Part shown: piece after piece, positions 1-64,000 of the stretch | Position numbering within the stretch: position 1 is the stretch's first letter | Layout of the letters: every line of letters starts with the position of its first letter | NCBI RefSeq assembly: GCF_002858765.1 | Contig: NZ_PJRP01000008.1 | Coordinates: 1-64,000 of the forward strand | Direction of reading: 5' to 3' | From: Cupriavidus pauculus | GTDB taxonomy: Bacteria > Pseudomonadota > Gammaproteobacteria > Burkholderiales > Burkholderiaceae | DNA length: 64,000 nucleotides | Translations under genes and position numbers: made by a program | Notes under the pieces: model-generated | The model's input: the letters and a program-made list of their open reading frames with translations, nothing else | The model's database searches: none | Told to the model about the DNA's origin: nothing

Positions 1-2
1 GC

Positions 3-128
3 GATGTGGTGATCAGCACCGTGCGCTTCCTGCAGACCAGCGCAGCGCAGATCGTGGCGGCGGTCAAAGCCGCCGGCGTCGAGCGCCTGCTGGTAGTGGG
101 CGGCGCAGGCAGCCTTTACGTGGCACCG
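3..128 (+). pseudogene. Internal fragment of an NAD(P)-binding oxidoreductase, cut at a sequence junction
   Basis: The plus-strand frame from base 3 reads DVVISTVRFLQTSAAQ and then a segment containing VERLLVVGGAGSLYVAP. This looks like the Rossmann-fold NAD(P)-binding oxidoreductases of the NmrA/YwnB type, where the LVVGGAGSLxVAPG motif is typical. The likeness stops at about base 128. The frame stays open to 305, but the later residues are arginine-rich antisense of the ketosynthase on the other strand. The 5' part lies outside the window and the 3' part is missing, so this is a broken gene or a join artefact. The family call rests on one motif block and is moderate. Confidence 0.5.
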
Positions 129-738
129 TGTCGAACACGGCGGCCTCGGTGGCGTCGAGTTCTTCGGCGCCGCCCGCCAGCATGGCCACCTGCCGGCCCG
201 TGGCGATGGTCTCGTAGGCGTAGCCGATGCCGTGGCTACCCGACGTGCAGGCGCTCGACGTGGTCAGGATGCGCCCGGTCGTACCAAAGAAAAGCCCGAT
301 ATTGACGGCCGTGGTGTGGGCCATCATGCGAATGTAGGTCGTGGCGTTGACGCCCTCGGTCGTGCGGTCGCTCATCATGCGCGCGAAGTCCTGCGCGGCC
401 GAAGGCGTGCCGGCCGACGAACCGTATGCCACGCCCATCTGCCCACCCTTGACCAGCGGATGACCGGTCAGCCCGGCATCGGCCAGGGCAGCCTCGCTGG
501 CCAGCACGGCCATCTGCGACACCCGGCCCATCGTGCGCATGAGCTTGCGCGTGTAGTGCGGCGGCAGCGTGAACGGGGGGACCGGCGCGCCAAGCTGGGT
601 GTTCAGGCCGCGAATACCCGCCCAGGCGTCCATGCGCACGACGGCATTGCGGCCGCCGGCCAGGTGCCGGCGCACCGTCCCCCAGTCGTTGCCCAGCGCG
701 CTGACGGCGCCCATGCCCGTCACAACCACCCGCTTCAT
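64..738 (-). CDS. Beta-ketoacyl-ACP synthase (ApeR-like), C-terminal half missing
   Basis: A FabF-like ketosynthase that should extend the polyene chain by Claisen condensation. It starts MKRVVVTGMGAVSALGN and carries the active-site cysteine at about residue 164 in SSACTSGSHG. Recognisable sequence ends at about residue 204 (AAVFDT, near base 127). The frame then runs 20 unrelated residues into the junction and stops at 64. A complete enzyme has about 400 residues and two catalytic histidines in its C-terminal half; both are absent here, so this copy should be inactive. The start codon overlaps the ketoreductase stop by 4 bases. It is the distal gene of the operon, in the place of ApeR in the E. 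coli aryl-polyene cluster. Confidence 0.8.
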   Translation of the reverse strand: MKRVVVTGMGAVSALGNDWGTVRRHLAGGRNAVVRMDAWAGIRGLNTQLGAPVPPFTLPPHYTRKLMRTMGRVSQMAVLASEAALADAGLTGHPLVKGGQMGVAYGSSAGTPSAAQDFARMMSDRTTEGVNATTYIRMMAHTTAVNIGLFFGTTGRILTTSSACTSGSHGIGYAYETIATGRQVAMLAGGAEELDATEAAVFDTVPRKGCLRRPLPAGARRRRL

Positions 739-1466
739 CCGAACATGCCCCCGTTGACCGATATCACCTGCCGCGTAATGTAACCGGCATCGGCCGATAG
801 CAGGAAGGCCACCGTTGCAGCTACCTCATCCGGGGTACCCAGGCGCCGGGCGGGAATGATCTTCAGCGCTTCTTCGCGCACGTGGGCCTCGACCATCTCG
901 GTATCGATCAGCCCGGGTGCCACGCAATTGACCGTGATCTGCCGCTTGGCCAGTTCGATCGCCAGTGCCTTGGTGGCGCCGATGATGCCGGCCTTGGCCG
1001 CGCTGTAGTTGGCCTGGCCCCGGTTGCCGACGATGCCCGACACCGACGACAGCGTCACGATGCGCCCCGGCCGGCGGCGCTGCACCATCGGCATCACCAC
1101 GGGATTGAGCACGTTGTAGAAGGCGTCGAGGTTGGTATGCACCACCTCGTCCCATTCCTCGCCGGTCATGGCCGGGAAGGCGGCGTCGCGTGCCAGGCCG
1201 GCATTGCACACCACCCCGTAATAGCAGCCGTGCTGCTCGATGTCGGCCAGCAGCGCATCGGCCGTGGCCTGGCGCTGGCTCACGTCGAAGGCCAGCACAC
1301 GGGCATTGCGGCCGAACGCGCGCACGGCGTCGGCCACGGATTCGGCTTCGGCGCGGCTGGCACGACAATGCACCACCACGTCGTAGCCATCGCGCGCCAG
1401 GCGCAAGGCAATGGCCCGGCCGATGCCACGCGACGCGCCCGTCACGAGCACGGTCTGGTTCGTCAT
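735..1466 (-). CDS. 3-oxoacyl-ACP reductase, FabG-like SDR (ApeQ-like)
   Basis: A 243-residue short-chain dehydrogenase, expected to reduce the 3-ketoacyl-ACP intermediate with NADPH during polyene chain growth. The N-terminus has the TGASRGIG nucleotide-binding motif at about residues 10-17. The catalytic Ser-Tyr-Lys set is visible in LSSVSGIVGNRG followed by YSAAK. Length and ending (SVNGGMFG) are usual for FabG. Its ATG overlaps the dehydratase stop by 4 bases and its stop overlaps the next ketosynthase start, so the three genes are translationally coupled. FabG paralogs are hard to tell apart by sequence; the role comes from the cluster. Confidence 0.9.
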   Translation of the reverse strand: MTNQTVLVTGASRGIGRAIALRLARDGYDVVVHCRASRAEAESVADAVRAFGRNARVLAFDVSQRQATADALLADIEQHGCYYGVVCNAGLARDAAFPAMTGEEWDEVVHTNLDAFYNVLNPVVMPMVQRRRPGRIVTLSSVSGIVGNRGQANYSAAKAGIIGATKALAIELAKRQITVNCVAPGLIDTEMVEAHVREEALKIIPARRLGTPDEVAATVAFLLSADAGYITRQVISVNGGMFG

Positions 1467-1960
1467 GTCTGCTGTCCTTCGAGGAAGACCCGCGCATCGG
1501 CGGGCACAAAAACGGAAACCGTGGCGCGTGCCACTTCCCTGCCGTCCTGCGTCAGCGTGCAGGCGAACATCGACAGGGCGCCGTCGGCCGCCACTTCGCC
1601 GGCCATCTCAAGCTGCACGCGGATCGTCAACACGCTGCCGGCCGCAAACGCCGGCACATCGCTCACGTAGCGCCGCGTGCCGAGCAGGAATCCGGGCACG
1701 GGCGAGCGACCTGCTTCGCGTGCCTGCATGCCGGCCCATGCCGCGATGGTCTGCGCCATGTACTCGACGCCGATCCATGCCGGCATGCCGGCATCGTCCA
1801 CGAACAACTGCGTCGGCCGCACGGTGGCCCGGGCCACGCCATGCGTGGCATCGGCCTCCAGCAGTTCGTCGATCAGACGCATGGCGCCCGCGTGAGGCAC
1901 CAGTTCGCCAACGGGCGGCAGCGGGTTCCGTGCAGTCGATAACGGATCGGCGGCAGTCAT
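1463..1960 (-). CDS. Hotdog-fold 3-hydroxyacyl-ACP dehydratase (ApeP-like)
   Basis: A 165-residue hotdog protein that probably removes water from the 3-hydroxyacyl-ACP to set each double bond of the polyene. Motifs include LVPHAGAMRLIDELLEAD near the N-terminus and AWIGVEYMAQTIAAWAG in the central helix, as in the ApeP/FabZ-like dehydratases of aryl-polyene clusters. The ATG at 1960 is preferred because residues before it in the same open frame are arginine-rich antisense sequence. Its stop overlaps the FabG-like start (ATGA), and it begins 3 bases after the upstream ketosynthase stop. Confidence 0.85.
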   Translation of the reverse strand: MTAADPLSTARNPLPPVGELVPHAGAMRLIDELLEADATHGVARATVRPTQLFVDDAGMPAWIGVEYMAQTIAAWAGMQAREAGRSPVPGFLLGTRRYVSDVPAFAAGSVLTIRVQLEMAGEVAADGALSMFACTLTQDGREVARATVSVFVPADARVFLEGQQT

Positions 1961-1962
1961 CT

Positions 1963-3153
1963 TTAGCCCTCGCTCATGACCAGCACGCAGTTGCTGCCGC
2001 CAAAGGCGAACGAGTTGCTCATGGCATGGCGCACCGGGCGACCCAGCGACTCGTCGGCGCCCACCACATGCAGCGGCGCGATATCGGGGTCGAGCGCGCC
2101 GTCCCACCAGTGCGCGGGCAGCCGGCCGCGCGGATTGCCGGTCAGCGTCAGGTACAGCAGCGCGGCCTCCACGGCCCCGGCCGCGCCCAGCGTGTGGCCG
2201 GTCTGCGGCTTGGTCGAGCTGACCGGAATATCCGCGCCGAACAGATCGGCCACGGCACGCGCCTCCATGGCGTCGTTCTGCTCGGTGGCCGTGCCGTGCA
2301 GGTTCAGGTAGTCGATGTCGCCCGGCTGCAGCCGCGCACGGGCCAGCGCCTGCTGCATCGCCGCACGGGCCCCGGCGCCCGTGGGGTCTGGCGCCGAAAT
2401 ATGATGGGCGTCGCCGGTTTCGCCCCAGCCGCTCAACCGTACCGGCCCGGGCTCGCGCGACATCAGGAACAGCGCCGCCCCTTCGCCCAGATTGATGCCC
2501 TGGCGATGTGCCGACAGCGGGTTGCAGCGCGCGGCGCTGACGGCCTCCAGCGCGCGGAACCCGGCAATCGTGAACGTGCAGAGCGTATCCACGCCACCGG
2601 CCACGGCTACGTCGACCACGCCCAGTTCCAGCAGCCGCGCCGCGGCGCTCAGCGACTTGGCGCTGGACGAGCACGCCGTGGAAATCGTATACGCCGGCCC
2701 TGCCGTGCCCAGCCGGCGTGCCAGGTAGCGCGCCGGAGAATCGAGTTCCTGCTGGCTGTAGTGGAAGCCCGCAGGAAACGCACCGGTGGCGGCACGGGCC
2801 CGCACCGCCAGTTCCCCTTCATGGATGCCCGACGTGCTGGTACCGAGCACGATGGCCACGCGCGTCGGGCCTGCCCGCGCGATGGCTGCGTCGACGGCGG
2901 CACGCAGCGGTGCCAGCGTGCGCTCCAGCACCGCGTTGTTGCGGCTGGCCTGCGACGGCGGCGTATCGGGCGGCAGGTCCGACACATCGACGGCTTCGGC
3001 CAGCACGCCCAGATGCAGCGCCGTGCCGGGCGTGTAGAGATCGGTGCTGGCGCCGCCAGAGGGGCCGTCGCTGCGCCAGAGCGCGGCCCGCACGGCATCG
3101 TTGCCGCTGCCCAGCGCGCACAGCACGTTCATGTCGTGCAGGTACACCGTCAT
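1963..3153 (-). CDS. Beta-ketoacyl-ACP synthase (ApeO-like), complete
   Basis: A 396-residue ketosynthase with a complete catalytic triad: Cys161 in STACSSSAK, His286 in LHGTATEQND and His320 in TGHTLGAAG. It should condense malonyl-ACP with the growing chain. It is the intact one of the two elongating ketosynthases in the cluster, so if the truncation of the distal ketosynthase is real, this is the only one left. It overlaps the DUF3261 gene by 4 bases. Residues 107-114 (TSTSGIHE) are characteristic of the aryl-polyene ketosynthase group rather than housekeeping FabF. Confidence 0.9.
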   Translation of the reverse strand: MTVYLHDMNVLCALGSGNDAVRAALWRSDGPSGGASTDLYTPGTALHLGVLAEAVDVSDLPPDTPPSQASRNNAVLERTLAPLRAAVDAAIARAGPTRVAIVLGTSTSGIHEGELAVRARAATGAFPAGFHYSQQELDSPARYLARRLGTAGPAYTISTACSSSAKSLSAAARLLELGVVDVAVAGGVDTLCTFTIAGFRALEAVSAARCNPLSAHRQGINLGEGAALFLMSREPGPVRLSGWGETGDAHHISAPDPTGAGARAAMQQALARARLQPGDIDYLNLHGTATEQNDAMEARAVADLFGADIPVSSTKPQTGHTLGAAGAVEAALLYLTLTGNPRGRLPAHWWDGALDPDIAPLHVVGADESLGRPVRHAMSNSFAFGGSNCVLVMSEG

Positions 3154-3752
3154 CTCGCACTCCCGTTGTCACGCAAGGTACGAATGGTCAGCCGATAGCC
3201 GTCGCGCCGCTGGGTGAACAGCGTCGTGGCAGCATCGGGATATCGGATTTCCGCCACCACCTCGGTGCCGGCACGCAACTGTCGCACACCGTCGGCGGTA
3301 TCCACCCGCCATCCAGCCGGCAGCGCGGCCTGGATCGCCGCCAGCGGCCAGAGCGACAGTTGCATGTCGCTCAGGATACGCTCGGGTTTCAACTCGGGTG
3401 GCGCCCACGGCGACCGCATCACGCGCAGGTCGTGGCCGTCCCAGTCGATGCGCGCCAGCACCTGGTTGCCCGCCATCGCCGCCAGCCGCGTGTGCGCCGC
3501 ATCGGCTTCCAGCAGCGCCAGCATGTCGCGCGTCTGCTCGCCCTGTGGCGACGGATATTGCACCGTGATCTGCTGCTCCAGGCGCAGCGTGCGGCCCAGC
3601 GAGGCCGGCGACAGCCGCAGCAGCGGTGTATCTGCGGGATTCACCGCCCCGGCAGGGTTGGATGCCCCGGTCGTCGCGCAGCCGGCCACGCCCGCAGCCA
3701 GCACGCACGCGGCCATCAGCGACAGCAGGGAGACCGGGGTCAGGCGCCGCAA
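3150..3752 (-). CDS. DUF3261 lipoprotein of the aryl-polyene cluster (ApeN-like)
   Basis: Predicted outer-membrane lipoprotein of about 200 residues; DUF3261 proteins are regular members of aryl-polyene clusters and probably help place the lipid in the outer membrane. The start chosen is TTG at 3752, with GGAG just upstream. It gives a good lipoprotein signal: basic MRRLTPVSLL, hydrophobic stretch, then a VAGC lipobox. The next ATG, at 3716, would lack the basic n-region. The start lies inside the end of the halogenase-like gene (13-base overlap) and the stop overlaps the ketosynthase start. The open frame extends further upstream but is antisense noise there. Confidence 0.75.
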   Translation of the reverse strand: MRRLTPVSLLSLMAACVLAAGVAGCATTGASNPAGAVNPADTPLLRLSPASLGRTLRLEQQITVQYPSPQGEQTRDMLALLEADAAHTRLAAMAGNQVLARIDWDGHDLRVMRSPWAPPELKPERILSDMQLSLWPLAAIQAALPAGWRVDTADGVRQLRAGTEVVAEIRYPDAATTLFTQRRDGYRLTIRTLRDNGSAR

Positions 3753-4972
3753 AGCTGCTCCACGACGCCAAGGCGCCGCCGCGCATCGGCCACGAACGGG
3801 TTGGACGTATCCCAGGCATAGCCGGCCAGGATCGACGAAATCATGCCGCGGATCTCGGCCGGCGAGTCGGGATGGAACAGCACGCGCTGGAAGCGTCCTT
3901 CGTACCACGCCTCGACAAACACGCGGAAACAGTCGACGCCAGCCTTCAGCGGCTTGGCGAAGTCCGCTTCCCAGTCGACCGTCTCGCCGGCCAGCTGGCG
4001 CACCAGGCAGGCGGCGGCCAGGCTGGCCGACTTGAACGCGATGGTCACGCCCGACGAAAACACGGGGTCCAGGAACTCGCCCGCGTTGCCAAGCAGCGCA
4101 TAGCCGTTGCCCCACAGTGAACTGACATTGGCCGCGTAGCCCGCGATCTGGCGCGCCGGGGTGTCCCACTGCGCGTTCTCGAGCAGCGCGGCCAGCCCCG
4201 GTTCCTCGTTGACCAGCGCCTGCAGCTTCGTCATCTCGTCGCCGTCGTACTGGTCGAGGAACGTCTTCTCGGCCACGACGCCAAGCGAACAGCGGCCATT
4301 GGAAAACGGGATCGTCCAGTACCAGACATCGTCATGCTCGGGATGCACGCCCACCCGGATCTTGTTGCGGTCGAACGTGCCGGCCGGAATGCCATCGGCC
4401 ACGTGCGTGAAGATGGCAGCCCGCACCGGGAAGTTCGACGGCGATTCGAGCTTGAGCAGTCGCGGCAGGATGCGCCCGAAGCCGGAAGCATCGAGCAGGA
4501 ACTTCGCCTGCACGGCGTAGCGTTCGCCATCGTCGCCGCAAACCGTCACCACCGGCTGCGCACCGCTGACATCAACGGCCTCCACCACATGGCGGAAGCG
4601 CACTTCGGCGCCCTGCTTCTGGGCCTCGCGAATCAGCACGTCGTCGAAATGCGCGCGCTGCACCTGGTACGTGGTGCCCCAGCCGGGCGAGAATTTCTCG
4701 CGGAAGTCGAAGTCGGTGTAGCGGTCGCCGCGCGCGAACGCCGCGCCGTTCTTGTACTGGAAGCCCGCTTCCACCACGGCCTGCAGCATGCCGGCCTCTT
4801 CGATATAGGCCATGCTTTGCGGCAGCAGGCTTTCGCCAATCGAGAAGCGCGGGAAGGTTTCCTTTTCCAGCACCAGCACGCCGATGCCGTGCCGGCGCAG
4901 CAGCCCGGCAGCCACGGAGCCGGCCGGGCCGGCCCCCACGATCACGACTTCGGCTTGTTCGGTCTTCATCAA
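3740..4972 (-). CDS. Flavin-dependent halogenase-like FAD oxidoreductase of the pigment cluster
   Basis: A 410-residue FAD enzyme of the tryptophan-halogenase superfamily. The FAD-binding GAGPAGS lies at residues 13-19. Two signatures of flavin halogenases are exact: WYWTIP at 217-222 (WxWxIP) and FLDPVFSSG (FxxPxxSxG) in the C-terminal half. A lysine in QYKNGAAF near residue 74 is at about the place of the catalytic lysine. Xanthomonadins are brominated aryl polyenes, so a halogenation role on an ACP-bound aryl polyene is plausible. Related proteins in such clusters are usually annotated only as FAD-dependent oxidoreductases, and another oxidative role is possible. It sits between the MMPL exporter and the DUF3261 gene, a place with no counterpart in the E. 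coli cluster. Confidence 0.8.
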   Translation of the reverse strand: MMKTEQAEVVIVGAGPAGSVAAGLLRRHGIGVLVLEKETFPRFSIGESLLPQSMAYIEEAGMLQAVVEAGFQYKNGAAFARGDRYTDFDFREKFSPGWGTTYQVQRAHFDDVLIREAQKQGAEVRFRHVVEAVDVSGAQPVVTVCGDDGERYAVQAKFLLDASGFGRILPRLLKLESPSNFPVRAAIFTHVADGIPAGTFDRNKIRVGVHPEHDDVWYWTIPFSNGRCSLGVVAEKTFLDQYDGDEMTKLQALVNEEPGLAALLENAQWDTPARQIAGYAANVSSLWGNGYALLGNAGEFLDPVFSSGVTIAFKSASLAAACLVRQLAGETVDWEADFAKPLKAGVDCFRVFVEAWYEGRFQRVLFHPDSPAEIRGMISSILAGYAWDTSNPFVADARRRLGVVEQLCGA

Positions 4973-4993
4973 TCCTCTCCTGTTGTCCCGCGC

Positions 4994-7405
4994 CTATCGG
5001 GCGGCGGGTCTGAACCATGGCGACAGCACCCAGACCGCGCCCACGCCCGACAGCATCGTCATGCCGAACGCGTGCAGCGCCGGCGTGGACGACAGCGCCA
5101 GCAACCCGAACGCCAGCAGCGTGCTGGCCGCGCCCAGGACGATGGCCGTCCACGACACGCCATCGCCAGGATGTTCGAGCAAGAAAATGCCGTAGTCGAC
5201 GCCAACGCCCAGCAGCAGCGCCAGCGCCAGAATCGAGAACAGTTGCAGCGGCACGTGCAGCCAGCCCAGCACGGCCACACTGAACGCCGCCGCCAGCAGC
5301 GTCGGGGCCAGCGCGCGCCAGCCGGACAGCCCGTAGCGCCACGCCAGCAGCAGCCCCACCACGCCGGCGCCGGCCAGCAGCAGCCAGCTCATCAGCACGC
5401 GGTAGTGATGCAGCAGCGACGAAAAATCGGCCACGCGGTCCACCCATTCGGCGCCGGGCACCTGGCGCACCGTGGCGGCGATGGCGGGAATCTCCGACAC
5501 ATTGTCCAGGCCGCGCAGCAGCATCACGCTGGCGTAGCCGTGGCCCTCGCGATCCAGCCACAGGTGGCGCAGCGTGTCGGACACGGGATTGGCCAGCCAG
5601 GCCTGCAGCGTCAGCCCATCGCCGGCTGGCGCGGCCACGGGCGCGGCAATCGTGCCGCCCAGCGTCCTGGCCACCCGTTCGCGCACCGCCGCCTCCTGGC
5701 GGTCGGCCAGCGCCGCGTCGGCACGCTGCCGGGCCGCTGAGGGCACCCAGTCCGAGATCGCCACGAATCCGCCGAACGCATGGCGATCACGCGCGCCGGC
5801 CAGGCTTGCCTTGACCGCTTCCTCGCGTGCCAGTACCTCGTCGGGCGTGGCGCCGCGCACCAGCACGAACTGTGCAGGGCTGGGCGTGCCCAGCAGCCGG
5901 CCAATGGTGCGTTGTGCCTCTATCAGCGCCGGCGGCGAACTCTGCAGCTGGCGCACGTCATCGACCACGCGCACCTGCCACACCCCGCCCACGATAAACA
6001 GCGCCAGCAGGCCCAGCGCCACCCAGGTGCGGCGATCGTTGCGCACCTGCGGCCAGCGCGCCAGGCTATCGGCCAGCCATGTGGACAGCCGGGTCTGGCG
6101 CGGCGTGCCGCGATCCAGCAGCGGAAACCAGAACGCCACGGTCAGGAAGGCCCCGGTCAGCCCCACCGCCGAAAACAGTGCCATCTGCCGCAGGCCGGGG
6201 AACGGTGCGATGCCAAGGGCCAGATACGCCATCACGCTGGTCAGCAGCGCCAACGACAGGCCAGGCAGCAGGAATCGCATCACCGACGGCGGCGTGGCGC
6301 GCGGCATGGCCTGGCGCGTGACAAAGTAATGGATGCCGAAATCCTCCGCCACGCCCATCAGGCTGGCGCCGAACACCAGCGCAATCAGGTGCACGCGGTC
6401 GAACACCACGGCGGTGGCGGAAATGGCCATGGCCGTGCCGATCAGCAGCGACAGGCCCACCAGCAGGATGGGTCGCAGCGAGCGGAAAGCCATCCACACC
6501 AGCAACAGCACCGCCGCCAGCGAGCCCCAGCCGATGACGTTCATTTCCCAGTTGGCCTGCGACGCCGCTGCCTCGGCGTGCAGCGGAATGCCGGCCATGA
6601 TCACGCGCACGGCGCTGTCGCGCCCTGGCCCGCCCTGTGCTTCGCCTTGTGCCCCGCCTTGTGCCCCATCCCGCGCGGCCGCTTCGCCCTTGCCAAGCAG
6701 GTCGCCGTAGTCGGTGTTGCCGTTCGCGGAAAAGCCCGACTTGGCCGTGCGGAACGTCAGCACGATCCAGTCCTTGCCGTCGCCGGTCACCGTCGCCATG
6801 CCGTCGCGCTCGCGCACCCGCGTAGCCGCCGCACGGTCAAGCCACCACTGCTGCCACAGGCCCAGCGGATCGGCCGCCCATTCGGTGAGCTGGGGGCCCA
6901 TCGAGAACTGGTAAAGCCGCGTCACGGCCTGCTGGGCCAGCGCATCGGGGCTTTCGGAAGACAACTGCTGGCGCTGCGCGTCGGTCAGCAGCCGGTCTCG
7001 CCAAGGGCGATAGAACGCCAGCGCCGCGTCGAAATTGAAAGCGCCGAGCTTGTCCTGCGGTTGCAGCAGCGCGTTGCCCGGCCCCACGGCCTGGCGGAAG
7101 CGCTCGGCGGCGGCGCGTGTGCGGGCCCAGTCGTCGGCGCCGACCAGCACCACCACCTCGCGCGACACGCCTTCGCCAAGCTGCCGCAGCACGCGATCCG
7201 CCGTGGCGGTGCGCGCGCTGGTCGGCAACAGCGCCATCACGTCGGTATCGAGCCGCGACGCGCGCCAGAACTGGAACTGATGCACCGCCACGGCGATCAC
7301 CAGCAACAGCCACGCGATAGCCAGCACGCGGTCTCGCCGCGTGAGCCCACCCTGCATCGCGAGACCGCCGGCCGCATTACTCAAAGCGCTGCTCCTCGGC
7401 GGCAT
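4994..7405 (-). CDS. MMPL/RND-type exporter (ApeM-like)
   Basis: A protein of about 800 residues with the RND/MMPL layout: one N-terminal membrane helix (RVLAIAWLLLVIAVAV), a large periplasmic domain, a five-helix block around VLLLVWMAF to FWFPLL, a second periplasmic domain and a final helix block. It is expected to move the finished aryl-polyene lipid out of the inner membrane together with the LolA-like protein. The start at 7405 overlaps the lolA-like gene by 29 bases. ATG at 7357 (MQGGLTRRDR) fits the family better, but neither has a strong ribosome site. A short in-frame repeat, AQGGAQGEAQGGPG, lies in the first periplasmic domain. Confidence 0.85.
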   Translation of the reverse strand: MPPRSSALSNAAGGLAMQGGLTRRDRVLAIAWLLLVIAVAVHQFQFWRASRLDTDVMALLPTSARTATADRVLRQLGEGVSREVVVLVGADDWARTRAAAERFRQAVGPGNALLQPQDKLGAFNFDAALAFYRPWRDRLLTDAQRQQLSSESPDALAQQAVTRLYQFSMGPQLTEWAADPLGLWQQWWLDRAAATRVRERDGMATVTGDGKDWIVLTFRTAKSGFSANGNTDYGDLLGKGEAAARDGAQGGAQGEAQGGPGRDSAVRVIMAGIPLHAEAAASQANWEMNVIGWGSLAAVLLLVWMAFRSLRPILLVGLSLLIGTAMAISATAVVFDRVHLIALVFGASLMGVAEDFGIHYFVTRQAMPRATPPSVMRFLLPGLSLALLTSVMAYLALGIAPFPGLRQMALFSAVGLTGAFLTVAFWFPLLDRGTPRQTRLSTWLADSLARWPQVRNDRRTWVALGLLALFIVGGVWQVRVVDDVRQLQSSPPALIEAQRTIGRLLGTPSPAQFVLVRGATPDEVLAREEAVKASLAGARDRHAFGGFVAISDWVPSAARQRADAALADRQEAAVRERVARTLGGTIAAPVAAPAGDGLTLQAWLANPVSDTLRHLWLDREGHGYASVMLLRGLDNVSEIPAIAATVRQVPGAEWVDRVADFSSLLHHYRVLMSWLLLAGAGVVGLLLAWRYGLSGWRALAPTLLAAAFSVAVLGWLHVPLQLFSILALALLLGVGVDYGIFLLEHPGDGVSWTAIVLGAASTLLAFGLLALSSTPALHAFGMTMLSGVGAVWVLSPWFRPAAR

Positions 7406-8021
7406 CGAGCCGGTTCGCGGCCACAGGGTTGATCATCTTCACCACCGTGCTGTCGCCGCCGGCTTCCTCCAGCTTTACGTCGCGTACGTACTGGTCGCCC
7501 GACAGCTCGATCCGGGCGAACGCGCGCCGCGTGCCGGCATCGGTCGGCGTCAGGGTCAGCGTCCAACCCTTGCTGCCAACGAGCTTGCCGGTCACCGCGA
7601 ACCGGCCCGACAAACTACGGAAATCGCCGCGCAGCATGGCAATCATCGATTCCCCCACCACGCGCATGGCGGGCTGGGCATCGGCACGCATCTGCTGCTG
7701 CACCTTGCCGTCGGCGCCACGCATGACCAGCTTTTCGGGCGTGACCAGCAGGCTCGACGGCACGGGATCGCGCGTCGTCCACACCACGCCCCGGCCACGG
7801 GCGACGACAAAGTCGCCGTGCGATACCAGCGGATTGCTGAAGCCGGCCAGCCGGCGCGTCTGCTCGAACTGGCCACGGATCACCGGCGCATCGGTCAGCC
7901 GCGCGGCCACCGCCGCCGGCAAGTCTTCTGCATGCAGGGAGGGCACGGCCAGGCCACCCAGAGTGGTAAGGGCGGCAAGGGTCCGCAGCAGGCTGCGGCG
8001 CATCATGTCGGGACGCATCAT
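7377..8021 (-). CDS. LolA-like periplasmic lipid carrier (ApeL-like)
   Basis: A 214-residue exported protein related to the outer-membrane lipoprotein carrier LolA. The signal peptide is clear: MMRPDMMRRSLLRTL, hydrophobic LAALTTLGGLAV, then cleavage after SLHA. The mature part begins EDLPAAVAARLTDAPVIRG and contains GQFEQTRRLAGF, as in LolA-family proteins. In aryl-polyene clusters this protein is thought to ferry the lipid across the periplasm. The ATG at 8021 overlaps the thioesterase stop as ATGA. The frame is open further upstream, but without a signal peptide and in antisense-like sequence. Confidence 0.85.
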   Translation of the reverse strand: MMRPDMMRRSLLRTLAALTTLGGLAVPSLHAEDLPAAVAARLTDAPVIRGQFEQTRRLAGFSNPLVSHGDFVVARGRGVVWTTRDPVPSSLLVTPEKLVMRGADGKVQQQMRADAQPAMRVVGESMIAMLRGDFRSLSGRFAVTGKLVGSKGWTLTLTPTDAGTRRAFARIELSGDQYVRDVKLEEAGGDSTVVKMINPVAANRLDAAEEQRFE

Positions 8022-8434
8022 CCCTGGACTCCAAGTCGTTGCAACAGGATGGGCGGGTTGGCGTACAGCATCTCCTGCGTGGCCATGTCCACGGCCACCT
8101 GAATCGAATAGCCCCGGGTCAGTCGCTGGCCGCTGGACGCGTCGCGCGCCTCGTAATGGATCTTGAGCCGGTGCTCCCATTCGGCAAACGTGGCGCGCAC
8201 GATCACCGACTGGCCATAGCGCAACGGCCGCACGTACTTGACGCGGATGTCGATGATGGGCCACGCATAGCCCGATTCGCGCATCTGCGGGTAGTCGTAG
8301 TCGATCTGCTGCAGCAGCGCGCAGCGCGCGAGTTCAAAGTAGCGCAGGTAGTTGCCATGCCAGACCACGTCCATCGGATCGAGGTCGTGGAAAGCCGGCG
8401 TCAGTTCGATTTCATGACTGAGGATGTTCGGCAT
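8018..8434 (-). CDS. 4-hydroxybenzoyl-CoA-type thioesterase (ApeK-like)
   Basis: A 138-residue hotdog thioesterase. The segment HDLDPMDVVWHGNYLRYFE matches the 4HBT active-site region, with the catalytic Asp in the DPMDVVWHGN block. It may release or edit acyl groups in the polyene pathway. The start at 8434 (MPNILSHEIEL) is chosen because upstream residues in the frame resemble antisense of the acyltransferase. It overlaps the acyltransferase end by 23 bases, and its own stop overlaps the LolA-like start. Confidence 0.85.
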   Translation of the reverse strand: MPNILSHEIELTPAFHDLDPMDVVWHGNYLRYFELARCALLQQIDYDYPQMRESGYAWPIIDIRVKYVRPLRYGQSVIVRATFAEWEHRLKIHYEARDASSGQRLTRGYSIQVAVDMATQEMLYANPPILLQRLGVQG

Positions 8435-9485
8435 CTTGGTCGCGCCCGGTCTGCGAGGGGTCCAGCCGGCCGACGCTGATCGGATCCCGGGCCCAGAAGT
8501 CGTAGAAATTGAACCAGTCGTACGGCGAGCGCACCACCAGCAGTTCCAGCCAGGCCACATAGCGCTGCGCCAGTTCCACTAGCCGCGCCTCGCGCGCGGC
8601 ACGCGGCAGCGCCACGCTGCGCGCCAGTTCGGTAAAGCGGATCACGTGGCCATTGCCGGCGCGCACGCAGCCCATGGCGAACAGCGGGCACTTGAGCAGC
8701 GCCGCCAGCACGTAGGGCCCCACCGGAAAACGGGCGGGCGCGCCCAGGAACGGCACGCTCACGGCCCGCCCGCCATGCGCGGGCGCCCGGTCGCCGGCAA
8801 TCGCCACGAACTCGCCGGCCTGCACGCGGGCCGACAGTTCGAGCGCCGTGGCCGGCGAGATATCGTCGATCTGGTACAGCTGCAGCATCGCGTCGGGGTC
8901 GAGCCGGGCCAGGACGCGATTGAACTGCTCCGCGTGGGCCGAATGCACCAGCACCGTCAGCCGCAACCCGTCGATGCGGTTGGCCATGGCACGGCACAGC
9001 TCCAGGCAACCCACGTGGGCAGTCATGATGATGCCGCCCTGCCCGCTGGCAATCTGCCTGAGCAGCACGTCGCCGCCTTCCTTGGACACGTGCTCGAACC
9101 GGTAGCGGCCGCCGATGGCCAGCAGCTTGTCGAGGATCGTGTCGCCGAACGAGAACAGGTGATTCAGCGAATGGCGCCACGTGGGCCGCGTGCCGATGGC
9201 GCCGGTGGCCGCCTCCAGCCGGCGCAGATAGTCCGTCGAGGAACGGCGCGCCAGCGGATAGGCCAGCCAGTAATACGCCACCACCGGCACCATCACGATC
9301 CGGAACAGCACCCGGCCGAACACCCGGTACAGCGCGTACAGCAGCCAGATGCCCCAGACGCAGGTGACCTCGCCGATGGCGCTCCAGTGCTGCGAGCGCC
9401 GCGACGGTCCGGATGGCTCCGAAGGCCCGGACGGTCCCGAGGGCCCCGGCGGGGACGAGGAAGAATCGGGTTGGACGATACTCAT
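8412..9485 (-). CDS. LpxL/HtrB-family lipid acyltransferase (C-terminal half of ApeJ-like function)
   Basis: A 357-residue acyltransferase of the lysophospholipid/lipid A late-acyltransferase family, with a membrane helix near residues 45-75. The AHVGCLELCR segment supplies the HxxxxE-type active-site motif. It probably adds an acyl group to the sugar- or glycerol-linked polyene anchor. The N-terminus has a low-complexity PSG repeat (SSSPPGPSGPSGPSEPSGPS) encoded by short tandem repeats near 9410-9470. In E. coli ApeJ, as I recall it, glycosyltransferase and acyltransferase are one protein; here they are two genes with an ATGA overlap. Confidence 0.85.
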   Translation of the reverse strand: MSIVQPDSSSSPPGPSGPSGPSEPSGPSRRSQHWSAIGEVTCVWGIWLLYALYRVFGRVLFRIVMVPVVAYYWLAYPLARRSSTDYLRRLEAATGAIGTRPTWRHSLNHLFSFGDTILDKLLAIGGRYRFEHVSKEGGDVLLRQIASGQGGIIMTAHVGCLELCRAMANRIDGLRLTVLVHSAHAEQFNRVLARLDPDAMLQLYQIDDISPATALELSARVQAGEFVAIAGDRAPAHGGRAVSVPFLGAPARFPVGPYVLAALLKCPLFAMGCVRAGNGHVIRFTELARSVALPRAAREARLVELAQRYVAWLELLVVRSPYDWFNFYDFWARDPISVGRLDPSQTGRDQDAEHPQS

Positions 9486-10234
9486 GCCGTCCTCACCTTG
9501 CGCCACAGCAGCGACGGCGCACGCCAGATCATGCCCACGAACAGCCGCGTCAGCATGCCGGCGATCAGCAGGTTGTCCTGCAGCATGCGGAAGTGCGACA
9601 CGCCGTCGCTGGGGTAAGTGACCCGCGTGGGCACGTTGACCACCGGCGCCCCGCGCCAGTACAGACGCACGATCACCTCGGTATCGAACTCCATGTGGTG
9701 GCCCAGGCGGCTGTCGGCCATCAGCTTCGTCACGGCGGGCAGCGGATACACGCGCAGGCCACACATCGAATCGCGGATATCGAACGACAGCGTGATCAGC
9801 CACACCATCACGTGGGTCAGGTAGCGGAAATAGAACCGGTGCGTGGGCACGGTGTCGTCGTACACCGGATAGCCCGCGATTACCGCGTCCGGGTGCGACT
9901 GCGCCAGATCCAGGAAGCGCGGAACGTCGTTGGCGTCGTGCTGGCCGTCGGCGTCGATCTGCAGCGCGTGCGTATAGCCGAGCCGGGCCGCCGTGCGGAA
10001 GCCGGTCATCATCGCGGCGCCCTTGCCCTGGTTCTGCGGCAGCCGCTCCAGCAGCACGCGCTCCGGATGGGCGTCGGCAATCTGGCGCAGCACCGCCTCG
10101 CACGCGGGCCCGCTGCCATCGTCCACCAGCAGGCAGGGCCACGGATGGCGCAGGATCGCCTCGACCATGGCGCCAATGGCATGCTCATGGTCGTAGACCG
10201 GAACCAGCACGATGGGACGGAATACTGCGCTCAT
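9482..10234 (-). CDS. Family 2 glycosyltransferase of the aryl-polyene cluster
   Basis: A 250-residue GT2 enzyme. It opens with PIVLVPVYDHEHAIGAMVEA. The nucleotide-sugar site is visible as LLVDDGSG and the metal-binding DxD as QIDADGQHD. It likely glycosylates the polyene lipid or its anchor on the cytoplasmic side. It is coupled to both neighbours by 4-base overlaps: the ligase stop at 10231 and the acyltransferase start at 9485. Upstream in-frame residues are antisense noise, so the ATG at 10234 is used. Confidence 0.88.
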   Translation of the reverse strand: MSAVFRPIVLVPVYDHEHAIGAMVEAILRHPWPCLLVDDGSGPACEAVLRQIADAHPERVLLERLPQNQGKGAAMMTGFRTAARLGYTHALQIDADGQHDANDVPRFLDLAQSHPDAVIAGYPVYDDTVPTHRFYFRYLTHVMVWLITLSFDIRDSMCGLRVYPLPAVTKLMADSRLGHHMEFDTEVIVRLYWRGAPVVNVPTRVTYPSDGVSHFRMLQDNLLIAGMLTRLFVGMIWRAPSLLWRKVRTA

Positions 10235-11961
10235 GAAGCGTCTGGATGAAATACGATCTTGCCGCTCGCGTGCGGGCCGGCATCGGAGGTCAATCGGAAA
10301 CCGAGCACGCATTCGGCCGGCTGCCAGGCCAGCGCGAGCCTGACGCGGGTGCCGGGGCGGATGACGGCCTGGAACTTGAGCATGTCGAGCCGCGCGAAAC
10401 GCTCGCGCGGCGGAATGGCAAGCCGCTCGGGCGCCAGCGCCATGACCCAGTCCACCTGGGCCACGCCAGGCACCACCGGCATGCCGGGAAAGTGACCGTC
10501 GAACACGGCCAGGTCGTCGGCGATGTCCAGATCGGCCTGCGCGGAGGTGGCATCCGCCGCCACCCAGCGCACCGCCGGCACGGTATGACGGAACAGTTCG
10601 CGCAGCATGGCATCGGTGGTCTTGCCCTGCGCATTGGCGGGCAACTCGCGCGGAAACACCCAGCGGCGCGGCAGGGCCAGCGGATCGACGGCCGGGGCCA
10701 GGCACTGGCGCAACGCGCGCACCACGGCGGGCCGCCCTGCCCCGTCCAGCAGGCGCTGACCGGCATCGTCCAGCACCACCACGGCGCCGACGCGCTCGCC
10801 CACAGCCGTGGCGATCATCGCCACGCGGGCCTCGCGCACCAGCGGCGACGTGGCCAGGCGCTGTTCGACGGCCGTCAGCGAAATGCGTTTTTCCTCGATC
10901 TTGACGATGCGGTCGGCCCGGCCGGCCAGCACGAAGCCGCCGTCCTGTGTGGGCAGCGCGCGATCGGCGCAGACGTACCAGTCGTCATCGGCAAGGTGCG
11001 CGGAGCGTACGGCAAGGTGGCCGTCCTGCAGTCGCCAGGCCACGTCAGGCAGCGGCGTCCAGGCATCGTTGTGAAGCTGGCGCTGCCGCCACGCGATGCC
11101 GCCGGTTTCGGAACTGCCGAACACCTCGATGGGCGACACGCCAGCCAGGCGCAACACGTCTGCCGACGCCTCGGCTGGCAACGGTCCGCCCGACGAGAAC
11201 ACCGCGCGCAGGACGCCCCGCGTGGCCGTCCAGTCGAGCCCGGCTGGCATCCGCCGGAGATGGGCAGGACTGCTGACCAGGATGGCCGGGCGCGGATCGG
11301 CGGCGCACTGGCTCACCAGTTCCTCCAGAAACGCCAGGCGGCTCTGCGGGATGGCGCGGCCAGCGGCGAGTGGCCACAGGATCGTGAACAGCAAGCCATA
11401 GATATGCTGGTGCGACACCGTGGTCAGTATCCGCACGTCGGCGGGCAGCCGCGCGCCGAACGCCTGTTGCAGCGCGCGCAGCTCGGCATCGAGCTGGGCG
11501 AGCCGCTTCGGCAGCGCCACGGGTGCGCCAGTGGAGCCCGACGTGAACAGCGTGACCCAGGTATCGTCCGGGGACAGCGGGGGCCAGTCGAAGGCGGGTT
11601 CGGCACCCGGCAAGCCGGCCTCGGCCTGCAGGCCTTCGGGCAGGTCGCCAGCCAGGCCGTCGACGGTGTCGCGCAGGGCCGCGAGGGTCTCCGCGCGATT
11701 GTCGCCTGGCAACACCACTTGCTTGCCGGCATGCCATGCGCCTAGCAGCGCAGCCGCAAATGGCTCAGGCTGGTCCAGGTACAGCGCCCAGCGCTGCCCG
11801 GCCTGCGCCGCGAACGCCTGGCGCCAGCCTGCCACGCGGGCCACAAAGTCTGCCGCCCCGGCCTGCGTGGCCAGCCGCGACATCGCGCCTGTCACGCCTG
11901 TCACGCCTGCCACGCCGCTCACGCCACTCACGCCGCCCGGACCCATCGCGCGCTCAACCAT
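10231..11961 (-). CDS. AMP-dependent acyl-ACP/CoA ligase fused to a hotdog dehydratase domain (ApeH-ApeI fusion)
   Basis: A 576-residue fusion. The first 450 residues are an ANL adenylating enzyme with LFTSGSTGAPVALPKRL (ATP loop) and GRADRIVKIEEKRIS (C-terminal hinge). It should activate the aryl starter acid for loading on the ACP. The last 120 residues form an ApeI/FabA-like hotdog domain with VFDGHFPGMPVVPGVAQVDW. In E. coli these are separate proteins, ApeH and ApeI. The N-terminus holds a short repeat, GVSGVSGVAGVTGVTG, from tandem DNA repeats at 11888-11938. The ATG at 11961 overlaps the membrane-protein gene by 8 bases. Confidence 0.88.
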   Translation of the reverse strand: MVERAMGPGGVSGVSGVAGVTGVTGAMSRLATQAGAADFVARVAGWRQAFAAQAGQRWALYLDQPEPFAAALLGAWHAGKQVVLPGDNRAETLAALRDTVDGLAGDLPEGLQAEAGLPGAEPAFDWPPLSPDDTWVTLFTSGSTGAPVALPKRLAQLDAELRALQQAFGARLPADVRILTTVSHQHIYGLLFTILWPLAAGRAIPQSRLAFLEELVSQCAADPRPAILVSSPAHLRRMPAGLDWTATRGVLRAVFSSGGPLPAEASADVLRLAGVSPIEVFGSSETGGIAWRQRQLHNDAWTPLPDVAWRLQDGHLAVRSAHLADDDWYVCADRALPTQDGGFVLAGRADRIVKIEEKRISLTAVEQRLATSPLVREARVAMIATAVGERVGAVVVLDDAGQRLLDGAGRPAVVRALRQCLAPAVDPLALPRRWVFPRELPANAQGKTTDAMLRELFRHTVPAVRWVAADATSAQADLDIADDLAVFDGHFPGMPVVPGVAQVDWVMALAPERLAIPPRERFARLDMLKFQAVIRPGTRVRLALAWQPAECVLGFRLTSDAGPHASGKIVFHPDAS

Positions 11962-12511
11962 GATGGCCCTCCGCATGACGGGCCCTGACGCGCTGGCGCA
12001 CCAGCCATTCGCCGGCAAACATCGCGCCGATCAGGCCATAGGCGATCGCCCCGTTATAGAGCGCCCAAACCCGGTCGCTCGCGGCAAACGCGGTGATGGC
12101 GGCCATCGTGCCATTGCAGACGAAGAACACGCACCAGGCCTGCGTCACCCGGCGCGTGTAGGCCACGCCGTGCGCAGGCAGGTCTGGCTCACGCAGGCGC
12201 GCCAGCCGCTCGACCAGCGTGGGGGGATAGGCCAGGCTCCAGCCAAACACGCCGAGCAGCGCCACGTTCACGAGTACGGGATAGATTTTCAAGGGCAATG
12301 CGTGATCGGAGACCAGCACCACGGCAGCCAGCAGACCCGCCAGCAAGGCCAGCGCACGCCAGCCGGCCTGGCGGCTGGTGGTGGCGCGCAGCAGCGCGAG
12401 CGCCAACAGCGCCAGCGCCATTACGCGCGGCGAGTAGTGCTGCAAGCCAAAATAGATCACGAGCGGGTATGCCATCGTCAGCAGCCCCAGGCCCCATTTG
12501 CGCCATGCCAT
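11954..12511 (-). CDS. COG4648-type integral membrane protein (ApeG-like)
   Basis: A 185-residue hydrophobic protein with about five or six membrane helices, for example LGLLTMAYPLVIYFGL, ALALLALALLRA and LALLAGLLAAVVLV, plus a final helix near GAIAYGLIGAMFAGEW. It belongs to the uncharacterised COG4648 group found in aryl-polyene clusters and is sometimes mis-annotated as a ketosynthase. Function is unknown; it may anchor the biosynthetic enzymes at the membrane. It ends HAEGHHG with 8 bases overlapping the ligase start. Confidence 0.8.
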   Translation of the reverse strand: MAWRKWGLGLLTMAYPLVIYFGLQHYSPRVMALALLALALLRATTSRQAGWRALALLAGLLAAVVLVSDHALPLKIYPVLVNVALLGVFGWSLAYPPTLVERLARLREPDLPAHGVAYTRRVTQAWCVFFVCNGTMAAITAFAASDRVWALYNGAIAYGLIGAMFAGEWLVRQRVRARHAEGHHG

Positions 12512-12523
12512 GCTGATCCGGTG

Positions 12524-12784
12524 TCAGGCGGTGGCCGCCGGTGAATCGATCAATTGCGCGAGCGTTTTCACCACATCTCCCACAGTTCTTACCGACTTGA
12601 ATTGTTCCGGTTTCAGGGGGTGGTCCAACATCGGTTTCAGTCTGACAAGCAGGTCTACCGCATCGATGCTGTCGATATCGAGATCGTCGTAGAGGCGAGC
12701 TTCGGGCGTGATCCGCCCGGGCGCGATCTCGAACATCTGCTCGAGCACCGCGGCCACGCGTGCAAGGATTTCATCGTGCGTCAT
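12524..12784 (-). CDS. Acyl carrier protein (ApeF-like)
   Basis: An 86-residue acyl carrier protein. The phosphopantetheine attachment serine is in DDLDIDSIDAVDLL. It should carry the growing aryl-polyene chain. The start at 12784 (MTHDEILARV) is used; nine more codons are open upstream but lack a better ribosome site. It is the second of two ACPs in the operon and is separated from the first by 47 bases. Confidence 0.9.
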   Translation of the reverse strand: MTHDEILARVAAVLEQMFEIAPGRITPEARLYDDLDIDSIDAVDLLVRLKPMLDHPLKPEQFKSVRTVGDVVKTLAQLIDSPAATA

Positions 12785-12831
12785 GATTCGCTCCGCATTC
12801 CCGTCATGCAAAGTGCCTGATGCGTCGCAAT

Positions 12832-13101
12832 TCAGCTTGCGGACTTGTCGCGTTGCGACGCCACATAGGCGGCCAGCGTGGCCACGCTGGCAAAGCGGGC
12901 GCGCATTTCTTCCTTGTCGCCCTTCATCGTGATGCCGTACTTCTTCTGCAGCGCGAGGCCAAGCTCCAGCGCATCGATCGAATCGAGGCCAAGTCCCTCG
13001 ACGAACAGCGGTGCCTCGGCATCGATATCGTCAGGCGCGATGTCTTCGAGCGACAACGACGCGATGATGAGTTCCTTGATTTCCTGTTCAAGCGCCTTCA
13101 C
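12832..13101 (-). CDS. Acyl carrier protein (ApeE-like)
   Basis: An 89-residue acyl carrier protein with the attachment serine in EGLGLDSIDALELGL. Two ACPs are the rule in aryl-polyene clusters, one probably dedicated to the starter and one to the growing chain. Its start overlaps the acyltransferase gene by 14 bases. Charge and length are normal (acidic N-terminal half, about 9.5 kDa). Confidence 0.92.
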   Translation of the reverse strand: MKALEQEIKELIIASLSLEDIAPDDIDAEAPLFVEGLGLDSIDALELGLALQKKYGITMKGDKEEMRARFASVATLAAYVASQRDKSAS

Positions 13102-13867
13102 GGCGGATCTCCCTCGTAAAAAAGTCGGATAGTGAGCGGTTCAGACGCCGCACCGCCTGCACGGCTTCGGTTTCAACGGGCATCCACGGTTCCACGCTGA
13201 CATCGGGATGGACATCGATCTCGTAGCAGGGCCGGCGGGCCGGCACGCGGTACCACTTGTCTCCTTTTGTCAGCGTAGGCGGTTCGCAGCGAATCACCAC
13301 AGGCGTCAGGTCAAAGCCACCCCGCACGGCCACGTTGGCGGCGCCGCGCTGCAACTGCAGCGGTTCGCCCGGCCGCGTGCGCGTGCCTTCCGGAAAAATG
13401 ATCAGGTTGCTGCCGGCGCGCAGCGACGCGATGCAGTCTTCCACCATCGCGACGCCCCCGGCGTCGTTGCGAATCCAGCCGGTGGCCGCCACGGCAGCAC
13501 CTGTAAACGGGTTGCGGGCCAGGTCGGCCTTGACCACGCAATCGGCGCCGCGCGTCAGCGTCATCAGGAACACGATGTCGATCAGCGACGGATGATTGGC
13601 CACGATCAGCAATCCGCCGCGCCGCAGCCGCTCGCCATTGCGCACGCGGTATTCGATGACGCCGAGACGGCACATCAGCCAGAGAAAGCCTGTGAGTGTG
13701 TAATGAATCACATTTCGGCACACGCGACGATGCGTATCGGCCGACCACGGCATCAGCGACAGAAGCGGAAACACCACCAGGCGGACCAGCAGTCCGCCAA
13801 TACCGAAAATGATGAAGCACAGCGCGGTGGCCAGTACCCGCCAGCCGCGTTCGATGCGGTCAGCCAT
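13088..13867 (-). CDS. 1-acylglycerol-3-phosphate acyltransferase-like protein (ApeD-like)
   Basis: A 259-residue PlsC-type acyltransferase. Motif I is NHPSLID (HxxxxD) and motif III is FPEGTRTRPG; an N-terminal membrane helix covers about residues 10-40. It may attach the polyene to a phospholipid-like or glycerol anchor. The ATG at 13867 (MADRIERGW) overlaps the upstream ketosynthase-like gene by 8 bases, which favours it over the longer open frame to 13900. Confidence 0.88.
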   Translation of the reverse strand: MADRIERGWRVLATALCFIIFGIGGLLVRLVVFPLLSLMPWSADTHRRVCRNVIHYTLTGFLWLMCRLGVIEYRVRNGERLRRGGLLIVANHPSLIDIVFLMTLTRGADCVVKADLARNPFTGAAVAATGWIRNDAGGVAMVEDCIASLRAGSNLIIFPEGTRTRPGEPLQLQRGAANVAVRGGFDLTPVVIRCEPPTLTKGDKWYRVPARRPCYEIDVHPDVSVEPWMPVETEAVQAVRRLNRSLSDFFTREIRREGA

Positions 13868-14618
13868 GTCGCTGCCACCTCCATGCGGCGTTCTCGCCAC
13901 AATGCAGCAACATTGGCTCGTCCGTCAGGACAAAGCGCAGCACGTCGAGGCTGTGCGGCAGCAAGGCAGGCGGGCGCGGGGCGTCCAGGCTGTCCGGCTC
14001 GATGATTTCCAGGCTGAAGGTCGGGTGGGTGCCGTCCGGCTTGCCAATGTGCCAGGCCCAGCCGAACAGGCATTGCGGCTCGTCGGCAAAATCCAGATAA
14101 GGGGCCGGGAGCGGCGTGTCATAGCAGACCACCAGCACCTCGTCAGCGCCCTCGCCCAGCAGCGCGCAGGCTTCGACCAGTGCGTTTTCGGTGGTATCCC
14201 GCCCGGCAGAGAGGGCCTGCATGTTCGAGGGATCGCGACGATCGATCGAGAACATGGCGCCGATGGCGTTGTGGACGGACAAGCCGAAGGCCGTCGGCGA
14301 CAGCGGCTGGCTATTGGCCAGTTCGCCGAGCATTTCGTAGGCCCGGTGGGAATCGCCGTGACGGGAGGCAAAGACGGCCGGCATGGCCTTCGGCTTCCCA
14401 GTTGCCTGGTCAACAGCGCCGATGTCGTAAGCCGGATGCAGCGCGGCGCGGCCGGTGACATTGACGCGACGGCGCAGCATGGGCGCCATCGCCGCCAGCG
14501 GGGGCAGGTCGGCCCCTTCTGGCAACCATGGCGCCTGGCTCCAGGCCTGCCAGTCGGCGGGGGTCTGCAATGCCGGCGCACAGGCGGCCCATGCGCGAAT
14601 GTCGAATTGAAGTGCCAT
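13860..14618 (-). CDS. Ketosynthase-like chain-length-factor protein (ApeC-like)
   Basis: A 252-residue protein of the beta-ketoacyl synthase N-terminal-like family, shorter than a full ketosynthase. It contains SPTAFGLSVHNAIGAMFSI, resembling the thiolase fold, but with no catalytic cysteine in the usual ACSS context. By analogy with E. coli ApeC, it probably pairs with another ketosynthase and tunes chain length. It is the first gene of the operon visible here; no ApeA- or ApeB-like methyltransferase gene lies upstream. The ATG at 14618 is preferred because upstream codons in the frame do not look like protein. Confidence 0.8.
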   Translation of the reverse strand: MALQFDIRAWAACAPALQTPADWQAWSQAPWLPEGADLPPLAAMAPMLRRRVNVTGRAALHPAYDIGAVDQATGKPKAMPAVFASRHGDSHRAYEMLGELANSQPLSPTAFGLSVHNAIGAMFSIDRRDPSNMQALSAGRDTTENALVEACALLGEGADEVLVVCYDTPLPAPYLDFADEPQCLFGWAWHIGKPDGTHPTFSLEIIEPDSLDAPRPPALLPHSLDVLRFVLTDEPMLLHCGENAAWRWQRHG

Positions 14619-14819
14619 GCCGTGCGCGTGGGGAAATAAGTGATCCAGTCTGCCGCCAGCATGCGATATGTGGGCGGCGACGCATTCTCCCATGCCACCG
14701 ATAGCGCTAGCTGTGCCAGAACGTAACTGGAATGCAAAATTGTAACAAGGCAGATGCAGCACTCGGCCGGATCTGCCCTGTCGTTTCCCCTACTACCGCA
14801 CGCGATGGCGGCCCGGCGT
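14619..14819. other. Intergenic region carrying the likely aryl-polyene operon promoter
   Basis: About 200 bases between fahA and the first pigment gene, both on the minus strand. The part nearest the pigment operon is locally AT-rich (TGTTACAATTTTGCATTCC on the minus strand, about 14725-14750). No convincing -35/-10 pair or terminator stands out. Confidence 0.4.
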
Positions 14820-16085
14820 TCAGCGCGGCGCGGGCAGGATCTGGCCGGTTACCTGCCCGAAACCAACGCGGTAGCCATCGCCCTGGCACCAGCCGGTCAT
14901 GGTCACCGTATCGCCATCTTCCAGGAAGCCCCGCGTAACGCCATCGGCCAGCGTCACGCGCTCGGCGCCATTGCGGGTCGTTTCCAGCAGGCTGCCGAAC
15001 GAGTCCGGCGTCGTGCCGCTGATCGTGCCCGAGCCCATCAGATCCCCCACGCGCACGTTGCAGCCCGACACCGTGTGGTGCGCCAGCTGCTGCGCCATGG
15101 TCCAGTACATCGCCTTGAAGTTGGTGCGGCAAACGGTCGTGGCCGTGGCCGCGCCCTGCGGTTGCAGCGCGACTTCCAGGTCAATGTCGTACGCGTTGCG
15201 CGCCGGCTGCTGCAGGTACGCCAGCGGTTCGGGCGATTGCGCCGGGTTCTCGCTGCGGAACGGGTCGAGGGCTTCCATCGTGACCACCCACGGCGAAATC
15301 GACGTACCGAAGCCCTTGCTGTTGAACGGCCCCAGCGGCACGTATTCCCATTGCTGGATGTCGCGGGCGCTCCAGTCGTTCAGGATCACCATGCCGAACA
15401 TGTGGGCAGGCGCATCGGCGGTACTGACCGGCTCGCCCAGGTTCGACGGCTTGCCGACGATGAACGCCATCTCCAGCTCGTAGTCGAGCTTGCGGCACGG
15501 GCTGAACACCGGGCGCGCGTCGTCGGGCAGCTTGATCTGGCCATTGGGGCGACGCAACGACGTGCCGCTGACCACCACCGAACTGGCGCGGCCGTTGTAG
15601 CCGATCGGAATCTCCAGCCAGTTCGGCAGCAACGCGTTGGCCGGATCGCGGAACATGCGGCCCACATTGGTGGCGTGCTCGCGCGACGAATAAAAATCCG
15701 TGTAGCCGGGAATGTCGACCGGCAGGTGAAGCGTCGCCGCCGACATCGGCACCAGGGCCTTGTCGCGCAGTGCGCCGTTGCCGGCGAGCGTCTGGTTGTC
15801 GGCGGACAGCAAGGCCGTCAGCGCGGCGCGCGTCTCGGTCCACACCGGCTTGCCCAGCGCAATAAAGCGGTTCAGGTTCGGCGCGGCAAAGGCGCCCTTC
15901 GCGGCGGCGGGCAGCAGGCCGGCATCGTCCAGCGCGGACAGGTCCAGCACCTGGTCGCCGATTGCGACGCCCACGCGCGGCGCGCCGTTGCCAATCGAAA
16001 AGATGCCGTATGGCAGGTTCTGTGGCGAGAAATGGGTCTGGCCGTCGTTGGCCGAGGCAATCCAGCTGGTCTTGGGGGCGGTCAT
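14820..16085 (-). CDS. fahA: Fumarylacetoacetase
   Basis: A 421-residue fumarylacetoacetate hydrolase, which cleaves fumarylacetoacetate to fumarate and acetoacetate in the last step of tyrosine breakdown. The N-terminal SH3-like domain (to about residue 120) contains YGIFSIGNGAPRVGVAIGD. The catalytic domain has FYSSREHATNVGRMFRD (catalytic His) and the metal-binding residues around LDYELEMAFIVG and NDWSARDIQQWEY. Length is normal. It follows hmgA after 19 bases and should be co-transcribed. Confidence 0.95.
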   Translation of the reverse strand: MTAPKTSWIASANDGQTHFSPQNLPYGIFSIGNGAPRVGVAIGDQVLDLSALDDAGLLPAAAKGAFAAPNLNRFIALGKPVWTETRAALTALLSADNQTLAGNGALRDKALVPMSAATLHLPVDIPGYTDFYSSREHATNVGRMFRDPANALLPNWLEIPIGYNGRASSVVVSGTSLRRPNGQIKLPDDARPVFSPCRKLDYELEMAFIVGKPSNLGEPVSTADAPAHMFGMVILNDWSARDIQQWEYVPLGPFNSKGFGTSISPWVVTMEALDPFRSENPAQSPEPLAYLQQPARNAYDIDLEVALQPQGAATATTVCRTNFKAMYWTMAQQLAHHTVSGCNVRVGDLMGSGTISGTTPDSFGSLLETTRNGAERVTLADGVTRGFLEDGDTVTMTGWCQGDGYRVGFGQVTGQILPAPR

Positions 16086-16104
16086 TGTTCTGGAACTCCG
16101 GAAA

Positions 16105-17433
16105 TCAGCGCACGTTCGGGTTGAAATGCTTCTTCAGGCCCTGCCAGCACGTGTAGTAGTCGTGTTGCAGCAGCGCCGATTCGGCGGCCTGGCGGGTGGG
16201 ACGGATCACGCCCGGCGTCTCGAACATGAACGCCATCGTGTCGGTGATGGGGTGCGGCGTGCTGGTGTCGGATGCCGACGCCCGCTCGAACGTTTCCGCA
16301 TCGGGGCCGTGGCCGCTCATGCAGTTGTGCAGGCTGGCGCCGCCGGGGGCAAAACCCTCGGCCTTGGCATCGTAGACACCGGCAATCAGGCCCATGAATT
16401 CGCTGGCGATATTGCGATGGAACCAGGGCGGGCGGAACGTATCCTGCGCGGCCAGCCAGCGCGGGCCAAAGATCACGAAGTCGATGGTGTCCACGCCCGG
16501 CGTATCGGACGGCGACTGCAGCACCAGAAAGATCGACGGATCGGGATGGTCGAAGCTGATCGAACCAATCGTGTTGAAGTGTCGAAGATCGTACTTGTAC
16601 GGGGCGTAGTTGCCGTGCCAGGCCACCACGTCCAGCGGCGAATGGTCGATCTCGGCACGCCACAGATTGCCCTGGAAGCGGGCCACCAGCTCGAACTTGC
16701 CTTCGCGGTCTTCATAGCTGGCCACCGGCGTCAGGAAGTCGCGCGGGTTGGCCAGGCCATTGGAGCCGATCACGCCCAGGTCGGGCAGCTTGAACAGCGC
16801 GCCGTAGTTTTCGCAGATATAGCCACGGGCCTCGCCATCGGGCAGCTCCACACGGAAGCGCACACCGCGCGGAATCACCACGATTTCCTGCGGCTCGACG
16901 GCCAGGCGACCCATTTCCGTGGCGATCAGCAGGCGGCCCTGCTGCGGCACGATCAGCATCTCGCCGTCCGCGTTGTAGAAGAAGCGGTCCTGCATCGACC
17001 GGTTGGCCAGGTACAGATGAATGCCGCAACCGGTCTGGGCCTCGGGGCCGCCATTGCCGGCCATGGTGACGATGCCGTCCACAAAGTCCGTAGGCACGGT
17101 AGGCATCGCCGGCGGGCTCCAGCGCATCTGGTTTGGCGACGGCGGCACTTCGTCGAAACGGCTCAGCCAGCGGTCCTGATCGATGCGCACGAACGGCTTG
17201 TGCATGGCGGCCGGGCGGATCCGGTACAGCCAGGCGCGGCGGTTATGGGCGCGCGGCGCGGTAAAGGCCGTGCCGGAAATCTGCTCGGCATACAGCCCAT
17301 ACGGGGCGCGCTGCGGCGAATTGCGGCCCACAGGCAGCGCGCCGGGCAGCGCCTCGGTGGCAAATTCGTTGGCGAAGCCGGACATGTACTCGGCAATCCG
17401 CGAATCGGCCGCGTGCAATTGTGTTTGCGTCAT
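16105..17433 (-). CDS. hmgA: Homogentisate 1,2-dioxygenase
   Basis: A 442-residue iron dioxygenase that opens the ring of homogentisate to maleylacetoacetate. The iron ligands of the family are visible: His339 and Glu345 in [12 protein letters not shown] and His375 in NCMSGHGPD. They match His335, Glu341 and His371 of the human enzyme with a 4-residue shift. The start [10 protein letters not shown] follows GGAAGACTCC. A near-consensus promoter lies upstream at 17540-17568. No maleylacetoacetate isomerase gene is adjacent. Confidence 0.96.
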
Positions 17434-17511
17434 GGAGTCTTCCTCTCACACCTCCGCCGGCTTTGAAGCTGGCGTTCGTCATCGGCATGGCGTGGGCGCC
17501 ATATCCATCAA

Positions 17512-17581
17512 ATTACGAATAGTAAAATTGATTCACCAAATCGTAATCACGACTGAGAGCGATGTCAAACCACAATTACGA
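17512..17581 (-). promoter_or_regulatory. hmgA promoter with three ATTACGA-type operator heptamers
   Basis: Read on the minus strand, TTGACA (17563-17568) and TACGAT (17540-17545) are separated by 17 bases, a near-ideal sigma-70 promoter pointing into hmgA. Three copies of the heptamer ATTACGA/TCGTAAT lie at 17512-17518, 17541-17547 and 17575-17581. One overlaps the -10 box, one is just upstream of -35 and one is downstream of the expected start. This suggests a repressor site; the regulator is not identified. Confidence 0.7.
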
Positions 17582-17781
17582 TAAGTCAGCGAACGGATGC
17601 GCGAAGGCACGTCATGACGAGCGCAGACGTCGCCTATCGATGGCGGGAACTGGGGAAAACGGAAAAGTGAAGACAGCGGCGCGCGAAAGCACGCTGCAGG
17701 CGGCAGCAGAAAGGCGCGCCATTCGATATGGCGGCCGGCAGGACAGGCAGCGCGGCGGCGAAAGCCGGCGCAGCCAACGGA
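17582..17781. other. Intergenic stretch with no supported gene
   Basis: Between the hmgA promoter and the XRE gene terminator-like hairpin. A 75-codon plus-strand frame (17562-17789) exists, but it is arginine- and serine-rich, has no good ribosome site and resembles no known family, so it is not called. Confidence 0.4.
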
Positions 17782-17821
17782 ATTCGTGACAGGACGAGCG
17801 GTCGCCTGTCCTGTCACGAAT
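17782..17821. terminator. Perfect 14-bp inverted repeat just past the XRE gene
   Basis: ATTCGTGACAGGAC (17782-17795) is repeated as its exact reverse complement at 17808-17821 with a 12-base spacer. It lies 9 bases beyond the XRE gene stop. There is no T-run on either side, so it could be a Rho-assisted terminator, an RNA stability hairpin or a protein-binding palindrome. Confidence 0.5.
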
Positions 17822-17830
17822 CCTGAGGGG

Positions 17831-18217
17831 TCAGACGGGCTTGTGGCCTTCCCCCGATGTGGGGCCCGAACCGAAGCCTCCGGACGACGGCGTCGAAGTC
17901 GCCGGTGCAGCTGCCGCGGCAGGCTGGCCGGCCATCGAGGCAGCCGTCACACCGCCATTGCGGCTGGCAATGAACGCGTTCACGTCGGCGGCAAGATGCT
18001 GCGGCGCAAGCACAACTTCAAGCCCCAGCGCCTCGCAGGCCGCCAGGAAAGTGGACATGCGCGGGTCGGCCTGACCCGATTCGGCACGCAGATATGCCTC
18101 GCGGGAAATCCCGGCCTTACGGGCGACGTCCTCCTGCTTGAGCTTGCGCGCTCGACGCAACGCCCGCAGTTGCCGGAACGGTTCGCTAGCGCCTCTTGGC
18201 ACGGCTGTACTGTTCAT
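17831..18217 (-). CDS. XRE-family helix-turn-helix regulator
   Basis: A 128-residue protein. Residues 12-70 form an XRE/Cro-type helix-turn-helix: FRQLRALRRARKLKQEDVA, then KAGISREAYLRAESGQADPR. The C-terminal 45 residues are Ala/Gly/Pro/Ser-rich and probably disordered. The start MNSTAVPRG follows GGAGACCGAC. It is transcribed away from the TetR gene. It lies upstream of hmgA but on the same strand, so a role at the hmgA promoter is only a guess from proximity. Confidence 0.85.
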   Translation of the reverse strand: MNSTAVPRGASEPFRQLRALRRARKLKQEDVARKAGISREAYLRAESGQADPRMSTFLAACEALGLEVVLAPQHLAADVNAFIASRNGGVTAASMAGQPAAAAAPATSTPSSGGFGSGPTSGEGHKPV

Positions 18218-18465
18218 GTCGGTCTCCAGTCACCAGTGAAAAAAAAGTGCGCGGACGTGCATTCGAGTATAGAGCACGTAAAGCGTTCCGTAAGGTCTGT
18301 TGTGGAACACTTTTACAGATTTCTTATGATGGCTTGATCTTCGCCGCCAGACTCTCATCCAAACGGCGGATAAAGCACAGCATCCTCCTCCCGCCCCCAC
18401 ATAACGGTAGTGCGCGCTTTGCGTTGACGTCACATCAGTATCGTCCATGTGTGGCACAAGGCAAG
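18218..18465. other. Intergenic region between divergent XRE and TetR genes
   Basis: No gene is supported. The part next to the XRE gene is AT-richer and contains GTTCCGTAAGGTCTGTTGTGGAAC near 18286-18309, an imperfect dyad. The TetR promoter begins at 18466. Confidence 0.4.
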
Positions 18466-18493
18466 TTGACAAACCGACCGGTCGTGCTATTCT
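18466..18493 (+). promoter_or_regulatory. TetR gene promoter with operator between -35 and -10
   Basis: TTGACA (18466-18471) and TATTCT (18488-18493) are 16 bases apart. Between them lies ACCGACCGGTCGTGC (18473-18487), built on the perfect palindrome CGACCGGTCG (18475-18484). The expected transcription start falls at about 18500, right at the ATG (18501), so the mRNA is probably leaderless. This arrangement suggests autorepression. Confidence 0.75.
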
Positions 18494-18500
18494 CCAACGC

Positions 18501-19121
18501 ATGCAAAAGGGACAGCTCACGCGCACCGCGATCATCGAACAGGCTCTGCAGTCGGCCACCCAGGTCGGCTTCGAGCAGTTGTCGCTGGCCACACTGGCTG
18601 CCGACACCAACATGTCGAAGAGCGGCCTGTACGCCCACTTCAAGTCGAAGGAGGCGCTGCAGGAGGCCGTGCTGGCGCGCGCGATGGAGCGGTTCTCGGA
18701 AATCGTGGTACAGCCTGCGATGCGCCAGAAACGTGGCCTCGCCCGACTCGAAACGCTGTTCGATGGCTATCTGGCGTGGATCGCCGGCGCGGTCATCGAG
18801 GGTGGCTGCGTGTTCATGGCGCTGTCCCAGGAATACCGCAATCGGCCAGGCGTTATCCGCGACAAGCTGGTGCAGACCTTCAAGGACTGGCACAGCACCA
18901 TCGTGCGCGTGGTGACCGATGCCGTGGACGAAGGCGACCTGCACGCCGATACCGACCCGCGCCAGTTTGCGTTCGAGATGGCGGGCATCGGCATGTCGTT
19001 TCAGTCATCGTCCAGGTTGATGGCCCGTGCCGACGCGGAAGTCATGGCCCGGCGCGCATTCGCGCGACTGGTCAATGACGTGAAAGAGAATCGCGGCAGC
19101 GCGACCGCCGGGACACACTGA
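18501..19121 (+). CDS. TetR-family transcriptional regulator
   Basis: A 206-residue TetR/AcrR regulator. The N-terminal helix-turn-helix covers about residues 5-52 (RTAIIEQALQ, then ADTNMSKSGLYAHFKSKEAL); the C-terminal ligand domain runs to the end. The ATG at 18501 is chosen because homology begins at MQKGQLTRTAI and the promoter -10 box ends 8 bases upstream; the longer frame to 18447 runs through the promoter. A copy of its presumed operator occurs upstream of the next gene (19248-19262), so it probably represses both itself and the hydrolase. Confidence 0.9.
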   Translation: MQKGQLTRTAIIEQALQSATQVGFEQLSLATLAADTNMSKSGLYAHFKSKEALQEAVLARAMERFSEIVVQPAMRQKRGLARLETLFDGYLAWIAGAVIEGGCVFMALSQEYRNRPGVIRDKLVQTFKDWHSTIVRVVTDAVDEGDLHADTDPRQFAFEMAGIGMSFQSSSRLMARADAEVMARRAFARLVNDVKENRGSATAGTH

Positions 19122-19247
19122 TCCTGGCAGGAAGGCTGCGGAACGCGATGGCGATTCCATGATATCCACCCGCCGCAGGGCAGCGGCATGACGGTGCAGA
19201 GGGTGGTTCAGACGGCATTTTTGCCCCATTTTCTTGCCCTGAAAATA

Positions 19248-19262
19248 GCACGACTGGTCGGT
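19248..19262. promoter_or_regulatory. Second copy of the TetR operator, upstream of the hydrolase gene
   Basis: GCACGACTGGTCGGT here differs at one base from GCACGACCGGTCGGT, the reverse complement of the site in the TetR promoter (18473-18487). A possible -10 box, TATAAA, follows at 19270-19275. The match predicts joint control of the TetR gene and the hydrolase gene. Confidence 0.75.
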
Positions 19263-19341
19263 CGTAAAGTATAAAAAAGATGAGGCCAACGAGGTCTTGT
19301 CACCGGCCAGATCGGTAAATGATCAGTTGGAGGTGTTCGTC

Positions 19342-20349
19342 GTGCCGCAAGTGCTGTCATCCACATCCCAACCCGCCCCCGTCCCGCACGCTGGCGGCAC
19401 CCTCACCCATCCACCGCGGACGGTGTCCAGCGCACTCGACGCGAGTGTCATGGCGTGGCGCCGGCTTCGCTGGCAAGCCGGTAGCCTGTTCTTTCCCACC
19501 GCGACCGCTACGGCGCTGGAACGGCTGTGGTTCAGTCCTCCCCGGGCCAAACACAGTCCCGAAGGCCGCCGGCTGCTGGATTCGGCGCGTACGGAATGGG
19601 CGCTGGTGACTGGCCAGGGCGCCAGCCGGCGTGTGCGGGTGTATCGCTGGGGCAACAAGGGGCCGGTCGTGCTGCTGGCACACGGCTGGGGCGGCAACGC
19701 CGGCCAGTGGCATGCCGTGGTCGGCGGCCTGCTGTCGGCGGGCATGCGCGTGGTGGCATTCGATGCGCTGTCTCACGGCGCATCCGACGCAGGCGCGCGC
19801 GGCCAGCAGCAAACCTCGATCGTGGAAATGGCGCGATCGCTATTGGCCGTGGCGTGGCACGTCGGCCCGGTGCACGCCGTCGTGGCGCATTCGCTGGGCG
19901 GCGCGGCGGCGGCCCAAGCCATCCGCGAGGGCCTGCCCGCGCGTGGGGTGGCAATGATCGGCGCCCCCGCGGACATGTACGACGCCTGCTCCGCAATGGC
20001 CTGGCAGCTTGGCATCGCGCCGCATGTGCTGAAGCGCATGCAGCGCCGCAGCGAGCAGTGGCTGGGCGCCAGTTGGTCGACGTTCAATGTGCCCGATATT
20101 GGCCGGACGCGACCGGTGCCGCCGTTGCTGGTGATTCATGACCGCAACGACAAGGAAGTGCGCTGGGAAGATGGTGCGGCTATCGCCGGAGCCTGGCCCG
20201 ATTCGCGCCTGATCACGACGGAGGGCCTGGGCCACCGGCGCATTCTGCACGATGCCGATGTCATTGCGCACCTGTCGCGCTTTGTCTGCGGCCTGGCAGC
20301 CGCGCCGGCCCTGCCACCGATGACGTTCAAGACCTTCACCTCGCCATGA
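19342..20349 (+). CDS. Alpha/beta hydrolase
   Basis: A 335-residue alpha/beta-hydrolase fold protein. Visible features are HGWGGNAGQW (oxyanion HG motif), VAHSLGGAAAAQA (nucleophile elbow, Ser in HSLGG), a likely acid at VIHDRNDKEV and the catalytic His in GLGHRRIL. The substrate is unknown. The GTG at 19342 is chosen because GGAGG sits 8 bases upstream; the frame also opens at TTG 19297, which has no ribosome site. It is probably controlled by the adjacent TetR regulator, as esterases or lipases of short-chain esters often are. Confidence 0.82.
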   Translation: MPQVLSSTSQPAPVPHAGGTLTHPPRTVSSALDASVMAWRRLRWQAGSLFFPTATATALERLWFSPPRAKHSPEGRRLLDSARTEWALVTGQGASRRVRVYRWGNKGPVVLLAHGWGGNAGQWHAVVGGLLSAGMRVVAFDALSHGASDAGARGQQQTSIVEMARSLLAVAWHVGPVHAVVAHSLGGAAAAQAIREGLPARGVAMIGAPADMYDACSAMAWQLGIAPHVLKRMQRRSEQWLGASWSTFNVPDIGRTRPVPPLLVIHDRNDKEVRWEDGAAIAGAWPDSRLITTEGLGHRRILHDADVIAHLSRFVCGLAAAPALPPMTFKTFTSP

Positions 20350-20435
20350 CGTGCTGTCATCTGCCGACCGGTGTCGCGTGCGCCGGCAGGCGGATGCGCA
20401 ATATGGCGCTGGCAAACTCCCTGGTCTGCAAGAAC

Positions 20436-20466
20436 AAAAAAGCCCGCACGAAGCGGGCTTTTTTTA
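20436..20466. terminator. Bidirectional Rho-independent terminator
   Basis: AAAAAAGCCCGC, a 5-base loop and GCGGGCTTTTTTT form a 7-bp G/C stem with A- and T-runs on both sides. It sits between the convergent hydrolase and oxlT genes and can serve both. Confidence 0.93.
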
Positions 20467-20480
20467 CGAGCGAAGGAGAA

Positions 20481-21806
20481 TCAGGTCAAGTCATCCGGCA
20501 CCGGACGATAGCCCATCGGCGTCGTCGAGGCGTCCTGCACGTACTTTTTTGCGTGCGCCTCGCGCATCGGCTTGAGCACGAAGATGGCCATCAGCGCCGA
20601 GACCGCCGCCATGCCCGAGGCCAGCATGAATACCGCATGCCAGTCGCCGGTGGCCGCCGTGATCACGCTCGAGAATGGCACCAGTAGCGCGGCCGTTCCC
20701 TTGGCGGTGTAAAGCATGCCGGCGTTGGTCGCGGCGAACTTCGGGCCGAACGTATCGCCGCAAGTGGCCGGGAACAAGCTGTAGATCTCACCCCAGGCGA
20801 AGAACACGATGCCGGTCAGGATCACGAATGCCACCGGATTGTGACCATAGCTGGCCAGCAGCAGGATGCCCACGGCTTCCACCGCAAACGCCAGGAACAT
20901 CGTATTTTCCCGACCGATGTTGTCTGACACCCAGCCGAAGAACGGGCGTGTCAGGCCATTCAGCACGCGGTCGATGGTCAGGGCGAAGGTCAGCGCCGGC
21001 AAGGTCAGTCCAAGGATCGACACCGGCGAGTCGTGCAGGCCGAAGTCCTTGGCGATGGGGCCCAGCTGGGCGGTGGCCATCAGACCGCCCGCAGCCATCA
21101 TCACGAACATCGCGTACATGACCCAGAAGATCGGCGACGACATCACCTGGCGCGGCGACGCGTTATACGTGGTCGCGGCCTTGAGCGTCGACTTCACGTC
21201 CGCCAGGATCTTGGCCGACGGCGGCAGCAGCAGCAAGCCCAGGATCATGACGATGATGCCCTGCCCCAGACCGAAGTACAGGAACGTGGCCTCATAGCCG
21301 CTGCTCTTGATCATGTTGGCGATCGGCACGACGGTTGCGGCCGATCCGGCGCCGAAACCCGCGGCCGTCAGGCCCGCTGCCAGGCCCCGGCGATTCGGGA
21401 ACCACTTCAGCGCGTTACCCACGCAGGTGCCATACACCGCGCCCGCGCCGACACCGCCAATGGCAGCCGCCACGTAGAGCATCGGCAGCGACGACGCCAC
21501 CGAGTTCAACGCCCAGGCCACCGCGCATAGCAGGCCGCCCCCAACCACTACCGGGCGCGGGCCGTACTTGTCCACCAGGTAGCCTTCGATCGGCACCAGC
21601 CAGGTTTCGGTCACCACAAAGATGGTGAAAGCCACCTGGATCGCCGTGCGGCCCCAGTGGTATTTGTCGTCGATCGGATTGACGAACAGGGTCCAGCCAT
21701 ACTGCATGTTGGCGATCATCGCCATACAGATCACGCCAAATACAAGCTGCGTCCACGGCGATGAATACCAGGACGCCTGCGCGCTTGCGCCTTGCTGATT
21801 TTCCAT
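20481..21806 (-). CDS. oxlT: Oxalate/formate antiporter, MFS (OxlT type)
   Basis: A 441-residue MFS transporter of the oxalate/formate antiporter family with 12 predicted helices. Family-typical segments include MQYGWTLFVNPI, ETWLVPIEGYLVDKYGPRP, YGTCVGNALKWFP and FAWGEIYSLFPA. It should bring oxalate in and send formate out, feeding the frc/oxc pathway encoded downstream in the window. A GntR-type operator overlaps its promoter at 21923-21940. A second, diverged copy lies at 23930-25279. Confidence 0.92.
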   Translation of the reverse strand: MENQQGASAQASWYSSPWTQLVFGVICMAMIANMQYGWTLFVNPIDDKYHWGRTAIQVAFTIFVVTETWLVPIEGYLVDKYGPRPVVVGGGLLCAVAWALNSVASSLPMLYVAAAIGGVGAGAVYGTCVGNALKWFPNRRGLAAGLTAAGFGAGSAATVVPIANMIKSSGYEATFLYFGLGQGIIVMILGLLLLPPSAKILADVKSTLKAATTYNASPRQVMSSPIFWVMYAMFVMMAAGGLMATAQLGPIAKDFGLHDSPVSILGLTLPALTFALTIDRVLNGLTRPFFGWVSDNIGRENTMFLAFAVEAVGILLLASYGHNPVAFVILTGIVFFAWGEIYSLFPATCGDTFGPKFAATNAGMLYTAKGTAALLVPFSSVITAATGDWHAVFMLASGMAAVSALMAIFVLKPMREAHAKKYVQDASTTPMGYRPVPDDLT

Positions 21807-21922
21807 GGTGTCTCCTTCTGGCGGGTGGGCCCGCTGTTGTGGATCGGCATCTGCATTGGATGCCTTTGGTGTGTGCTGCTATACGTTCTTGTCGTCGAAC
21901 GGCTTAGCCGCCCTAGTGCTAT

Positions 21923-21950
21923 ACAGTATGTGGTATATCAAGCAAGTCAA
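21923..21950 (-). promoter_or_regulatory. oxlT promoter with GntR-type operator (site A)
   Basis: On the minus strand, TTGACT (21945-21950) and TACTGT (21923-21928) are 16 bases apart. The 18-bp site TGATATACCACATACTGT (21923-21940) fills the spacer and -10 box. It is identical to the site upstream of the third frc-like gene (39309-39326). Confidence 0.85.
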
Positions 21951-22507
21951 GCCGATTCGGCGCACTACCTGACCTATCAGGCAGACATTCAAATGGACGT
22001 AGTCGCGCTACCGGGGTGACTGGTGCTTGGGGTGCATGAAAGCACTGCGAACGGACAGACCGATTTCCTTGCCGATCAATCACTTAGGCGTGGATTCGGC
22101 ATCAATGGAAAATGCTGCGGCGCATGTCGCGGATAACCCGATCTAGGGAAAGTCCCGAGCCTTGTGACAACGCCGACTCATCAGCGGGCAAGCTGAATCG
22201 GTCGCGGTTCAGGACTGCGGCGCATGGACGAAAACTGGGAATTCCGGAAAATCCGGGGAGGAACAACGCGGAGAGGAACAGAGCGGAGGGCAATGCCTGG
22301 CTGCGTCGGGACCTGAGATCACGGGCGCAGGGGCATGGCGATGTTGCTGCTGCGAATGCAGAGAGAAAACGGCCGCTGAGGACTGCGGGAACTACGTACT
22401 TCGGGCGTTGCCGGCCGCTACAACTACCCCACTACAACAAACTGCGAATACTGCGAATACTGCGAACTACGGGTACAGCCAGTACTGCGAAAACAGCGAT
22501 CAGGCGA
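21951..22507. other. Long region without a supported gene between oxlT and the small membrane-protein gene
   Basis: About 560 bases with no convincing reading frame on either strand. It contains a short 9-base repeat run: CTGCGAATA at 22442-22450 and 22451-22459, CTGCGAACT at 22460-22468 and a related copy near 22485. It is less GC-rich than its surroundings. If transcription from site B reads through, it would form a long spacer before the oxlT promoter. Confidence 0.4.
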
Positions 22508-22723
22508 TCAAGCGTGCAGGAAGCGCGGCTGGAGCACCATGTCCGATGCGGAGCTGCCGATGCCGGTGGACGGCTCTTCCGACGAACCAAGACCAGCAAA
22601 GCGGCCATGTTCCTGTGCAGTGGTCAGCAGGCCCATCGGCAGGAAGTTGGCCAGCACGTAAGTAACAGTGACACCCAGCGAAACAACACCGAGAGCGAGG
22701 AGGGTAAGCAGCGTGGCGTTCAT
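22508..22723 (-). CDS. Small single-pass membrane protein in the oxalate regulon
   Basis: A 71-residue protein that I do not recognise. Residues 4-34 are hydrophobic (LLTLLALGVVSLGVTVTYVL, then ANFLPMGLL) and form one membrane helix or a signal anchor. The rest is polar, Gly/Ser-rich and ends LQPRFLHA. The start is strongly supported: AGGAG lies 5 bases upstream of the ATG at 22723. A GntR-type site at 22791-22808, shared with oxc, frc-like and oxlT promoters, lies 68 bases upstream, so it should be induced with oxalate genes. It could be an accessory subunit of the transporter, but nothing in the sequence proves this. Confidence 0.7.
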   Translation of the reverse strand: MNATLLTLLALGVVSLGVTVTYVLANFLPMGLLTTAQEHGRFAGLGSSEEPSTGIGSSASDMVLQPRFLHA

Positions 22724-22790
22724 GAAAACTCCTAAGTCGTAAGGATCAAGGTGGATTCATTATATGCTGCACTGCGAGGTCTGTAAATAT

Positions 22791-22808
22791 TTGGTATGTG
22801 ATATATCT
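22791..22808 (-). promoter_or_regulatory. GntR-type operator upstream of the small membrane-protein gene (site B)
   Basis: The minus-strand 18-mer AGATATATCACATACCAA matches the oxalate-regulon consensus TGATATAYCACATACYRT at 16 of 18 positions. TACCAA would be the -10 element; the -35 element is weak. Confidence 0.75.
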
Positions 22809-22830
22809 AGAGAGGAAACGCTCTAAAAAC

Positions 22831-22858
22831 AACAACGCACCCCTTGGGGTGCGTTGTT
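22831..22858 (-). terminator. Rho-independent terminator of the LysR gene
   Basis: AACAACGCACCCC and GGGGTGCGTTGTT form a perfect 13-bp stem with a TT loop. On the minus strand it is followed by GTTTTTAG, fitting termination of the leftward LysR/oxlT2 transcript. Confidence 0.85.
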
Positions 22859-22971
22859 CGTCTCATAGACCTGCTTGTGTGCGGTCGGATCGAGCCAATC
22901 AGGGGGTAAAAGTGTCAAATACATCGCAAAAATATTTACTGCGGCGCGGCACGTGAATCCCGTTCATCGCC

Positions 22972-23883
22972 CTACCCCACTTTCTTCAACAGGCCCTGGT
23001 CGTACTCCTGCGCGCGCAGGTTGTCCCAGACCGCCGCGGCATTGGGCTTCAGCGAGCGCGCCTTGCGCCGTACCAGCATGACGTTGGACGTCACCTGGGG
23101 CCGCAACGGTCGCAGGACAGCGGCGGGAGCCATGCCGCTGGCCTGCGCACGCGACGGCACCACGCCGATGCCCAGCCCCATCGCCACCATGCCGAAGATG
23201 GCAGCGAAATGCCCGAGCAACTGCAACGAGCCCGGCCTGACGTGATACGTGGACAACGCGCGCTCGACGGCGGGCTGGACCCCGGAATTCTGGTCCAGCG
23301 ACAGCACCGACGCATCGGCCAGTTCGCCCCACCCCAGCGAATCGCGCGACGCCAACGGATGGTCCGCCGGCAGCACGGCCTGCAGCGGATCCACGCACAG
23401 CGGCTCGCAGTAAAGATCGTCGCAAGGCGTGGGATTGCTGGCGATACCAAAATCCACCTCGCCGCTGCGCACGCTCTGCAGCACGCAATCATGCGACCGA
23501 TCGCGCAGCGTGATGCCGATGCCGGGCCATGCCTTGCGGCAGCCCGCCAGCCACATCGGCACCGACATCGAAGACAGCACGGGGTCGGTAGCGATCTGCA
23601 CCGTGCCCTGGCTCGGCTTGCCGGTGCCGTGGCTGTCGCGCAGCGTCTGCTCGACTTCCTCGATCAGATGGCAGATGCGTTGCGACAACATTTCACCGGC
23701 GTCGGTCAGCTCTACCTGGCGCGTGGTGCGGTCGAACAACCGCTGGTCGATCTCTTCTTCTAGTTCTCGCACGCTACGGCTGATTGCCGACTGCGTAAGA
23801 CCCAGTTCTGCCGCGGCGCGCGTAAAGCTTTTCTGGCGCGCCACCGCGGCAAAGGCCTTCAACTGAGGAAGCGAAACATTCAT
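22972..23883 (-). CDS. LysR-family transcriptional regulator
   Basis: A 303-residue LysR regulator. The winged helix-turn-helix is at residues 1-60 (LPQLKAFAAVARQKSFTRAA, then GLTQSAISRSVRELEEEI), followed by the effector-binding domain, which contains DFGIASNPTPCDDLYCEPL. The ATG at 23883 follows AAGGAGCGGCACC; the frame open upstream to 24006 is not used. It starts 46 bases after the oxlT2 stop on the same strand, so it may be co-transcribed with that transporter. The effector is unknown. Confidence 0.9.
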   Translation of the reverse strand: MNVSLPQLKAFAAVARQKSFTRAAAELGLTQSAISRSVRELEEEIDQRLFDRTTRQVELTDAGEMLSQRICHLIEEVEQTLRDSHGTGKPSQGTVQIATDPVLSSMSVPMWLAGCRKAWPGIGITLRDRSHDCVLQSVRSGEVDFGIASNPTPCDDLYCEPLCVDPLQAVLPADHPLASRDSLGWGELADASVLSLDQNSGVQPAVERALSTYHVRPGSLQLLGHFAAIFGMVAMGLGIGVVPSRAQASGMAPAAVLRPLRPQVTSNVMLVRRKARSLKPNAAAVWDNLRAQEYDQGLLKKVG

Positions 23884-23929
23884 GGTGCCGCTCCTTCCTT
23901 GCTGGGTACTGCCGGGGTTGGGGCTCGGG

Positions 23930-25279
23930 CTATTCACCCTTGCCTGTGGAGAAACCTGCCATATAGGTACCGCTGTCGCTAACAGGGACAGGCTGTGCCT
24001 CGGCATGGCCCGTGATAAAGCGCCGGCGCATCGGCTGCAGCACGAACTTGGCTGCCAGCCCCGCCGCCACCGTCATGACGGCCGCCACGGCAAACACCAG
24101 GTTCCAGCCGCCCGTGTGCGACAGCACCGATGCCACCGGCACCAGCAGCGCGGCCGTGCCTTTGGCCGTATAGAGCGTACCGGCATTGGCTGCGGCGAAC
24201 TTGCTACCGAACGTATCGGCACACAGCGCCGGGAAGATCGAGAAGATCTCGCCCCAGAACAGGAACGTCAGCGCCGCGAACAGCATGAACATGTACGGGT
24301 CGTGACCGAACTTCAGCAGGCCGATCAGGGACAGGCCCTCGCCGATGAAGATCAGGAACATCGTGTTCTCGCGGCCGATGCGGTCGGAGACGAAGCCGCA
24401 CAGCGGACGCGTCAGCCCGTTGCACAGGTTGTCGATCGACAGCGTCATCGTCAGCAGCGGCAGCGTCATGCCCAGCATGGTCACCGGCATCGTGGCAAAG
24501 CCGAAGTCCTTGGCGATGGGGCCCAGCTGCGCGGTGGCCATGATGCCGCCCGCCGCCACGGCCACGAACGAGAGGTAGATCACCCAGAACACCGGGGTGC
24601 GCACCATCTGGCCAGGCGTGAACTCCACCGGGTTGGTCAGGATCTTCTTGTTGGCCACCAGCCCCTTGGGCGGCTGCGGCTTCACCAGCAGCAGGGCCAT
24701 CGCGAAGATGAGCACGCCCTGCATGATGCCGAACGTGAAGAACGCGTGCTCATAACCCGACTTCTGGATCATGTTGGCGATGGGGATCACCGTCAGCGCC
24801 GAACCCGCGCCAAAGCCGGCGGCGGTCAGCCCGGCGGCCAGGCCGCGCTTGTCCGGGAACCACTTGAGCGCGTTGCCCACGCAGGTGCCATAGACGCCGC
24901 CCGCACCAATGCCGGCGATCACCGCCGCCGCGTAGAGCATCGGCAACGACGTGGCATAGGAATTCATCACCCACGCCAGGCCGGCACAGATGGCGCCCAC
25001 GGCCACCACCGGGCGCGGGCCAAACTTGTCGACGAGCCAGCCTTCCACTGGCACGAGCCAGGTTTCGGTAACGATAAAAATGGAAAAGGCGACCTGGATC
25101 GCAGAGTCGCCCCAATGATGCTTGGCGTTCATGGGCGTAACGAACAACGTCCAGCCATACTGGAGGTTCGCCACCAGCCCCATACAGAGTACGCCAATGA
25201 ATAGCTGGAACCAGCGGTTGCGAAGCAAACCGCTGTTTGAATTGCCCATGGCGGGGCCTGCCGCATTGATGTGCGCCAT
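23930..25279 (-). CDS. oxlT: Second oxalate/formate antiporter-family MFS transporter
   Basis: A 449-residue MFS protein closely related to the transporter at 20481-21806: LQYGWTLFVTPMNAKHHWGD, ETWLVPVEGWLVDKFGPRP, YGTCVGNALKWFPDKRG and FWGEIFSIFPALCAD all correspond. The ATG at 25279 follows AAGGAGACACGAC. It has no copy of the GntR site upstream. Instead it diverges from a LysR gene across an AT-rich 214-base gap and is followed by another LysR gene, so it seems to be under different control. It may transport oxalate at another concentration or a different dicarboxylate. Confidence 0.87.
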   Translation of the reverse strand: MAHINAAGPAMGNSNSGLLRNRWFQLFIGVLCMGLVANLQYGWTLFVTPMNAKHHWGDSAIQVAFSIFIVTETWLVPVEGWLVDKFGPRPVVAVGAICAGLAWVMNSYATSLPMLYAAAVIAGIGAGGVYGTCVGNALKWFPDKRGLAAGLTAAGFGAGSALTVIPIANMIQKSGYEHAFFTFGIMQGVLIFAMALLLVKPQPPKGLVANKKILTNPVEFTPGQMVRTPVFWVIYLSFVAVAAGGIMATAQLGPIAKDFGFATMPVTMLGMTLPLLTMTLSIDNLCNGLTRPLCGFVSDRIGRENTMFLIFIGEGLSLIGLLKFGHDPYMFMLFAALTFLFWGEIFSIFPALCADTFGSKFAAANAGTLYTAKGTAALLVPVASVLSHTGGWNLVFAVAAVMTVAAGLAAKFVLQPMRRRFITGHAEAQPVPVSDSGTYMAGFSTGKGE

Positions 25280-25493
25280 GTCGTGTCTCCTTGCATTAGT
25301 GTCATGCGCGCTCTGCGGCGCGCGTGGTGGGCTGGCCTTTGGGGGGACGCCCGCTTTCACTACTGAATGAGCGCGCCTGACATTGCGGCACGTGTATTCG
25401 TGGATTGATGCTACTTCAAACTTAGATCAGCACAGCATAAAGTTTTTTATTATGATCATTGACGATCCTTTATAGATTGCAGGAAATCGTGCA
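25280..25493. promoter_or_regulatory. Divergent promoter region between oxlT2 and the CbbR-like gene
   Basis: The half next to the LysR gene is AT-rich (AGCATAAAGTTTTTTATTAT at about 25432-25451). It has T-N11-A spaced dyads such as CATAA...TTATG (about 25434-25453), typical of LysR binding. No GntR-type site was found. Confidence 0.5.
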
Positions 25494-26453
25494 ATGAAGA
25501 ATGCCACGCTGCGCCAGCTGAAAGTCTTTGAAACGGTGGCCCGCCATCTGAGCTTTTCGCGCGCGGCGGAGGAGCTGCATCTCACGCAACCTGCTGTTTC
25601 CACACAGGTTCGGCAGCTGGAGCACCATGTCGGCCTGCCCCTTTTCGAGCAGCTCGGCAAGCGCATCTACCTGACACCGGCCGGCACGGAAATGCTCCAC
25701 TACAGCCGCAGCATCATTCAGCAGTTCCGTGAGGCGGAAGCCGCAATGGGGCAGCTTAAGGGTATATCCGGGGGCCGCCTGAACGTCGCCGTGATCAGTG
25801 CGGGCGACTATTTCTTTCCGCGTCTCCTGGCCGAATTCATGAACCGGCATGATTCGGTGACCTTGAATCTTGCAGTGCACAACCGCGAGGAGCTGCTGCA
25901 CCAGCTGGCAGGCAACCTGACCGACCTGGCTGTCATGGTACGCCCCCCCGAGGGCATGGACACCATTGCCGAATCGTTTGCCCCGCACCCCTATGTGATC
26001 GTGGCCGCGCCCAATCATCCGCTCGTGGGCCAGCGCAATATCCCGTTGGCGGGCCTGGCCGAAGAAGCGTTCGTCTCGCGCGAGAAGGGCTCGGACACCT
26101 GGAACTCCATGCAGGAAGGTTTTGCCGGCCGGCTCTCGAACCTGCGCATCGCGATGGAGATCAAGAGCACCGAGACCATCAAGCAGGCCGTGATTGCCAA
26201 CATGGGCATCGCGTTCCTGTCGGCCCACACCGTGGGCCTGGAACTCCAGACCGGCAAGCTGGCCGTCCTAGATATCGAGGGGTTCCCGGTGATGCTGAAC
26301 TGGTATGTCGTCCATCGCAAGAACAAGCGCCTGCCGCCCGTGGCGCTGGCATTCAAGCAGTTCCTGATGGAGGAAGGTCACACGCTGATCCAGCAGATCA
26401 CCGGCGTGGAAGGCCTGATCCGGCCGCATCCTGGCCAGTCATCCCATATATAA
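25494..26453 (+). CDS. LysR-family regulator, CbbR-like
   Basis: A 319-residue LysR protein. The DNA-binding domain reads LRQLKVFETVARHLSFSRAA followed by HLTQPAVSTQVRQLEHHVG, very close to CbbR regulators of CO2-fixation operons. The sensor domain includes VMVRPPEGMDTIAESFAPHP. No Calvin-cycle genes are in the window, so its targets here are more likely the divergent oxlT2 and perhaps the small gene at 26567. The annotation as CbbR proper is not secure. Confidence 0.88.
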   Translation: MKNATLRQLKVFETVARHLSFSRAAEELHLTQPAVSTQVRQLEHHVGLPLFEQLGKRIYLTPAGTEMLHYSRSIIQQFREAEAAMGQLKGISGGRLNVAVISAGDYFFPRLLAEFMNRHDSVTLNLAVHNREELLHQLAGNLTDLAVMVRPPEGMDTIAESFAPHPYVIVAAPNHPLVGQRNIPLAGLAEEAFVSREKGSDTWNSMQEGFAGRLSNLRIAMEIKSTETIKQAVIANMGIAFLSAHTVGLELQTGKLAVLDIEGFPVMLNWYVVHRKNKRLPPVALAFKQFLMEEGHTLIQQITGVEGLIRPHPGQSSHI

Positions 26454-26472
26454 GCAATAACTTATGGTTTTG

Positions 26473-26492
26473 CGATAAAACTTTAATTATCG
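26473..26492. promoter_or_regulatory. Dyad symmetry upstream of the 105-residue gene
   Basis: CGATAA (26473-26478) and TTATCG (26487-26492) form an inverted repeat with an 8-base AT-rich spacer, in the gap between the LysR gene and the next gene. It resembles a LysR-type binding site. Confidence 0.45.
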
Positions 26493-26566
26493 TAAATCGT
26501 TCTTCCTGCCTAAGCTTCGGACATCACACGCTGCGGTACAGACGTGTGCAACCACAGGAGACGATC

Positions 26567-26884
26567 ATGAACCACCTCCAATCCGACGCGCCCGCCACCG
26601 TTGCAATGTCGACGGCCGTCAGCGAGATGCGCCACGTTGATCGTGAGATCCAGCTGGCCGCCTACAACGCTGCATTCACCGAACTGGGCCTGCGCTTCCG
26701 CTGGGACGCACCGATGTTCGACTGGCTGTGCGGCATCGACTGCGAGAAGACGCGCGTCACGCGCTATATCGAGCAGTACCATGCCCACCTGCTGAACGCG
26801 TACGACGCGCCGTTCCTGAGCCAGCTGATCTTCGACAAGAAGAACGAATACCTGCGCGGCATGGCCGGCGCCGGCGCGAACTAA
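26567..26884 (+). CDS. Conserved-looking hypothetical protein, 105 residues
   Basis: Function not recognised. The start at 26567 follows CAGGAG with a 7-base spacer. The protein is acidic N-terminally and largely helical: VSEMRHVDREIQLAAYNAAFTEL, then FDWLCGIDCEKTRV, YIEQYHAHLLNAYD and FDKKNEYLRGM. There is no signal peptide or membrane helix. Two cysteines lie close together (CGIDC). A strong terminator follows at once, so it is a single-gene transcript or the end of the LysR transcript. Its place between the oxalate transporter and the CoA-ligase operon suggests a role in oxalate metabolism or its control. Confidence 0.75.
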   Translation: MNHLQSDAPATVAMSTAVSEMRHVDREIQLAAYNAAFTELGLRFRWDAPMFDWLCGIDCEKTRVTRYIEQYHAHLLNAYDAPFLSQLIFDKKNEYLRGMAGAGAN

Positions 26885-26908
26885 GTTCCGCGGCGCTGCC
26901 AGAGCGAC

Positions 26909-26940
26909 AAGGGCCCCGTCATGGGGCCCTTCGCTTTTCT
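26909..26940 (+). terminator. Rho-independent terminator
   Basis: AAGGGCCCC and GGGGCCCTT form a 9-bp stem with a 5-base loop, followed by CGCTTTTCT on the plus strand, directly after the 105-residue gene. Confidence 0.88.
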
Positions 26941-27098
26941 ACTATCTCTACGGTTGCTTCCGCGCATGGTAGGGGCGCGGGGGAAAACTCGGCAGCGCAA
27001 ATTGCGGCTTGTCTCAAATTGAGCCGCCCGCCCTCTCCCTCGCTCCTCTCCCGCATACGGGAGAGGGGAGAAAACCAGCAGGAGGGGTGGATACTCCG

Positions 27099-29228
27099 TC
27101 AGATCTTTCCGGCCCCGCGGGCCCACTTGTACTTGGCCCCCAGCACTGCCACCGGGATTTCCGTCGAGTACGCGTAGGCCGGTACGCCGTGCTCGTACAG
27201 GTATTCGGCAGCTTCCTCCACCTGCACGTCGCCGGCTAGCGACGCCACGATCGGCTTCTCGATGCCCAGCGCCTTCATTTCCTCCTTGACCTCGACCACG
27301 AGTTTGGCGAATACCATCGGCGGCGTGATGATCGTGTGCCAGTAGCCCAGGATGATGGCGTGGATGCGCGGGTCTTCCAGGCCCAGCTTGATCGTGTTCT
27401 TGTAGGTGGACGGCGGCTCGCCACCGGTGATGTCCACCGGGTTGCCGGCCGCACCGAACGGCGGGATGAACTTGCGGAACGCGGCGTCCAGGTCATCGGG
27501 CATGGACATCAGCGACAGGCCGTTGTCCACGCAGGCATCGGACAGCAGCACGCCTGAACCGCCGGCGCCGGTGATGATCACCACGTTCTCGCCCTGCGGC
27601 GTCGGCAGCTTGGGGATGCCCCGCGCGAACTCCAGCAGGTCGCGCAGCGAGCGGGCGCGGATCACGCCGGCCTGCTTGAACACGTCCTCGTAGATCTTGT
27701 CGTTGCCGGCCAGCGCGCCCGTGTGCGAACTGGCAGCGCGGGCGCCCATGCTGGTCCGGCCCGCCTTGAGCACCACCACCGGCTTCTTTTTCGATACGCG
27801 GCTGGCCGCTTCGGCAAACGCACGGCCATCCTTCAGGTCTTCGCAGTGCTGGGCGATGATCTCGGTGTTGTCGTCCTGCTCGAAGAACGTCAGCAGATCG
27901 TCTTCGTCGATATCCGACTTGTTGCCCAGGCCCACGATAGCCGACACGCCCATCTTGGCCGACCGCGAGAAGCCGATGATGGCCATGCCGATGCCACCTG
28001 ACTGCGACGACAGCGCCGCCTTGCCCTTCACGTCGTACGGCGTGCAGAACGTGGCGCAAAGGTTCTTCGGCGTGTAGTAGAAACCGTAGATATTCGGTCC
28101 CATCAGGCGGATGTCGTGCTTGCGCGCGATGGCCACGATCTCTTCCTGGCCTTCAACGTTGCCGGTCTCGGCAAAGCCTGACGGAATCAGCACGGCGCCC
28201 GGAATGCCCTTCTTGCCCACCTCTTCCAGCGCCTGCGCCACAAACTTGGCGGGAATCGCGAACACGGCCACGTCGACGTCGCCCGGCACATCGAGCACGC
28301 TCTTGTAGGCCGTCATGCCCATGATCTCTTCGGCCTTGGGATGGATCGGATAGATCTTGCCCTGGTAGCCGCCGTTGATCAGGTTTTTCATCACCGAATT
28401 GCCAATTTTCCCGTCTTCGGCCGACGCACCGATCACGGCCACGGTATCGGGCTTCATGATGCGGTTCATCTGGCGGACGATGTCTTCCTGGCTCGGGCGA
28501 TATTTCTGCGGCTGCGGCGAGTGGTCGACCACGATGCGCACGTCGGCGGCAATCGCGCCGGTCGCGCTGGCGAACACTGGGTTCAGGTCGAGTTCGGAGA
28601 TTTCCGGAAAGTCACTGACCAGTTCCGACACGCGCTGGATCATGGTCGCCAGCGCCTCGCGATTGGCCGGCGCGGCGCCGCGCACGCCCTTGAGCACTTC
28701 GGCGGCGGCGATGCCATCGAGCATCGACAACCCGTCATCGTACGAAGCCGGCGCCATGCGGAACGTGATGTCCTTGAGCACTTCCACCAGCACGCCGCCC
28801 AGGCCGAACGCCACCAGCTTGCCGAACGACGGATCGGTCACGGCCCCGATGATCACTTCCTGGCCACCGGTAATCATCTGCTGCACCTGCACGCCGACGA
28901 TATTGGCGTCGGCCTTGTACTGCTTCGCGTTCTCGAGGATCTTCAGGTAGCCCTGCTCCACCTCGGCCGCCGATTTCAGGCCCACCAGCACGCCACCGGC
29001 CTCGGTCTTGTGCAGGATGTCGGGCGAGACGATCTTGAGCACCACCGGAAATCCCATCTTGCTGGCCAGCTCGACGGCGCCCGTCGGCGATTTCGCCACG
29101 CCCTCGCCCGGCACCGAAATGCCGTAGGCATCGCAAACCAGCTTGCCCTCGGGGGCGGTCAGTGCATCGCGGCCTTCTTCCTTGACGGTCGCGAGGATCT
29201 TGCGCACCGCATCCTTGTCATGTGCCAT
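27099..29228 (-). CDS. ADP-forming acyl-CoA ligase (acetate--CoA ligase family, single-chain)
   Basis: A 709-residue fusion of the NDP-forming acyl-CoA synthetase type. The ATP-grasp (beta) domain comes first (about residues 1-225: GFPVVLKIVSPDILHKTEAGGV). Next come the CoA-binding domain (about 250-380: DTVAVIGASAEDGKIGNS) and the ligase domain with the phosphohistidine loop region SSHTGALAG. It would interconvert an acyl-CoA, ADP and phosphate with acid, CoA and ATP. It lies 132 bases downstream of an frc-like gene under a GntR-type site, so it may make oxalyl-, formyl- or another CoA donor for oxalate activation. The ATG at 29228 follows GGAGACCTGAC. Confidence 0.88.
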   Translation of the reverse strand: MAHDKDAVRKILATVKEEGRDALTAPEGKLVCDAYGISVPGEGVAKSPTGAVELASKMGFPVVLKIVSPDILHKTEAGGVLVGLKSAAEVEQGYLKILENAKQYKADANIVGVQVQQMITGGQEVIIGAVTDPSFGKLVAFGLGGVLVEVLKDITFRMAPASYDDGLSMLDGIAAAEVLKGVRGAAPANREALATMIQRVSELVSDFPEISELDLNPVFASATGAIAADVRIVVDHSPQPQKYRPSQEDIVRQMNRIMKPDTVAVIGASAEDGKIGNSVMKNLINGGYQGKIYPIHPKAEEIMGMTAYKSVLDVPGDVDVAVFAIPAKFVAQALEEVGKKGIPGAVLIPSGFAETGNVEGQEEIVAIARKHDIRLMGPNIYGFYYTPKNLCATFCTPYDVKGKAALSSQSGGIGMAIIGFSRSAKMGVSAIVGLGNKSDIDEDDLLTFFEQDDNTEIIAQHCEDLKDGRAFAEAASRVSKKKPVVVLKAGRTSMGARAASSHTGALAGNDKIYEDVFKQAGVIRARSLRDLLEFARGIPKLPTPQGENVVIITGAGGSGVLLSDACVDNGLSLMSMPDDLDAAFRKFIPPFGAAGNPVDITGGEPPSTYKNTIKLGLEDPRIHAIILGYWHTIITPPMVFAKLVVEVKEEMKALGIEKPIVASLAGDVQVEEAAEYLYEHGVPAYAYSTEIPVAVLGAKYKWARGAGKI

Positions 29229-29360
29229 GTCAGGTCTCCATCTGTTCTGGCGGGATGACCGCCAATATTTAGACGTGCAAAGGGGCAGCCGCCCCGCATC
29301 GGTTGACGTGGGCGGCATGCGGACTGCTCTGGAGAAATCGTCAGGGATGCGGCGCGGGCG

Positions 29361-30593
29361 CTAGACGGCTCCGGCCGCCTTCAATGCGGCAATCTGTGCC
29401 GGCGAACGGCCCAGCCATTCGAGCACTTCATCGGTATGCTCGCCCAGCAGCGGCGAGCGCTCGACTTCCACCGGCGAATCGGACAGCGTGATCGGGCAGC
29501 CAAGCTGCACGTACTTGCCGCGCTGCGGGTGATCCAGTTCCACGAGGTAGCCGCGGTCGTACAGCGAGCCGTCCTCGATCAGGTCCTTCATCGACAGGAT
29601 CGGGCCACACGGCACGTCCACCTCGTTCAGGGCCGCCATGACCTCGAACTTGGTCCGCGTCCGGGTCCACTTCTCGACGACACCGAAGCACTCGCCCAGG
29701 ATCTTCAGGCGGCCTTCCGGTGTAGCGAAGTTCGGATGCGTGATCAGGTCCTCGCGGCCGCTCAGGCGCATCAGCGGCTCCCAGCCCTGCGGCTGGATGA
29801 TGACGTACACGTAATCGTTGGCCCCGCCTGGCGCGCAGCGCAGCGCGGCGCCCGGCTGGCCGCCGCCCGACGCGTTGCCGGCCCGTGGCACGAAATCGCC
29901 GAATTCCTGGCTCGGGTATTCCTTGAGCGGCCCGGCCGCCAGGCGCTGCTGGTCGCGCAGCTTCACGCGGCACAGGTTCAGGACCGCATCCTGCATGGCC
30001 ACTTCCACGCGCTGGCCACGGCCCGACTTCTCGCGATGCAGCAGTGCGGCCAGGATACCCACCACGCAATGCACGCCGGTGCCCGAGTCGCCGATCTGCG
30101 CGCCGGTCACAGTGGGCACGCCGTCGGCGTCGCCGGTGGTGCTGGCCGATCCGCCCATGCACTGGGCCACGTTCTCGTACGCCTTGCAGTCGGCGTACGG
30201 GCCGGGGCCGAAACCCTTGATCGACGCATAGATCAGGCGCGGATTCAGCGTCTGCAGGCGGTCCCAGTCGAAGCCGGCGCGATCCAGCACGCCCGGCCCG
30301 AAGTTCTCGACCAGCACGTCGCAGCGCTGCACCAACTCTTCCAGCAAGGCCTTGCCCTCGGGCGTCTTCATATTGAGGGTCACGCTGCGCTTGTTCGAGT
30401 TCAGCATCGTGAAGTACAGGCTGTCGGCGTTTGGCACATCCCGCAGCTGGCTGCGCGTGATGTCGCCGCGACCGGGCAGCTCGACCTTGATCACGTCAGC
30501 GCCCAGCCAGGCCATCAGCTGGGTGGCCGAAGGGCCGGCCTGCACATGCGTCATGTCCAGGATGCGGACCCCTTCCAGAGCCTTGTTGTTCAT
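29361..30593 (-). CDS. CaiB/BaiF CoA-transferase, formyl-CoA:oxalate transferase-like (paralog 1)
   Basis: A 410-residue class III CoA-transferase. It begins [20 protein letters not shown] and has the catalytic aspartate in AQIGDSGTG, the block equivalent to Asp169 of Oxalobacter Frc. A glycine loop appears as NASGGGQPG. It is nearly a twin of the protein at 38024-39271 and more distant from the canonical frc at 33761-35011. It may use a different donor or acid. The start follows CAAGGAG. GntR site C lies about 113 bases upstream. The ADP-forming ligase gene follows in the same direction. Confidence 0.88.
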
Positions 30594-30705
30594 GGCGTTG
30601 TCTCCTTGAGGATTCTCGTGAAGGCAATGTCTGGGCGACCGGCCTTGCCTGTTTGACCGGATCGCGTTTCGCGTTCGCGCCGTGAGGGCGTCGATCTTGC
30701 TAAAC

Positions 30706-30735
30706 ACGGTATGTGATATATCACGCTGCAACAAG
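30706..30735 (-). promoter_or_regulatory. Promoter and GntR-type operator of frc paralog 1 (site C)
   Basis: On the minus strand, TTGTTG and TACCGT lie 17 bases apart, and the 18-mer TGATATATCACATACCGT (30706-30723) covers the spacer and -10 box. The 18-mer is identical to that of oxc (36943-36960). Confidence 0.85.
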
Positions 30736-30930
30736 AAAAATGTCGGCAGGTCCACCAACTTTCGGTTCTGCGCCGCACCAAATTCGGGCGCCATATCCGC
30801 GAAAACCCTCGACACAGAAGGCTTTGCGATCAATACCGGTGCATTGATGCCGTGCGCTTGTCAGCCGAAGACCCTCCTTCGATGCCGGCATCAACCGAGG
30901 CATTTTTCGCCACTTTTTCCTTATTTCTGT

Positions 30931-30948
30931 TGATATATTACATACCAT
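30931..30948 (+). promoter_or_regulatory. GntR-type operator of the SucC-like gene (site D)
   Basis: TGATATATTACATACCAT on the plus strand matches the regulon consensus at all but one position. TACCAT would be the -10 element; the -35 is weak. It lies 76 bases upstream of the gene start. Confidence 0.82.
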
Positions 30949-31023
30949 ATTTTAGTCTACGAAAAACGAAAACAGCCGGACACCGCGCTGCGCCCCCGGG
31001 CGCTTCTCATGCGAGGAGACACA

Positions 31024-32235
31024 TTGCACATTCACGAACATCAGGCCAAGGAGTTGCTCAGGCGCTATGACGTGCCCGTACCGCAGGGCTGCGTGGCCTT
31101 TACGCCAGACGAGGCCACCCACGCCGCCCGCAAGCTGGGCGGCACGGTCTGGGTGGTGAAATCGCAGATCCACGCGGGCGGCCGCGGTGTCGGCCGCTTT
31201 GTCGGCGACGGCTCGGGCAAGGGCGGCGTGCGCATTGCGACGTCAATCGACGAGGTGCACGCCCACGCCATGCAGATGCTGGGCAAGACGCTGGTCACCC
31301 GGCAGACCGGCCCGGCCGGCCGGACGGTGCGGCGTCTCTATATCGAGAAAGGCTTCGACATCGCGCGGGAGTTGTACCTGGGCATCCTGATCGACCGCGC
31401 CACGTCGCGCATCACCATCATGGCGTCCACCGAGGGCGGCATCGACATCGAAGAGGTCGCCGCACGCACGCCGGAGAAGATCATGAAGGTAGCGATCGAT
31501 CCGGCCAGCGGCATCCAGCCGTTTCATGCGCGCCGGCTGGCCAGCAGCCTGAGACTCTCGGGCAAGCAGGTGGGCGCGGCCACGCGCTTCATCCTGTCGG
31601 TCTACCGCGCATTTACCGAACTCGACGCGTCGATCGTCGAGATCAATCCGCTGGTGGTCACCGGCAGCGGCGACGTGATGGCGCTAGACGCCAAGTTCAG
31701 CTTCGACGACAACGCCCTCTTCCGCCACCCTGAAATCGAGGCCATGCGCGACGAGAGCGAGGAAGACCCGGCCGAAGCCGAGGCCGCGCGCCATGGGCTG
31801 AGCTACGTGCGGCTGGACGGCAATATCGGCTGCATGGTGAACGGCGCCGGCCTGGCGATGGCCACCATGGACCTCATCAAGCGCCATGGCGCCGCGCCGG
31901 CCAACTTCCTCGACGTGGGCGGCGGCGCCACACAGGAACGCGTGACGACCGCCTTCCGGCTGATCGCGGCCGACCCCAAGGTCGAGGGCATCCTGGTGAA
32001 CATCTTCGGCGGCATCATGCGCTGCGACGTGATTGCCGAAGGCGTGGTGGCCGCCGCGCACGACGTGGACCTGACCGTGCCACTGGTGGTGCGGCTGGAA
32101 GGCACCCACGTCGAACAGGGCAGGCAGATCCTGCGCAATTCGGGCCTGCCGATCCTGTCCGCCAGCCATCTTGGCGATGCGGCCGAGAAAGTGGTGGCCG
32201 CCGTGCGCGCCACGCAAAAAAAAGGAGGCAAGTGA
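31024..32235 (+). CDS. Succinyl-CoA ligase beta-subunit-like protein (SucC/MtkA family)
   Basis: A 403-residue ATP-grasp protein, the nucleotide-binding subunit of a SucCD-type ligase. Typical segments are [19 protein letters not shown] at the N-terminus, [12 protein letters not shown] (ATP-grasp), [19 protein letters not shown] and [14 protein letters not shown]. The TTG at 31024 is preferred to ATG 31009: GAGGAG sits 5 bases before it and family members begin at this residue. Such paralogs include malate-CoA ligase. Here a GntR-type site and the oxalate genes suggest it supplies succinyl-CoA or another CoA donor for oxalate activation. Confidence 0.87.
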
Positions 32236-32236
32236 C

Positions 32237-33109
32237 ATGGCTGTCCTGATCCACCAGCACACGCGCGTGATCTGCCAGGGCTTGACGGGCGCACAAGGTA
32301 CGTTCCACGCCGAGCAGGCGCTGGCCTATGGCACGAAGATGGTCGCGGGCGTCACCCCCGGCAAGGGTGGCGAACTGCACCTGGGGCTGCCGGTCTTCGA
32401 CACCGTGGCCGCCGCGGCCCATGCCACCGGCGCCGATGCATCGGTCATCTACGTGCCGCCGCCGTTTGCCGCCGATGCGATCCTGGAAGCCGTCGACGCC
32501 GGCATTGCGCTGATCGTCTGCATTACCGAAGGCATTCCCGTGATGGACATGGTGCGGGTCAAGCGTGCCCTGTCAGGGTCCGGCAGCCGGCTGATCGGGC
32601 CGAACAGCCCTGGCCTGATCACGCCGGGGCAGTGCAAGATCGGCATCATGCCGGGGCACATCCATACGCCGGGCAAGATCGGCGTGGTGTCGCGTTCGGG
32701 CACCCTCACCTACGAGGCCGTGGCGCAGACCACGGCGGCCGGGCTGGGGCAATCGACCTGCATCGGCATTGGTGGCGATCCGGTGAACGGCACCGACTTC
32801 ATCGACTGCCTGGAGATGTTCCTGGCCGACGACCAGACCGAAGGCATCATCATGATCGGAGAAATCGGCGGTTCGGCGGAGGAAGATGCGGCGCGGTTCC
32901 TGCGCGATGCGCGCACGCGCAAACCCGTGGTGAGCTTTATCGCCGGCACCACGGCGCCGCCAGGACGCCGCATGGGCCATGCCGGCGCCATCATCTCGGG
33001 CGGCACGGGCACGGCCGAGGCAAAGATCGACGCCATGCGCGAGGCCGGCATCCACGTGGCCGCATCGCCAGCGGAACTGGGTACGACCATGGCAGCAGCC
33101 CTGCGATAG
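32237..33109 (+). CDS. Succinyl-CoA ligase alpha-subunit-like protein (SucD/MtkB family)
   Basis: A 290-residue CoA-binding subunit. It shows [20 protein letters not shown] (CoA-binding), [24 protein letters not shown] and the phosphohistidine loop [17 protein letters not shown]. It pairs with the preceding subunit. The ATG at 32237 lies 1 base after the beta-subunit stop, with AAAGGAGG 8-9 bases upstream. Length matches SucD. The substrate cannot be fixed from sequence: succinate, malate or another dicarboxylate. Confidence 0.9.
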
Positions 33110-33124
33110 CGATGCAAAAACAAA

Positions 33125-33146
33125 CGGGGCGCAACGATGCGCCCCG
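33125..33146 (-). terminator. Rho-independent terminator between convergent sucD-like and PAS genes
   Basis: CGGGGCGCA and TGCGCCCCG form a perfect 9-bp stem with a 4-base loop. On the minus strand it is followed by TTTGTTTTTG, so it fits best as the end of the PAS-gene transcript. Confidence 0.8.
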
Positions 33147-33166
33147 ATATCGGTGAGTCAGCCGGC

Positions 33167-33604
33167 TCAGGCCGCAGCGCTGGCCTGGGCTTCCAGTTCC
33201 GTGATGCGCTTGCGCAGCGCCCGCTCTTCCTGAAAGCGCACGGTCTCGTCGCGGATCACCGCCACGATGCCGGTGACTTCGCCGCCGTCGCCATGCAGGA
33301 GCGCAACGGTGAAGGCGATCGACATCGCATCGCCCCTCTTGTTGATCGCCGGAACCTTCAGCAGGTCATGACCGTAGCGGGTCTTGCCCGTTGTCATGGT
33401 CTTGTCGTAGCCCTCCCAATGGCGCGCACGCAGGCGCTCGGGAATGATCAGGTCCAGCGACTTGCCCAGGGCTTCTTCCTGGGTAAAGCCGAACATGTAT
33501 TCCGCCGCAGGGTTCCACAACGTGATGGCGCCGTCAGCGCCGGAGATGATGACGGCGTCGCCGATGGCCGACACCAATTGTTCGTAGTCGATTGCAGTCT
33601 GCAT
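33167..33604 (-). CDS. Stand-alone PAS-domain protein
   Basis: A 145-residue protein made of one PAS domain (residues 3-125: YEQLVSAIGDAVIISGADGA, NPAAEYMFGFTQEEALGK, then VTGIVAVIRDET) and a short C-terminal coiled coil (RALRKRITELEAQ). It has no output domain, so it must act on a partner. A histidine in RLRARHWEGYDK aligns with the position that binds heme in FixL, but the same His also occurs in PAS domains without heme. The ATG at 33604 is chosen because CAGGA lies 6 bases before it. It is downstream of the oxc-frc operon and on the same strand. Confidence 0.82.
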   Translation of the reverse strand: MQTAIDYEQLVSAIGDAVIISGADGAITLWNPAAEYMFGFTQEEALGKSLDLIIPERLRARHWEGYDKTMTTGKTRYGHDLLKVPAINKRGDAMSIAFTVALLHGDGGEVTGIVAVIRDETVRFQEERALRKRITELEAQASAAA

Positions 33605-33718
33605 GATCATTCCTGAGGAATGTTGGGGTGGCCCGGTTTGCCGCCCCGGGTCCGGGCTGCCGTTGCGATACGGTCGGCCATGCCGGTTGCTCCGGCCGGC
33701 GTCCAGGCAAGGAAACAC

Positions 33719-33751
33719 CGGGGCGCGTGGACGCTCGGTCCGCGCGCCCCG
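33719..33751 (-). terminator. Possible terminator of the oxc-frc operon
   Basis: CGGGGCGCG (33719-33727) pairs with CGCGCCCCG (33743-33751) just beyond the frc stop. On the minus strand it is followed by GTGTTTCCTT, a weak T-run. Confidence 0.55.
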
Positions 33752-33760
33752 ATGCTTCGC

Positions 33761-35011
33761 TCAGATCACCTGCGCTTCACGCAGGCTGGCGATTTCCTCG
33801 GCGCCGTAGCCAAGACCGGCCAGCACTTCCTCGCTGTGCTCGCCCAGCAGCGGCGAGCCCGTGATTTCCGGCTTCATGTCCGAGAACTTGATCGGGCTGC
33901 CCACGGTCAAGTACGTGCCACGTTCCTTGTGCGGGACTTCCACGATCGAGCCGCTCTTGCGCAGCGATTCATCCGCCGCGATTTCCTTCATGGACAGCAC
34001 CGGCGAGCACGGAATGTCGAACTTGCGCAGGATGTCGACCGCTTCGTACTTGGTCTTGTCGGCAAGCCAGGCTTCGATGGTCTGGAAGATGTCGAAGATG
34101 TGCGGCTGACGGGCCTTGGGCGTGTTGTAGTTCGGATCGGTGATCCACTCTTCCTTGCCCAGCGCCTTGCAGATCGGCTCCCAGGCGTGGCCCTGGATGG
34201 TGAAGTAGATATAGGCGTTGGGATCGGTCTCCCAGCCCTTGCACTTCAGCACCCAACCCGGCTGGCCGCCACCGCCGGCGTTGCCGCCGCGCGGCACCAC
34301 GTCGCTGAACGTGCCGTGCGGGTACTGGGGATACTCTTCCAGATAGCCCAGGGTGTCCAGGCGCTGCTGGTCGCGCAGCTTCACGCGGCACAGGTTCAGC
34401 ACGGCGTCCTGCATCGACACCGCAACCTTCTGGCCCTTGCCGGTCTGCTGGCGGCCGATGATCGCGGTCAGGATGCCGATGGCCAGGTGCATGCCAGTGT
34501 TCGAGTCGCCCAGGGCGGCGGCCGACACAGTCGGCGGGCCGTCCCAGAAACCGGTGGTCGATGCCGCGCCACCGGCGCACTGCGCCACGTTCTCGTAGAC
34601 CTTCAGGTCTTCATAGTGGTGGCCGTCGCTGAAGCCCTTGACCGATGCCACGATCATCATCGGGTTCAGTTCATTGATGCGCGCCCACGAGAAACCCATG
34701 CGGTCCAGTGCGCCCGGGCCGAAGTTCTCGACCAGCACGTCCGATTCACGGATCAGCTGCTCCAGGATCTTCTTGCCTTCCGGCTTCTTGGTGTCCAGCG
34801 TCAGCGAACGCTTGTTGCTGTTCAGCATCGTGAAGTACAGCGCGTCGGTATCGGGCTGGTCGCGCAGCTGCGAGCGGGTGACGTCGCCAGAACCGGGGCG
34901 CTCCACCTTGATGACGTCCGCGCCGAACCATGCGAGAAGTTGCGTGCAGGCGGGGCCGGCCTGGACGTGCGTAAAGTCGATGATCTTGATGCCGTGCAGA
35001 GGTAGGTTCAC
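33761..35011 (-). CDS. frc: Formyl-CoA:oxalate CoA-transferase
   Basis: A 416-residue class III CoA-transferase and the closest of the three to Oxalobacter formigenes Frc. Gln17 in HVQAG and Asp169 in ALGDSNTG fall at the same residue numbers as in that enzyme, and the GGGGQPG glycine loop is present. It makes oxalyl-CoA from oxalate and formyl-CoA. Residue 48 is Gln (TRSQ), where the Oxalobacter enzyme has Trp48. It lies 48 bases downstream of oxc on the same strand, the classical oxc-frc pair, so it depends on the oxc promoter with site E. Confidence 0.94.
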
Positions 35012-35059
35012 GTTCGCTCTCCCGTTGGAATAGAGGGTGAAATTCAGGTGGATGGCTTT

Positions 35060-36793
35060 TTACTTGCTGGCCGAGCTTTGCGGATTCAGGTTGGTCAGAC
35101 GACCGCTTTCAGTGCCAGCTGCGGGGTCGATCACGGCGTTGATCAGCGTGGGCTTGCCCGACCGCAGCGCTTCGTTCACCGCGGCTTCGAGTTCCGTCGG
35201 CGTGGTGACGTTGTGACCGACGCCGCCGAACGCTTCCATCATCTTGTCGTAGCGGGCGCCCGGGACGAACATCGTGACGGCCGGGTCCGCGCCGCCGGTC
35301 GGGTTCTTGTCGATGCCCTTGTAGACGCCGTTGTTGTTGAAGACGACCACGCAGATCGGCAGGTTGTAGCGGCAGATCGTCTCGACTTCCATGCCCGAGA
35401 AGCCGAATGCACTGTCACCGCACACCGCCAGAACCGGCTTGCCGGTCTCCACCGCCGCAGCAACCGCGTAGCCCATGCCCACGCCCATCACGCCCCAGGT
35501 GCCGACGTCCAGCCGCTTGCGGGGCTCGTACATGTCGATCACGGCGCGCGCGTAGTCCAGCGTATTGGCGCCTTCGTTGACAAACGGGATGCTCGGGTTG
35601 GCCTTGACGACGTCCTTCAGCACGCGCAGCGCGCTGTGGAAGTTCATCGGCGACGTGTCCTTGGCCAGGGTCTCGGCCATCTTCGCCAGGTTCTTTTCCT
35701 TGCGCTCGTCCACCGCGCCAATCCACTCCGCGCCCGGCTTGGCAAAGTTGTTGCCGATCTTGCCGAGCAGTGCCGACACGCACGAGCCAATGTCACCCAC
35801 TACCGGCGCGGCGATGGATACGTTGCTGTCCATCTCGGTCGGCGAGATGTCGATCTGGATGAACTGCTTCGGCTTGCCCCAGGTCTTGCCCTTGCCGTGC
35901 GACAGGAGCCAGTTCAGGCGGGCGCCGACCAGCATCACCACATCGGCTTCCGCCAGCACATACGAACGCGCGGCCGAGGCCGATTGCGGGTGCGTATCGG
36001 GCAGCAGGCCCTTGGCCATCGACATGGGCAGGTACGGGATGCCGGTCTTCTCGACCAGCGCGCGAATATCGGCATCGGCGCGTGCGTAGGCGGCACCCTT
36101 GCCCAGCAGGATCAGCGGACGCTTGGCGCTCTTCAGCAACTCGACGGCACGGTCGATCGAATCCGGAGCCGGCAGTTGGCGCGGGGCCGGGTCCACAACC
36201 TTGATCAGCGACTTGCGGCCCTTCTCGGCTTCCATCGACTGGGCCAGCAGCTTGGCCGGCAGATCCAGGTACACGCCGCCCGGGCGGCCCGACACGGCGG
36301 CGCGGATGGCACGCGCGATACCGACACCGATGTCTTCGGCGTGCAGCACGCGGAAGGCCGCCTTGGCGTGCGGACGGGCGATGGCCAGCTGGTCCATCTC
36401 TTCGTAGTCGCCCTGCTGCAGGTCGACGATCTCGCGCTCGCTCGAGCCGCTGATCAGGATCATCGGGAAGCAGTTGGTGGTCGCGTTCGCCAGCGCCGTC
36501 AGGCCGTTCAGGAAGCCGGGTGCCGACACGGTCAGGCAAACCCCCGGCTTTTGGGTGAGATAGCCCGCAATCGCCGCGGCGTTGCCCGCGTTCTGCTCAT
36601 GGCGGAAGCTGATGACGCGCATGCCGTTGGCCTGCGCCAGGCGGGCCAGATCGGTGACCGGAATACCAGGCAGGCCGTAGATGTTTTCGATGCCGTTCAG
36701 CTTCAGCGCGTCGATGACCAGATGGAAACCATCGGTTTGTGCCTGCTGTTCTTCTGCAGCGTGACGCTGCAGTTCGTTTCCGACTTCTGCCAT
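35060..36793 (-). CDS. oxc: Oxalyl-CoA decarboxylase
   Basis: A 577-residue thiamine-diphosphate enzyme converting oxalyl-CoA to formyl-CoA and CO2. The N-terminal Pyr domain has the catalytic glutamate in FRHEQNAG. The C-terminal PP domain has the ThDP motif, beginning [13 protein letters not shown] and ending FNNN. Length is close to the 568 residues of the Oxalobacter enzyme. The start follows AGAAGGAAGCAACC. Its promoter holds a consensus GntR-type site. Neighbouring frc completes the cycle. Confidence 0.96.
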
Positions 36794-37125
36794 GGTTGCT
36801 TCCTTCTATGCAAATTGACGGGATTGGACTTTCTTCTTCAGGGTGTCTTCAGCGGTCGCGCTCGGTTTCCGCCTGGGCTACTTCGGATAAAACGGAACCG
36901 TGTCTCCTCCTGGCGATTCGCTGTACCCGGTAAGTCTGAAATACGGTATGTGATATATCAAAACTCAGCAAGAAAATTTCCACTGTTTCGACGAACTTTC
37001 GTCGACGCACTGCAGCATTTCCTGAAAATTAGACGCAAATAAGGGAAATTACTGACGTCCAGGGACGCTTCCTGGCGGCTGCCACGGCAGCCGCCCTGCT
37101 CTGCTCCGCAGCGACTGAACCGGTC
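36794..37125. other. Intergenic region upstream of oxc
   Basis: A 332-base gap holding the oxc promoter and site E. The rest, toward the fumarylacetoacetase-family gene stop, shows no gene. Confidence 0.6.
36943..36971 (-). promoter_or_regulatory. oxc promoter with GntR-type operator (site E)
   Basis: On the minus strand TTGCTG (36966-36971) and TACCGT (36943-36948) are 17 bases apart. The operator TGATATATCACATACCGT occupies 36943-36960 and is identical to site C. Confidence 0.88.
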
Positions 37126-37908
37126 TCAGCCGCGCATGTGGTTGACCAGCGAGCCGATCCCGCGGATCGACACCTCCACCACCGAGCCATCCTTCATGGA
37201 CCCGACCCCGATCGACGTGCCGACGGCGATCACGTCGCCCGGCATCAGCGTCATGTCCTGGGACAGGCGGCTGACCTGCTCCTCTGGCGAAAAAACGATG
37301 TCTGACAGCGGGTAGTTCTGGCGCTCGGTGCCGTCCAGACGCGTCACCACGCTGGCGCTGCGCCAGTCAAAGCCGGAGACGATGGCCGGACCAATGCAAC
37401 CGAAGGTGTCGGACCCCTTGGCGCGCGTCCACTGCGGGAAGTTCGGATCGGCATTGAGCAGCTCGCCCGCCGTCACGTCATTGACGATGGTGTAGCCAAA
37501 GATGTGCGAGGCGGCTTCGCCCAGCGGCACGCTGCGGCATTCCCGGCCGATGACGATGCCGAGTTCGCCTTCGTAGGCGATCTTGCCGGTGTATCCGCTG
37601 GGACGCCGGATGGCATCCCCTGGACCGGCCAGCGAACTGGCCGGCTTCAGCAGGAACAGCGGGTGCACAGGCACCGTTTTCTCAAGCCGGGCCGCAAGCG
37701 CGTGAAAGTTGTTCCAGAGCGCCACGATCTTGCCGGGCTCGCACGGGGCCAGCAGGTCAAGCGAGGCGTAACTGTAGGTGTTGCCAGTGGGACGGGGATC
37801 GGTATAGCCAGGGCCGTCGCATTCGATGACGCGGTCGGCATCGCCATCGTCAAGCCGGCCATAAGCGGTGTCACCGTCAGGACGGCGGAAGCGAATCCAG
37901 GTTTGCAC
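37126..37908 (-). CDS. Fumarylacetoacetate-hydrolase-family protein
   Basis: A 260-residue FAH-superfamily protein. The metal-binding residues are visible in YEGELGIVIGRECRSVP and the substrate region in VNDVTAGELLNADPNFPQW. Family members include acylpyruvate hydrolases, oxaloacetate decarboxylases and 2-hydroxyhepta-2,4-diene-dioate isomerases. The GTG at 37908 is chosen because CGGAGGA lies 7-8 bases upstream. It is 115 bases downstream of an frc-like gene with a GntR-type site, so an oxaloacetate- or oxalate-linked reaction is possible. The substrate is not determined. Confidence 0.82.
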   Translation of the reverse strand: MQTWIRFRRPDGDTAYGRLDDGDADRVIECDGPGYTDPRPTGNTYSYASLDLLAPCEPGKIVALWNNFHALAARLEKTVPVHPLFLLKPASSLAGPGDAIRRPSGYTGKIAYEGELGIVIGRECRSVPLGEAASHIFGYTIVNDVTAGELLNADPNFPQWTRAKGSDTFGCIGPAIVSGFDWRSASVVTRLDGTERQNYPLSDIVFSPEEQVSRLSQDMTLMPGDVIAVGTSIGVGSMKDGSVVEVSIRGIGSLVNHMRG

Positions 37909-38023
37909 GGCAGGGTTCCTCCGGCAGACGCGTCCATGCCGCGCCTGCGTTCTCATCGGAAATTGGGGGCCCCGTATCAGGGGCAGTGGAGACAGGCGCC
38001 GGCCAGGGGCCGCGCGCCTCGGG

Positions 38024-39271
38024 TCAGACTGCGCCGGCTACGCGCAGCGCCGCGATCTGTGTCGGCGAGCGACCCAGCCATTCGAGGATCTCGTCGGTGT
38101 GCTCGCCCAGCAGCGGCGCGCGCTCGACGTCCACCGGCGAATCCGACAACGTGATGGGCGAGCCAAGCTGCACGTATTTGCCACGCGCCGGATGGTCCAG
38201 CTCCACCAGGTAGCCGCGCTCGTACATCGACTTGTCCTCGATGAGGTCTTTCATCGACAGGATCGGGCCACACGGCACGTCCACCTCGTTGAGCGCGTTC
38301 ATCACCTCGAACTTGGTGCGCCCCTGGGTCCATTGCTCGATGATCCCGAAGCAGGCCGTGAGCTTCTTCAGGCGCACTTCAGGCGTGGCGAAGTCCGGAT
38401 CGGTGATCAGGTCTTCGCGGCGGCACAGGCGCATCAGCGGTTCCCAGCCCTGCGGCTGGATGATGACGTAGACGTAGTCGTTCGGACCGCCCGGCGCGCA
38501 GCGCAGCGCCGCACCCGGCTGGCCGCCGCCCGACGCATTGCCGGCGCGCGGCACGTGGTCATCGAACTGGTCGTTGGGGTACTCGCGCAGCGGGCCGGCA
38601 TCCAGGCGCTGCTGGTCGCGCAGCTTCACGCGGCACAGGTTCAGCACGGCGTCCTGCATGGCCACTTCCACGCGCTGGCCGCGGCCCGAATGCTCGCGCT
38701 GCAGCAGTGCGGCCAGGATGCCGACCACGCAATGCACGCCAGTGCCCGAATCACCGATCTGCGCGCCGGTCACCAGCGGCGTGCCGCTGGACTCGCCCGT
38801 CGTCGACGCGGAGCCACCCATGCACTGGGCCACGTTTTCATACGCCTTGCAGTCCTGGTAGGGGCCAGGACCGAAGCCCTTGATCGACGCGTAGATCATG
38901 CGCGGATTCAGGTCCTGGATATGGTCCCAGTCGAATCCGGCGCGGGCCAGCACACCCGGGCCAAAATTCTCGATCAGCACGTCGCTCTGCTGGATCAGGT
39001 CTTCCAGCAATGCCTTGCCTTCCGGCGTCTTCATGTTCAGCGTCAGGCTGCGCTTGTTGCTGTTCAGCATGGTGAAGTACAGGCTGTCAGCGTTCGGCAC
39101 ATCGCGCAGCTGGCTGCGCGTGATGTCACCGCGCCCCGGCATTTCGACCTTGATCACGTCGGCCCCCATCCAGGCCATCAACTGCGTGGCCGAGGGGCCG
39201 GCCTGCACGTGGGTCATGTCCAGAATGCGAATACCGTCGAGGGCTTTGCGTTCGTTGTGGGTGTCGGCCAT
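38024..39271 (-). CDS. CaiB/BaiF CoA-transferase, formyl-CoA:oxalate transferase-like (paralog 2)
   Basis: A 415-residue class III CoA-transferase. It is highly similar along its whole length to the protein at 29361-30593: the same [46 protein letters not shown] and [15 protein letters not shown] segments. The two probably arose by duplication within the locus. The catalytic aspartate is in IGDSGTG. The start at 39271 follows CAGGAGACGCACC. Promoter and GntR site F lie about 40 bases upstream, and the FAH-family gene follows on the same strand. Confidence 0.88.
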
Positions 39272-39308
39272 GGTGCGTCTCCTGATGTGTGTTTTGCGCT
39301 GTTGACAT

Positions 39309-39337
39309 ACAGTATGTGGTATATCACGAAGACGCAA
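39309..39337 (-). promoter_or_regulatory. Promoter and GntR-type operator of frc paralog 2 (site F)
   Basis: On the minus strand TTGCGT (39332-39337) and TACTGT (39309-39314) are 17 bases apart. The operator TGATATACCACATACTGT fills 39309-39326 and is identical to site A at oxlT. Confidence 0.87.
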
Positions 39338-39423
39338 GGGGGTTTAAACCCGAATCACGGAGGTTTCGATGGTGCATCGCAGCAAGCCGCTGTGTCGGAT
39401 GTGCGCGGCGGGGCGTACCCATG

Positions 39424-39456
39424 AAAAAACCCCGACGCGCCGTGAGGCGGTCGGGG
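39424..39456 (-). terminator. Rho-independent terminator of the gntR gene
   Basis: On the minus strand CCCCGAC, a G/C-rich inner hairpin and GTCGGGG are followed by TTTTTT. It lies about 140 bases beyond the gntR stop. Confidence 0.82.
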
Positions 39457-39594
39457 TGCAAGAGGATGCGGTCACGTCGCACGACGATGACCCTGCGCGC
39501 ATGGCGCTACGTTAGAACGGCCCTGCCCTGGCCGCAGTCACGGACCGGACCGGGGCGCGGCAAGCGCATGCCGCGACTGGCTGTCAGTCGAGGC

Positions 39595-40314
39595 TCAGTC
39601 CAGAAAGTCGCAGTTCTTTTCCACGTACTCGGCCAGATCCAGCGAATGCTGGCGCACCAGCCGTTCGGCCAGTTCCGTATCCCGCTTTTCCAGTGCTTCG
39701 ATAATCCGCAGGTGGTCGACGATGGAACGGGCCGCACGGTCGCTCTGCGAGATCGTCATTTTCCGAATCGCGCGCACATGGACAAAGATGTTCTTGATCT
39801 GGTCCATGATGATCTGCGACTTCGACAACTGCACGATCGCCTGGTGGAACACGATGTTGGCGTCGGAATATTCCTCGATATGCTCGGCCGGCGTGGAGTC
39901 GCGGAAGCTGTCGAACATATGGCGCAGCTTGCCGATTTCCTCGTCGCTGGCATTCTGCGTGGCCAGGCGGGCGGCCATGCTCTCCAGCGCGGCCCAGACC
40001 TGGATCATCTCGACGATCTCGCGCTTGGTCTTGCGGGTGATATAGATGCCCCGGCGTGGCACCGTGCGCAGGAAGCCTTCCTGCTCCAGCAGCGTCATGG
40101 CCTCGCGGATCGGCGTGCGGCTCACGCCCAGCGCTTCGGACAGCACGCGTTCGTCCAGCCTGACTTCTTCGCGTGACTGGTAGATGTCGGCGTCGGCAAT
40201 GGCCTGGCGCAGCATCGCGTACGCCTGGTCGCGCAGGCTGGCGCCGGCATTGATCGGTTGCAGCGACAAGGACAGCCCTTGCGGCTGGATTTCGGATTGG
40301 CTTTGGGCAGACAT
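39595..40314 (-). CDS. GntR-family regulator with FCD domain, likely oxalate-regulon repressor
   Basis: A 239-residue GntR/FadR-type regulator. The winged helix occupies about residues 27-95 (SLRDQAYAMLRQAIADADIY, LSEALGVSRTPIREAMTLLE, EGFLRTVPRRGIYI). The all-helical FCD ligand domain follows, with metal-binding-type histidines in FHQAIVQ, VDHLRII and RQHSLDL. It lies among the oxalate genes, and one of the eight shared palindromes (site G) is upstream of it. I infer that it represses the regulon until oxalate or an acyl-CoA derived from it binds. A stable hairpin (40335-40370) precedes the start in its leader. Confidence 0.9.
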   Translation of the reverse strand: MSAQSQSEIQPQGLSLSLQPINAGASLRDQAYAMLRQAIADADIYQSREEVRLDERVLSEALGVSRTPIREAMTLLEQEGFLRTVPRRGIYITRKTKREIVEMIQVWAALESMAARLATQNASDEEIGKLRHMFDSFRDSTPAEHIEEYSDANIVFHQAIVQLSKSQIIMDQIKNIFVHVRAIRKMTISQSDRAARSIVDHLRIIEALEKRDTELAERLVRQHSLDLAEYVEKNCDFLD

Positions 40315-40334
40315 GAATGCACTCGTCAGTGGCC

Positions 40335-40370
40335 GGTGCCCCGGACGCCGGTCTGGCGTCCGGTGGCACC
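40335..40370 (-). other. Long hairpin in the gntR leader
   Basis: GGTGCC plus CCGGACGCC (40335-40349) pairs with GGCGTCCGG and GGCACC (40355-40370), about 15 base pairs with one bulge and a 5-base loop. It ends about 20 bases before the gntR start. No T-run follows, so it is not a simple terminator. Confidence 0.6.
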
Positions 40371-40476
40371 CGTCCCGTGAACGTCATGGCGTCAGTTTGG
40401 CATGACGCCATGCGTTCCGCTCATCAATCTGGCGCGCTCAAGCACCACGTCGAGACACAAGGGACGAGTCCGGCCT

Positions 40477-40494
40477 TTCGTATATGGTATATCA
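40477..40494 (-). promoter_or_regulatory. GntR-type operator upstream of gntR (site G)
   Basis: Minus-strand TGATATACCATATACGAA matches the consensus at 14 of 18 positions; the central GTGATATACCA core is kept. It lies about 165 bases upstream of gntR and just past the panE-like gene, suggesting autoregulation. Confidence 0.7.
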
Positions 40495-40542
40495 CATCGA
40501 CGGCACTACCGAAGGTCATTGCCCTCGCTCAACCACCCGGCT

Positions 40543-41559
40543 TCAGGCGGCCTTGGCCACCTTGACCGGTTCGGCGCTGCCTGCCACCGGTGCCTGGGCC
40601 ATGCGATCGCGCTGCTTGATCAGCCCCAGCACTGCGTCGATCATCGGCGTGGGCTGGCCCATCATCCGGCCCATTTCCTGCACCACGGTCAGCAGCGGGT
40701 CGATCTCCATGGCCCTGCCCGCCTCCAGATCCTGCAGCATCGACGTCTTGTGCGCGCCCACCGCCCCGGCGCCATCGATCCGGCGCTCCACGTCCACGCG
40801 GAAGTGGACACCAAACCGCTCGGCGATGTCCTTGGCTTCGAGCATCATCTGCCTGGACAAGGCACGCGTGGCCGGGTCGGACGTGATGATGTCCAGCGTG
40901 CCGTGCGTCAGCGCGCTGATCGGGTTGAAGCACAGGTTGCCCCAGAGCTTCAGCCAGATTTCGTCACGGATGTTGTCGCGCACCGGGGCATCCAGATCCG
41001 CCTTGGCCATGATCTCTGCCAGGCGCGTGACCCGGTCCGAACGGGTGCCATCGGGTTCGCCAATCGGAAACTTCTTGCCATAGACGTGCTTGATGACGCC
41101 CGGTGCCACGATTTCGGCCGCCGGGTACAGCACACAGCCGATGGCACGCTCGGGCCCCAGCCCCTGCCACTGCTTGCCGCCCGGGTCCACGCTTTCCAGC
41201 GTCCGCCCGGCGAATTCGCCGCCGTGCTTGTGGAAATACCAGTAAGGAATGCCGTTGACGCCGGTCACCACGGCGGTATCCGGCCCCAGCAGCGGCTGCA
41301 TCAGGTCCACCACGCCCGGCACCTGGTGCGCCTTCAATGTGATGAATACGTAATCCTGGGGGCCCAACTCGCGCGGATCGCTGGCGCAACGAACCTTGGC
41401 CACGCGCTCCTGGCCTTCGATCTGCAAACGCACCCCGTTGGCCTGCATGGCCGCCAGGTGCGGCCCCCGGGCGATAAAGCTGACGTCGGCACCCGCCAGC
41501 GCCAGCTGGGCGCCCATGTAGCCACCAATGGCTCCCGCCCCGTAGATACAGATCTTCAT
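40543..41559 (-). CDS. 2-dehydropantoate 2-reductase-family protein (PanE-like)
   Basis: A 338-residue NADP-dependent reductase of the ketopantoate reductase family. It has the Rossmann motif GAGAIGGYMG at residues 7-16, VFITLKAHQVP, and the C-terminal domain with KLWGNLCFNPISALT. Several paralogs of PanE occur in Burkholderiaceae and act on other 2-keto or 2-hydroxy acids. Its place under a GntR-type site (H) among oxalate genes argues for a role in oxalate or glyoxylate metabolism rather than pantothenate synthesis. The start follows CAGGAGACAACCG. Confidence 0.85.
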   Translation of the reverse strand: MKICIYGAGAIGGYMGAQLALAGADVSFIARGPHLAAMQANGVRLQIEGQERVAKVRCASDPRELGPQDYVFITLKAHQVPGVVDLMQPLLGPDTAVVTGVNGIPYWYFHKHGGEFAGRTLESVDPGGKQWQGLGPERAIGCVLYPAAEIVAPGVIKHVYGKKFPIGEPDGTRSDRVTRLAEIMAKADLDAPVRDNIRDEIWLKLWGNLCFNPISALTHGTLDIITSDPATRALSRQMMLEAKDIAERFGVHFRVDVERRIDGAGAVGAHKTSMLQDLEAGRAMEIDPLLTVVQEMGRMMGQPTPMIDAVLGLIKQRDRMAQAPVAGSAEPVKVAKAA

Positions 41560-41607
41560 CGGTTGTCTCCTGATTGTGGTGATAGTGATGTGATGATGTG
41601 AATGCTT

Positions 41608-41625
41608 TGGTATATCACATACTAT
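41608..41625. promoter_or_regulatory. GntR-type operator between panE-like and terC-like genes (site H)
   Basis: TGGTATATCACATACTAT on the plus strand matches the regulon consensus at 16 of 18 positions. It lies 49 bases upstream of the panE-like start and 170 bases upstream of the terC-like start. It could act on either gene. Confidence 0.75.
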
Positions 41626-41795
41626 ATTTCACAATCGCCGTTCGACAACCTCGTTCTTTCACTACGTGGCGCCGGACACGCTGTACCGGTATCGCCGCGT
41701 GCGGGGTGTGTACTACCATGTCTACCGTTGTCCGCTTGCGGGCCGCCGTTCCCCTTCCCGGCCCCCTTCCACCGTCACGGAGATCTGGAGTCCGC

Positions 41796-42551
41796 ATGGA
41801 AACACTGCTCGAACTGGCACGCGACCCGTCCGCCTGGGCCGCCCTGGCCACGCTGGTTGCCATGGAAATCGTGCTCGGCATCGACAATCTCATCTTTATT
41901 TCCATCCTGACCAACAAGCTGCCCGAGCAGACCCGGGAAAAGGCGCGTCGCATCGGTATCGGCCTGGCGCTGATCCTGCGGCTGGGGCTGCTGGCCACCA
42001 TCGCCGTGATCGTGGCGCTGACGGAACCGGTTTTCACCATCCTGGGCAAGGGCATTTCCTGGCGGGACATCATCCTGATTGCCGGGGGCGCCTTCCTGGT
42101 GTGGAAAGCCACCCGCGAAATCCACGAGCATGTGGCCCCCGAGGCCGAACACGAGGAGGAATCCGCCGCCGCCCGCGCCGTGCCAGGCTTTGCGGCGGCC
42201 ATCGGGCAGATCCTGGTGCTCGACCTGGTGTTCTCGATCGACAGCATCATTACCGCCGTGGGTATGACGGATCACATTCCAATCATGTTCGTGGCGGTGA
42301 TTGCCGCCGTGGCCGTGATGCTGTTTGCCGCCACGCCATTGGCCAACTTCATCAATCGCAACCCCACCATCGTGATGCTGGCGCTGGCCTTCCTGATCAT
42401 GATCGGCATGACGCTGATCGCCGACGGGCTGGGCCACCATGTGCCCAAGGGCTATATCTACACGGCGATGGCGTTCTCCACGGTCGTGGAAGGACTGAAC
42501 ATGCTGGCGCGGCGCCGGCGCGCAAAGGCCGCCGGCAACGCGCACGACTAA
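41796..42551 (+). CDS. TerC-family integral membrane protein
   Basis: A 251-residue membrane protein with about seven helices. The TerC signature is clear: [20 protein letters not shown] near the N-terminus and [19 protein letters not shown] in the second half, with acidic residues inside helices as expected for metal export. TerC/Alx proteins are associated with manganese efflux. The ATG at 41796 follows CTGGAG; the open frame upstream to 41598 covers the regulatory region. Its link to the oxalate genes is only positional. Confidence 0.88.
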
Positions 42552-42604
42552 GGACCCGGGCGGCGATAGGTAGGCAAGTCGTCAGATGGCAATTCGTCAG
42601 CCGG

Positions 42605-43537
42605 TTATTCGTGGAAGCGCGACGTGAACCGCTCGCGCAGCACCCGGATGGCCGATTGGAACGTGCCGGCCTCGGTTTCCATCTGCGCCCGCAGATAGGC
42701 CTCGCTGGCCGGCAATAGTGCCGCATACAGCGCACCGGTACCGGCCCGTGCCTCGCGCCCGGGCCAGTCGGCCGGCAGCAGTTCATCGGGCAGGCCGGGG
42801 TCACGCAACAGCACCCGGCGATACTCGTGGATCAGCAGGATGCGCACAAAAAACGCATCGGCCGCCGACAGCGACGGGGCTTCCTTGACCCATGAGGCAA
42901 AGCGCCTGACATACGCCTGCCACGCCTGCGCCACCTCTTTGAGCCGATAGATCTGGTGGATCAGCTGTTCCAGCGGCTGCCGCGAGAACGACGCCACCGA
43001 TTCCGCCCGCATCACGGCCGCGTGCTCCGTGGCGCCCGCAGCCAGCAGGATTTCAGCCAGCGATCCCTGGTCGGCATTGGGGTGGGCGAACACGCCCGGG
43101 GCCACCGGCCCGAAGCCCTCCCAGAGCAGTTCCCGGCGCAGCGGCTGGCGCATCGATGCGCGGGTGTCGTTGCGCAACAGCACCAGCGTCCACTTGCCGT
43201 CCCACGCCGGCGACGCGCCCGCATAAATGCGCTTGCCGGCATGCTGCACGCGCAGCAGCCCCGCATCGGACAACCCGTAGAAGCTCTTGCGGCCCACGCG
43301 CGTGGCCTCCAGCCAGTCGTCGGCCGTGAGCCGGAAGATCGCCGTGCGCACCAGCCGGTTGCTCAGGCCGAACGGCGCCGACAGCGCGATCAGGCTGCCC
43401 AGCCAGGGCGCCTGCGGACGCGGGGCAATCACATCGCCATACATCGTCACCAGCAGCGAGCCCGCGCCCAGTTTCAGCCCCTTCGCCAGCCGGGTCACGG
43501 CAGGCGACACCCCCTCCGGCTTCAACAGGTCTGGCAT
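42605..43537 (-). CDS. paaX: Phenylacetic acid degradation repressor PaaX
   Basis: A 310-residue PaaX-family regulator. The N-terminal winged helix contains LIALSAPFGLSNRLVRTAIFRL, followed by the PaaX effector region (FAHPNADQGSLAEILLAAG) and C-terminal domain (FFVRILLIHEYRRVLLRDPGLP). It represses phenylacetate catabolism until phenylacetyl-CoA binds. It diverges from paaA across a 125-base gap with an inverted repeat that overlaps the paaA promoter. The ATG at 43537 follows GTAAGGAGACCC. Confidence 0.93.
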   Translation of the reverse strand: MPDLLKPEGVSPAVTRLAKGLKLGAGSLLVTMYGDVIAPRPQAPWLGSLIALSAPFGLSNRLVRTAIFRLTADDWLEATRVGRKSFYGLSDAGLLRVQHAGKRIYAGASPAWDGKWTLVLLRNDTRASMRQPLRRELLWEGFGPVAPGVFAHPNADQGSLAEILLAAGATEHAAVMRAESVASFSRQPLEQLIHQIYRLKEVAQAWQAYVRRFASWVKEAPSLSAADAFFVRILLIHEYRRVLLRDPGLPDELLPADWPGREARAGTGALYAALLPASEAYLRAQMETEAGTFQSAIRVLRERFTSRFHE

Positions 43538-43553
43538 GGGTCTCCTTACGCAA

Positions 43554-43601
43554 AGTGATACACACGAACTCGTTGAATGAGTCAAATCGTATCACTATGA
43601 T
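43554..43601 (+). promoter_or_regulatory. paaA promoter and probable PaaX operator
   Basis: TTGAAT (43573-43578) and TATGAT (43596-43601) are 17 bases apart, pointing into paaA. AGTGATAC (43554-43561) and its reverse complement GTATCACT (43589-43596) flank the -35 box and touch the -10 box. This is the expected arrangement for PaaX repression. Confidence 0.75.
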
Positions 43602-43662
43602 CCTGATCAATGTCAGGTCTGGCTGATCGGCTACGACCCTGATGCGAATCACGGAGACACGC

Positions 43663-44664
43663 ATGTACGCGCAACTGGTCGATACCGGTGTTACGAAAGT
43701 CCGCTCGGCGGAGGACATGAGCGATGACGAACGCAGCTTCCAGCAGCGGATCGACGAAGGCATCCGTATCGAATCGAAGGACTGGATGCCCGACGCCTAT
43801 CGACGCACGCTGGTACGGCAGATCTCGCAGCACGCCCATTCCGAAATCGTCGGCCAGCTGCCCGAAGGCAACTGGGTGACACGCGCCCCCACGCTGGAGC
43901 GCAAGGCGGTGCTGCTGGCCAAGATCCAGGATGAAGCCGGCCATGGGCTGTATCTATATAGCGCGGCAGAAACGCTCGGCGTGTCGCGTGACCAGATGCT
44001 GGCCGACCTGCATAGCGGAAAAGCCAAGTATTCGAGCATCTTCAACTACCCGACGCTGAACTGGGCCGACATTGGCGCCATCGGCTGGCTGGTGGACGGA
44101 TCGGCCATCATCAACCAGGTGCCGCTGTGCCGCTGTTCGTACGGCCCCTATGCCCGCGCGATGGTGCGCGTGTGCAAGGAAGAGTCGTTCCATCAGCGCC
44201 AGGGCTACGACATCCTGCTCAAGCTGTGCAACGGCACCCCCGAGCAGAAGCAGATGGCGCAGGACGCGCTGAACCGCTGGTGGTGGCCGGCGCTGATGAT
44301 GTTCGGGCCGTCCGATGCCGATTCGCTGCACAGCGCGCAATCCGCGCAATGGCGCATCAAGCTGTTCTCGAACGACGCGCTCCGCCAGAAGATGGTGGAC
44401 CAGACCGTGCCGCAGGCCGAGTTCCTGGGCCTGTCGATTCCCGACCCCGACCTGAAGTGGAACGACGAACGCGGTCACTACGACTTCGGCGCCATCGACT
44501 GGGACGAGTTCTACAACGTGATCCAGGGCAACGGCCCCTGCAATCGCGAACGCCTTGGCGCCCGCGTCAAGGCCTGGCAGGACGGCGCGTGGTTCCGTGA
44601 CGCGCTGGTGGCCCATGCCGACAAGCAGTCCGCCGCGCACCCGGCGGAACGCCAGGTCGCCTGA
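43663..44664 (+). CDS. paaA: Phenylacetyl-CoA epoxidase subunit PaaA
   Basis: A 333-residue catalytic subunit of the ring-1,2-epoxidase complex PaaABCE, which epoxidises phenylacetyl-CoA. The di-iron ligands are visible in the two ExxH motifs, EAGHG (in [12 protein letters not shown]) and ESFHQ (in [13 protein letters not shown]). The start at 43663 (MYAQLVDTG) is chosen because CGGAG lies 7 bases upstream; ATG 43642 is in frame but has no ribosome site. It is the first gene of paaABCDE. Confidence 0.96.
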
Positions 44665-44709
44665 GGCGCCCCCCTTCCATATCCAGCATCCAACAAGCAG
44701 GAGACAGCC

Positions 44710-44991
44710 ATGAGCGAATGGCCGCTTTGGGAAATCTTTATCCGCAGCCAGCACGGCCTGGCGCACAAGCATGTCGGCAGCCTGCACGCCGCCGACGCCG
44801 CGATGGCGATCAACAACGCCCGCGACGTCTACACCCGTCGCAACGAAGGCGTCAGCATCTGGGCCGTGCCGGCCACGCACATCGCCGCCAGCAGCCCCAC
44901 CGACAAAGGGCCGCTGTTCGAGCCGGCCAACAGCAAGGTCTATCGCCATCCGACCTTCTTCCCGATGCCGGAAGCGGTCAAGCACATCTGA
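44710..44991 (+). CDS. paaB: Phenylacetyl-CoA epoxidase subunit PaaB
   Basis: A 93-residue subunit of the epoxidase complex, thought to bridge other subunits. Family-typical text is WPLWEIFIRSQHGLAHKHVG and DVYTRRNEGVSIWAVPA. Length is normal. The ATG follows CAGGAGACAGCC and lies 45 bases after paaA. Confidence 0.95.
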   Translation: MSEWPLWEIFIRSQHGLAHKHVGSLHAADAAMAINNARDVYTRRNEGVSIWAVPATHIAASSPTDKGPLFEPANSKVYRHPTFFPMPEAVKHI

Positions 44992-44999
44992 GGCGCGCC

Positions 45000-45761
45000 A
45001 TGGAAGACAGCAAGCACGCGACGTTCGACTATCTGCTGCGCCTGGGCGACGCCCCGCTGGTGCTGGGTCAGCGCCTGTCCGAATGGTGTGGCAAGGGCCC
45101 GGCACTGGAAGAAGACATCGCGCTGACCAACGTCGCGCTGGACCTGATCGGCCAGGCGCGCATGTGGCTGTCCCGTGCCGGTGAGGTGGAAGGCGCGGGC
45201 CGCACGGAAGACCAGCTGGCCTACCTGCGCGACGCCCACCAGTTCCGCAACCCGCTGCTGGCCGAGCAGCCCAACGGCAGCTATGCCGATACGCTGGCCC
45301 GCCAGTTCCTGTTCGACACCTGGCACTACTACCTGCTCGACGCACTGCGGCAGTCCAGCGACGCCGCCATCGCCGCCATCGCCGACAAGGCGGTCAAGGA
45401 AGTGGCCTATCACGCCCGCCGCAGCGCCGATCTGGTGGTGCGCCTTGGCGACGGCACGGCGGAAAGCCATTGCCGCATGCAGGACGCCATCGACCGGCTG
45501 TGGATGTACACCGGCGAACTGTTCGATGCCGATACCGTGGACGCCGGCCTGATCGCCGCCGGTGTGGCCTGCGACCCGGCCACGCTGCGCGAGCCCTGGC
45601 ACCGGCAGGTAGCCGAAGTCCTCGAAGAGGCCACGCTGACCATGCCCGCCGATGGCTGGATGCAGCGCGGCGGCCATGCCGGCCGGCACACGGAACACCT
45701 GGGCTTTCTGCTGGCCGAGATGCAGTTCCTGCAGCGCGCCTATCCCGGGGCGACGTGGTGA
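45000..45761 (+). CDS. paaC: Phenylacetyl-CoA epoxidase subunit PaaC
   Basis: A 253-residue ferritin-like structural subunit that pairs with PaaA. It contains LGDAPLVLGQRLSEWCGKGP, DLIGQARMWLSRAGEVEG and the typical C-terminus EHLGFLLAEMQFLQRAYPG. It lies 8 bases after paaB, and its stop overlaps the GTG start of paaD. Confidence 0.95.
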   Translation: MEDSKHATFDYLLRLGDAPLVLGQRLSEWCGKGPALEEDIALTNVALDLIGQARMWLSRAGEVEGAGRTEDQLAYLRDAHQFRNPLLAEQPNGSYADTLARQFLFDTWHYYLLDALRQSSDAAIAAIADKAVKEVAYHARRSADLVVRLGDGTAESHCRMQDAIDRLWMYTGELFDADTVDAGLIAAGVACDPATLREPWHRQVAEVLEEATLTMPADGWMQRGGHAGRHTEHLGFLLAEMQFLQRAYPGATW

Positions 45762-46300
45762 GCAGCATGCACGCCCAGGCCCTCGCCCATCCGGAAGCCA
45801 TGACGGACACCATTACCGACACCATCTGGTCCTGGCTCGACACCATCCCCGACCCCGAGATTCCCGTGATCTCGGTGATCGACCTCGGCATCGTGCGCGG
45901 CGTGCACTGGGAAGCGGGCACCTGCGTGGTGACGATCACGCCGACGTACTCGGGCTGCCCGGCCGTCACGCTGATCCGCGAGCAGATCGTGCAGGCGCTG
46001 GGTGAACACGGCATCGGCCAGGTCGAAGTCCGGCTGCAACTGGCCCCGGCCTGGACCACGGACTGGATGACCGCGCGGGGCCGGCAGCAACTGGCCGGCT
46101 ACGGCATTGCACCGCCCGCGCAGACCGTCATCGACATCAGCGGCATCACCCGCCGGCGCCAGCCCGCGCTGCAGGTGGCCTGCCCCCAATGCGGATCGGC
46201 CCACACCCACCTGGTCAGCCAGTTCGGTTCCACGGCCTGCAAGGCGCTGTATCGCTGCGACGACTGCCGCGAGCCGTTCGACTACTTCAAGGCGCACTGA
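45758..46300 (+). CDS. paaD: Phenylacetate degradation protein PaaD (iron-sulfur assembly-type)
   Basis: A protein of about 180 residues with an N-terminal MIP18/DUF59 domain (IPDPEIPVISVIDLGIVRGV and TYSGCPAVTLI) and a C-terminal four-cysteine zinc-ribbon-like motif (CPQCGS ... CKALYRCDDC). It is thought to help mature the iron centres of the epoxidase. GTG 45758 overlaps the paaC stop as GTGA; ATG 45767 is an in-frame alternative. Confidence 0.93.
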   Translation: MSSMHAQALAHPEAMTDTITDTIWSWLDTIPDPEIPVISVIDLGIVRGVHWEAGTCVVTITPTYSGCPAVTLIREQIVQALGEHGIGQVEVRLQLAPAWTTDWMTARGRQQLAGYGIAPPAQTVIDISGITRRRQPALQVACPQCGSAHTHLVSQFGSTACKALYRCDDCREPFDYFKAH

Positions 46301-46325
46301 GCCGCCGCGACCGGAAGAGATAGAC

Positions 46326-47402
46326 ATGAGCACTTTCCATGCCCTGCGCGTGACCGACGTCATCAACGAGACCCGCGACGCCATTGCCGTGACCTTCGCC
46401 GTGCCGCCGGAACTGGCCGACACCTATCGCTACGCAGCCGGCCAGCACCTGACCGTGCGCACCCGGATTGCCGGCGACGAAGTGCGCCGCTCGTATTCGA
46501 TCTGCGCCGCCGCGCAGGACCAGCGCCTGTGCATCGCCATCAAGCGCGTGGATGGCGGCCTGTTCTCGAACTGGGCCACCGATACCCTGCACCCCGGCCA
46601 GACACTCGACGTGATGCCGCCGTCCGGGCACTTCAGCGTGCCGCTCGACGCCAGCCATCGCAAGCACTACGTGGGCTTTGCCGCCGGCAGCGGCATCACG
46701 CCGCTGCTGTCGATCATCGAAACCACGCTGCGCGCCGAGCCCGAAAGCCGCTTCACGCTGTTCTACGGCAACCGCGCGTCGTCCACGGTGATCTTCAAGG
46801 AGGCGCTCGAAGACCTGAAGGACACCTACCTGCACCGGCTGAACCTGGTCTTCATCCTGAGCCGCGAGACGCTCGACATCGACCTGTTCAACGGCCGCCT
46901 GGACGGCGCCAAGGCCGACGCCCTGCTCAAGCAGTGGGTGGACCCCGCCAGCATCGACGTGGCCTTCATCTGTGGCCCGCAATCGATGATGGAGGGCGTG
47001 TCCGACGCGCTGAAGCAGAACGGCGTCGACCCCGCCCGCATCAAGCGCGAGCTGTTCGGCACCAGCACGCCCGCCGCCCGCGCGCCGCAGCCGCAACGCG
47101 CCGCCGCCGGCAAGCAGGACTGCGAGGTCACGGTCATCCAGGACGGCCGCTCGCGCAGCTTCACCGTGGCCCGGAATGCCCAGACCGTGCTCGACGCCGC
47201 GCTGGAACAGGGGATCGAACTGCCCTACTCCTGCAAGGGCGGCGTCTGTTCCACGTGCCGCTGCAAGCGCGTCTCGGGCGAGGTCGACATGGACGTGAAC
47301 TTCGCCCTGGAAGACTACGAAGTGGCACGCGGCTTCATCCTGAGCTGCCAGAGCTACGCCGTCACCGACAAGCTCGTTCTCGATTTCGACCAGGAAACCT
47401 GA
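46326..47402 (+). CDS. paaE: Phenylacetyl-CoA epoxidase reductase PaaE
   Basis: A 358-residue electron-transfer subunit. It has an FAD domain with RRSYSICAAA, an NADPH domain with GFAAGSGITPLLSIIE, then a plant-type 2Fe-2S ferredoxin domain with cysteines in YSCKGGVCSTCRCK and a fourth in LSCQS. It passes electrons from NADPH to PaaA. The ATG follows GGAAGAGATAGAC. Confidence 0.95.
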   Translation: MSTFHALRVTDVINETRDAIAVTFAVPPELADTYRYAAGQHLTVRTRIAGDEVRRSYSICAAAQDQRLCIAIKRVDGGLFSNWATDTLHPGQTLDVMPPSGHFSVPLDASHRKHYVGFAAGSGITPLLSIIETTLRAEPESRFTLFYGNRASSTVIFKEALEDLKDTYLHRLNLVFILSRETLDIDLFNGRLDGAKADALLKQWVDPASIDVAFICGPQSMMEGVSDALKQNGVDPARIKRELFGTSTPAARAPQPQRAAAGKQDCEVTVIQDGRSRSFTVARNAQTVLDAALEQGIELPYSCKGGVCSTCRCKRVSGEVDMDVNFALEDYEVARGFILSCQSYAVTDKLVLDFDQET

Positions 47403-47498
47403 GCCGGCCTGATCGGCCAACGCGCCCGCCCACCGCATTTCGCATCACAACGCCCCTCACGCTTCGGCGTAGCAGATTCAGAAAATTTGGAGACCCCC

Positions 47499-49169
47499 GT
47501 GACGCAAGCCTTGTTCATCCGCCATCAGCCCATGCTCGACCAGGCGCTCGCCGCCATCGATCAGCGCGGCTACTGGAGCCCGTTTTCCGAAATGCCGAGC
47601 CCCAAGGTCTATGGCGAAACAGCCGCCGATGACGGCAAGGCCACCTTCGACGCGCGCCTGGGGCAACCGTTTCCGATCACGCAGCCCGGCACCACCGGGC
47701 AGGCCGGCCAGGAAGTCTCGCCCTATGGCCCGACGCTTGGCGTGACCTATCCGCGCCCCGATCTGGACGCACTGTTTGGTGCGATCGAAGCCGCCGCGCC
47801 CGCGTGGCGCGAGGCCGGCCCCACCACGTGGGTTGGCGTGTGCCTGGAAATCCTGACCCGCCTGAACCGCCGCAGCTTCGAGATGGCCCACGCGGTCATG
47901 CACACCACCGGCCAGCCGTTCATGATGGCGTTCCAGGCCGGCGGCCCGCACGCGCAGGATCGCGGCCTGGAAGCCGTGGCCTATGCCTGGCAGGCGATGC
48001 GCGGCATCCCGACCCGTGCCACCTGGGAAAAGCCGCAGGGCAAGAATGCGCCGCTGCGGATGGAAAAGACCTTTACGGTCGTGCCGCGTGGCATCGGCCT
48101 GGTCATCGGCTGCTGCACCTTCCCCACCTGGAATGGCTATCCCGGCCTGTTCGCCAGCCTGGCGACCGGCAATCCGGTCGTGGTCAAGCCGCACCCGGGC
48201 GCCATCCTGCCGCTGGCCATCACGGTGCAGATCGCCCGCGAGGTACTGGCCGAAGCCGGTTTCAGCCCCGACATCGTGACGCTGGTCGCCAACAATCCGG
48301 ACGAGCGCATGGCGTCCACGCTGGCGCTGCGCCCCGAGGTGCGGCTGATCGACTTCACCGGCAGCACGGCCAACGGCGAATGGCTCGAACGCAACGCCCA
48401 CCAGGCGCTGGTCTACACCGAGAAAGCCGGCGTCAACCAGGTGGTCATCGATGCCACCGACGACCTCAAGGGCATGATTCGCAACCTGGCCCTGTCGCTG
48501 GCGCTGTACTCGGGCCAGATGTGTACCGCCCCCCAGAACCTCTACATCCCGCGCGACGGCATCGACACGCCGGATGGCCACGTCACGTTCGACGGCGTGG
48601 TGGCCGCGCTGGGCGAGGCACTGCAGAAACTGACCGCCGACCCGGCCAAGGCCGTGGAGATCCTGGGCGCGATCCAGAACGACGGCGTCGCGCAGCGTAT
48701 CGACGCATCGCGCGCGCTGGGCAAGGTGGTGCTGGACAGCCAGACCATCGCCCACCCGCAGTTCCCCGAAGCCCGCGTGCGCACCCCGCTGCTGCTCAAG
48801 GTGGATGTGCGCGACGAGGACACGTTCACGCAGGAACTGTTCGGCCCGATCGCTTTCGTGATCGCCACCGACAGCACCGACCAGGCGATTGCCACCGCCC
48901 GGCGCATTGCGAAGCAGCACGGCGCGCTGACGCTGTCGGGCTATACCACGCAACGCAACGTGGAATCGCAACTCGAAGACGCCGCGCTGGATGCCGGCGT
49001 GGCGCTGTCGCTGAACCTGACCGGCCCCGTGCTCGTCAACCAGTCCGCCGCCTTCAGCGACTTCCACGGCACCGGCGCCAATCCGGCCGCCAATGCCGCG
49101 CTGGCCGATACGGCCTTCGTCGCCAACCGCTTCCGGGTGATTCAGGCTCGCCGCCATCTGAAAGACTGA
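47499..49169 (+). CDS. paaN: Phenylacetic acid degradation aldehyde dehydrogenase PaaN
   Basis: A 556-residue aldehyde-dehydrogenase-superfamily protein of the beta-proteobacterial PaaN type, thought to oxidise the ring-cleavage semialdehyde. It has IGCCTFPTWNGYPGLFASLA, LIDFTGSTANGEWLE and the nucleophile Cys in YSGQMCTAPQN. It lacks the MaoC hydratase domain of enteric PaaZ. GTG at 47499 is chosen because TTTGGAG lies 7 bases upstream; the frame also opens at TTG 47487, inside the ribosome site. It follows paaE after 96 bases. Confidence 0.9.
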   Translation: MTQALFIRHQPMLDQALAAIDQRGYWSPFSEMPSPKVYGETAADDGKATFDARLGQPFPITQPGTTGQAGQEVSPYGPTLGVTYPRPDLDALFGAIEAAAPAWREAGPTTWVGVCLEILTRLNRRSFEMAHAVMHTTGQPFMMAFQAGGPHAQDRGLEAVAYAWQAMRGIPTRATWEKPQGKNAPLRMEKTFTVVPRGIGLVIGCCTFPTWNGYPGLFASLATGNPVVVKPHPGAILPLAITVQIAREVLAEAGFSPDIVTLVANNPDERMASTLALRPEVRLIDFTGSTANGEWLERNAHQALVYTEKAGVNQVVIDATDDLKGMIRNLALSLALYSGQMCTAPQNLYIPRDGIDTPDGHVTFDGVVAALGEALQKLTADPAKAVEILGAIQNDGVAQRIDASRALGKVVLDSQTIAHPQFPEARVRTPLLLKVDVRDEDTFTQELFGPIAFVIATDSTDQAIATARRIAKQHGALTLSGYTTQRNVESQLEDAALDAGVALSLNLTGPVLVNQSAAFSDFHGTGANPAANAALADTAFVANRFRVIQARRHLKD

Positions 49170-49239
49170 ACCCCACGGCTCACGCCATCCGCCGCCAAAC
49201 ATCCGCCACATCGCCCGACATACCCTGGAGGAGACACCC

Positions 49240-50607
49240 ATGGTCCAGCGCGCCCCCCAAGCCGATCAGCGTAACCAGCTCGACGCCATCGAGCATGCCA
49301 GCCGAGACGAACTCCAGACGCTGCAGCTGCAGCGCCTGAAATGGACGCTGCAACACGCCTACGACAACGTGCCCCACTACCGCCAGGCGTTTGACGCCGC
49401 CGGCGTGCATCCCGGCGATCTGCGCCAGCTGTCCGACCTGTCGAAGTTCCCGTTCACCACCAAGAAGGAACTGCGCGACAACTACCCGTTCGGCATGTTC
49501 GCCGTGCCGCGCGAGGAAGTCGTGCGCGTGCACGCGTCGAGCGGCACCACGGGCCAGCCGACGGTGGTGGGCTATACCGCCAACGACATCGATACCTGGG
49601 CGACGCTGGTGGCCCGTTCGATCCGTGCCGCCGGCGGCCGTCGCGGCGACCTGGTGCAGATCTGCTACGGCTACGGCCTGTTCACCGGCGGCCTCGGCGC
49701 CCACTACGGTGCCGAAAAGCTCGGCTGCACCGTGATCCCGATGTCCGGCGGGCAGACCGAGAAGCAGGTGCAGCTGATCCGCGACTTCAAGCCGCGCATC
49801 ATCATGGTCACGCCGTCGTACATGCTGAACCTGATCGACGAGATGGCCCGCCAGGGCATGTCGCCGGCCGACAGCTCGCTGGAAATCGGCATCTTCGGCG
49901 CCGAGCCGTGGACCGACGCCATGCGCCAGGAGATCGAGACGCGCGCCGGCATCGACGCCGTGGACATCTACGGCCTGTCCGAGGTCATGGGCCCCGGCGT
50001 GGCGTGCGAGTGCATCGAGAGCAAGGACGGCCCGGTCATCTGGGAAGACCATTTCTATGCCGAAATCATCGACCCCGTGACCGGCGAAGTGCTGCCCGAC
50101 GGCGCCGAAGGCGAACTCGTCTTTACGTCGCTGACCAAGGAGGCGCTGCCCGTCATCCGCTACCGCACGCGCGACCTGACGCGCTTGCTGCCGCCCACAT
50201 CGCGCGCCATGCGCCGCATCGGCAAGATCACCGGCCGGTCGGACGACATGCTGATCATCCGTGGCGTCAACGTGTTCCCGTCGCAGATCGAGGAGCTGAT
50301 CCTCAAGCAGCCCGAACTGGCACCCCACTACCAGCTGACGGTCACGCGCGACGGCCACCTCGACCGCCTGGCCGTGGCGGTTGAAGTGCGGCCCGAGGTC
50401 ACGCATCGGCTGTCCGACGCCGAGCGCGAGGCGCTGGGCGCGAAGCTGCGCGACGCGATCAAGACCAACGTCGGCATCACCACCCGCGTGGACGCCGTGC
50501 CAGCCGACCGACTGGAGCGAACCTCCACGGGCAAGGCCCGGCGCGTGCTGGACCTGCGCACCGCCGCCACGCCAGTGGCGCCGGCACCCGAACGCGCCGC
50601 CGCCTGA
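49240..50607 (+). CDS. paaK: Phenylacetate--CoA ligase
   Basis: A 455-residue AMP-forming ligase that activates phenylacetate, the entry step of the pathway. Motifs are HASSGTTGQPTVVGYT (ATP loop), YGYGLFTGGLGAHYGAEKLG, DIYGLSEVMGPGVACEC and the C-terminal GRSDDMLIIRGVNVFPSQIE. The ATG follows GGAGGAGACACCC. It is 70 bases downstream of paaN, in the same orientation. Confidence 0.96.
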   Translation: MVQRAPQADQRNQLDAIEHASRDELQTLQLQRLKWTLQHAYDNVPHYRQAFDAAGVHPGDLRQLSDLSKFPFTTKKELRDNYPFGMFAVPREEVVRVHASSGTTGQPTVVGYTANDIDTWATLVARSIRAAGGRRGDLVQICYGYGLFTGGLGAHYGAEKLGCTVIPMSGGQTEKQVQLIRDFKPRIIMVTPSYMLNLIDEMARQGMSPADSSLEIGIFGAEPWTDAMRQEIETRAGIDAVDIYGLSEVMGPGVACECIESKDGPVIWEDHFYAEIIDPVTGEVLPDGAEGELVFTSLTKEALPVIRYRTRDLTRLLPPTSRAMRRIGKITGRSDDMLIIRGVNVFPSQIEELILKQPELAPHYQLTVTRDGHLDRLAVAVEVRPEVTHRLSDAEREALGAKLRDAIKTNVGITTRVDAVPADRLERTSTGKARRVLDLRTAATPVAPAPERAAA

Positions 50608-50725
50608 CGCGCGCTTTTCTACCCCGACGACTCCTCGCCGTCGCCGCCCGCCATGCGCGCGGGCGGCAGGCCGAAGCGCCTCGACAGAAGGCGTGACCGG
50701 CCACGCTTCGCCATTGGAGACAACC

Positions 50726-51034
50726 ATGACCGAACGGCAATTCGCCTCTATCACCCAACACCCCGACTTCCAGTCGCTGACCCGGCGCCGCGCGCGCCTG
50801 GGCTGGACGCTGACCGCGCTGATGCTGGCCGTCTACTTCGGCTTCATCGGCCTGCTGGCCTTCTATCCCGCGCTGCTGGTGGCGCCCGTGCGCGGCGGCA
50901 CGCTGACCACGGGCATCGTTGCCGGCGCCGGCTTGATCGTGGTGGCGTTCGCGCTGACCGCCATCTACGTGCGCAAGGCCAACCGCGAGTTCGACGGCCT
51001 GAACGCCCGCATCCTGAAGGAGTGCGCAGCATGA
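50726..51034 (+). CDS. DUF485 small membrane protein
   Basis: A 102-residue DUF485 protein with two membrane helices ([22 protein letters not shown] and [21 protein letters not shown]). DUF485 proteins usually precede ActP-type symporters and probably help them. The ATG at 50726 follows TGGAGACAACC, and the stop overlaps the actP-like start by 4 bases. Confidence 0.92.
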
Positions 51035-52710
51035 AGCGGATTGCCATCCTTGCACCGGCCCTTGCCGGGCTCACCGGTCTCACCGCCCTGTCTGCCGGCA
51101 CCGCCATTGCCAGCCCGGCCGTCGAAGGCAGCGTCGCCGCGCAGCCGCTGAACTGGCATGCCATCGGCATGTTCGTGGTCTTTGTCCTGTTCACGCTGGT
51201 CATCACGCGCTGGGCCGCCCGCCGCACACGCACGGCATCGGACTTCTATGCGGCCGGGGGCGGGCTGACCGGGTTCCAGAACGGCCTGGCCATTGCCGGC
51301 GACATGGTGTCCGCCGCGTCGTTCCTGGGCATCTCGGCCATGATGTTCGACAAGGGCTTCGACGGCCTGATCTACGCGCTGGGCGTGGTGGCCGGCTGGC
51401 CGATCATCCTGTTCGTGGTGGCCGAGCGGCTGCGCAACCTGGGCCGCTACACGTTTGCCGATGTGGTCGCCTACCGCCTGTCGCAAAAGCCGGTGCGCAT
51501 CACCGCCGCATGCGGCACGCTGACCGTGTCGATCATGTACCTGGTGGCCCAGATGGTAGGCGCCGGCAAGCTGATCCAGTTGCTGTTCGGCACCAGCTAC
51601 CTGTCCGCCGTGCTCGTGGTTGGCGTGCTGATGGTGCTGTACGTGATGTTCGGCGGCATGCTGGCCACCACGTGGGTGCAGATCATCAAGGCCGTCCTGC
51701 TGCTCGGCGGCACCACGTTCATGGCTTACGAGGTCCTGGCGCACTTCGGGTTCAGCCTCGATGCGCTGTTCGCCGCGGCGGTCCAGGTCCATCCGAAAGG
51801 CCAGTCGATCATGGCGCCGGGCGGGCTGGTGGCGAATCCAATCGAGGCCATATCGCTAGGCGTCGGGATGATCTTCGGTACGGCGGGCCTGCCCCATATC
51901 CTGATGCGCTTCTTCACCGTGGCCGACGCACGCGAAGCCCGCAAGTCGGTCTGCTACGCCACCGGTTTTATCGGCTACTTCTACCTGCTGATCCTGGTGG
52001 TCGGGTTCGGGGCCATCGTGCTGGTGGGCAACAACCCTGCCTTCCGCGATGGTGCCGGGCAGCTGATCGGCGGCAGCAACATGGTGGCCGTGCACCTGGC
52101 GCAGGCCGTGGGCGGCAACATGTTCCTGGGCTTCATCTCGGCCGTGGCCTTCGCCACCATCCTGGCGGTCGTGGCGGGCCTTGCGCTCTCGGGGGCATCG
52201 GCCGTGTCGCACGACATCTATGCCACGGTCATCCGCAAGGGCCGCGCCACCGAGGCCGAGGAAATCCGCGTATCGCGCTACGCCACGCTGGGTATCGGCG
52301 TGGTGGCCATCCTGCTCGGCCTGCTGTTCGAGAAGCAGAACATCGCCTTCCTGTCCGGCCTGGTGCTGGCCATCGCGGCCTCGGTCAACTTCCCGGTGCT
52401 GTTCCTGTCGATGTTCTGGAAGGGCCTGACCACGCGCGGCGCGGTGGGCGGCAGCGTGGTGGGCCTGGTATCGGCCATCGTGCTGCTGGTGCTGGGCCCG
52501 ACCGTCTGGGTGGGCATCCTCAAGCATGGCCAGCCGATCTTCCCGTACGCCAACCCGGCGCTGTTCTCGATGACGCTGGCCTTTGGCGCGGCCTGGTTGC
52601 TGTCCGTGCTCGATCGTTCGGCAGCGGCTGCCGGCGAGCGCCAGGCCTATCTGCCCCAGTACGTGCGATCCATGACGGGCCTGGGCGCGGCGTCGGCCAG
52701 CCAGCATTGA
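51031..52710 (+). CDS. actP: Cation/acetate symporter ActP-like
   Basis: A 559-residue sodium:solute symporter. An N-terminal hydrophobic segment is followed by about 13 helices. Family segments include [46 protein letters not shown] and [20 protein letters not shown]. The usual substrate is acetate; in this place, next to paaK, it could also take up phenylacetate. Translational coupling with the DUF485 gene is clear from the ATGA overlap. Confidence 0.88.
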
Positions 52711-52871
52711 TGTAGGGCGCCGGAGCGGCTGGCGGCCTGCTGGACGCCACCGCCTTCGGCACCGGCACCAGCATTACGTTGCCAAGTTAGAATGGCCGCC
52801 AGCGCGGCAGCCTGCCTGGAACGGCCGGCTGCCGCACCGCCCATTCCCTTGTCGCACGGACCATTGCCAGC
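52711..52871. other. Short gap between actP-like and MFS genes
   Basis: No gene is supported. A GC-rich hairpin-prone stretch (CGGAGCGGCTGGCGG, GACGCCACCGCC) lies near 52720-52755, and TTAGAATGG near 52786 may be part of a promoter for the MFS gene. Confidence 0.35.
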
Positions 52872-54188
52872 ATGTCGACCTCGCCGATCAGCTTTGAAGA
52901 GGCCATCCGTACCGCCGGTGTCGGAAAATTCCAGTACCGGCTCTTCGTGATCTTCGGGCTGGTGTGGATGGCCGATGCCATGCAGGTGCTGTCCATCGGC
53001 TTCAGCGCCCCGTCGATTGCCGGCACCTTCGGCGTGCCTGTCCCGCAGGCACTGCAGACTGGCACCACGTTCTTCATCGGCATGCTGGTCGGGGCGTTCT
53101 GCTTCGGCCGCATCGCCGACCGCATCGGCCGACGGCCGGCGCTGATGCTGGCAGTGGTCATCGACGCGGCTTTCGGCGTGGCTTCCGCATTTGCCCCGAG
53201 CCTGGGCTGGCTGATGGCGCTGCGCTTTCTGACCGGCATTGGCGTGGGCGGCACGCTGCCGGTCGACTACACGATGCTGGCCGAATTCCTGCCGCGCGAC
53301 CGTCGCGGCCGCTGGCTGGTGCTGCTGGAATCGTTCTGGGCGCTCGGCACGATCTGCCTGGCCCTGCTGGCGCTGGCCGCTGCCGCCCATGGCAACGACG
53401 CCTGGCGCATCATCTTCTTCGTGACGGGCATCCCCGCGCTGGTTGGCGTGATCCCGCGCATGTATGTGCCGGAGTCGCCGCTGTTCCTGAACCGGAACGG
53501 CAAGTCCGAGCAGGCCCGCCAGGTGCTGGAACGCGTGGCCCTGACCAACGGCAGGCACGTCGCCATGCCCGCGCTGCAATCCGAACGCGCCGAGCGGCAA
53601 TCGGTCTTCACGCTGTTCACGGCCAGCTTCCGGCGCCGCACCGTGGCGCTGTTCGTGGCGTGGCTGCTGATTTCGGTGGCCTACTACGCGGTGTTCGTCT
53701 ATCTGCCCATCCGCCTGAGCGGCGCCGGCTTTGCCTTCATGCGCGGCCAGGCCTTCCTGGTCATCCTGGCCCTGGTGCAGTTGCCGGGGTACGCACTGGC
53801 GGCCTATGGCGTGGAGCGATGGGGACGCAAGCCGACGTTGATCGGATTCCTGCTGCTCAGCGCCGTGGGCTGCATGCTGTACAGCCTGGGCACGGCGCCC
53901 GTGGTGGTGGTCGGGTCGACGCTGCTGATGAGCTTTGCGCTGCTGGGCACGTGGGGCGCACTGTACGCCTTCACGCCCGAGGTCTATCCGACCAACCTGC
54001 GCGCCACGGGCATGGGTACGGCGGGCGCCGTGGCCCGGTTTGGCGGACTGTTCGCCCCGGCCGTCATCGCGCCTGTCATGTCCACGCATTTCACGCTGGC
54101 CCTGGCGATGATTTCGGCCATGCTCGCCACGGCGGCACTGGCCGTCGGCGCCGTCAACGTCGAATCGCGGAATCGCGCACTCGACTGA
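52872..54188 (+). CDS. MFS transporter (aromatic acid/sugar-type, AAHS-like)
   Basis: A 438-residue 12-helix MFS protein. The loop 2-3 motif is GRIADRIGRRPALM and the family signature is LTGIGVGGTLPVDYTMLAEFLPRD with a matching PEVYPTNLRATGMG near the end. Similar proteins carry niacin, benzoate-type or other organic acids; the substrate is unknown. It stands alone between actP and the enoyl-CoA hydratase gene. Confidence 0.85.
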   Translation: MSTSPISFEEAIRTAGVGKFQYRLFVIFGLVWMADAMQVLSIGFSAPSIAGTFGVPVPQALQTGTTFFIGMLVGAFCFGRIADRIGRRPALMLAVVIDAAFGVASAFAPSLGWLMALRFLTGIGVGGTLPVDYTMLAEFLPRDRRGRWLVLLESFWALGTICLALLALAAAAHGNDAWRIIFFVTGIPALVGVIPRMYVPESPLFLNRNGKSEQARQVLERVALTNGRHVAMPALQSERAERQSVFTLFTASFRRRTVALFVAWLLISVAYYAVFVYLPIRLSGAGFAFMRGQAFLVILALVQLPGYALAAYGVERWGRKPTLIGFLLLSAVGCMLYSLGTAPVVVVGSTLLMSFALLGTWGALYAFTPEVYPTNLRATGMGTAGAVARFGGLFAPAVIAPVMSTHFTLALAMISAMLATAALAVGAVNVESRNRALD

Positions 54189-54296
54189 GTGGCTTCCCCG
54201 CGCGGCAGATGGATCACCGGTGCGCGACGTCCTTGCGGAGCGCGGATCCACCTTCTAGGATTTGAACGGTGTTTGCCGACCTAGTGGAGCCGCGCC

Positions 54297-55160
54297 ATGA
54301 GCCCAACACCATCCACCCAGCCGCAGTCTGCGACGGATGCCCCCGATCAGGTTCGGCTCACGAAGGTCTCGCCCGAATACTGGCGCGTGACGTTCCACAA
54401 TCCGCCGTACAACATCTACGGCCCCAGGACGATGCCGCAGTTGAACCAGGTCATCACGGCCCTGGAGACCGATGCGGCCGTGCGGGTCGTCGTGTTCGAC
54501 AGCGATGTGCCCGATTTCTTCCTGACGCACTACGACTTCGTGCCGCCCCTGACGGACACCACCAGCCTGCCGGCCGGGCCCACGGGGCTGCCGCCGCTGC
54601 CCGACATGCTGGTACGCCTGAGCAAGGCCCCCGTCGTATCGATCGCGTCGATCCGGGGACGCGCCACGGGCGTGGGCAGCGAACTGGCGCTGGCTAGCGA
54701 CATGCGCTTTGCCAGCCGCGAAAAGGCGATCCTGTCGCAATGGGAAATCGGCGCCGCACTGGTGCCGGGCGGCGGCCCCATGGCGCGCCTGCCCCGGCTG
54801 ATCGGCCGCGGCCGCGCGCTGGAAGTGCTGCTGACCGGCAACGATATCGATGGCGACCTGGCCGAGCGCTACGGCTACGTCAACCGCGCCATGCCGGACG
54901 GCGAACTCGACGGCTTCGTCGACACGATGGCCCGGCGCATTGCCCGGTTCGACAAGACATCGATCGGTGAGATCAAGCGGCTGGTCAATGCCAACAGCCT
55001 GCCGCCGAATGAGCAGATCGCCGCCGAATGGGATGGCTTTATCGGCTCCGTCATGCGGCCGGGCGCGCAGCAGCGCATCGGGCAGCTCATGGAGCTTGGC
55101 CTGCAAACCCATGCGGATGTCGAGAAGCGCCTGGCGCACTATACGGGCCAGCTGGGCTAG
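54297..55160 (+). CDS. Enoyl-CoA hydratase/isomerase family protein
   Basis: A 287-residue crotonase-fold protein. The oxyanion region is seen in APVVSIASIRGRATGVGSEL and the active-site region in SQWEIGAALVPGGGPMARL. The N-terminal segment FHNPPYNIYGPRTMPQLNQV is typical of the crotonase beta-strand, but the following FDSDVPDFFLTHYDF is unusual. It could act on acyl-CoA intermediates, but it does not resemble PaaF or PaaG closely enough to assign. It diverges in function from the paa genes and has its own gap upstream. Confidence 0.82.
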   Translation: MSPTPSTQPQSATDAPDQVRLTKVSPEYWRVTFHNPPYNIYGPRTMPQLNQVITALETDAAVRVVVFDSDVPDFFLTHYDFVPPLTDTTSLPAGPTGLPPLPDMLVRLSKAPVVSIASIRGRATGVGSELALASDMRFASREKAILSQWEIGAALVPGGGPMARLPRLIGRGRALEVLLTGNDIDGDLAERYGYVNRAMPDGELDGFVDTMARRIARFDKTSIGEIKRLVNANSLPPNEQIAAEWDGFIGSVMRPGAQQRIGQLMELGLQTHADVEKRLAHYTGQLG

Positions 55161-55197
55161 CCCGCCGGCCCCATCCGCCACTACCCGCCACGACCTG

Positions 55198-56091
55198 CTA
55201 TTCCTTGTAGATATGCGTGGCGAAGTAGTCGATCAGCAGGCGCACATTCGGCATCAGCCCACGGCGAGACGGAAACACCGCGTGGATGATGCCGCCTTTC
55301 GGCGCCCAGCCGGGCAGCACGTCGATCAGCGTGCCATCGCGCAGGTCGTCTTCCACCACCATGCACGGCAACTGGACGATGCCGACGCCGGTCTGCGCCG
55401 CCTTGCGCAGCGCGCTCATGTCGTCGGTGACGTAGCGGGGCTGGTGCCGCACTTCGGCCGACTGTCCTGCCGGGCCGATCAACTGCCAGGCGTGGCTGCG
55501 CGGCGGGCCCCAGTCCAGGCTGGGCAGACCGGCCAGCTCCGCGGGATTGCGTGGCAATGTTCGGCCCGCCATCAGTGCCGGACAGGCCACCAGGCGCTGG
55601 TGGCTCTCCGACAGCACGCGCATGACCAGGTCGCTGTTTTCCAACGGCGGAAAGCGCACGCGCAGGGCCAGGTCCAGGCGTTCGCCGATCACGTCCACCC
55701 GACGATTGGTGGCTTCCAGATGCACCTGCACCTTCGGGTAGGCCAGCATGAACTGCGCCACGAGCCCGGCCACCCGGTATTCGAGCAACGTCGTCGGGCA
55801 GGCCATCCGCACGATACCCTGCGGCTCGGAGCGCTCGCGCTCCATGACCTCGCGCGCCGCTTCGGCCTCGACCAGCACGCCGATACAGCGCTCGTAGAAC
55901 TCGCGCCCGGTCTCGGTGACCGAGAAGTGCCGCGTCGATCGCTGCAGCAGCCTGACGCCGTACCGGGCCTCCAGCGCCGCGATGCGGCGGCTGAGCTTCG
56001 ACTTGGGCGCGCCCAGTGCCAGGCCCGCCTGCGTGAAGCCGCCATGGTCGACGACCTTGACGAAGTAGTAGAGGTCGTTGAGGTCGTCCAT
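55198..56091 (-). CDS. LysR-family transcriptional regulator
   Basis: A 297-residue LysR regulator of the CrgA/AaeR-like group: LNDLYYFVKVVDHGGFTQAG, then APKSKLSRRIAALEARYGV in the helix-turn-helix. The sensor domain includes LRKAAQTGVGIVQLPCMVVED. The ATG at 56091 follows AAGGAACAGTC. It is divergent from the YcaC-type hydrolase gene and so may control it. Confidence 0.9.
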   Translation of the reverse strand: MDDLNDLYYFVKVVDHGGFTQAGLALGAPKSKLSRRIAALEARYGVRLLQRSTRHFSVTETGREFYERCIGVLVEAEAAREVMERERSEPQGIVRMACPTTLLEYRVAGLVAQFMLAYPKVQVHLEATNRRVDVIGERLDLALRVRFPPLENSDLVMRVLSESHQRLVACPALMAGRTLPRNPAELAGLPSLDWGPPRSHAWQLIGPAGQSAEVRHQPRYVTDDMSALRKAAQTGVGIVQLPCMVVEDDLRDGTLIDVLPGWAPKGGIIHAVFPSRRGLMPNVRLLIDYFATHIYKE

Positions 56092-56262
56092 GACTGTTCC
56101 TTCCATAGAACACAGACGGCATCTTACGGTACTACTGTGCCGGTTCCGGCGAACCTATGATGGCTCCACGCTTCGGGGCGTCATCGCGATGCCTCCGGAG
56201 CGGCCGATGCTCACAACAACGCGTCCGCGAGACGCGTGACCCATCCCTGCAAGGAGATAGCC

Positions 56263-56886
56263 ATGACAACGTCCTACAAGCGCCTGGACAAGAGTGACGC
56301 CGCCGTACTGCTGGTGGACCACCAGGCCGGCCTGCTTTCACTGGTACGCGATATCGACCCGGACAAGTTCAAGAACAATGTCCTGGCGCTGGCCGACCTG
56401 GCCAAGTACTTCAAGCTGCCGACCATCCTGACCACCAGCTTCGAGACCGGCCCCAACGGCCCGCTGATGCCCGAGCTCAAGGCCCAGTTTCCGGAAGCGC
56501 CCTACATTCCCCGCCCCGGCCAGATCAACGCCTGGGACAACGAAGACTTCGTGAAGGCCATCAAGGCCACCGGCAAGAAGCAGCTCATCATCGCCGGCGT
56601 GGTCACCGAAGTCTGCGTCGCCTTCCCGGCGCTGTCGGCCCTGGCCGAAGGCTTCGACGTGTTCGTGGTGGGCGATGCATCGGGCACGTTCGATCCGATC
56701 ACGCGTGATGCGGCGTGGCACCGCATGGCCCATGCCGGCGCCCAGATGATGACGTGGTTCGGCGTGGCCTGCGAACTGCACCGCGACTGGCGCAACGACA
56801 TCGAAGGGCTTGGCACGCTGTTCGCCAACCATATTCCCGACTACCGCAACCTGATGACCAGCTTCAAGGTCATGACGTCGAAATAA
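56263..56886 (+). CDS. Isochorismatase-family hydrolase, YcaC type
   Basis: A 207-residue cysteine hydrolase very like bacterial YcaC proteins: AAVLLVDHQAGLLSLVRDI with Asp19, ILTTSFETGPNGPLMPEL, and AGVVTEVCVAFPALSAL with the nucleophile Cys118. The C-terminal FGVACELHRDWRNDIEGL is family-typical. The physiological substrate of YcaC is unknown. The ATG at 56263 follows AAGGAGATAGCC; MTHPCKEIA upstream is not used. A divergent LysR gene may regulate it. Confidence 0.9.
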   Translation: MTTSYKRLDKSDAAVLLVDHQAGLLSLVRDIDPDKFKNNVLALADLAKYFKLPTILTTSFETGPNGPLMPELKAQFPEAPYIPRPGQINAWDNEDFVKAIKATGKKQLIIAGVVTEVCVAFPALSALAEGFDVFVVGDASGTFDPITRDAAWHRMAHAGAQMMTWFGVACELHRDWRNDIEGLGTLFANHIPDYRNLMTSFKVMTSK

Positions 56887-56912
56887 GTCGACGCCCGCGC
56901 AGGCAAAAGCCC

Positions 56913-56949
56913 CGCCGCACCATTCGCCGGTGCGGCGGCTTTCTCTTTC
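56913..56949 (+). terminator. Rho-independent terminator after the YcaC-type gene
   Basis: CGCCGCACC (56913-56921) pairs with GGTGCGGCG (56929-56937), followed by GCTTTCTCTTTC on the plus strand. Confidence 0.8.
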
Positions 56950-56970
56950 AGGCGCTCGGGCGCCGACGCA

Positions 56971-57090
56971 TCACTCGCCGTACTGGTACAGCGTGCGCCC
57001 TTCCCCGGGTGCGCCGCCGGCCGCGTCGGCGTGCGGCAGGGCACTGGCCCACACCGCAAGCAGCACGGCCAGCGTCAGCAGGGCCTTCAC
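56971..57090 (-). CDS. 39-residue predicted secreted peptide, coupled to the SRPBCC gene
   Basis: GTG at 57090 overlaps the SRPBCC stop as GTGA and opens a 39-codon frame. It begins MKALLTLAVLLAVWASALPHADA, a good signal peptide with likely cleavage after ADA, leaving a mature tail of about 15 residues, GGAPGEGRTLYQYGE. I do not know the family. The signal-like sequence and coupling to the upstream gene support it. It is too short for most gene finders, so it would be easy to miss. Confidence 0.55.
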   Translation of the reverse strand: MKALLTLAVLLAVWASALPHADAAGGAPGEGRTLYQYGE

Positions 57091-57560
57091 GATGCCGCTC
57101 CGGCCAGCGTCGCCTGCAAGGCCTGCAGCCCGTCGCGATAGATGCCCGTGAACAGCCGCGAGGCGTCTTCGCCGCTCACGCCCGCCGGCGTGAACTGCCC
57201 GGACCATTCCACGCGCGATGCCTGGCCGTCATCGACACCGACCACGCGCAGCGTGGACCGGTAGCCGGTCACGGGGAACGGCGCCTCCAGGATCGAGTAC
57301 GTGTAGCTGCGCGCGGCGTTGTCGAACGCTTCCAGCCGCTCGACGATGGCATCGCCGTCGGGGTTGGCCAGTCGGCGCACGCGGCCGCCCTCGCTCGGTT
57401 CGCTCTTCGGGATATACGGCAGCCAGTCGGGCAGCGAATCGAAGCCACCAATCAGTTGCCAGACGCGGTCCGGTGCCACCGGCAGCGTGATGGTGGCAGC
57501 AGCGGTGGCCAATGGGGTGGCCAATGCGGGGGCCAATGTGCTTGCAGAAGCTTGTGTCAT
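57087..57560 (-). CDS. SRPBCC-family (polyketide cyclase/START-like) protein
   Basis: A 157-residue START-like protein. The fold is recognisable from ATITLPVAPDRVWQLIGGF, LPDWLPYIPKSEPSEGGRVR and YTYSILEAPFPVTGYRSTL. The Ala/Thr-rich N-terminus (about 20 residues) may be flexible. Ligand and role are unknown. It lies 27 bases downstream of the aldo/keto reductase gene, so the two are probably co-transcribed, with the 39-residue secreted peptide as a third gene. Confidence 0.85.
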   Translation of the reverse strand: MTQASASTLAPALATPLATAAATITLPVAPDRVWQLIGGFDSLPDWLPYIPKSEPSEGGRVRRLANPDGDAIVERLEAFDNAARSYTYSILEAPFPVTGYRSTLRVVGVDDGQASRVEWSGQFTPAGVSGEDASRLFTGIYRDGLQALQATLAGAAS

Positions 57561-57587
57561 GGTGAACGCCTTCCAGGATGGTGCGGG

Positions 57588-58616
57588 TCAGACGCGGGCC
57601 GATGCGTCGATGGGCAGCGGTGCGTCCGCGGCCACCAGGTGCTGCGCGCGCAGTGCGTGCCAGAAATCGGCCGGAATGTCCTGCTTCAGCGCGGCGGCGT
57701 CCTCGGCGATGCGTTCGGGCCGGCTGGCGCCCGGAATCACGGCAGCCACCGCCGGGTTCGCCAGCACGAACTGCAGCGCGGCCGCCTTGACGCTGACGCC
57801 ATGGCGTTGCGCCACCGCCTTGATGCGCTCGACCTTGCCGACGATCTCGGGCGGCGCCTTCTGGTACTCGAAATGGGCGCCACCGGCCAGGATGCCCGAG
57901 CTGTACGGCCCACCCGCGACGATGTGCGTCTGGCGCTCGGCGGCCTTCGGCATCAGCCGTTGCAGCGCGCGCTCGTGGTCCAGCAGCGAGTAGCGGCCCG
58001 CCAGCAGGAAGCCGTCCGGCTGGGCTTCGGCCAGGTCCAGCGTCAGTTCGATCGGCTCGACGCGGTTCACGCCCAGGCCCCAGGCCTTGATCACGCCCTC
58101 TTCGCGCAGGCGGGTCAGCGCGCGGAAGGCACCCTTGCGGGCCGTCTCGAAGTACGACAGCCATTCGTCGCCATAGAAGTCCTGCGCGATGTCGTGGATC
58201 CAGACGAAGTCGAAGCGGTCGGTCTTCATCCGCTTGAGGCTGTCCTCGATCGACCGCAGCGTGCCGTCGGCCGTGTAGTCGACCACCAGCTTGTTGGGAC
58301 GACCGGCCACGAACAGGCCGCTTTTTTCGCCCAGCGCCCGCGCGGCGGCGTCTTCCACCTCGTCCGAGATCAGGCGACCAACCTTGGTGCTGAGCACGTA
58401 TTCGTCACGCGGACGGCGCGACAGGGCCTCGCCGAGCCGGATTTCCGACAGGCCGGCGCCGTAGAACGGTGCGGTGTCGAAGTAACGCACGCCGTGCTCC
58501 CACGCGGCGTCCACGGTGGCCTGCGCCTCGGCTTCGGGGATGTCGCGGAACATGTTGCCCAGCGGGGCGGTGCCAAAGCCGAGCACGTGGCCGGCGAGTT
58601 TGTCCTTGAGACTCAT
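57588..58616 (-). CDS. Aldo/keto reductase
   Basis: A 342-residue AKR of the D-threo-aldose 1-dehydrogenase/pyridoxal dehydrogenase-like group. The catalytic residues are visible: Asp and Tyr in RYFDTAPFYGAGLSE, Lys in STKVGR and His in VWIHDI. Cofactor-binding residues lie in VIPGASRPERIAEDAAAL. The start follows GGAGCAGTC. A LysR gene (58721) diverges from it and probably controls it through the dyad at 58674-58688. Confidence 0.9.
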   Translation of the reverse strand: MSLKDKLAGHVLGFGTAPLGNMFRDIPEAEAQATVDAAWEHGVRYFDTAPFYGAGLSEIRLGEALSRRPRDEYVLSTKVGRLISDEVEDAAARALGEKSGLFVAGRPNKLVVDYTADGTLRSIEDSLKRMKTDRFDFVWIHDIAQDFYGDEWLSYFETARKGAFRALTRLREEGVIKAWGLGVNRVEPIELTLDLAEAQPDGFLLAGRYSLLDHERALQRLMPKAAERQTHIVAGGPYSSGILAGGAHFEYQKAPPEIVGKVERIKAVAQRHGVSVKAAALQFVLANPAVAAVIPGASRPERIAEDAAALKQDIPADFWHALRAQHLVAADAPLPIDASARV

Positions 58617-58673
58617 GACTGCTCCAGATACAAAGTAAGTTGGGGTGAAGGCAGTCTAGGATTGCAAGTTAAG

Positions 58674-58688
58674 TCTGTCCAAGACAGA
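58674..58688. promoter_or_regulatory. LysR-type dyad between aldo/keto reductase and LysR genes
   Basis: TCTGTC (58674-58679) and GACAGA (58683-58688) form a perfect inverted repeat with a 3-base spacer, in the 104-base gap between the divergent genes. Confidence 0.6.
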
Positions 58689-58720
58689 ATACACAACACT
58701 TGAGTCCCACAAGGTCTGAC

Positions 58721-59731
58721 ATGTTGGATATCCGCCAGCTTCACTATTTCGTGGCCGTCGCCGAAGACGAGCACGTCGGGCGCGCCGCCGAACGGCTTCA
58801 TATCTCCCAATCGCCACTTAGCCGCCAGATCGCCCAGCTTGAAGAAAAACTGGGGTTGACGCTGTTCGAGCGGTCCCAGCAACGGATTCGGCTGACGCGC
58901 GACGGCCGCACCTTTCTGGCCGAAACGCGCGCCTTCCTGACCCACGCCAACCGGCTGGAATCGCTGGCGCGCCGACTGGGCCGGGGCGACGAAGGCGGCC
59001 TGTGCATCGGCTATCTGGAATACGCGATGCACTCCGGCGTGCTGCCCAATGCCCTGCGCGAACTGCGGCAAGACCGGCCCGCCGTGCATATCGCGCTGTA
59101 CAACCAGCAGTCCGACGACCAACTCGAAGGGTTGCGCCAGCGCAGCCTGGACATTGCGCTGGTCTGCGAGCCGCCGCTGCCCGACGACCCCGATCTGGTG
59201 GCAGCCCAGGTATTGAACGACCCGATGCTGCTGGCCCTGCCCGAAGGGCATCCGCTGGCCGACAAGCCATCAATGACGCCGGAAGACCTTGGCGCGCAGA
59301 AGTGGATCGGCGTCATGCACCGCGAAAGCGCGCTGCGACACGACACCTTCATCGCAGCCTGCGCCCGGGCCGGCTTTACGCCGACGATCACGATGGAGGC
59401 CACCGAGCCGCTGGCAGCGCTCGGCCTGGTGGCGGCGGGCCTTGGCGTCACCACGATCCAGCGCAGCCTGCGCCATCAGGCGCCCGCCGGCGTGGTCTTG
59501 CGGGAATTGCCGGGCTTCACTTACCGGATGCCGCTCTGGGCGGCCTGGCACAGGGTCAACCTGCGGCCGCTGGTCGAGATCTTCCGCAAGACGTTGCTGG
59601 AGACCAGCGGCGTGGTGGCGGAGTCAGGCGAGGTGGCCGAAGGGACCGAAGGGGCCGAAGGGGCCGAAGGGGCCGAAGGGGCCGAAGGGGCCGTAGTAGC
59701 CGGAAAGCGCGAAGCGGCGGCGCTGCGCTAG
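58721..59731 (+). CDS. LysR-family transcriptional regulator with C-terminal repeat tail
   Basis: A 336-residue LysR protein. The helix-turn-helix is LDIRQLHYFVAVAEDEHVGR followed by HISQSPLSRQIAQLEEKLG. The sensor domain ends at about residue 300. The last 35 residues hold a 9-bp tandem repeat encoding EGA units (59639-59692), not part of the normal family. ATG 58721 is used since homology begins MLDIRQLHYF. Its stop overlaps the convergent AraC stop by 4 bases. Confidence 0.88.
   Translation: MLDIRQLHYFVAVAEDEHVGRAAERLHISQSPLSRQIAQLEEKLGLTLFERSQQRIRLTRDGRTFLAETRAFLTHANRLESLARRLGRGDEGGLCIGYLEYAMHSGVLPNALRELRQDRPAVHIALYNQQSDDQLEGLRQRSLDIALVCEPPLPDDPDLVAAQVLNDPMLLALPEGHPLADKPSMTPEDLGAQKWIGVMHRESALRHDTFIAACARAGFTPTITMEATEPLAALGLVAAGLGVTTIQRSLRHQAPAGVVLRELPGFTYRMPLWAAWHRVNLRPLVEIFRKTLLETSGVVAESGEVAEGTEGAEGAEGAEGAEGAVVAGKREAAALR
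59639..59692 (+). repeat. 9-bp tandem repeat in the LysR gene
   Basis: One degenerate unit (GAAGGGACC) and five perfect units of GAAGGGGCC, encoding Glu-Gly-Ala repeats at the C-terminus of the LysR protein. Unit number may vary between strains. Confidence 0.93.
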
Positions 59732-60498
59732 CGCGCTGCCTGGAGAAACGACGATGGCGGCCCGCCCAGCGCCTTGCGGAACATCGTCGAGAACGCGCTG
59801 GGGCTGTCGTACCCGAGATCAAGCGCCACCTGGGTGACCGGCGTACCGGCGGACAGCCGGGACAGCGCGGCCATCAGGCACGCCTGCTGGCGCCACGCGC
59901 CAAATGGCATCCCCGTCTGTTGCTGGAAGAAGCGCGCGAACGTGCGCGGGCTGCGATGGAGTTGCCGCGCCCAGTCATCGGCCGACGCCCGGATATCGGG
60001 CAGGCCCAGCAGTCCGGTGCAGAGCCGGGCCAGATCCGGGTCGCGCGGGATGGGCGCGAACAGCGGCAAGGTAGGCGCCTGCGCCAGTTCAAACAGGATC
60101 AGCTGTATCAGCGCGCCCTCGCGGCTGTCGGCCGCGTAGCGGGCAGGCACGTCCGCCGAGGCCAGCAGCAAGGCATGCAGCAGCGGGCTGACCACCAGCA
60201 CCTCGCAACCGGGGCCACGGCGCGGCGCGGCGTCGGGCAGCACGTAGATGCTGCGCGTACTGACCCCGTTCATGCGCACCCGGTGCGGCTTCTGCGCGGG
60301 AATCCACACTCCGGTGTAGGGCGGCACGACCCACGCGCCCTCTTCCGTTCCCACCTCCATCAGGCCCGTCATGCCGTACAGGAATTGCGCGCGGCGGTGG
60401 CTGTGCGTATCGAGCAGCGTGCCAAACGCGTAGTCGGTGCCGATGGCCAGCGCGGCACACGGGCTGGCATCGACGCTATCAAGCGGAATGTTGCGCAT
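59728..60498 (-). CDS. AraC-family regulator with N-terminal cupin
   Basis: A 256-residue AraC regulator. The N-terminal cupin-like domain includes HSHRRAQFLYGMTGLMEVG and VVPPYTGVWIPAQKPHRVRM. The C-terminal double helix-turn-helix includes RQLHRSPRTFARFFQQQTGM and VTQVALDLGYDSPSAFSTMF. The ATG at 60498 is used; the longer frame to 60681 overlaps the divergent permease gene. It probably controls the divergent TSUP permease gene. Confidence 0.88.
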   Translation of the reverse strand: MRNIPLDSVDASPCAALAIGTDYAFGTLLDTHSHRRAQFLYGMTGLMEVGTEEGAWVVPPYTGVWIPAQKPHRVRMNGVSTRSIYVLPDAAPRRGPGCEVLVVSPLLHALLLASADVPARYAADSREGALIQLILFELAQAPTLPLFAPIPRDPDLARLCTGLLGLPDIRASADDWARQLHRSPRTFARFFQQQTGMPFGAWRQQACLMAALSRLSAGTPVTQVALDLGYDSPSAFSTMFRKALGGPPSSFLQAAR

Positions 60499-60629
60499 CG
60501 GGGTACAAGCGTAAATTTGCGAATTCGCGCGGTTGGCAAAATCTCGACGATTATTGACCAACCTTCGCAAGCCTGCCAAGCGGCGCGGACCTATCGTATC
60601 GATTCCATGCAACGAAATACGATTCGACG

Positions 60630-61445
60630 ATGTTCCTGTACGCGACGCTGTTGGTCTGTGGTGGTCTGGCCGGTGTGACAACCGTCCTGTTCGGCTTTGG
60701 CGGCGGCTTTGTCGTGGTGCCGCTGCTTTACACGATGCTCACGATGACGCACGCTGCCGGCAGCCCCGTGGCGCAGTCGGCCATGCAGATTGCGGTGGCC
60801 ACATCGTCGTGCGTGATGATCTTCGGGTCGTCGATGGCCACCTGGCGCCACCATCGCGCCGGCAATGTGGACTGGCCGCAGGCGCGTGCCATGGGCGGCT
60901 ATATCGCCGCGGGCGCCATCGTGGGCGCGGCCGCCGCCAGCTGGCTCAGCGGCGACTGGGTGCGCTGGGCGTTCATCGCCTACCTGGCGGCAACCATCCT
61001 CGATAGCGCGCTGCGCCCCGGCTTCATGCATGCGCGTCCGGCCGCCGCACGGCCGATGACGGTGGCGACCACAGCAGCGGTGGGGCTTGGCATCGGCACC
61101 ATCGCCGCGTTCCTGGGCGTGGGCGGCAGCGTCATGACCGTGCCGCTGATGCGCCGGCGCGGTGCCACGATGACGCAGGCCACGGCCATGGCCAATCCGC
61201 TATCGCTGCCGATGGCACTGGCCGCCACCGCCACCTATGTCGCGCTGGCCTGGCGGCACGGCGCGACACTGGGCCCCGCGCACGCCGGCTATGTCGACCT
61301 GCTGGCCTTTGCCGTGCTGGCGGGCGGCTCCTGGGCAGGCATCCGGCTGGCGGCGCGCTGGATCGGACGCATCCCCGACCGCGTTCACGCCGTGACCTAT
61401 ATCGCGCTGCTGGCCGTGGTGCTGGTGGTCATGCTGGCGGTATAG
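60630..61445 (+). CDS. TSUP (TauE/SafE) family membrane permease
   Basis: A 271-residue membrane protein with about eight helices. The family signature appears twice, in GVTTVLFGFGGGFVVVPLL near the N-terminus and in GTIAAFLGVGGSVMTVPLM in the second half, the internal duplication expected of TSUP proteins. Members export or import sulfite, sulfoacetate, taurine-derived or other organic anions; the substrate is unknown. It is divergent from the AraC gene. Confidence 0.88.
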   Translation: MFLYATLLVCGGLAGVTTVLFGFGGGFVVVPLLYTMLTMTHAAGSPVAQSAMQIAVATSSCVMIFGSSMATWRHHRAGNVDWPQARAMGGYIAAGAIVGAAAASWLSGDWVRWAFIAYLAATILDSALRPGFMHARPAAARPMTVATTAAVGLGIGTIAAFLGVGGSVMTVPLMRRRGATMTQATAMANPLSLPMALAATATYVALAWRHGATLGPAHAGYVDLLAFAVLAGGSWAGIRLAARWIGRIPDRVHAVTYIALLAVVLVVMLAV

Positions 61446-61463
61446 CCGCGTAGCCATCGCCGA

Positions 61464-62039
61464 TCAGTGCGCCACGCCGTGCATCGTCTCGCGCAGCAGC
61501 GTCGTGTCGTAGCCAAGCGCGGCCACGCGGGCGATCAGTGATGTTGCCAGTGCGCGCGGCGGCCGTGCGTCGCGCGTGAGGATCCACAGGAAGCGGCCTG
61601 AAGGCTCGCCGACGATCGACCACGTGTAGTCGTCGGCATGGTCCAGCACCCAGTAGTCGCCGAAGAAGAACGGGCCGAAGAACGATACTTCGAGCTTGGC
61701 CCCGCCGCTGCCGCGCACGATGCGGGCGCGGCCCTCCGACGTGCGGGCGTCGCCGTCGGCGCAGCCCTCGTGGCAGGTATTGCGCACCGAGACCAGCCCG
61801 TCTTCGCGTTTCGCATATTCGGCCGTCACGCCCTCGCAGCCGCGCTCGAAGCCGTTCTCATAGCGCGCGAACTCGTACCATTTGCCAAGGTAGCGATCCA
61901 GGTCCACGGACTTTGCCGGTTCGGGCACGGCGGCATTGCCGCGTTTGCCACCCGAGAACTTGCCATACGCCCGTGCCGCCAGCGCGGCCCCTGCCAGGGC
62001 GAAACCTGCCGCAGCCAGCGGCGCGAGGGATCGTTTCAC
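61464..62039 (-). CDS. blc: Lipocalin (Blc-like)
   Basis: A 191-residue bacterial lipocalin. GTG at 62039 is chosen because GGAGG lies 6 bases upstream. It gives an export signal, MKRSLAPLAAAGFALAGAAL, without a clear lipobox cysteine. The lipocalin signature is LDRYLGKWYEFARYEN, and the second conserved block is FFFGDYWVLDHADDYTWSIVG. Blc-type proteins bind lysophospholipids or fatty acids in the periplasm or outer membrane. Confidence 0.85.
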   Translation of the reverse strand: MKRSLAPLAAAGFALAGAALAARAYGKFSGGKRGNAAVPEPAKSVDLDRYLGKWYEFARYENGFERGCEGVTAEYAKREDGLVSVRNTCHEGCADGDARTSEGRARIVRGSGGAKLEVSFFGPFFFGDYWVLDHADDYTWSIVGEPSGRFLWILTRDARPPRALATSLIARVAALGYDTTLLRETMHGVAH

Positions 62040-62201
62040 AAGGCACCTCCATCGAATCGGCAGGAATCGAACTGGCTCGATCCCCCCGGCCGATTGTGAA
62101 GCGCCCACGCCGCCCACCGGAATCGGACGAATGCCGACACGCGCTGTGGGACGGCGCCGACGGCAGCCGGCGCCCCACCCTCACGTGATCCGCCTGCCAC
62201 C

Positions 62202-62909
62202 CTAGACCGGCAGCCCCTTCGCCCGCAGCGTGGCGTCGAAGCGCTCGGGGTCGGAGGTGCCCGCAGCGTTCTCCGCGCGGATCCTTGCCTCCTTCGCCAG
62301 GTGCGCACGGCAGCGCTCCAGCACCAGCGCGGCGTCGGCTGCCGGCACGGCGATCACGCCGTCCGCATCGCCGACGATCAGGTCGCCCGGCATCACCGCC
62401 AGCCCGGCGCACGACACCGGCACGTTGATCTCGCCGGGGCCGTCCTTGCCGGGTCCGCGATGGGTGTGGCCGCGCGCGAAGATCGGCATGCCGTCCTCGG
62501 CCCACTCGCACAGGTCGCGGATGGCACCGTCGATGACCAGCCCACCAAGCCGCTTCGCCACGCACGTGGTGCGCATCAGCCCGCCGACCAGCGCCTGCGT
62601 GACATCGGCGCCGCCGTCGATGACCAGCACATCGCCGGGCTGCACCATCATCAGCGCCTTGTGGATCATCAGGTTGTCGCCCGGACGCACCCGCACCGTC
62701 ACGGCCGGGCCGCACAGCACCGTTTCCAGGCGCCGATGGTATTGGCGCAGCCCCACGGTGCCGATATTGCGGCTCATCGAATCGCCAATGGCGGCGACGG
62801 GTATGTCTCGAAAGGCTGCCACCAAGGCGGCATCGGGCCCTTCGGCACGCGGATGGATGCGATAGCCGGGTGGCCACTGGGCCGCTGCGGCGGCTTCGGA
62901 TTGACTCAT
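62202..62909 (-). CDS. RraA-family aldolase (4-hydroxy-4-methyl-2-oxoglutarate aldolase-like)
   Basis: A 235-residue RraA-like protein. Signature parts are GDVLVIDGGADVTQALVGGL and GGLVIDGAIRDLCEWAEDGMP, with the Arg-Asp pair that binds metal and substrate. Such proteins act as HMG aldolases or oxaloacetate decarboxylases; despite the RraA name, RNase E control is not expected. The ATG at 62909 follows CTGGAGTCAGTC. It lies 34 bases downstream of the dehydrogenase gene, forming an operon. Confidence 0.87.
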   Translation of the reverse strand: MSQSEAAAAAQWPPGYRIHPRAEGPDAALVAAFRDIPVAAIGDSMSRNIGTVGLRQYHRRLETVLCGPAVTVRVRPGDNLMIHKALMMVQPGDVLVIDGGADVTQALVGGLMRTTCVAKRLGGLVIDGAIRDLCEWAEDGMPIFARGHTHRGPGKDGPGEINVPVSCAGLAVMPGDLIVGDADGVIAVPAADAALVLERCRAHLAKEARIRAENAAGTSDPERFDATLRAKGLPV

Positions 62910-62943
62910 GACTGACTCCAGAAACAGGGATTGAAAGCGGATA

Positions 62944-63915
62944 TCAGGAAAAGACCTGCGGATTGACGCACGCGGCCCGGTCGGCCGGATGGCCGTCGAG
63001 CCAGCCCAGCACGTTGCGCGCGGCACCGGCGGCCATCGCGGCCAGTGCCGCCGGGGTCGATCCACCAACGTGCGGGGTCAGCACCACGTTTTTCAGCGTC
63101 GCCAGCGGGCTATCCGGCGGCAGCGGTTCGACGGCCATCGTATCGAGCCCGGCGGCGAACAGGCGCCCGTCTTGCAGCGCGGCCACCAGCGCGGTTTCGT
63201 CCACCACCTCGCCGCGCGCCGTATTGATCAGGATCGCCCCCTTCGGCATCTGGCTGAACTGCGCGGCACCGAGCATATTGCGCGTGTGCGGGTTCAGCGG
63301 GACATGCAGGCTCAGCACATCGGCCTGGGGTAGCAATTCCGCCATCGAAGACACCAGCGTCGCACCTTCGACGGGGCTCTGCCGCCCGGCGAGTGCCGGA
63401 TCGAACGCCACCACCTTCATGCCCAGCGCCAGGCCGACGCACGCCACGCGCTGGCCGATCTGGCCAAACCCCACCAGCCCCAGCGTCTTGCCGCACAACT
63501 CGACGCCATCCTGGGCGCGCGCCCACCGGCCGCCGTGCAGTTCGGCATCCATCCAGCCGATACGCCGCGCCGCCGCGAACATCAGCCCCAGCGTCATCTC
63601 GGCCACCGACTGCGCGTTCGCGCCTGGCGTGACGTAGACCGGAATGCCGCGCTGCGTGGCGGTCTGCACATCGATATTGCTGACGCCCACGCCGTGCTTG
63701 GCAATCACCTTGAGCGTGGGACACGATGCGATGGCCTGGGCCGACAGCGCCACCGTGCGCGAGATCACGGCGTCCACCGGCTCGCTGGCCATGATGCGAT
63801 CCACCTCTTGTGCGTCGTCGGGCGACGACAGATAGATGACGCGCGCACCCGCCTGATCCAGCAGTTGCACGCCGGCCGGGGCAAGCCGGGGCGCGGTGAC
63901 GAAAACGGTATGCAT
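62944..63915 (-). CDS. D-2-hydroxyacid dehydrogenase
   Basis: A 323-residue NAD-dependent dehydrogenase. The Rossmann motif is TLGLVGFGQIGQRVA. The catalytic Arg is in INTARGEVVDE, the Glu in AVEPLP and the His in TPHVGGSTP. Substrates may be phosphoglycerate-like or other 2-hydroxy acids; with the RraA-family aldolase and a Bug-type transporter next door, a small 2-oxo-/hydroxy-diacid pathway is likely but unproven. Confidence 0.9.
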   Translation of the reverse strand: MHTVFVTAPRLAPAGVQLLDQAGARVIYLSSPDDAQEVDRIMASEPVDAVISRTVALSAQAIASCPTLKVIAKHGVGVSNIDVQTATQRGIPVYVTPGANAQSVAEMTLGLMFAAARRIGWMDAELHGGRWARAQDGVELCGKTLGLVGFGQIGQRVACVGLALGMKVVAFDPALAGRQSPVEGATLVSSMAELLPQADVLSLHVPLNPHTRNMLGAAQFSQMPKGAILINTARGEVVDETALVAALQDGRLFAAGLDTMAVEPLPPDSPLATLKNVVLTPHVGGSTPAALAAMAAGAARNVLGWLDGHPADRAACVNPQVFS

Positions 63916-63930
63916 GGTATTTCTCTGCGT

Positions 63931-63960
63931 TCAGTCGAGCTTGATTCAGTCGAGCTTGAT
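63931..63960. repeat. 15-bp tandem duplication at the end of the solute-binding protein gene
   Basis: TCAGTCGAGCTTGAT occurs twice in direct succession (63931-63945 and 63946-63960). On the minus strand each copy encodes IKLD-stop, so the stop codon is present twice. Confidence 0.95.
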
Positions 63961-64000
63961 ATGGGCGTCGCGGACCAGGGCACCCCATTTCTGGTGCTCG
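63946..64000 (-). CDS. Bug-type (tripartite tricarboxylate) solute-binding protein, C-terminal end only
   Basis: The minus-strand frame entering from the right edge reads EHQKWGALVRDAHIKLD and stops at 63946. This ending is typical of the TctC/Bug periplasmic binding proteins, which are numerous in Cupriavidus and relatives. The bulk of the gene lies outside the window, so the call is from this tail only. Confidence 0.6.
   Translation of the reverse strand, partial: EHQKWGALVRDAHIKLD

Follow-up and report, generated by a model that had tools for sequence, protein, structure and literature searches.

The window analysed here, 64,000 nucleotides of Cupriavidus pauculus DNA (contig NZ_PJRP01000008.1, positions 1 to 64,000), contains a gene of the flavin-dependent halogenase (FDH) family on the minus strand at 3740..4969, which encodes 409 amino acids from the ATG at 4969. 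The open reading frame of the first-pass annotation (3740-4972) is real, and we add to it the minus strand and a better start: the alternative TTG at 4972 would give 410 amino acids, and the ATG at 4969 is preferred over it, with a ribosome site (AGGAGAGGA) ahead. Close to the N-terminus, GAGPAG supplies the FAD-binding GxGxxG, and the Pfam family Trp_halogenase (PF04820) scores 88.1 bits (E = 7.7e-25; cut-off 21). The motifs WYWTIP (4307..4324) and FLDPVFSSG (4049..4075) are both exact, as had been claimed, and the codon of the aligned lysine in GFQYKNGAAF lies at 4751..4753 (all three on the minus strand, coordinates derived from the ATG at 4969), this lysine being residue 73 from the ATG or residue 74 from the TTG.

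We aligned 76 rows with MAFFT, including seven solved chains (3NIX, CndH, CmlS, Bmp2, Mpy16, ChlB4, and FasV), and the lysine of GFQYKNGAAF falls in one column with the lysine of all seven. The lysine that had been noticed near the usual catalytic place thus occupies, by sequence alignment, the position of the solved halogenases' lysine, and its absence, which had been named as grounds for rejection, is not what the alignment returns (7/7 solved chains share the column). Judged by this column, the catalytic lysine of FDHs is present in the window protein. The single exception in the column is L078_1012, which has N; WxWxIP and FxxPxxSxG occur in 76/76 rows, 3NIX among them. A set of 33 diverse sequences, counting the window's, shows no variation at K, W, W, I, or FLDPxFSSG, and in WxWxIP a single sequence (L030) has H in place of P. 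The best 80 of at least 591 relatives return a similar picture (K motif 80/80, WxWxIP 80/80, FxxPxxSxG 79/80), and dN/dS between the window FDH and eight Cupriavidus copies, three of which sit outside an aryl-polyene (APE) operon, is 0.14-0.27. The Pfam score, the near-invariant motifs, and dN/dS together argue that the FDH assignment is not due to chance.

The surrounding genes, all on the minus strand, form a two-ketosynthase APE operon. At lower coordinates are the ketosynthase KSa (64..738, Pfam ketoacyl-synt over 190-738), its reading frame broken near the contig start (the window begins at contig base 1), a 3-oxoacyl-ACP reductase, KR (735..1466), an ApeP-like dehydratase (1463..1990), the second ketosynthase, KS2 (1963..3153), and a DUF3261 protein (3150..3743), whose gene shares 4 bases with the FDH gene. 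On the other side, 21 bases from the FDH gene, is a large membrane protein (4994..7405) with no Pfam match at E ≤ 0.001, probably an MMPL-type exporter by sequence and place. It is followed by a LolA-like carrier (7377..8018), a 4HBT thioesterase (8018..8434, predicted start), an acyltransferase-like protein with no Pfam match, named by its place and relatives (8412..9482, start not fixed), a family 2 glycosyltransferase (9482..10234, predicted start), an AMP-ligase fused to an ApeI-like dehydratase (10231..11883, predicted start), a membrane protein conserved in APE operons (11954..12511, no Pfam match), acyl carrier proteins 1 (12524..12811) and 2 (12832..13101), an acyltransferase (13088..13900), and a Ketoacyl-synt_2 protein resembling a chain-length factor (CLF; 13860..14651). 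The APE set is thus represented by KS, CLF, KR, ApeI- and ApeP-type dehydratases, ACPs, AMP-ligase, LolA, and thioesterase. Family profile, motifs, and neighboring genes agree with the first-pass annotation in placing an FDH-family enzyme inside an APE operon. Its remark that the E. coli aryl-polyene operon has no counterpart fits the DNA-level result, with no match to the FDH at ~65-70% identity in 20,395 E. coli records.

We denote the window's halogenase lineage FDH_A and the FDH of xanthomonadin-type clusters FDH_B. At least 591 stretches in genome contigs encode a relative of the window FDH (E ≤ 1e-3), of which the best 80 were analysed and the others (at least 511) count as relatives at this threshold. 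The best 80 are 56-82% identical to the window FDH, and the closest named relatives among the matches listed are from Cupriavidus (80-82%); in the plasmid collection, the FDHs of C. campinensis and C. metallidurans CH34 are 85.8 and 83.5% identical, respectively. Plasmid records give a name to 11 of the relatives: NAD(P)/FAD-dependent oxidoreductase for ten and tryptophan 7-halogenase for one. Within the stretch covered, at least five APE genes surround the FDH in 73 of the 80 named loci (best 80 of at least 591); the other seven are short contigs (L149, L154, L159), loci with KR only (L100, L102, L134), and L151, a 21-kb stretch free of APE genes. Among 40 further hand-picked 20-kb stretches, 37 carry FDH_A, with at least four APE genes in 34 of them (exceptions: L059, L060, L080), and three carry a distant FDH, accompanied by APE genes in L076 and L077 and by none in L078.

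FDH_A is tied to the two-ketosynthase APE type. In a phylum sample (n = 398), FDH_A (48-100% identical) occurs in 47 genomes and KS2 in 67 (cut-off of E ≤ 1e-84, set by eye), with both in 44, KS2 only in 23 (some of which may hold other cluster types), FDH_A only in 3, and neither in 328. The FDH is therefore dispensable, being absent from 23/67 KS2-positive genomes, and in one family (f18) all 11 KS2-positive genomes are without FDH_A. In a Burkholderiaceae sample (n = 120; KS2 cut-off of about E ≤ 1e-92, set by eye), 42 genomes have FDH_A, 38 have KS2, and 31 have both.

This leaves 11/42 FDH_A-bearing Burkholderiaceae genomes without a close KS2. In nine of them (G026, G045, G098, G034, G013, G105, G067, G096, and G043), FDH_A lies outside any close APE operon, and each of these genomes carries a second APE-type cluster, a divergent one (KS2 45-50%, CLF 26-31%), which lies on a different contig or, for G026, at a distance of 0.78 Mb from FDH_A; no FDH_B was found within the 20-kb stretch of the second-type cluster in these genomes. 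FDH_A adjoins a ketoreductase 62-87% identical to the window's in seven of the nine, and in those seven the second cluster lacks a ketoreductase (34% match in G098). In the remaining two (G034 and G013), FDH_A has no ketoreductase beside it and the second cluster has its own (50%). C. alkaliphilus is an example of a species whose FDH and ketoreductase are separate from the second-type cluster. Of the last two of the 11 genomes, G015 has APE genes around FDH_A (L065), and G052 has a partial KS2 match ~5 kb from it. We considered the copies outside close operons as orphans and set this aside, given the second-type cluster in 9/11 and the nearby APE genes in G015 and G052. A pairing of the ketoreductase with the halogenase in particular became less credible in view of G024, G058, G077, and G113, which keep an unlinked ketoreductase without FDH_A; these four are Ralstonia-group genomes. 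Elsewhere, second-type clusters carry FDH_B (L249-L253) or neither FDH_A nor FDH_B (L242-L244, L247, L254, and L255), with only a 25% FDH match in L241; L245, L246, and L248 are stretches ending inside the cluster. The second cluster adjoins fahA-hmgA in three of the nine (G026, G045, and G098), as it does in G115, a genome without FDH_A. In the window, the fahA-hmgA site is occupied by the two-ketosynthase APE operon.

What is new here is that the window FDH is not the xanthomonadin-type FDH. The tree, for which the 76 rows and the 20-kb stretches were chosen by hand, joins FDH_A and 3NIX in one clade (42 rows, support 99/100) and sets FDH_B apart in another (21 rows, support 98/99), and FDH_A and FDH_B are ~32% identical. 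Our reading rests on these two clades only, with long branches in the FDH_C rows, L077, L078, and the CndH, CmlS, FasV, and Bmp2 rows. FDH_A is present in 18 of 149 Xanthomonadaceae genomes, in one of them split into two pieces; another 74 gave nothing closer to the window FDH than a 29-36% match. The FDH_B of L206 has an ACP on one side and a XanB2-type chorismatase (PF21168, 5.6e-39) on the other, with an AMP-ligase next to the latter, which matches the Xanthomonas order of ACP, XanB1, XanB2, and AMP-ligase given in a figure legend of PMC3838355. Going by gene order against that legend, FDH_B would correspond to XanB1 and FDH_C to gene H of Xanthomonas. A search for XanB2 in 20 picked genomes found it in five (G512, G521, G474, G097, and G016), always beside FDH_B, and returned no match in three FDH_B genomes (G061, G448, and G476) or in 12 genomes without FDH_B, the window's genome (G000) included; with XanB2 beside FDH_B in 5/8 FDH_B genomes checked, the adjacency is not strict. 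Orthology of the window FDH with the xanthomonadin-type FDH is ruled out by the ~32% identity and the separate clades, and the window's genome also gave no XanB2 match. The bridge to xanthomonadins drawn in the first-pass annotation is not supported in that form, and of the phylogeny that it proposed against characterized halogenases, the tree bears out a clade with 3NIX and not a kinship with the xanthomonadin type.

The AlphaFold2 model of the window FDH (32 sequences) has a mean pLDDT of 93.0 and a pTM of 0.91. A phmmer search against solved chains places 3NIX on top (E = 2.9e-108), followed by CndH, Bmp2, Mpy16, ChlB4, FasV (solved chain 8zop), PltA, RadH, and CmlS (1.6e-41 to 6.6e-31), then by CtcP and PltM (3e-16 to 4e-14; PltM 2.5e-14), and p-hydroxybenzoate hydroxylases appear from 1.3e-7 upward, behind all halogenases down to PltM. 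Foldseek orders the relatives of the model as 3NIX, then ChlB4, PltA, and Mpy16. The fold Z-score is 55.2 against 3NIX (400 residues, 1.4 A), 44.4 for ChlB4, 44.1 for both PltA and Mpy16, 42.7 for Bmp2 (mutant 43.2), 43.0 for FasV, 39.5 for RadH, 38.7 for CndH, and 35.4 for CmlS, with p-hydroxybenzoate hydroxylase level with the last (35.2); CtcP and PltM were not found among the 50 rows of this listing. The model predicts a halogenase fold, the wider form of which hydroxylases have too. Fold alone cannot fix the reaction, since in Foldseek the halogenases CtcP and PltM do no better than p-hydroxybenzoate hydroxylase, and the predicted fold would narrow the reaction without settling which one it is. 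Nor do the motifs discriminate halogenases, as 3NIX, a putative flavoprotein or dehydrogenase, has them too. The halogenases PltA, Mpy16, Bmp2, and CndH use carrier-bound substrates, and the nearness of the window model to them in fold fits action on a carrier-bound substrate.

The literature has described halogenase genes in APE clusters since 2013 (PMC3691225, Fig. 5 legend), so their co-occurrence as such is not new. Xanthomonadin is the halogenated case in the passages available; according to those of PMC3691225, Xanthomonas has both a halogenase gene and bromine in its pigment, and Lysobacter enzymogenes has neither. The title of a reference in PMC8253772 speaks of a non-brominated pigment of Xanthomonas populi. 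Arcuflavin of Azoarcus BH72 is given in an excerpt of PMC3949708 as C41H52O4, halogen-free, with arcA annotated as a halogenase, so that an FDH gene is no proof of a halogenated pigment. By gene order, arcA probably belongs to the FDH_B lineage, since its adjacency to arcB mirrors that in G474, where XanB2 directly follows FDH_B. We found no paper on the product of the FDH_A lineage in the open-licence PMC literature. As to the earlier suggestion that the cluster may make a halogenated pigment, the gene is compatible with such a pigment and its presence, as the arcuflavin case (PMC3949708) illustrates, does not prove one.

We consider it probable that the window FDH is a halogenase of the two-component, FADH2-dependent kind and that it modifies the ACP-bound aryl head of an aryl polyene. 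In favor of this reading are the family assignment and aligned lysine, the fold ranking, the position within the operon, the tie of FDH_A to this APE type, and the nine genomes in which FDH_A lies apart from a second-type cluster that shows no FDH_B. In the course of reaction that we infer, a cellular flavin reductase would supply FADH2, O2 and the reduced flavin would form a flavin C4a-hydroperoxide, and attack on it by a halide (Cl- or Br-) would yield HOX, which would pass to K73 and be directed by this lysine to the phenol ring (the HOX-lysine mechanism of FDHs is reviewed in PMC10696468). The most likely site of halogenation would be the ring position ortho to the hydroxyl, on a head derived from 4-hydroxybenzoate and held meanwhile on one of the two operon ACPs; the operon would then complete and export the chain. 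An ACP-bound substrate is possible given the two ACP genes in the operon. A 4-hydroxybenzoate-derived head is likely because the window's genome has three chorismate-lyase family matches and no XanB2 match. An aromatic amino acid lyase is present in an Acinetobacter and a Pseudoalteromonas operon and absent from the window's; two proteins 34-36% identical to it are encoded elsewhere in the window's genome, so the head may alternatively be lyase-made. The points that count against a halogenase are the non-discriminating motifs, the fold ties, arcuflavin, the non-brominated Xanthomonas pigment, the oxidoreductase names, and the dispensability of the gene.

A special case of the halogenase reading, with which its likelihood overlaps, is that the enzyme acts only with enough bromide and pigments from ordinary medium look unhalogenated. 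This would reconcile strict conservation with an unhalogenated pigment such as arcuflavin, and Xanthomonas pigments vary in bromination from 0 to 2 Br (PMC3691225, in part); however, arcA is probably of the other lineage, the open-licence PMC literature yielded no halide-dependence data for FDH_A, and we regard this version as possible but doubtful. It is unlikely, in our judgment, that the protein, for all its halogenase fold and motifs, works in vivo as a flavin monooxygenase or oxidase, for example as a hydroxylase of the aryl head or of an ACP-bound intermediate. The activity-free title of 3NIX, the nearest solved relative, the absence of halogen in arcuflavin, whose pathway includes an FDH gene (PMC3949708), and the Z-score of ~35 for p-hydroxybenzoate hydroxylase, which CmlS shares and which has its parallel in the Foldseek ranks of CtcP and PltM, would all fit such an enzyme, but the lysine and the two motifs hardly vary, every halogenase through PltM (2.5e-14) precedes the first p-hydroxybenzoate hydroxylase (1.3e-7) in phmmer, and ChlB4, PltA, Mpy16, Bmp2, FasV, RadH, and CndH rank above that hydroxylase in fold. 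That the FDH serves a non-APE pathway and hitch-hikes in the operon is very improbable: the 11/42 genomes with FDH_A and no close KS2 and the bare surroundings of L151 could suggest it, but the operon overlap, the co-occurrence of FDH_A and KS2, the APE genes around FDH_A in G015, the partial KS2 in G052, and, in the other 9/11, a second-type APE cluster showing no FDH_B all oppose it.

The observation is sound and, with halogenase genes in APE clusters already in print, ordinary in kind; it gains interest because the window FDH belongs to a lineage that is widespread and separate from the xanthomonadin type. We tentatively propose, at somewhat less than an even chance, that two non-orthologous halogenase lineages serve two APE cluster types, that the FDH_A class is widespread, and that FDH_A fills the gaps of second-type clusters. 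FDH_A would in this joint proposal be a module, with or without its ketoreductase, acting from another place in the genome. If true, halogenated 4-hydroxyphenyl polyenes would be expected from very many species of Pseudomonas, Stenotrophomonas, Cupriavidus, Paraburkholderia, Shewanella, and the Vibrio group. Should the FDH of the two-ketosynthase type act on the pigment as a halogenase, soil, plant, and water bacteria would commonly make halogenated aryl polyenes; otherwise, very many genomes hold a look-alike of a halogenase in every tested feature that does something else.

Among known systems, C. metallidurans CH34 has the same gene order, beside hmgA and fahA, and fahA-hmgA also adjoins the window's own APE operon. 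The nearest solved relative is 3NIX (Cytophaga hutchinsonii, structural genomics; 40-42% identity), which shares all motifs and the clade with the window FDH but was deposited as a flavoprotein/dehydrogenase under a title that names no activity. PltA, Mpy16, Bmp2, CndH, and ChlB4 share the fold with the window FDH over most of the chain, and the last four also share the lysine column and both motifs, but they are only 25-30% identical to it, and their substrates and gene clusters differ from the window's. FDH_B resembles the window FDH in its motifs, lysine, and seat in an APE-type cluster, and differs in its clade, in the second APE cluster type, and in having XanB2 as a neighbor in 5/8 genomes. 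Like the window FDH, arcA is annotated as a halogenase in an APE pathway, but the same excerpt of PMC3949708 lists it beside the XanB2-type arcB, in a pathway whose product is halogen-free.

The site next to fahA-hmgA is occupied by different aryl-polyene (APE) clusters within the genus of the window. In four genomes (L232, L233, L236, and L241), fahA-hmgA is adjoined by a second-type APE cluster, which is divergent from the two-ketosynthase type of the window, whereas its neighbour in the window (compared at 14820-17433) and in C. metallidurans CH34 is the two-ketosynthase APE operon; this looks like one site at which APE clusters have been swapped. Near the contig start, the frame of the first ketosynthase gene of the window is lost (1-190), perhaps as an assembly-edge effect. 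Its counterpart is found in L101, followed there by a phosphopantetheinyl transferase.

FDH_A, the lineage of flavin-dependent halogenases (FDHs) to which the window gene belongs, and a ketoreductase form a pair that is retained apart from the second-type APE cluster of the same genome in L080, L226, and L231, and in L060 and L227-L229. Neither FDH_B (the FDH lineage of xanthomonadin-type clusters, ~32% identical to FDH_A) nor a close ketoreductase was seen in the second-type APE clusters of these genomes.

An FDH_A gene with intact motifs is also present in the APE operon of an Acinetobacter baumannii record (L257 11932-13227), where it is annotated as an NAD(P)/FAD-dependent oxidoreductase. 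Two Neisseria gonorrhoeae records carry an FDH_A-like copy that matches as two pieces; in L259 (10001-11141) the pieces lie in two frames, and other APE genes had no match across its 21 kb. In Myxococcaceae, FDH_A occurs with APE genes in L103 and L112 (identity 73% and 68%). The L103 copy clusters with proteobacterial copies in the tree (support 84/89), perhaps through horizontal transfer.

The alignment places asparagine at the lysine column in an FDH-like protein (L078 1012-2712) that keeps WxWxIP and FxxPxxSxG, and H replaces P in the WxWxIP of an FDH_A copy (WYWMIH; L030 1480-2733). The FDH_A gene of L193 (G575, Xanthomonadaceae) matches as two overlapping pieces and may be broken.

Also in Xanthomonadaceae, FDH_B is present in L206-L212, L217, and L225, and it is adjoined by XanB2, the chorismatase-type protein of xanthomonadin-type clusters, in L206 and in the genome of L211. 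An additional FDH-like protein, FDH_C (motif FLDPFYSPG), is found in L211, L217, and L225. With its two bromines, xanthomonadin I would be consistent with there being two enzymes, FDH_B and FDH_C.
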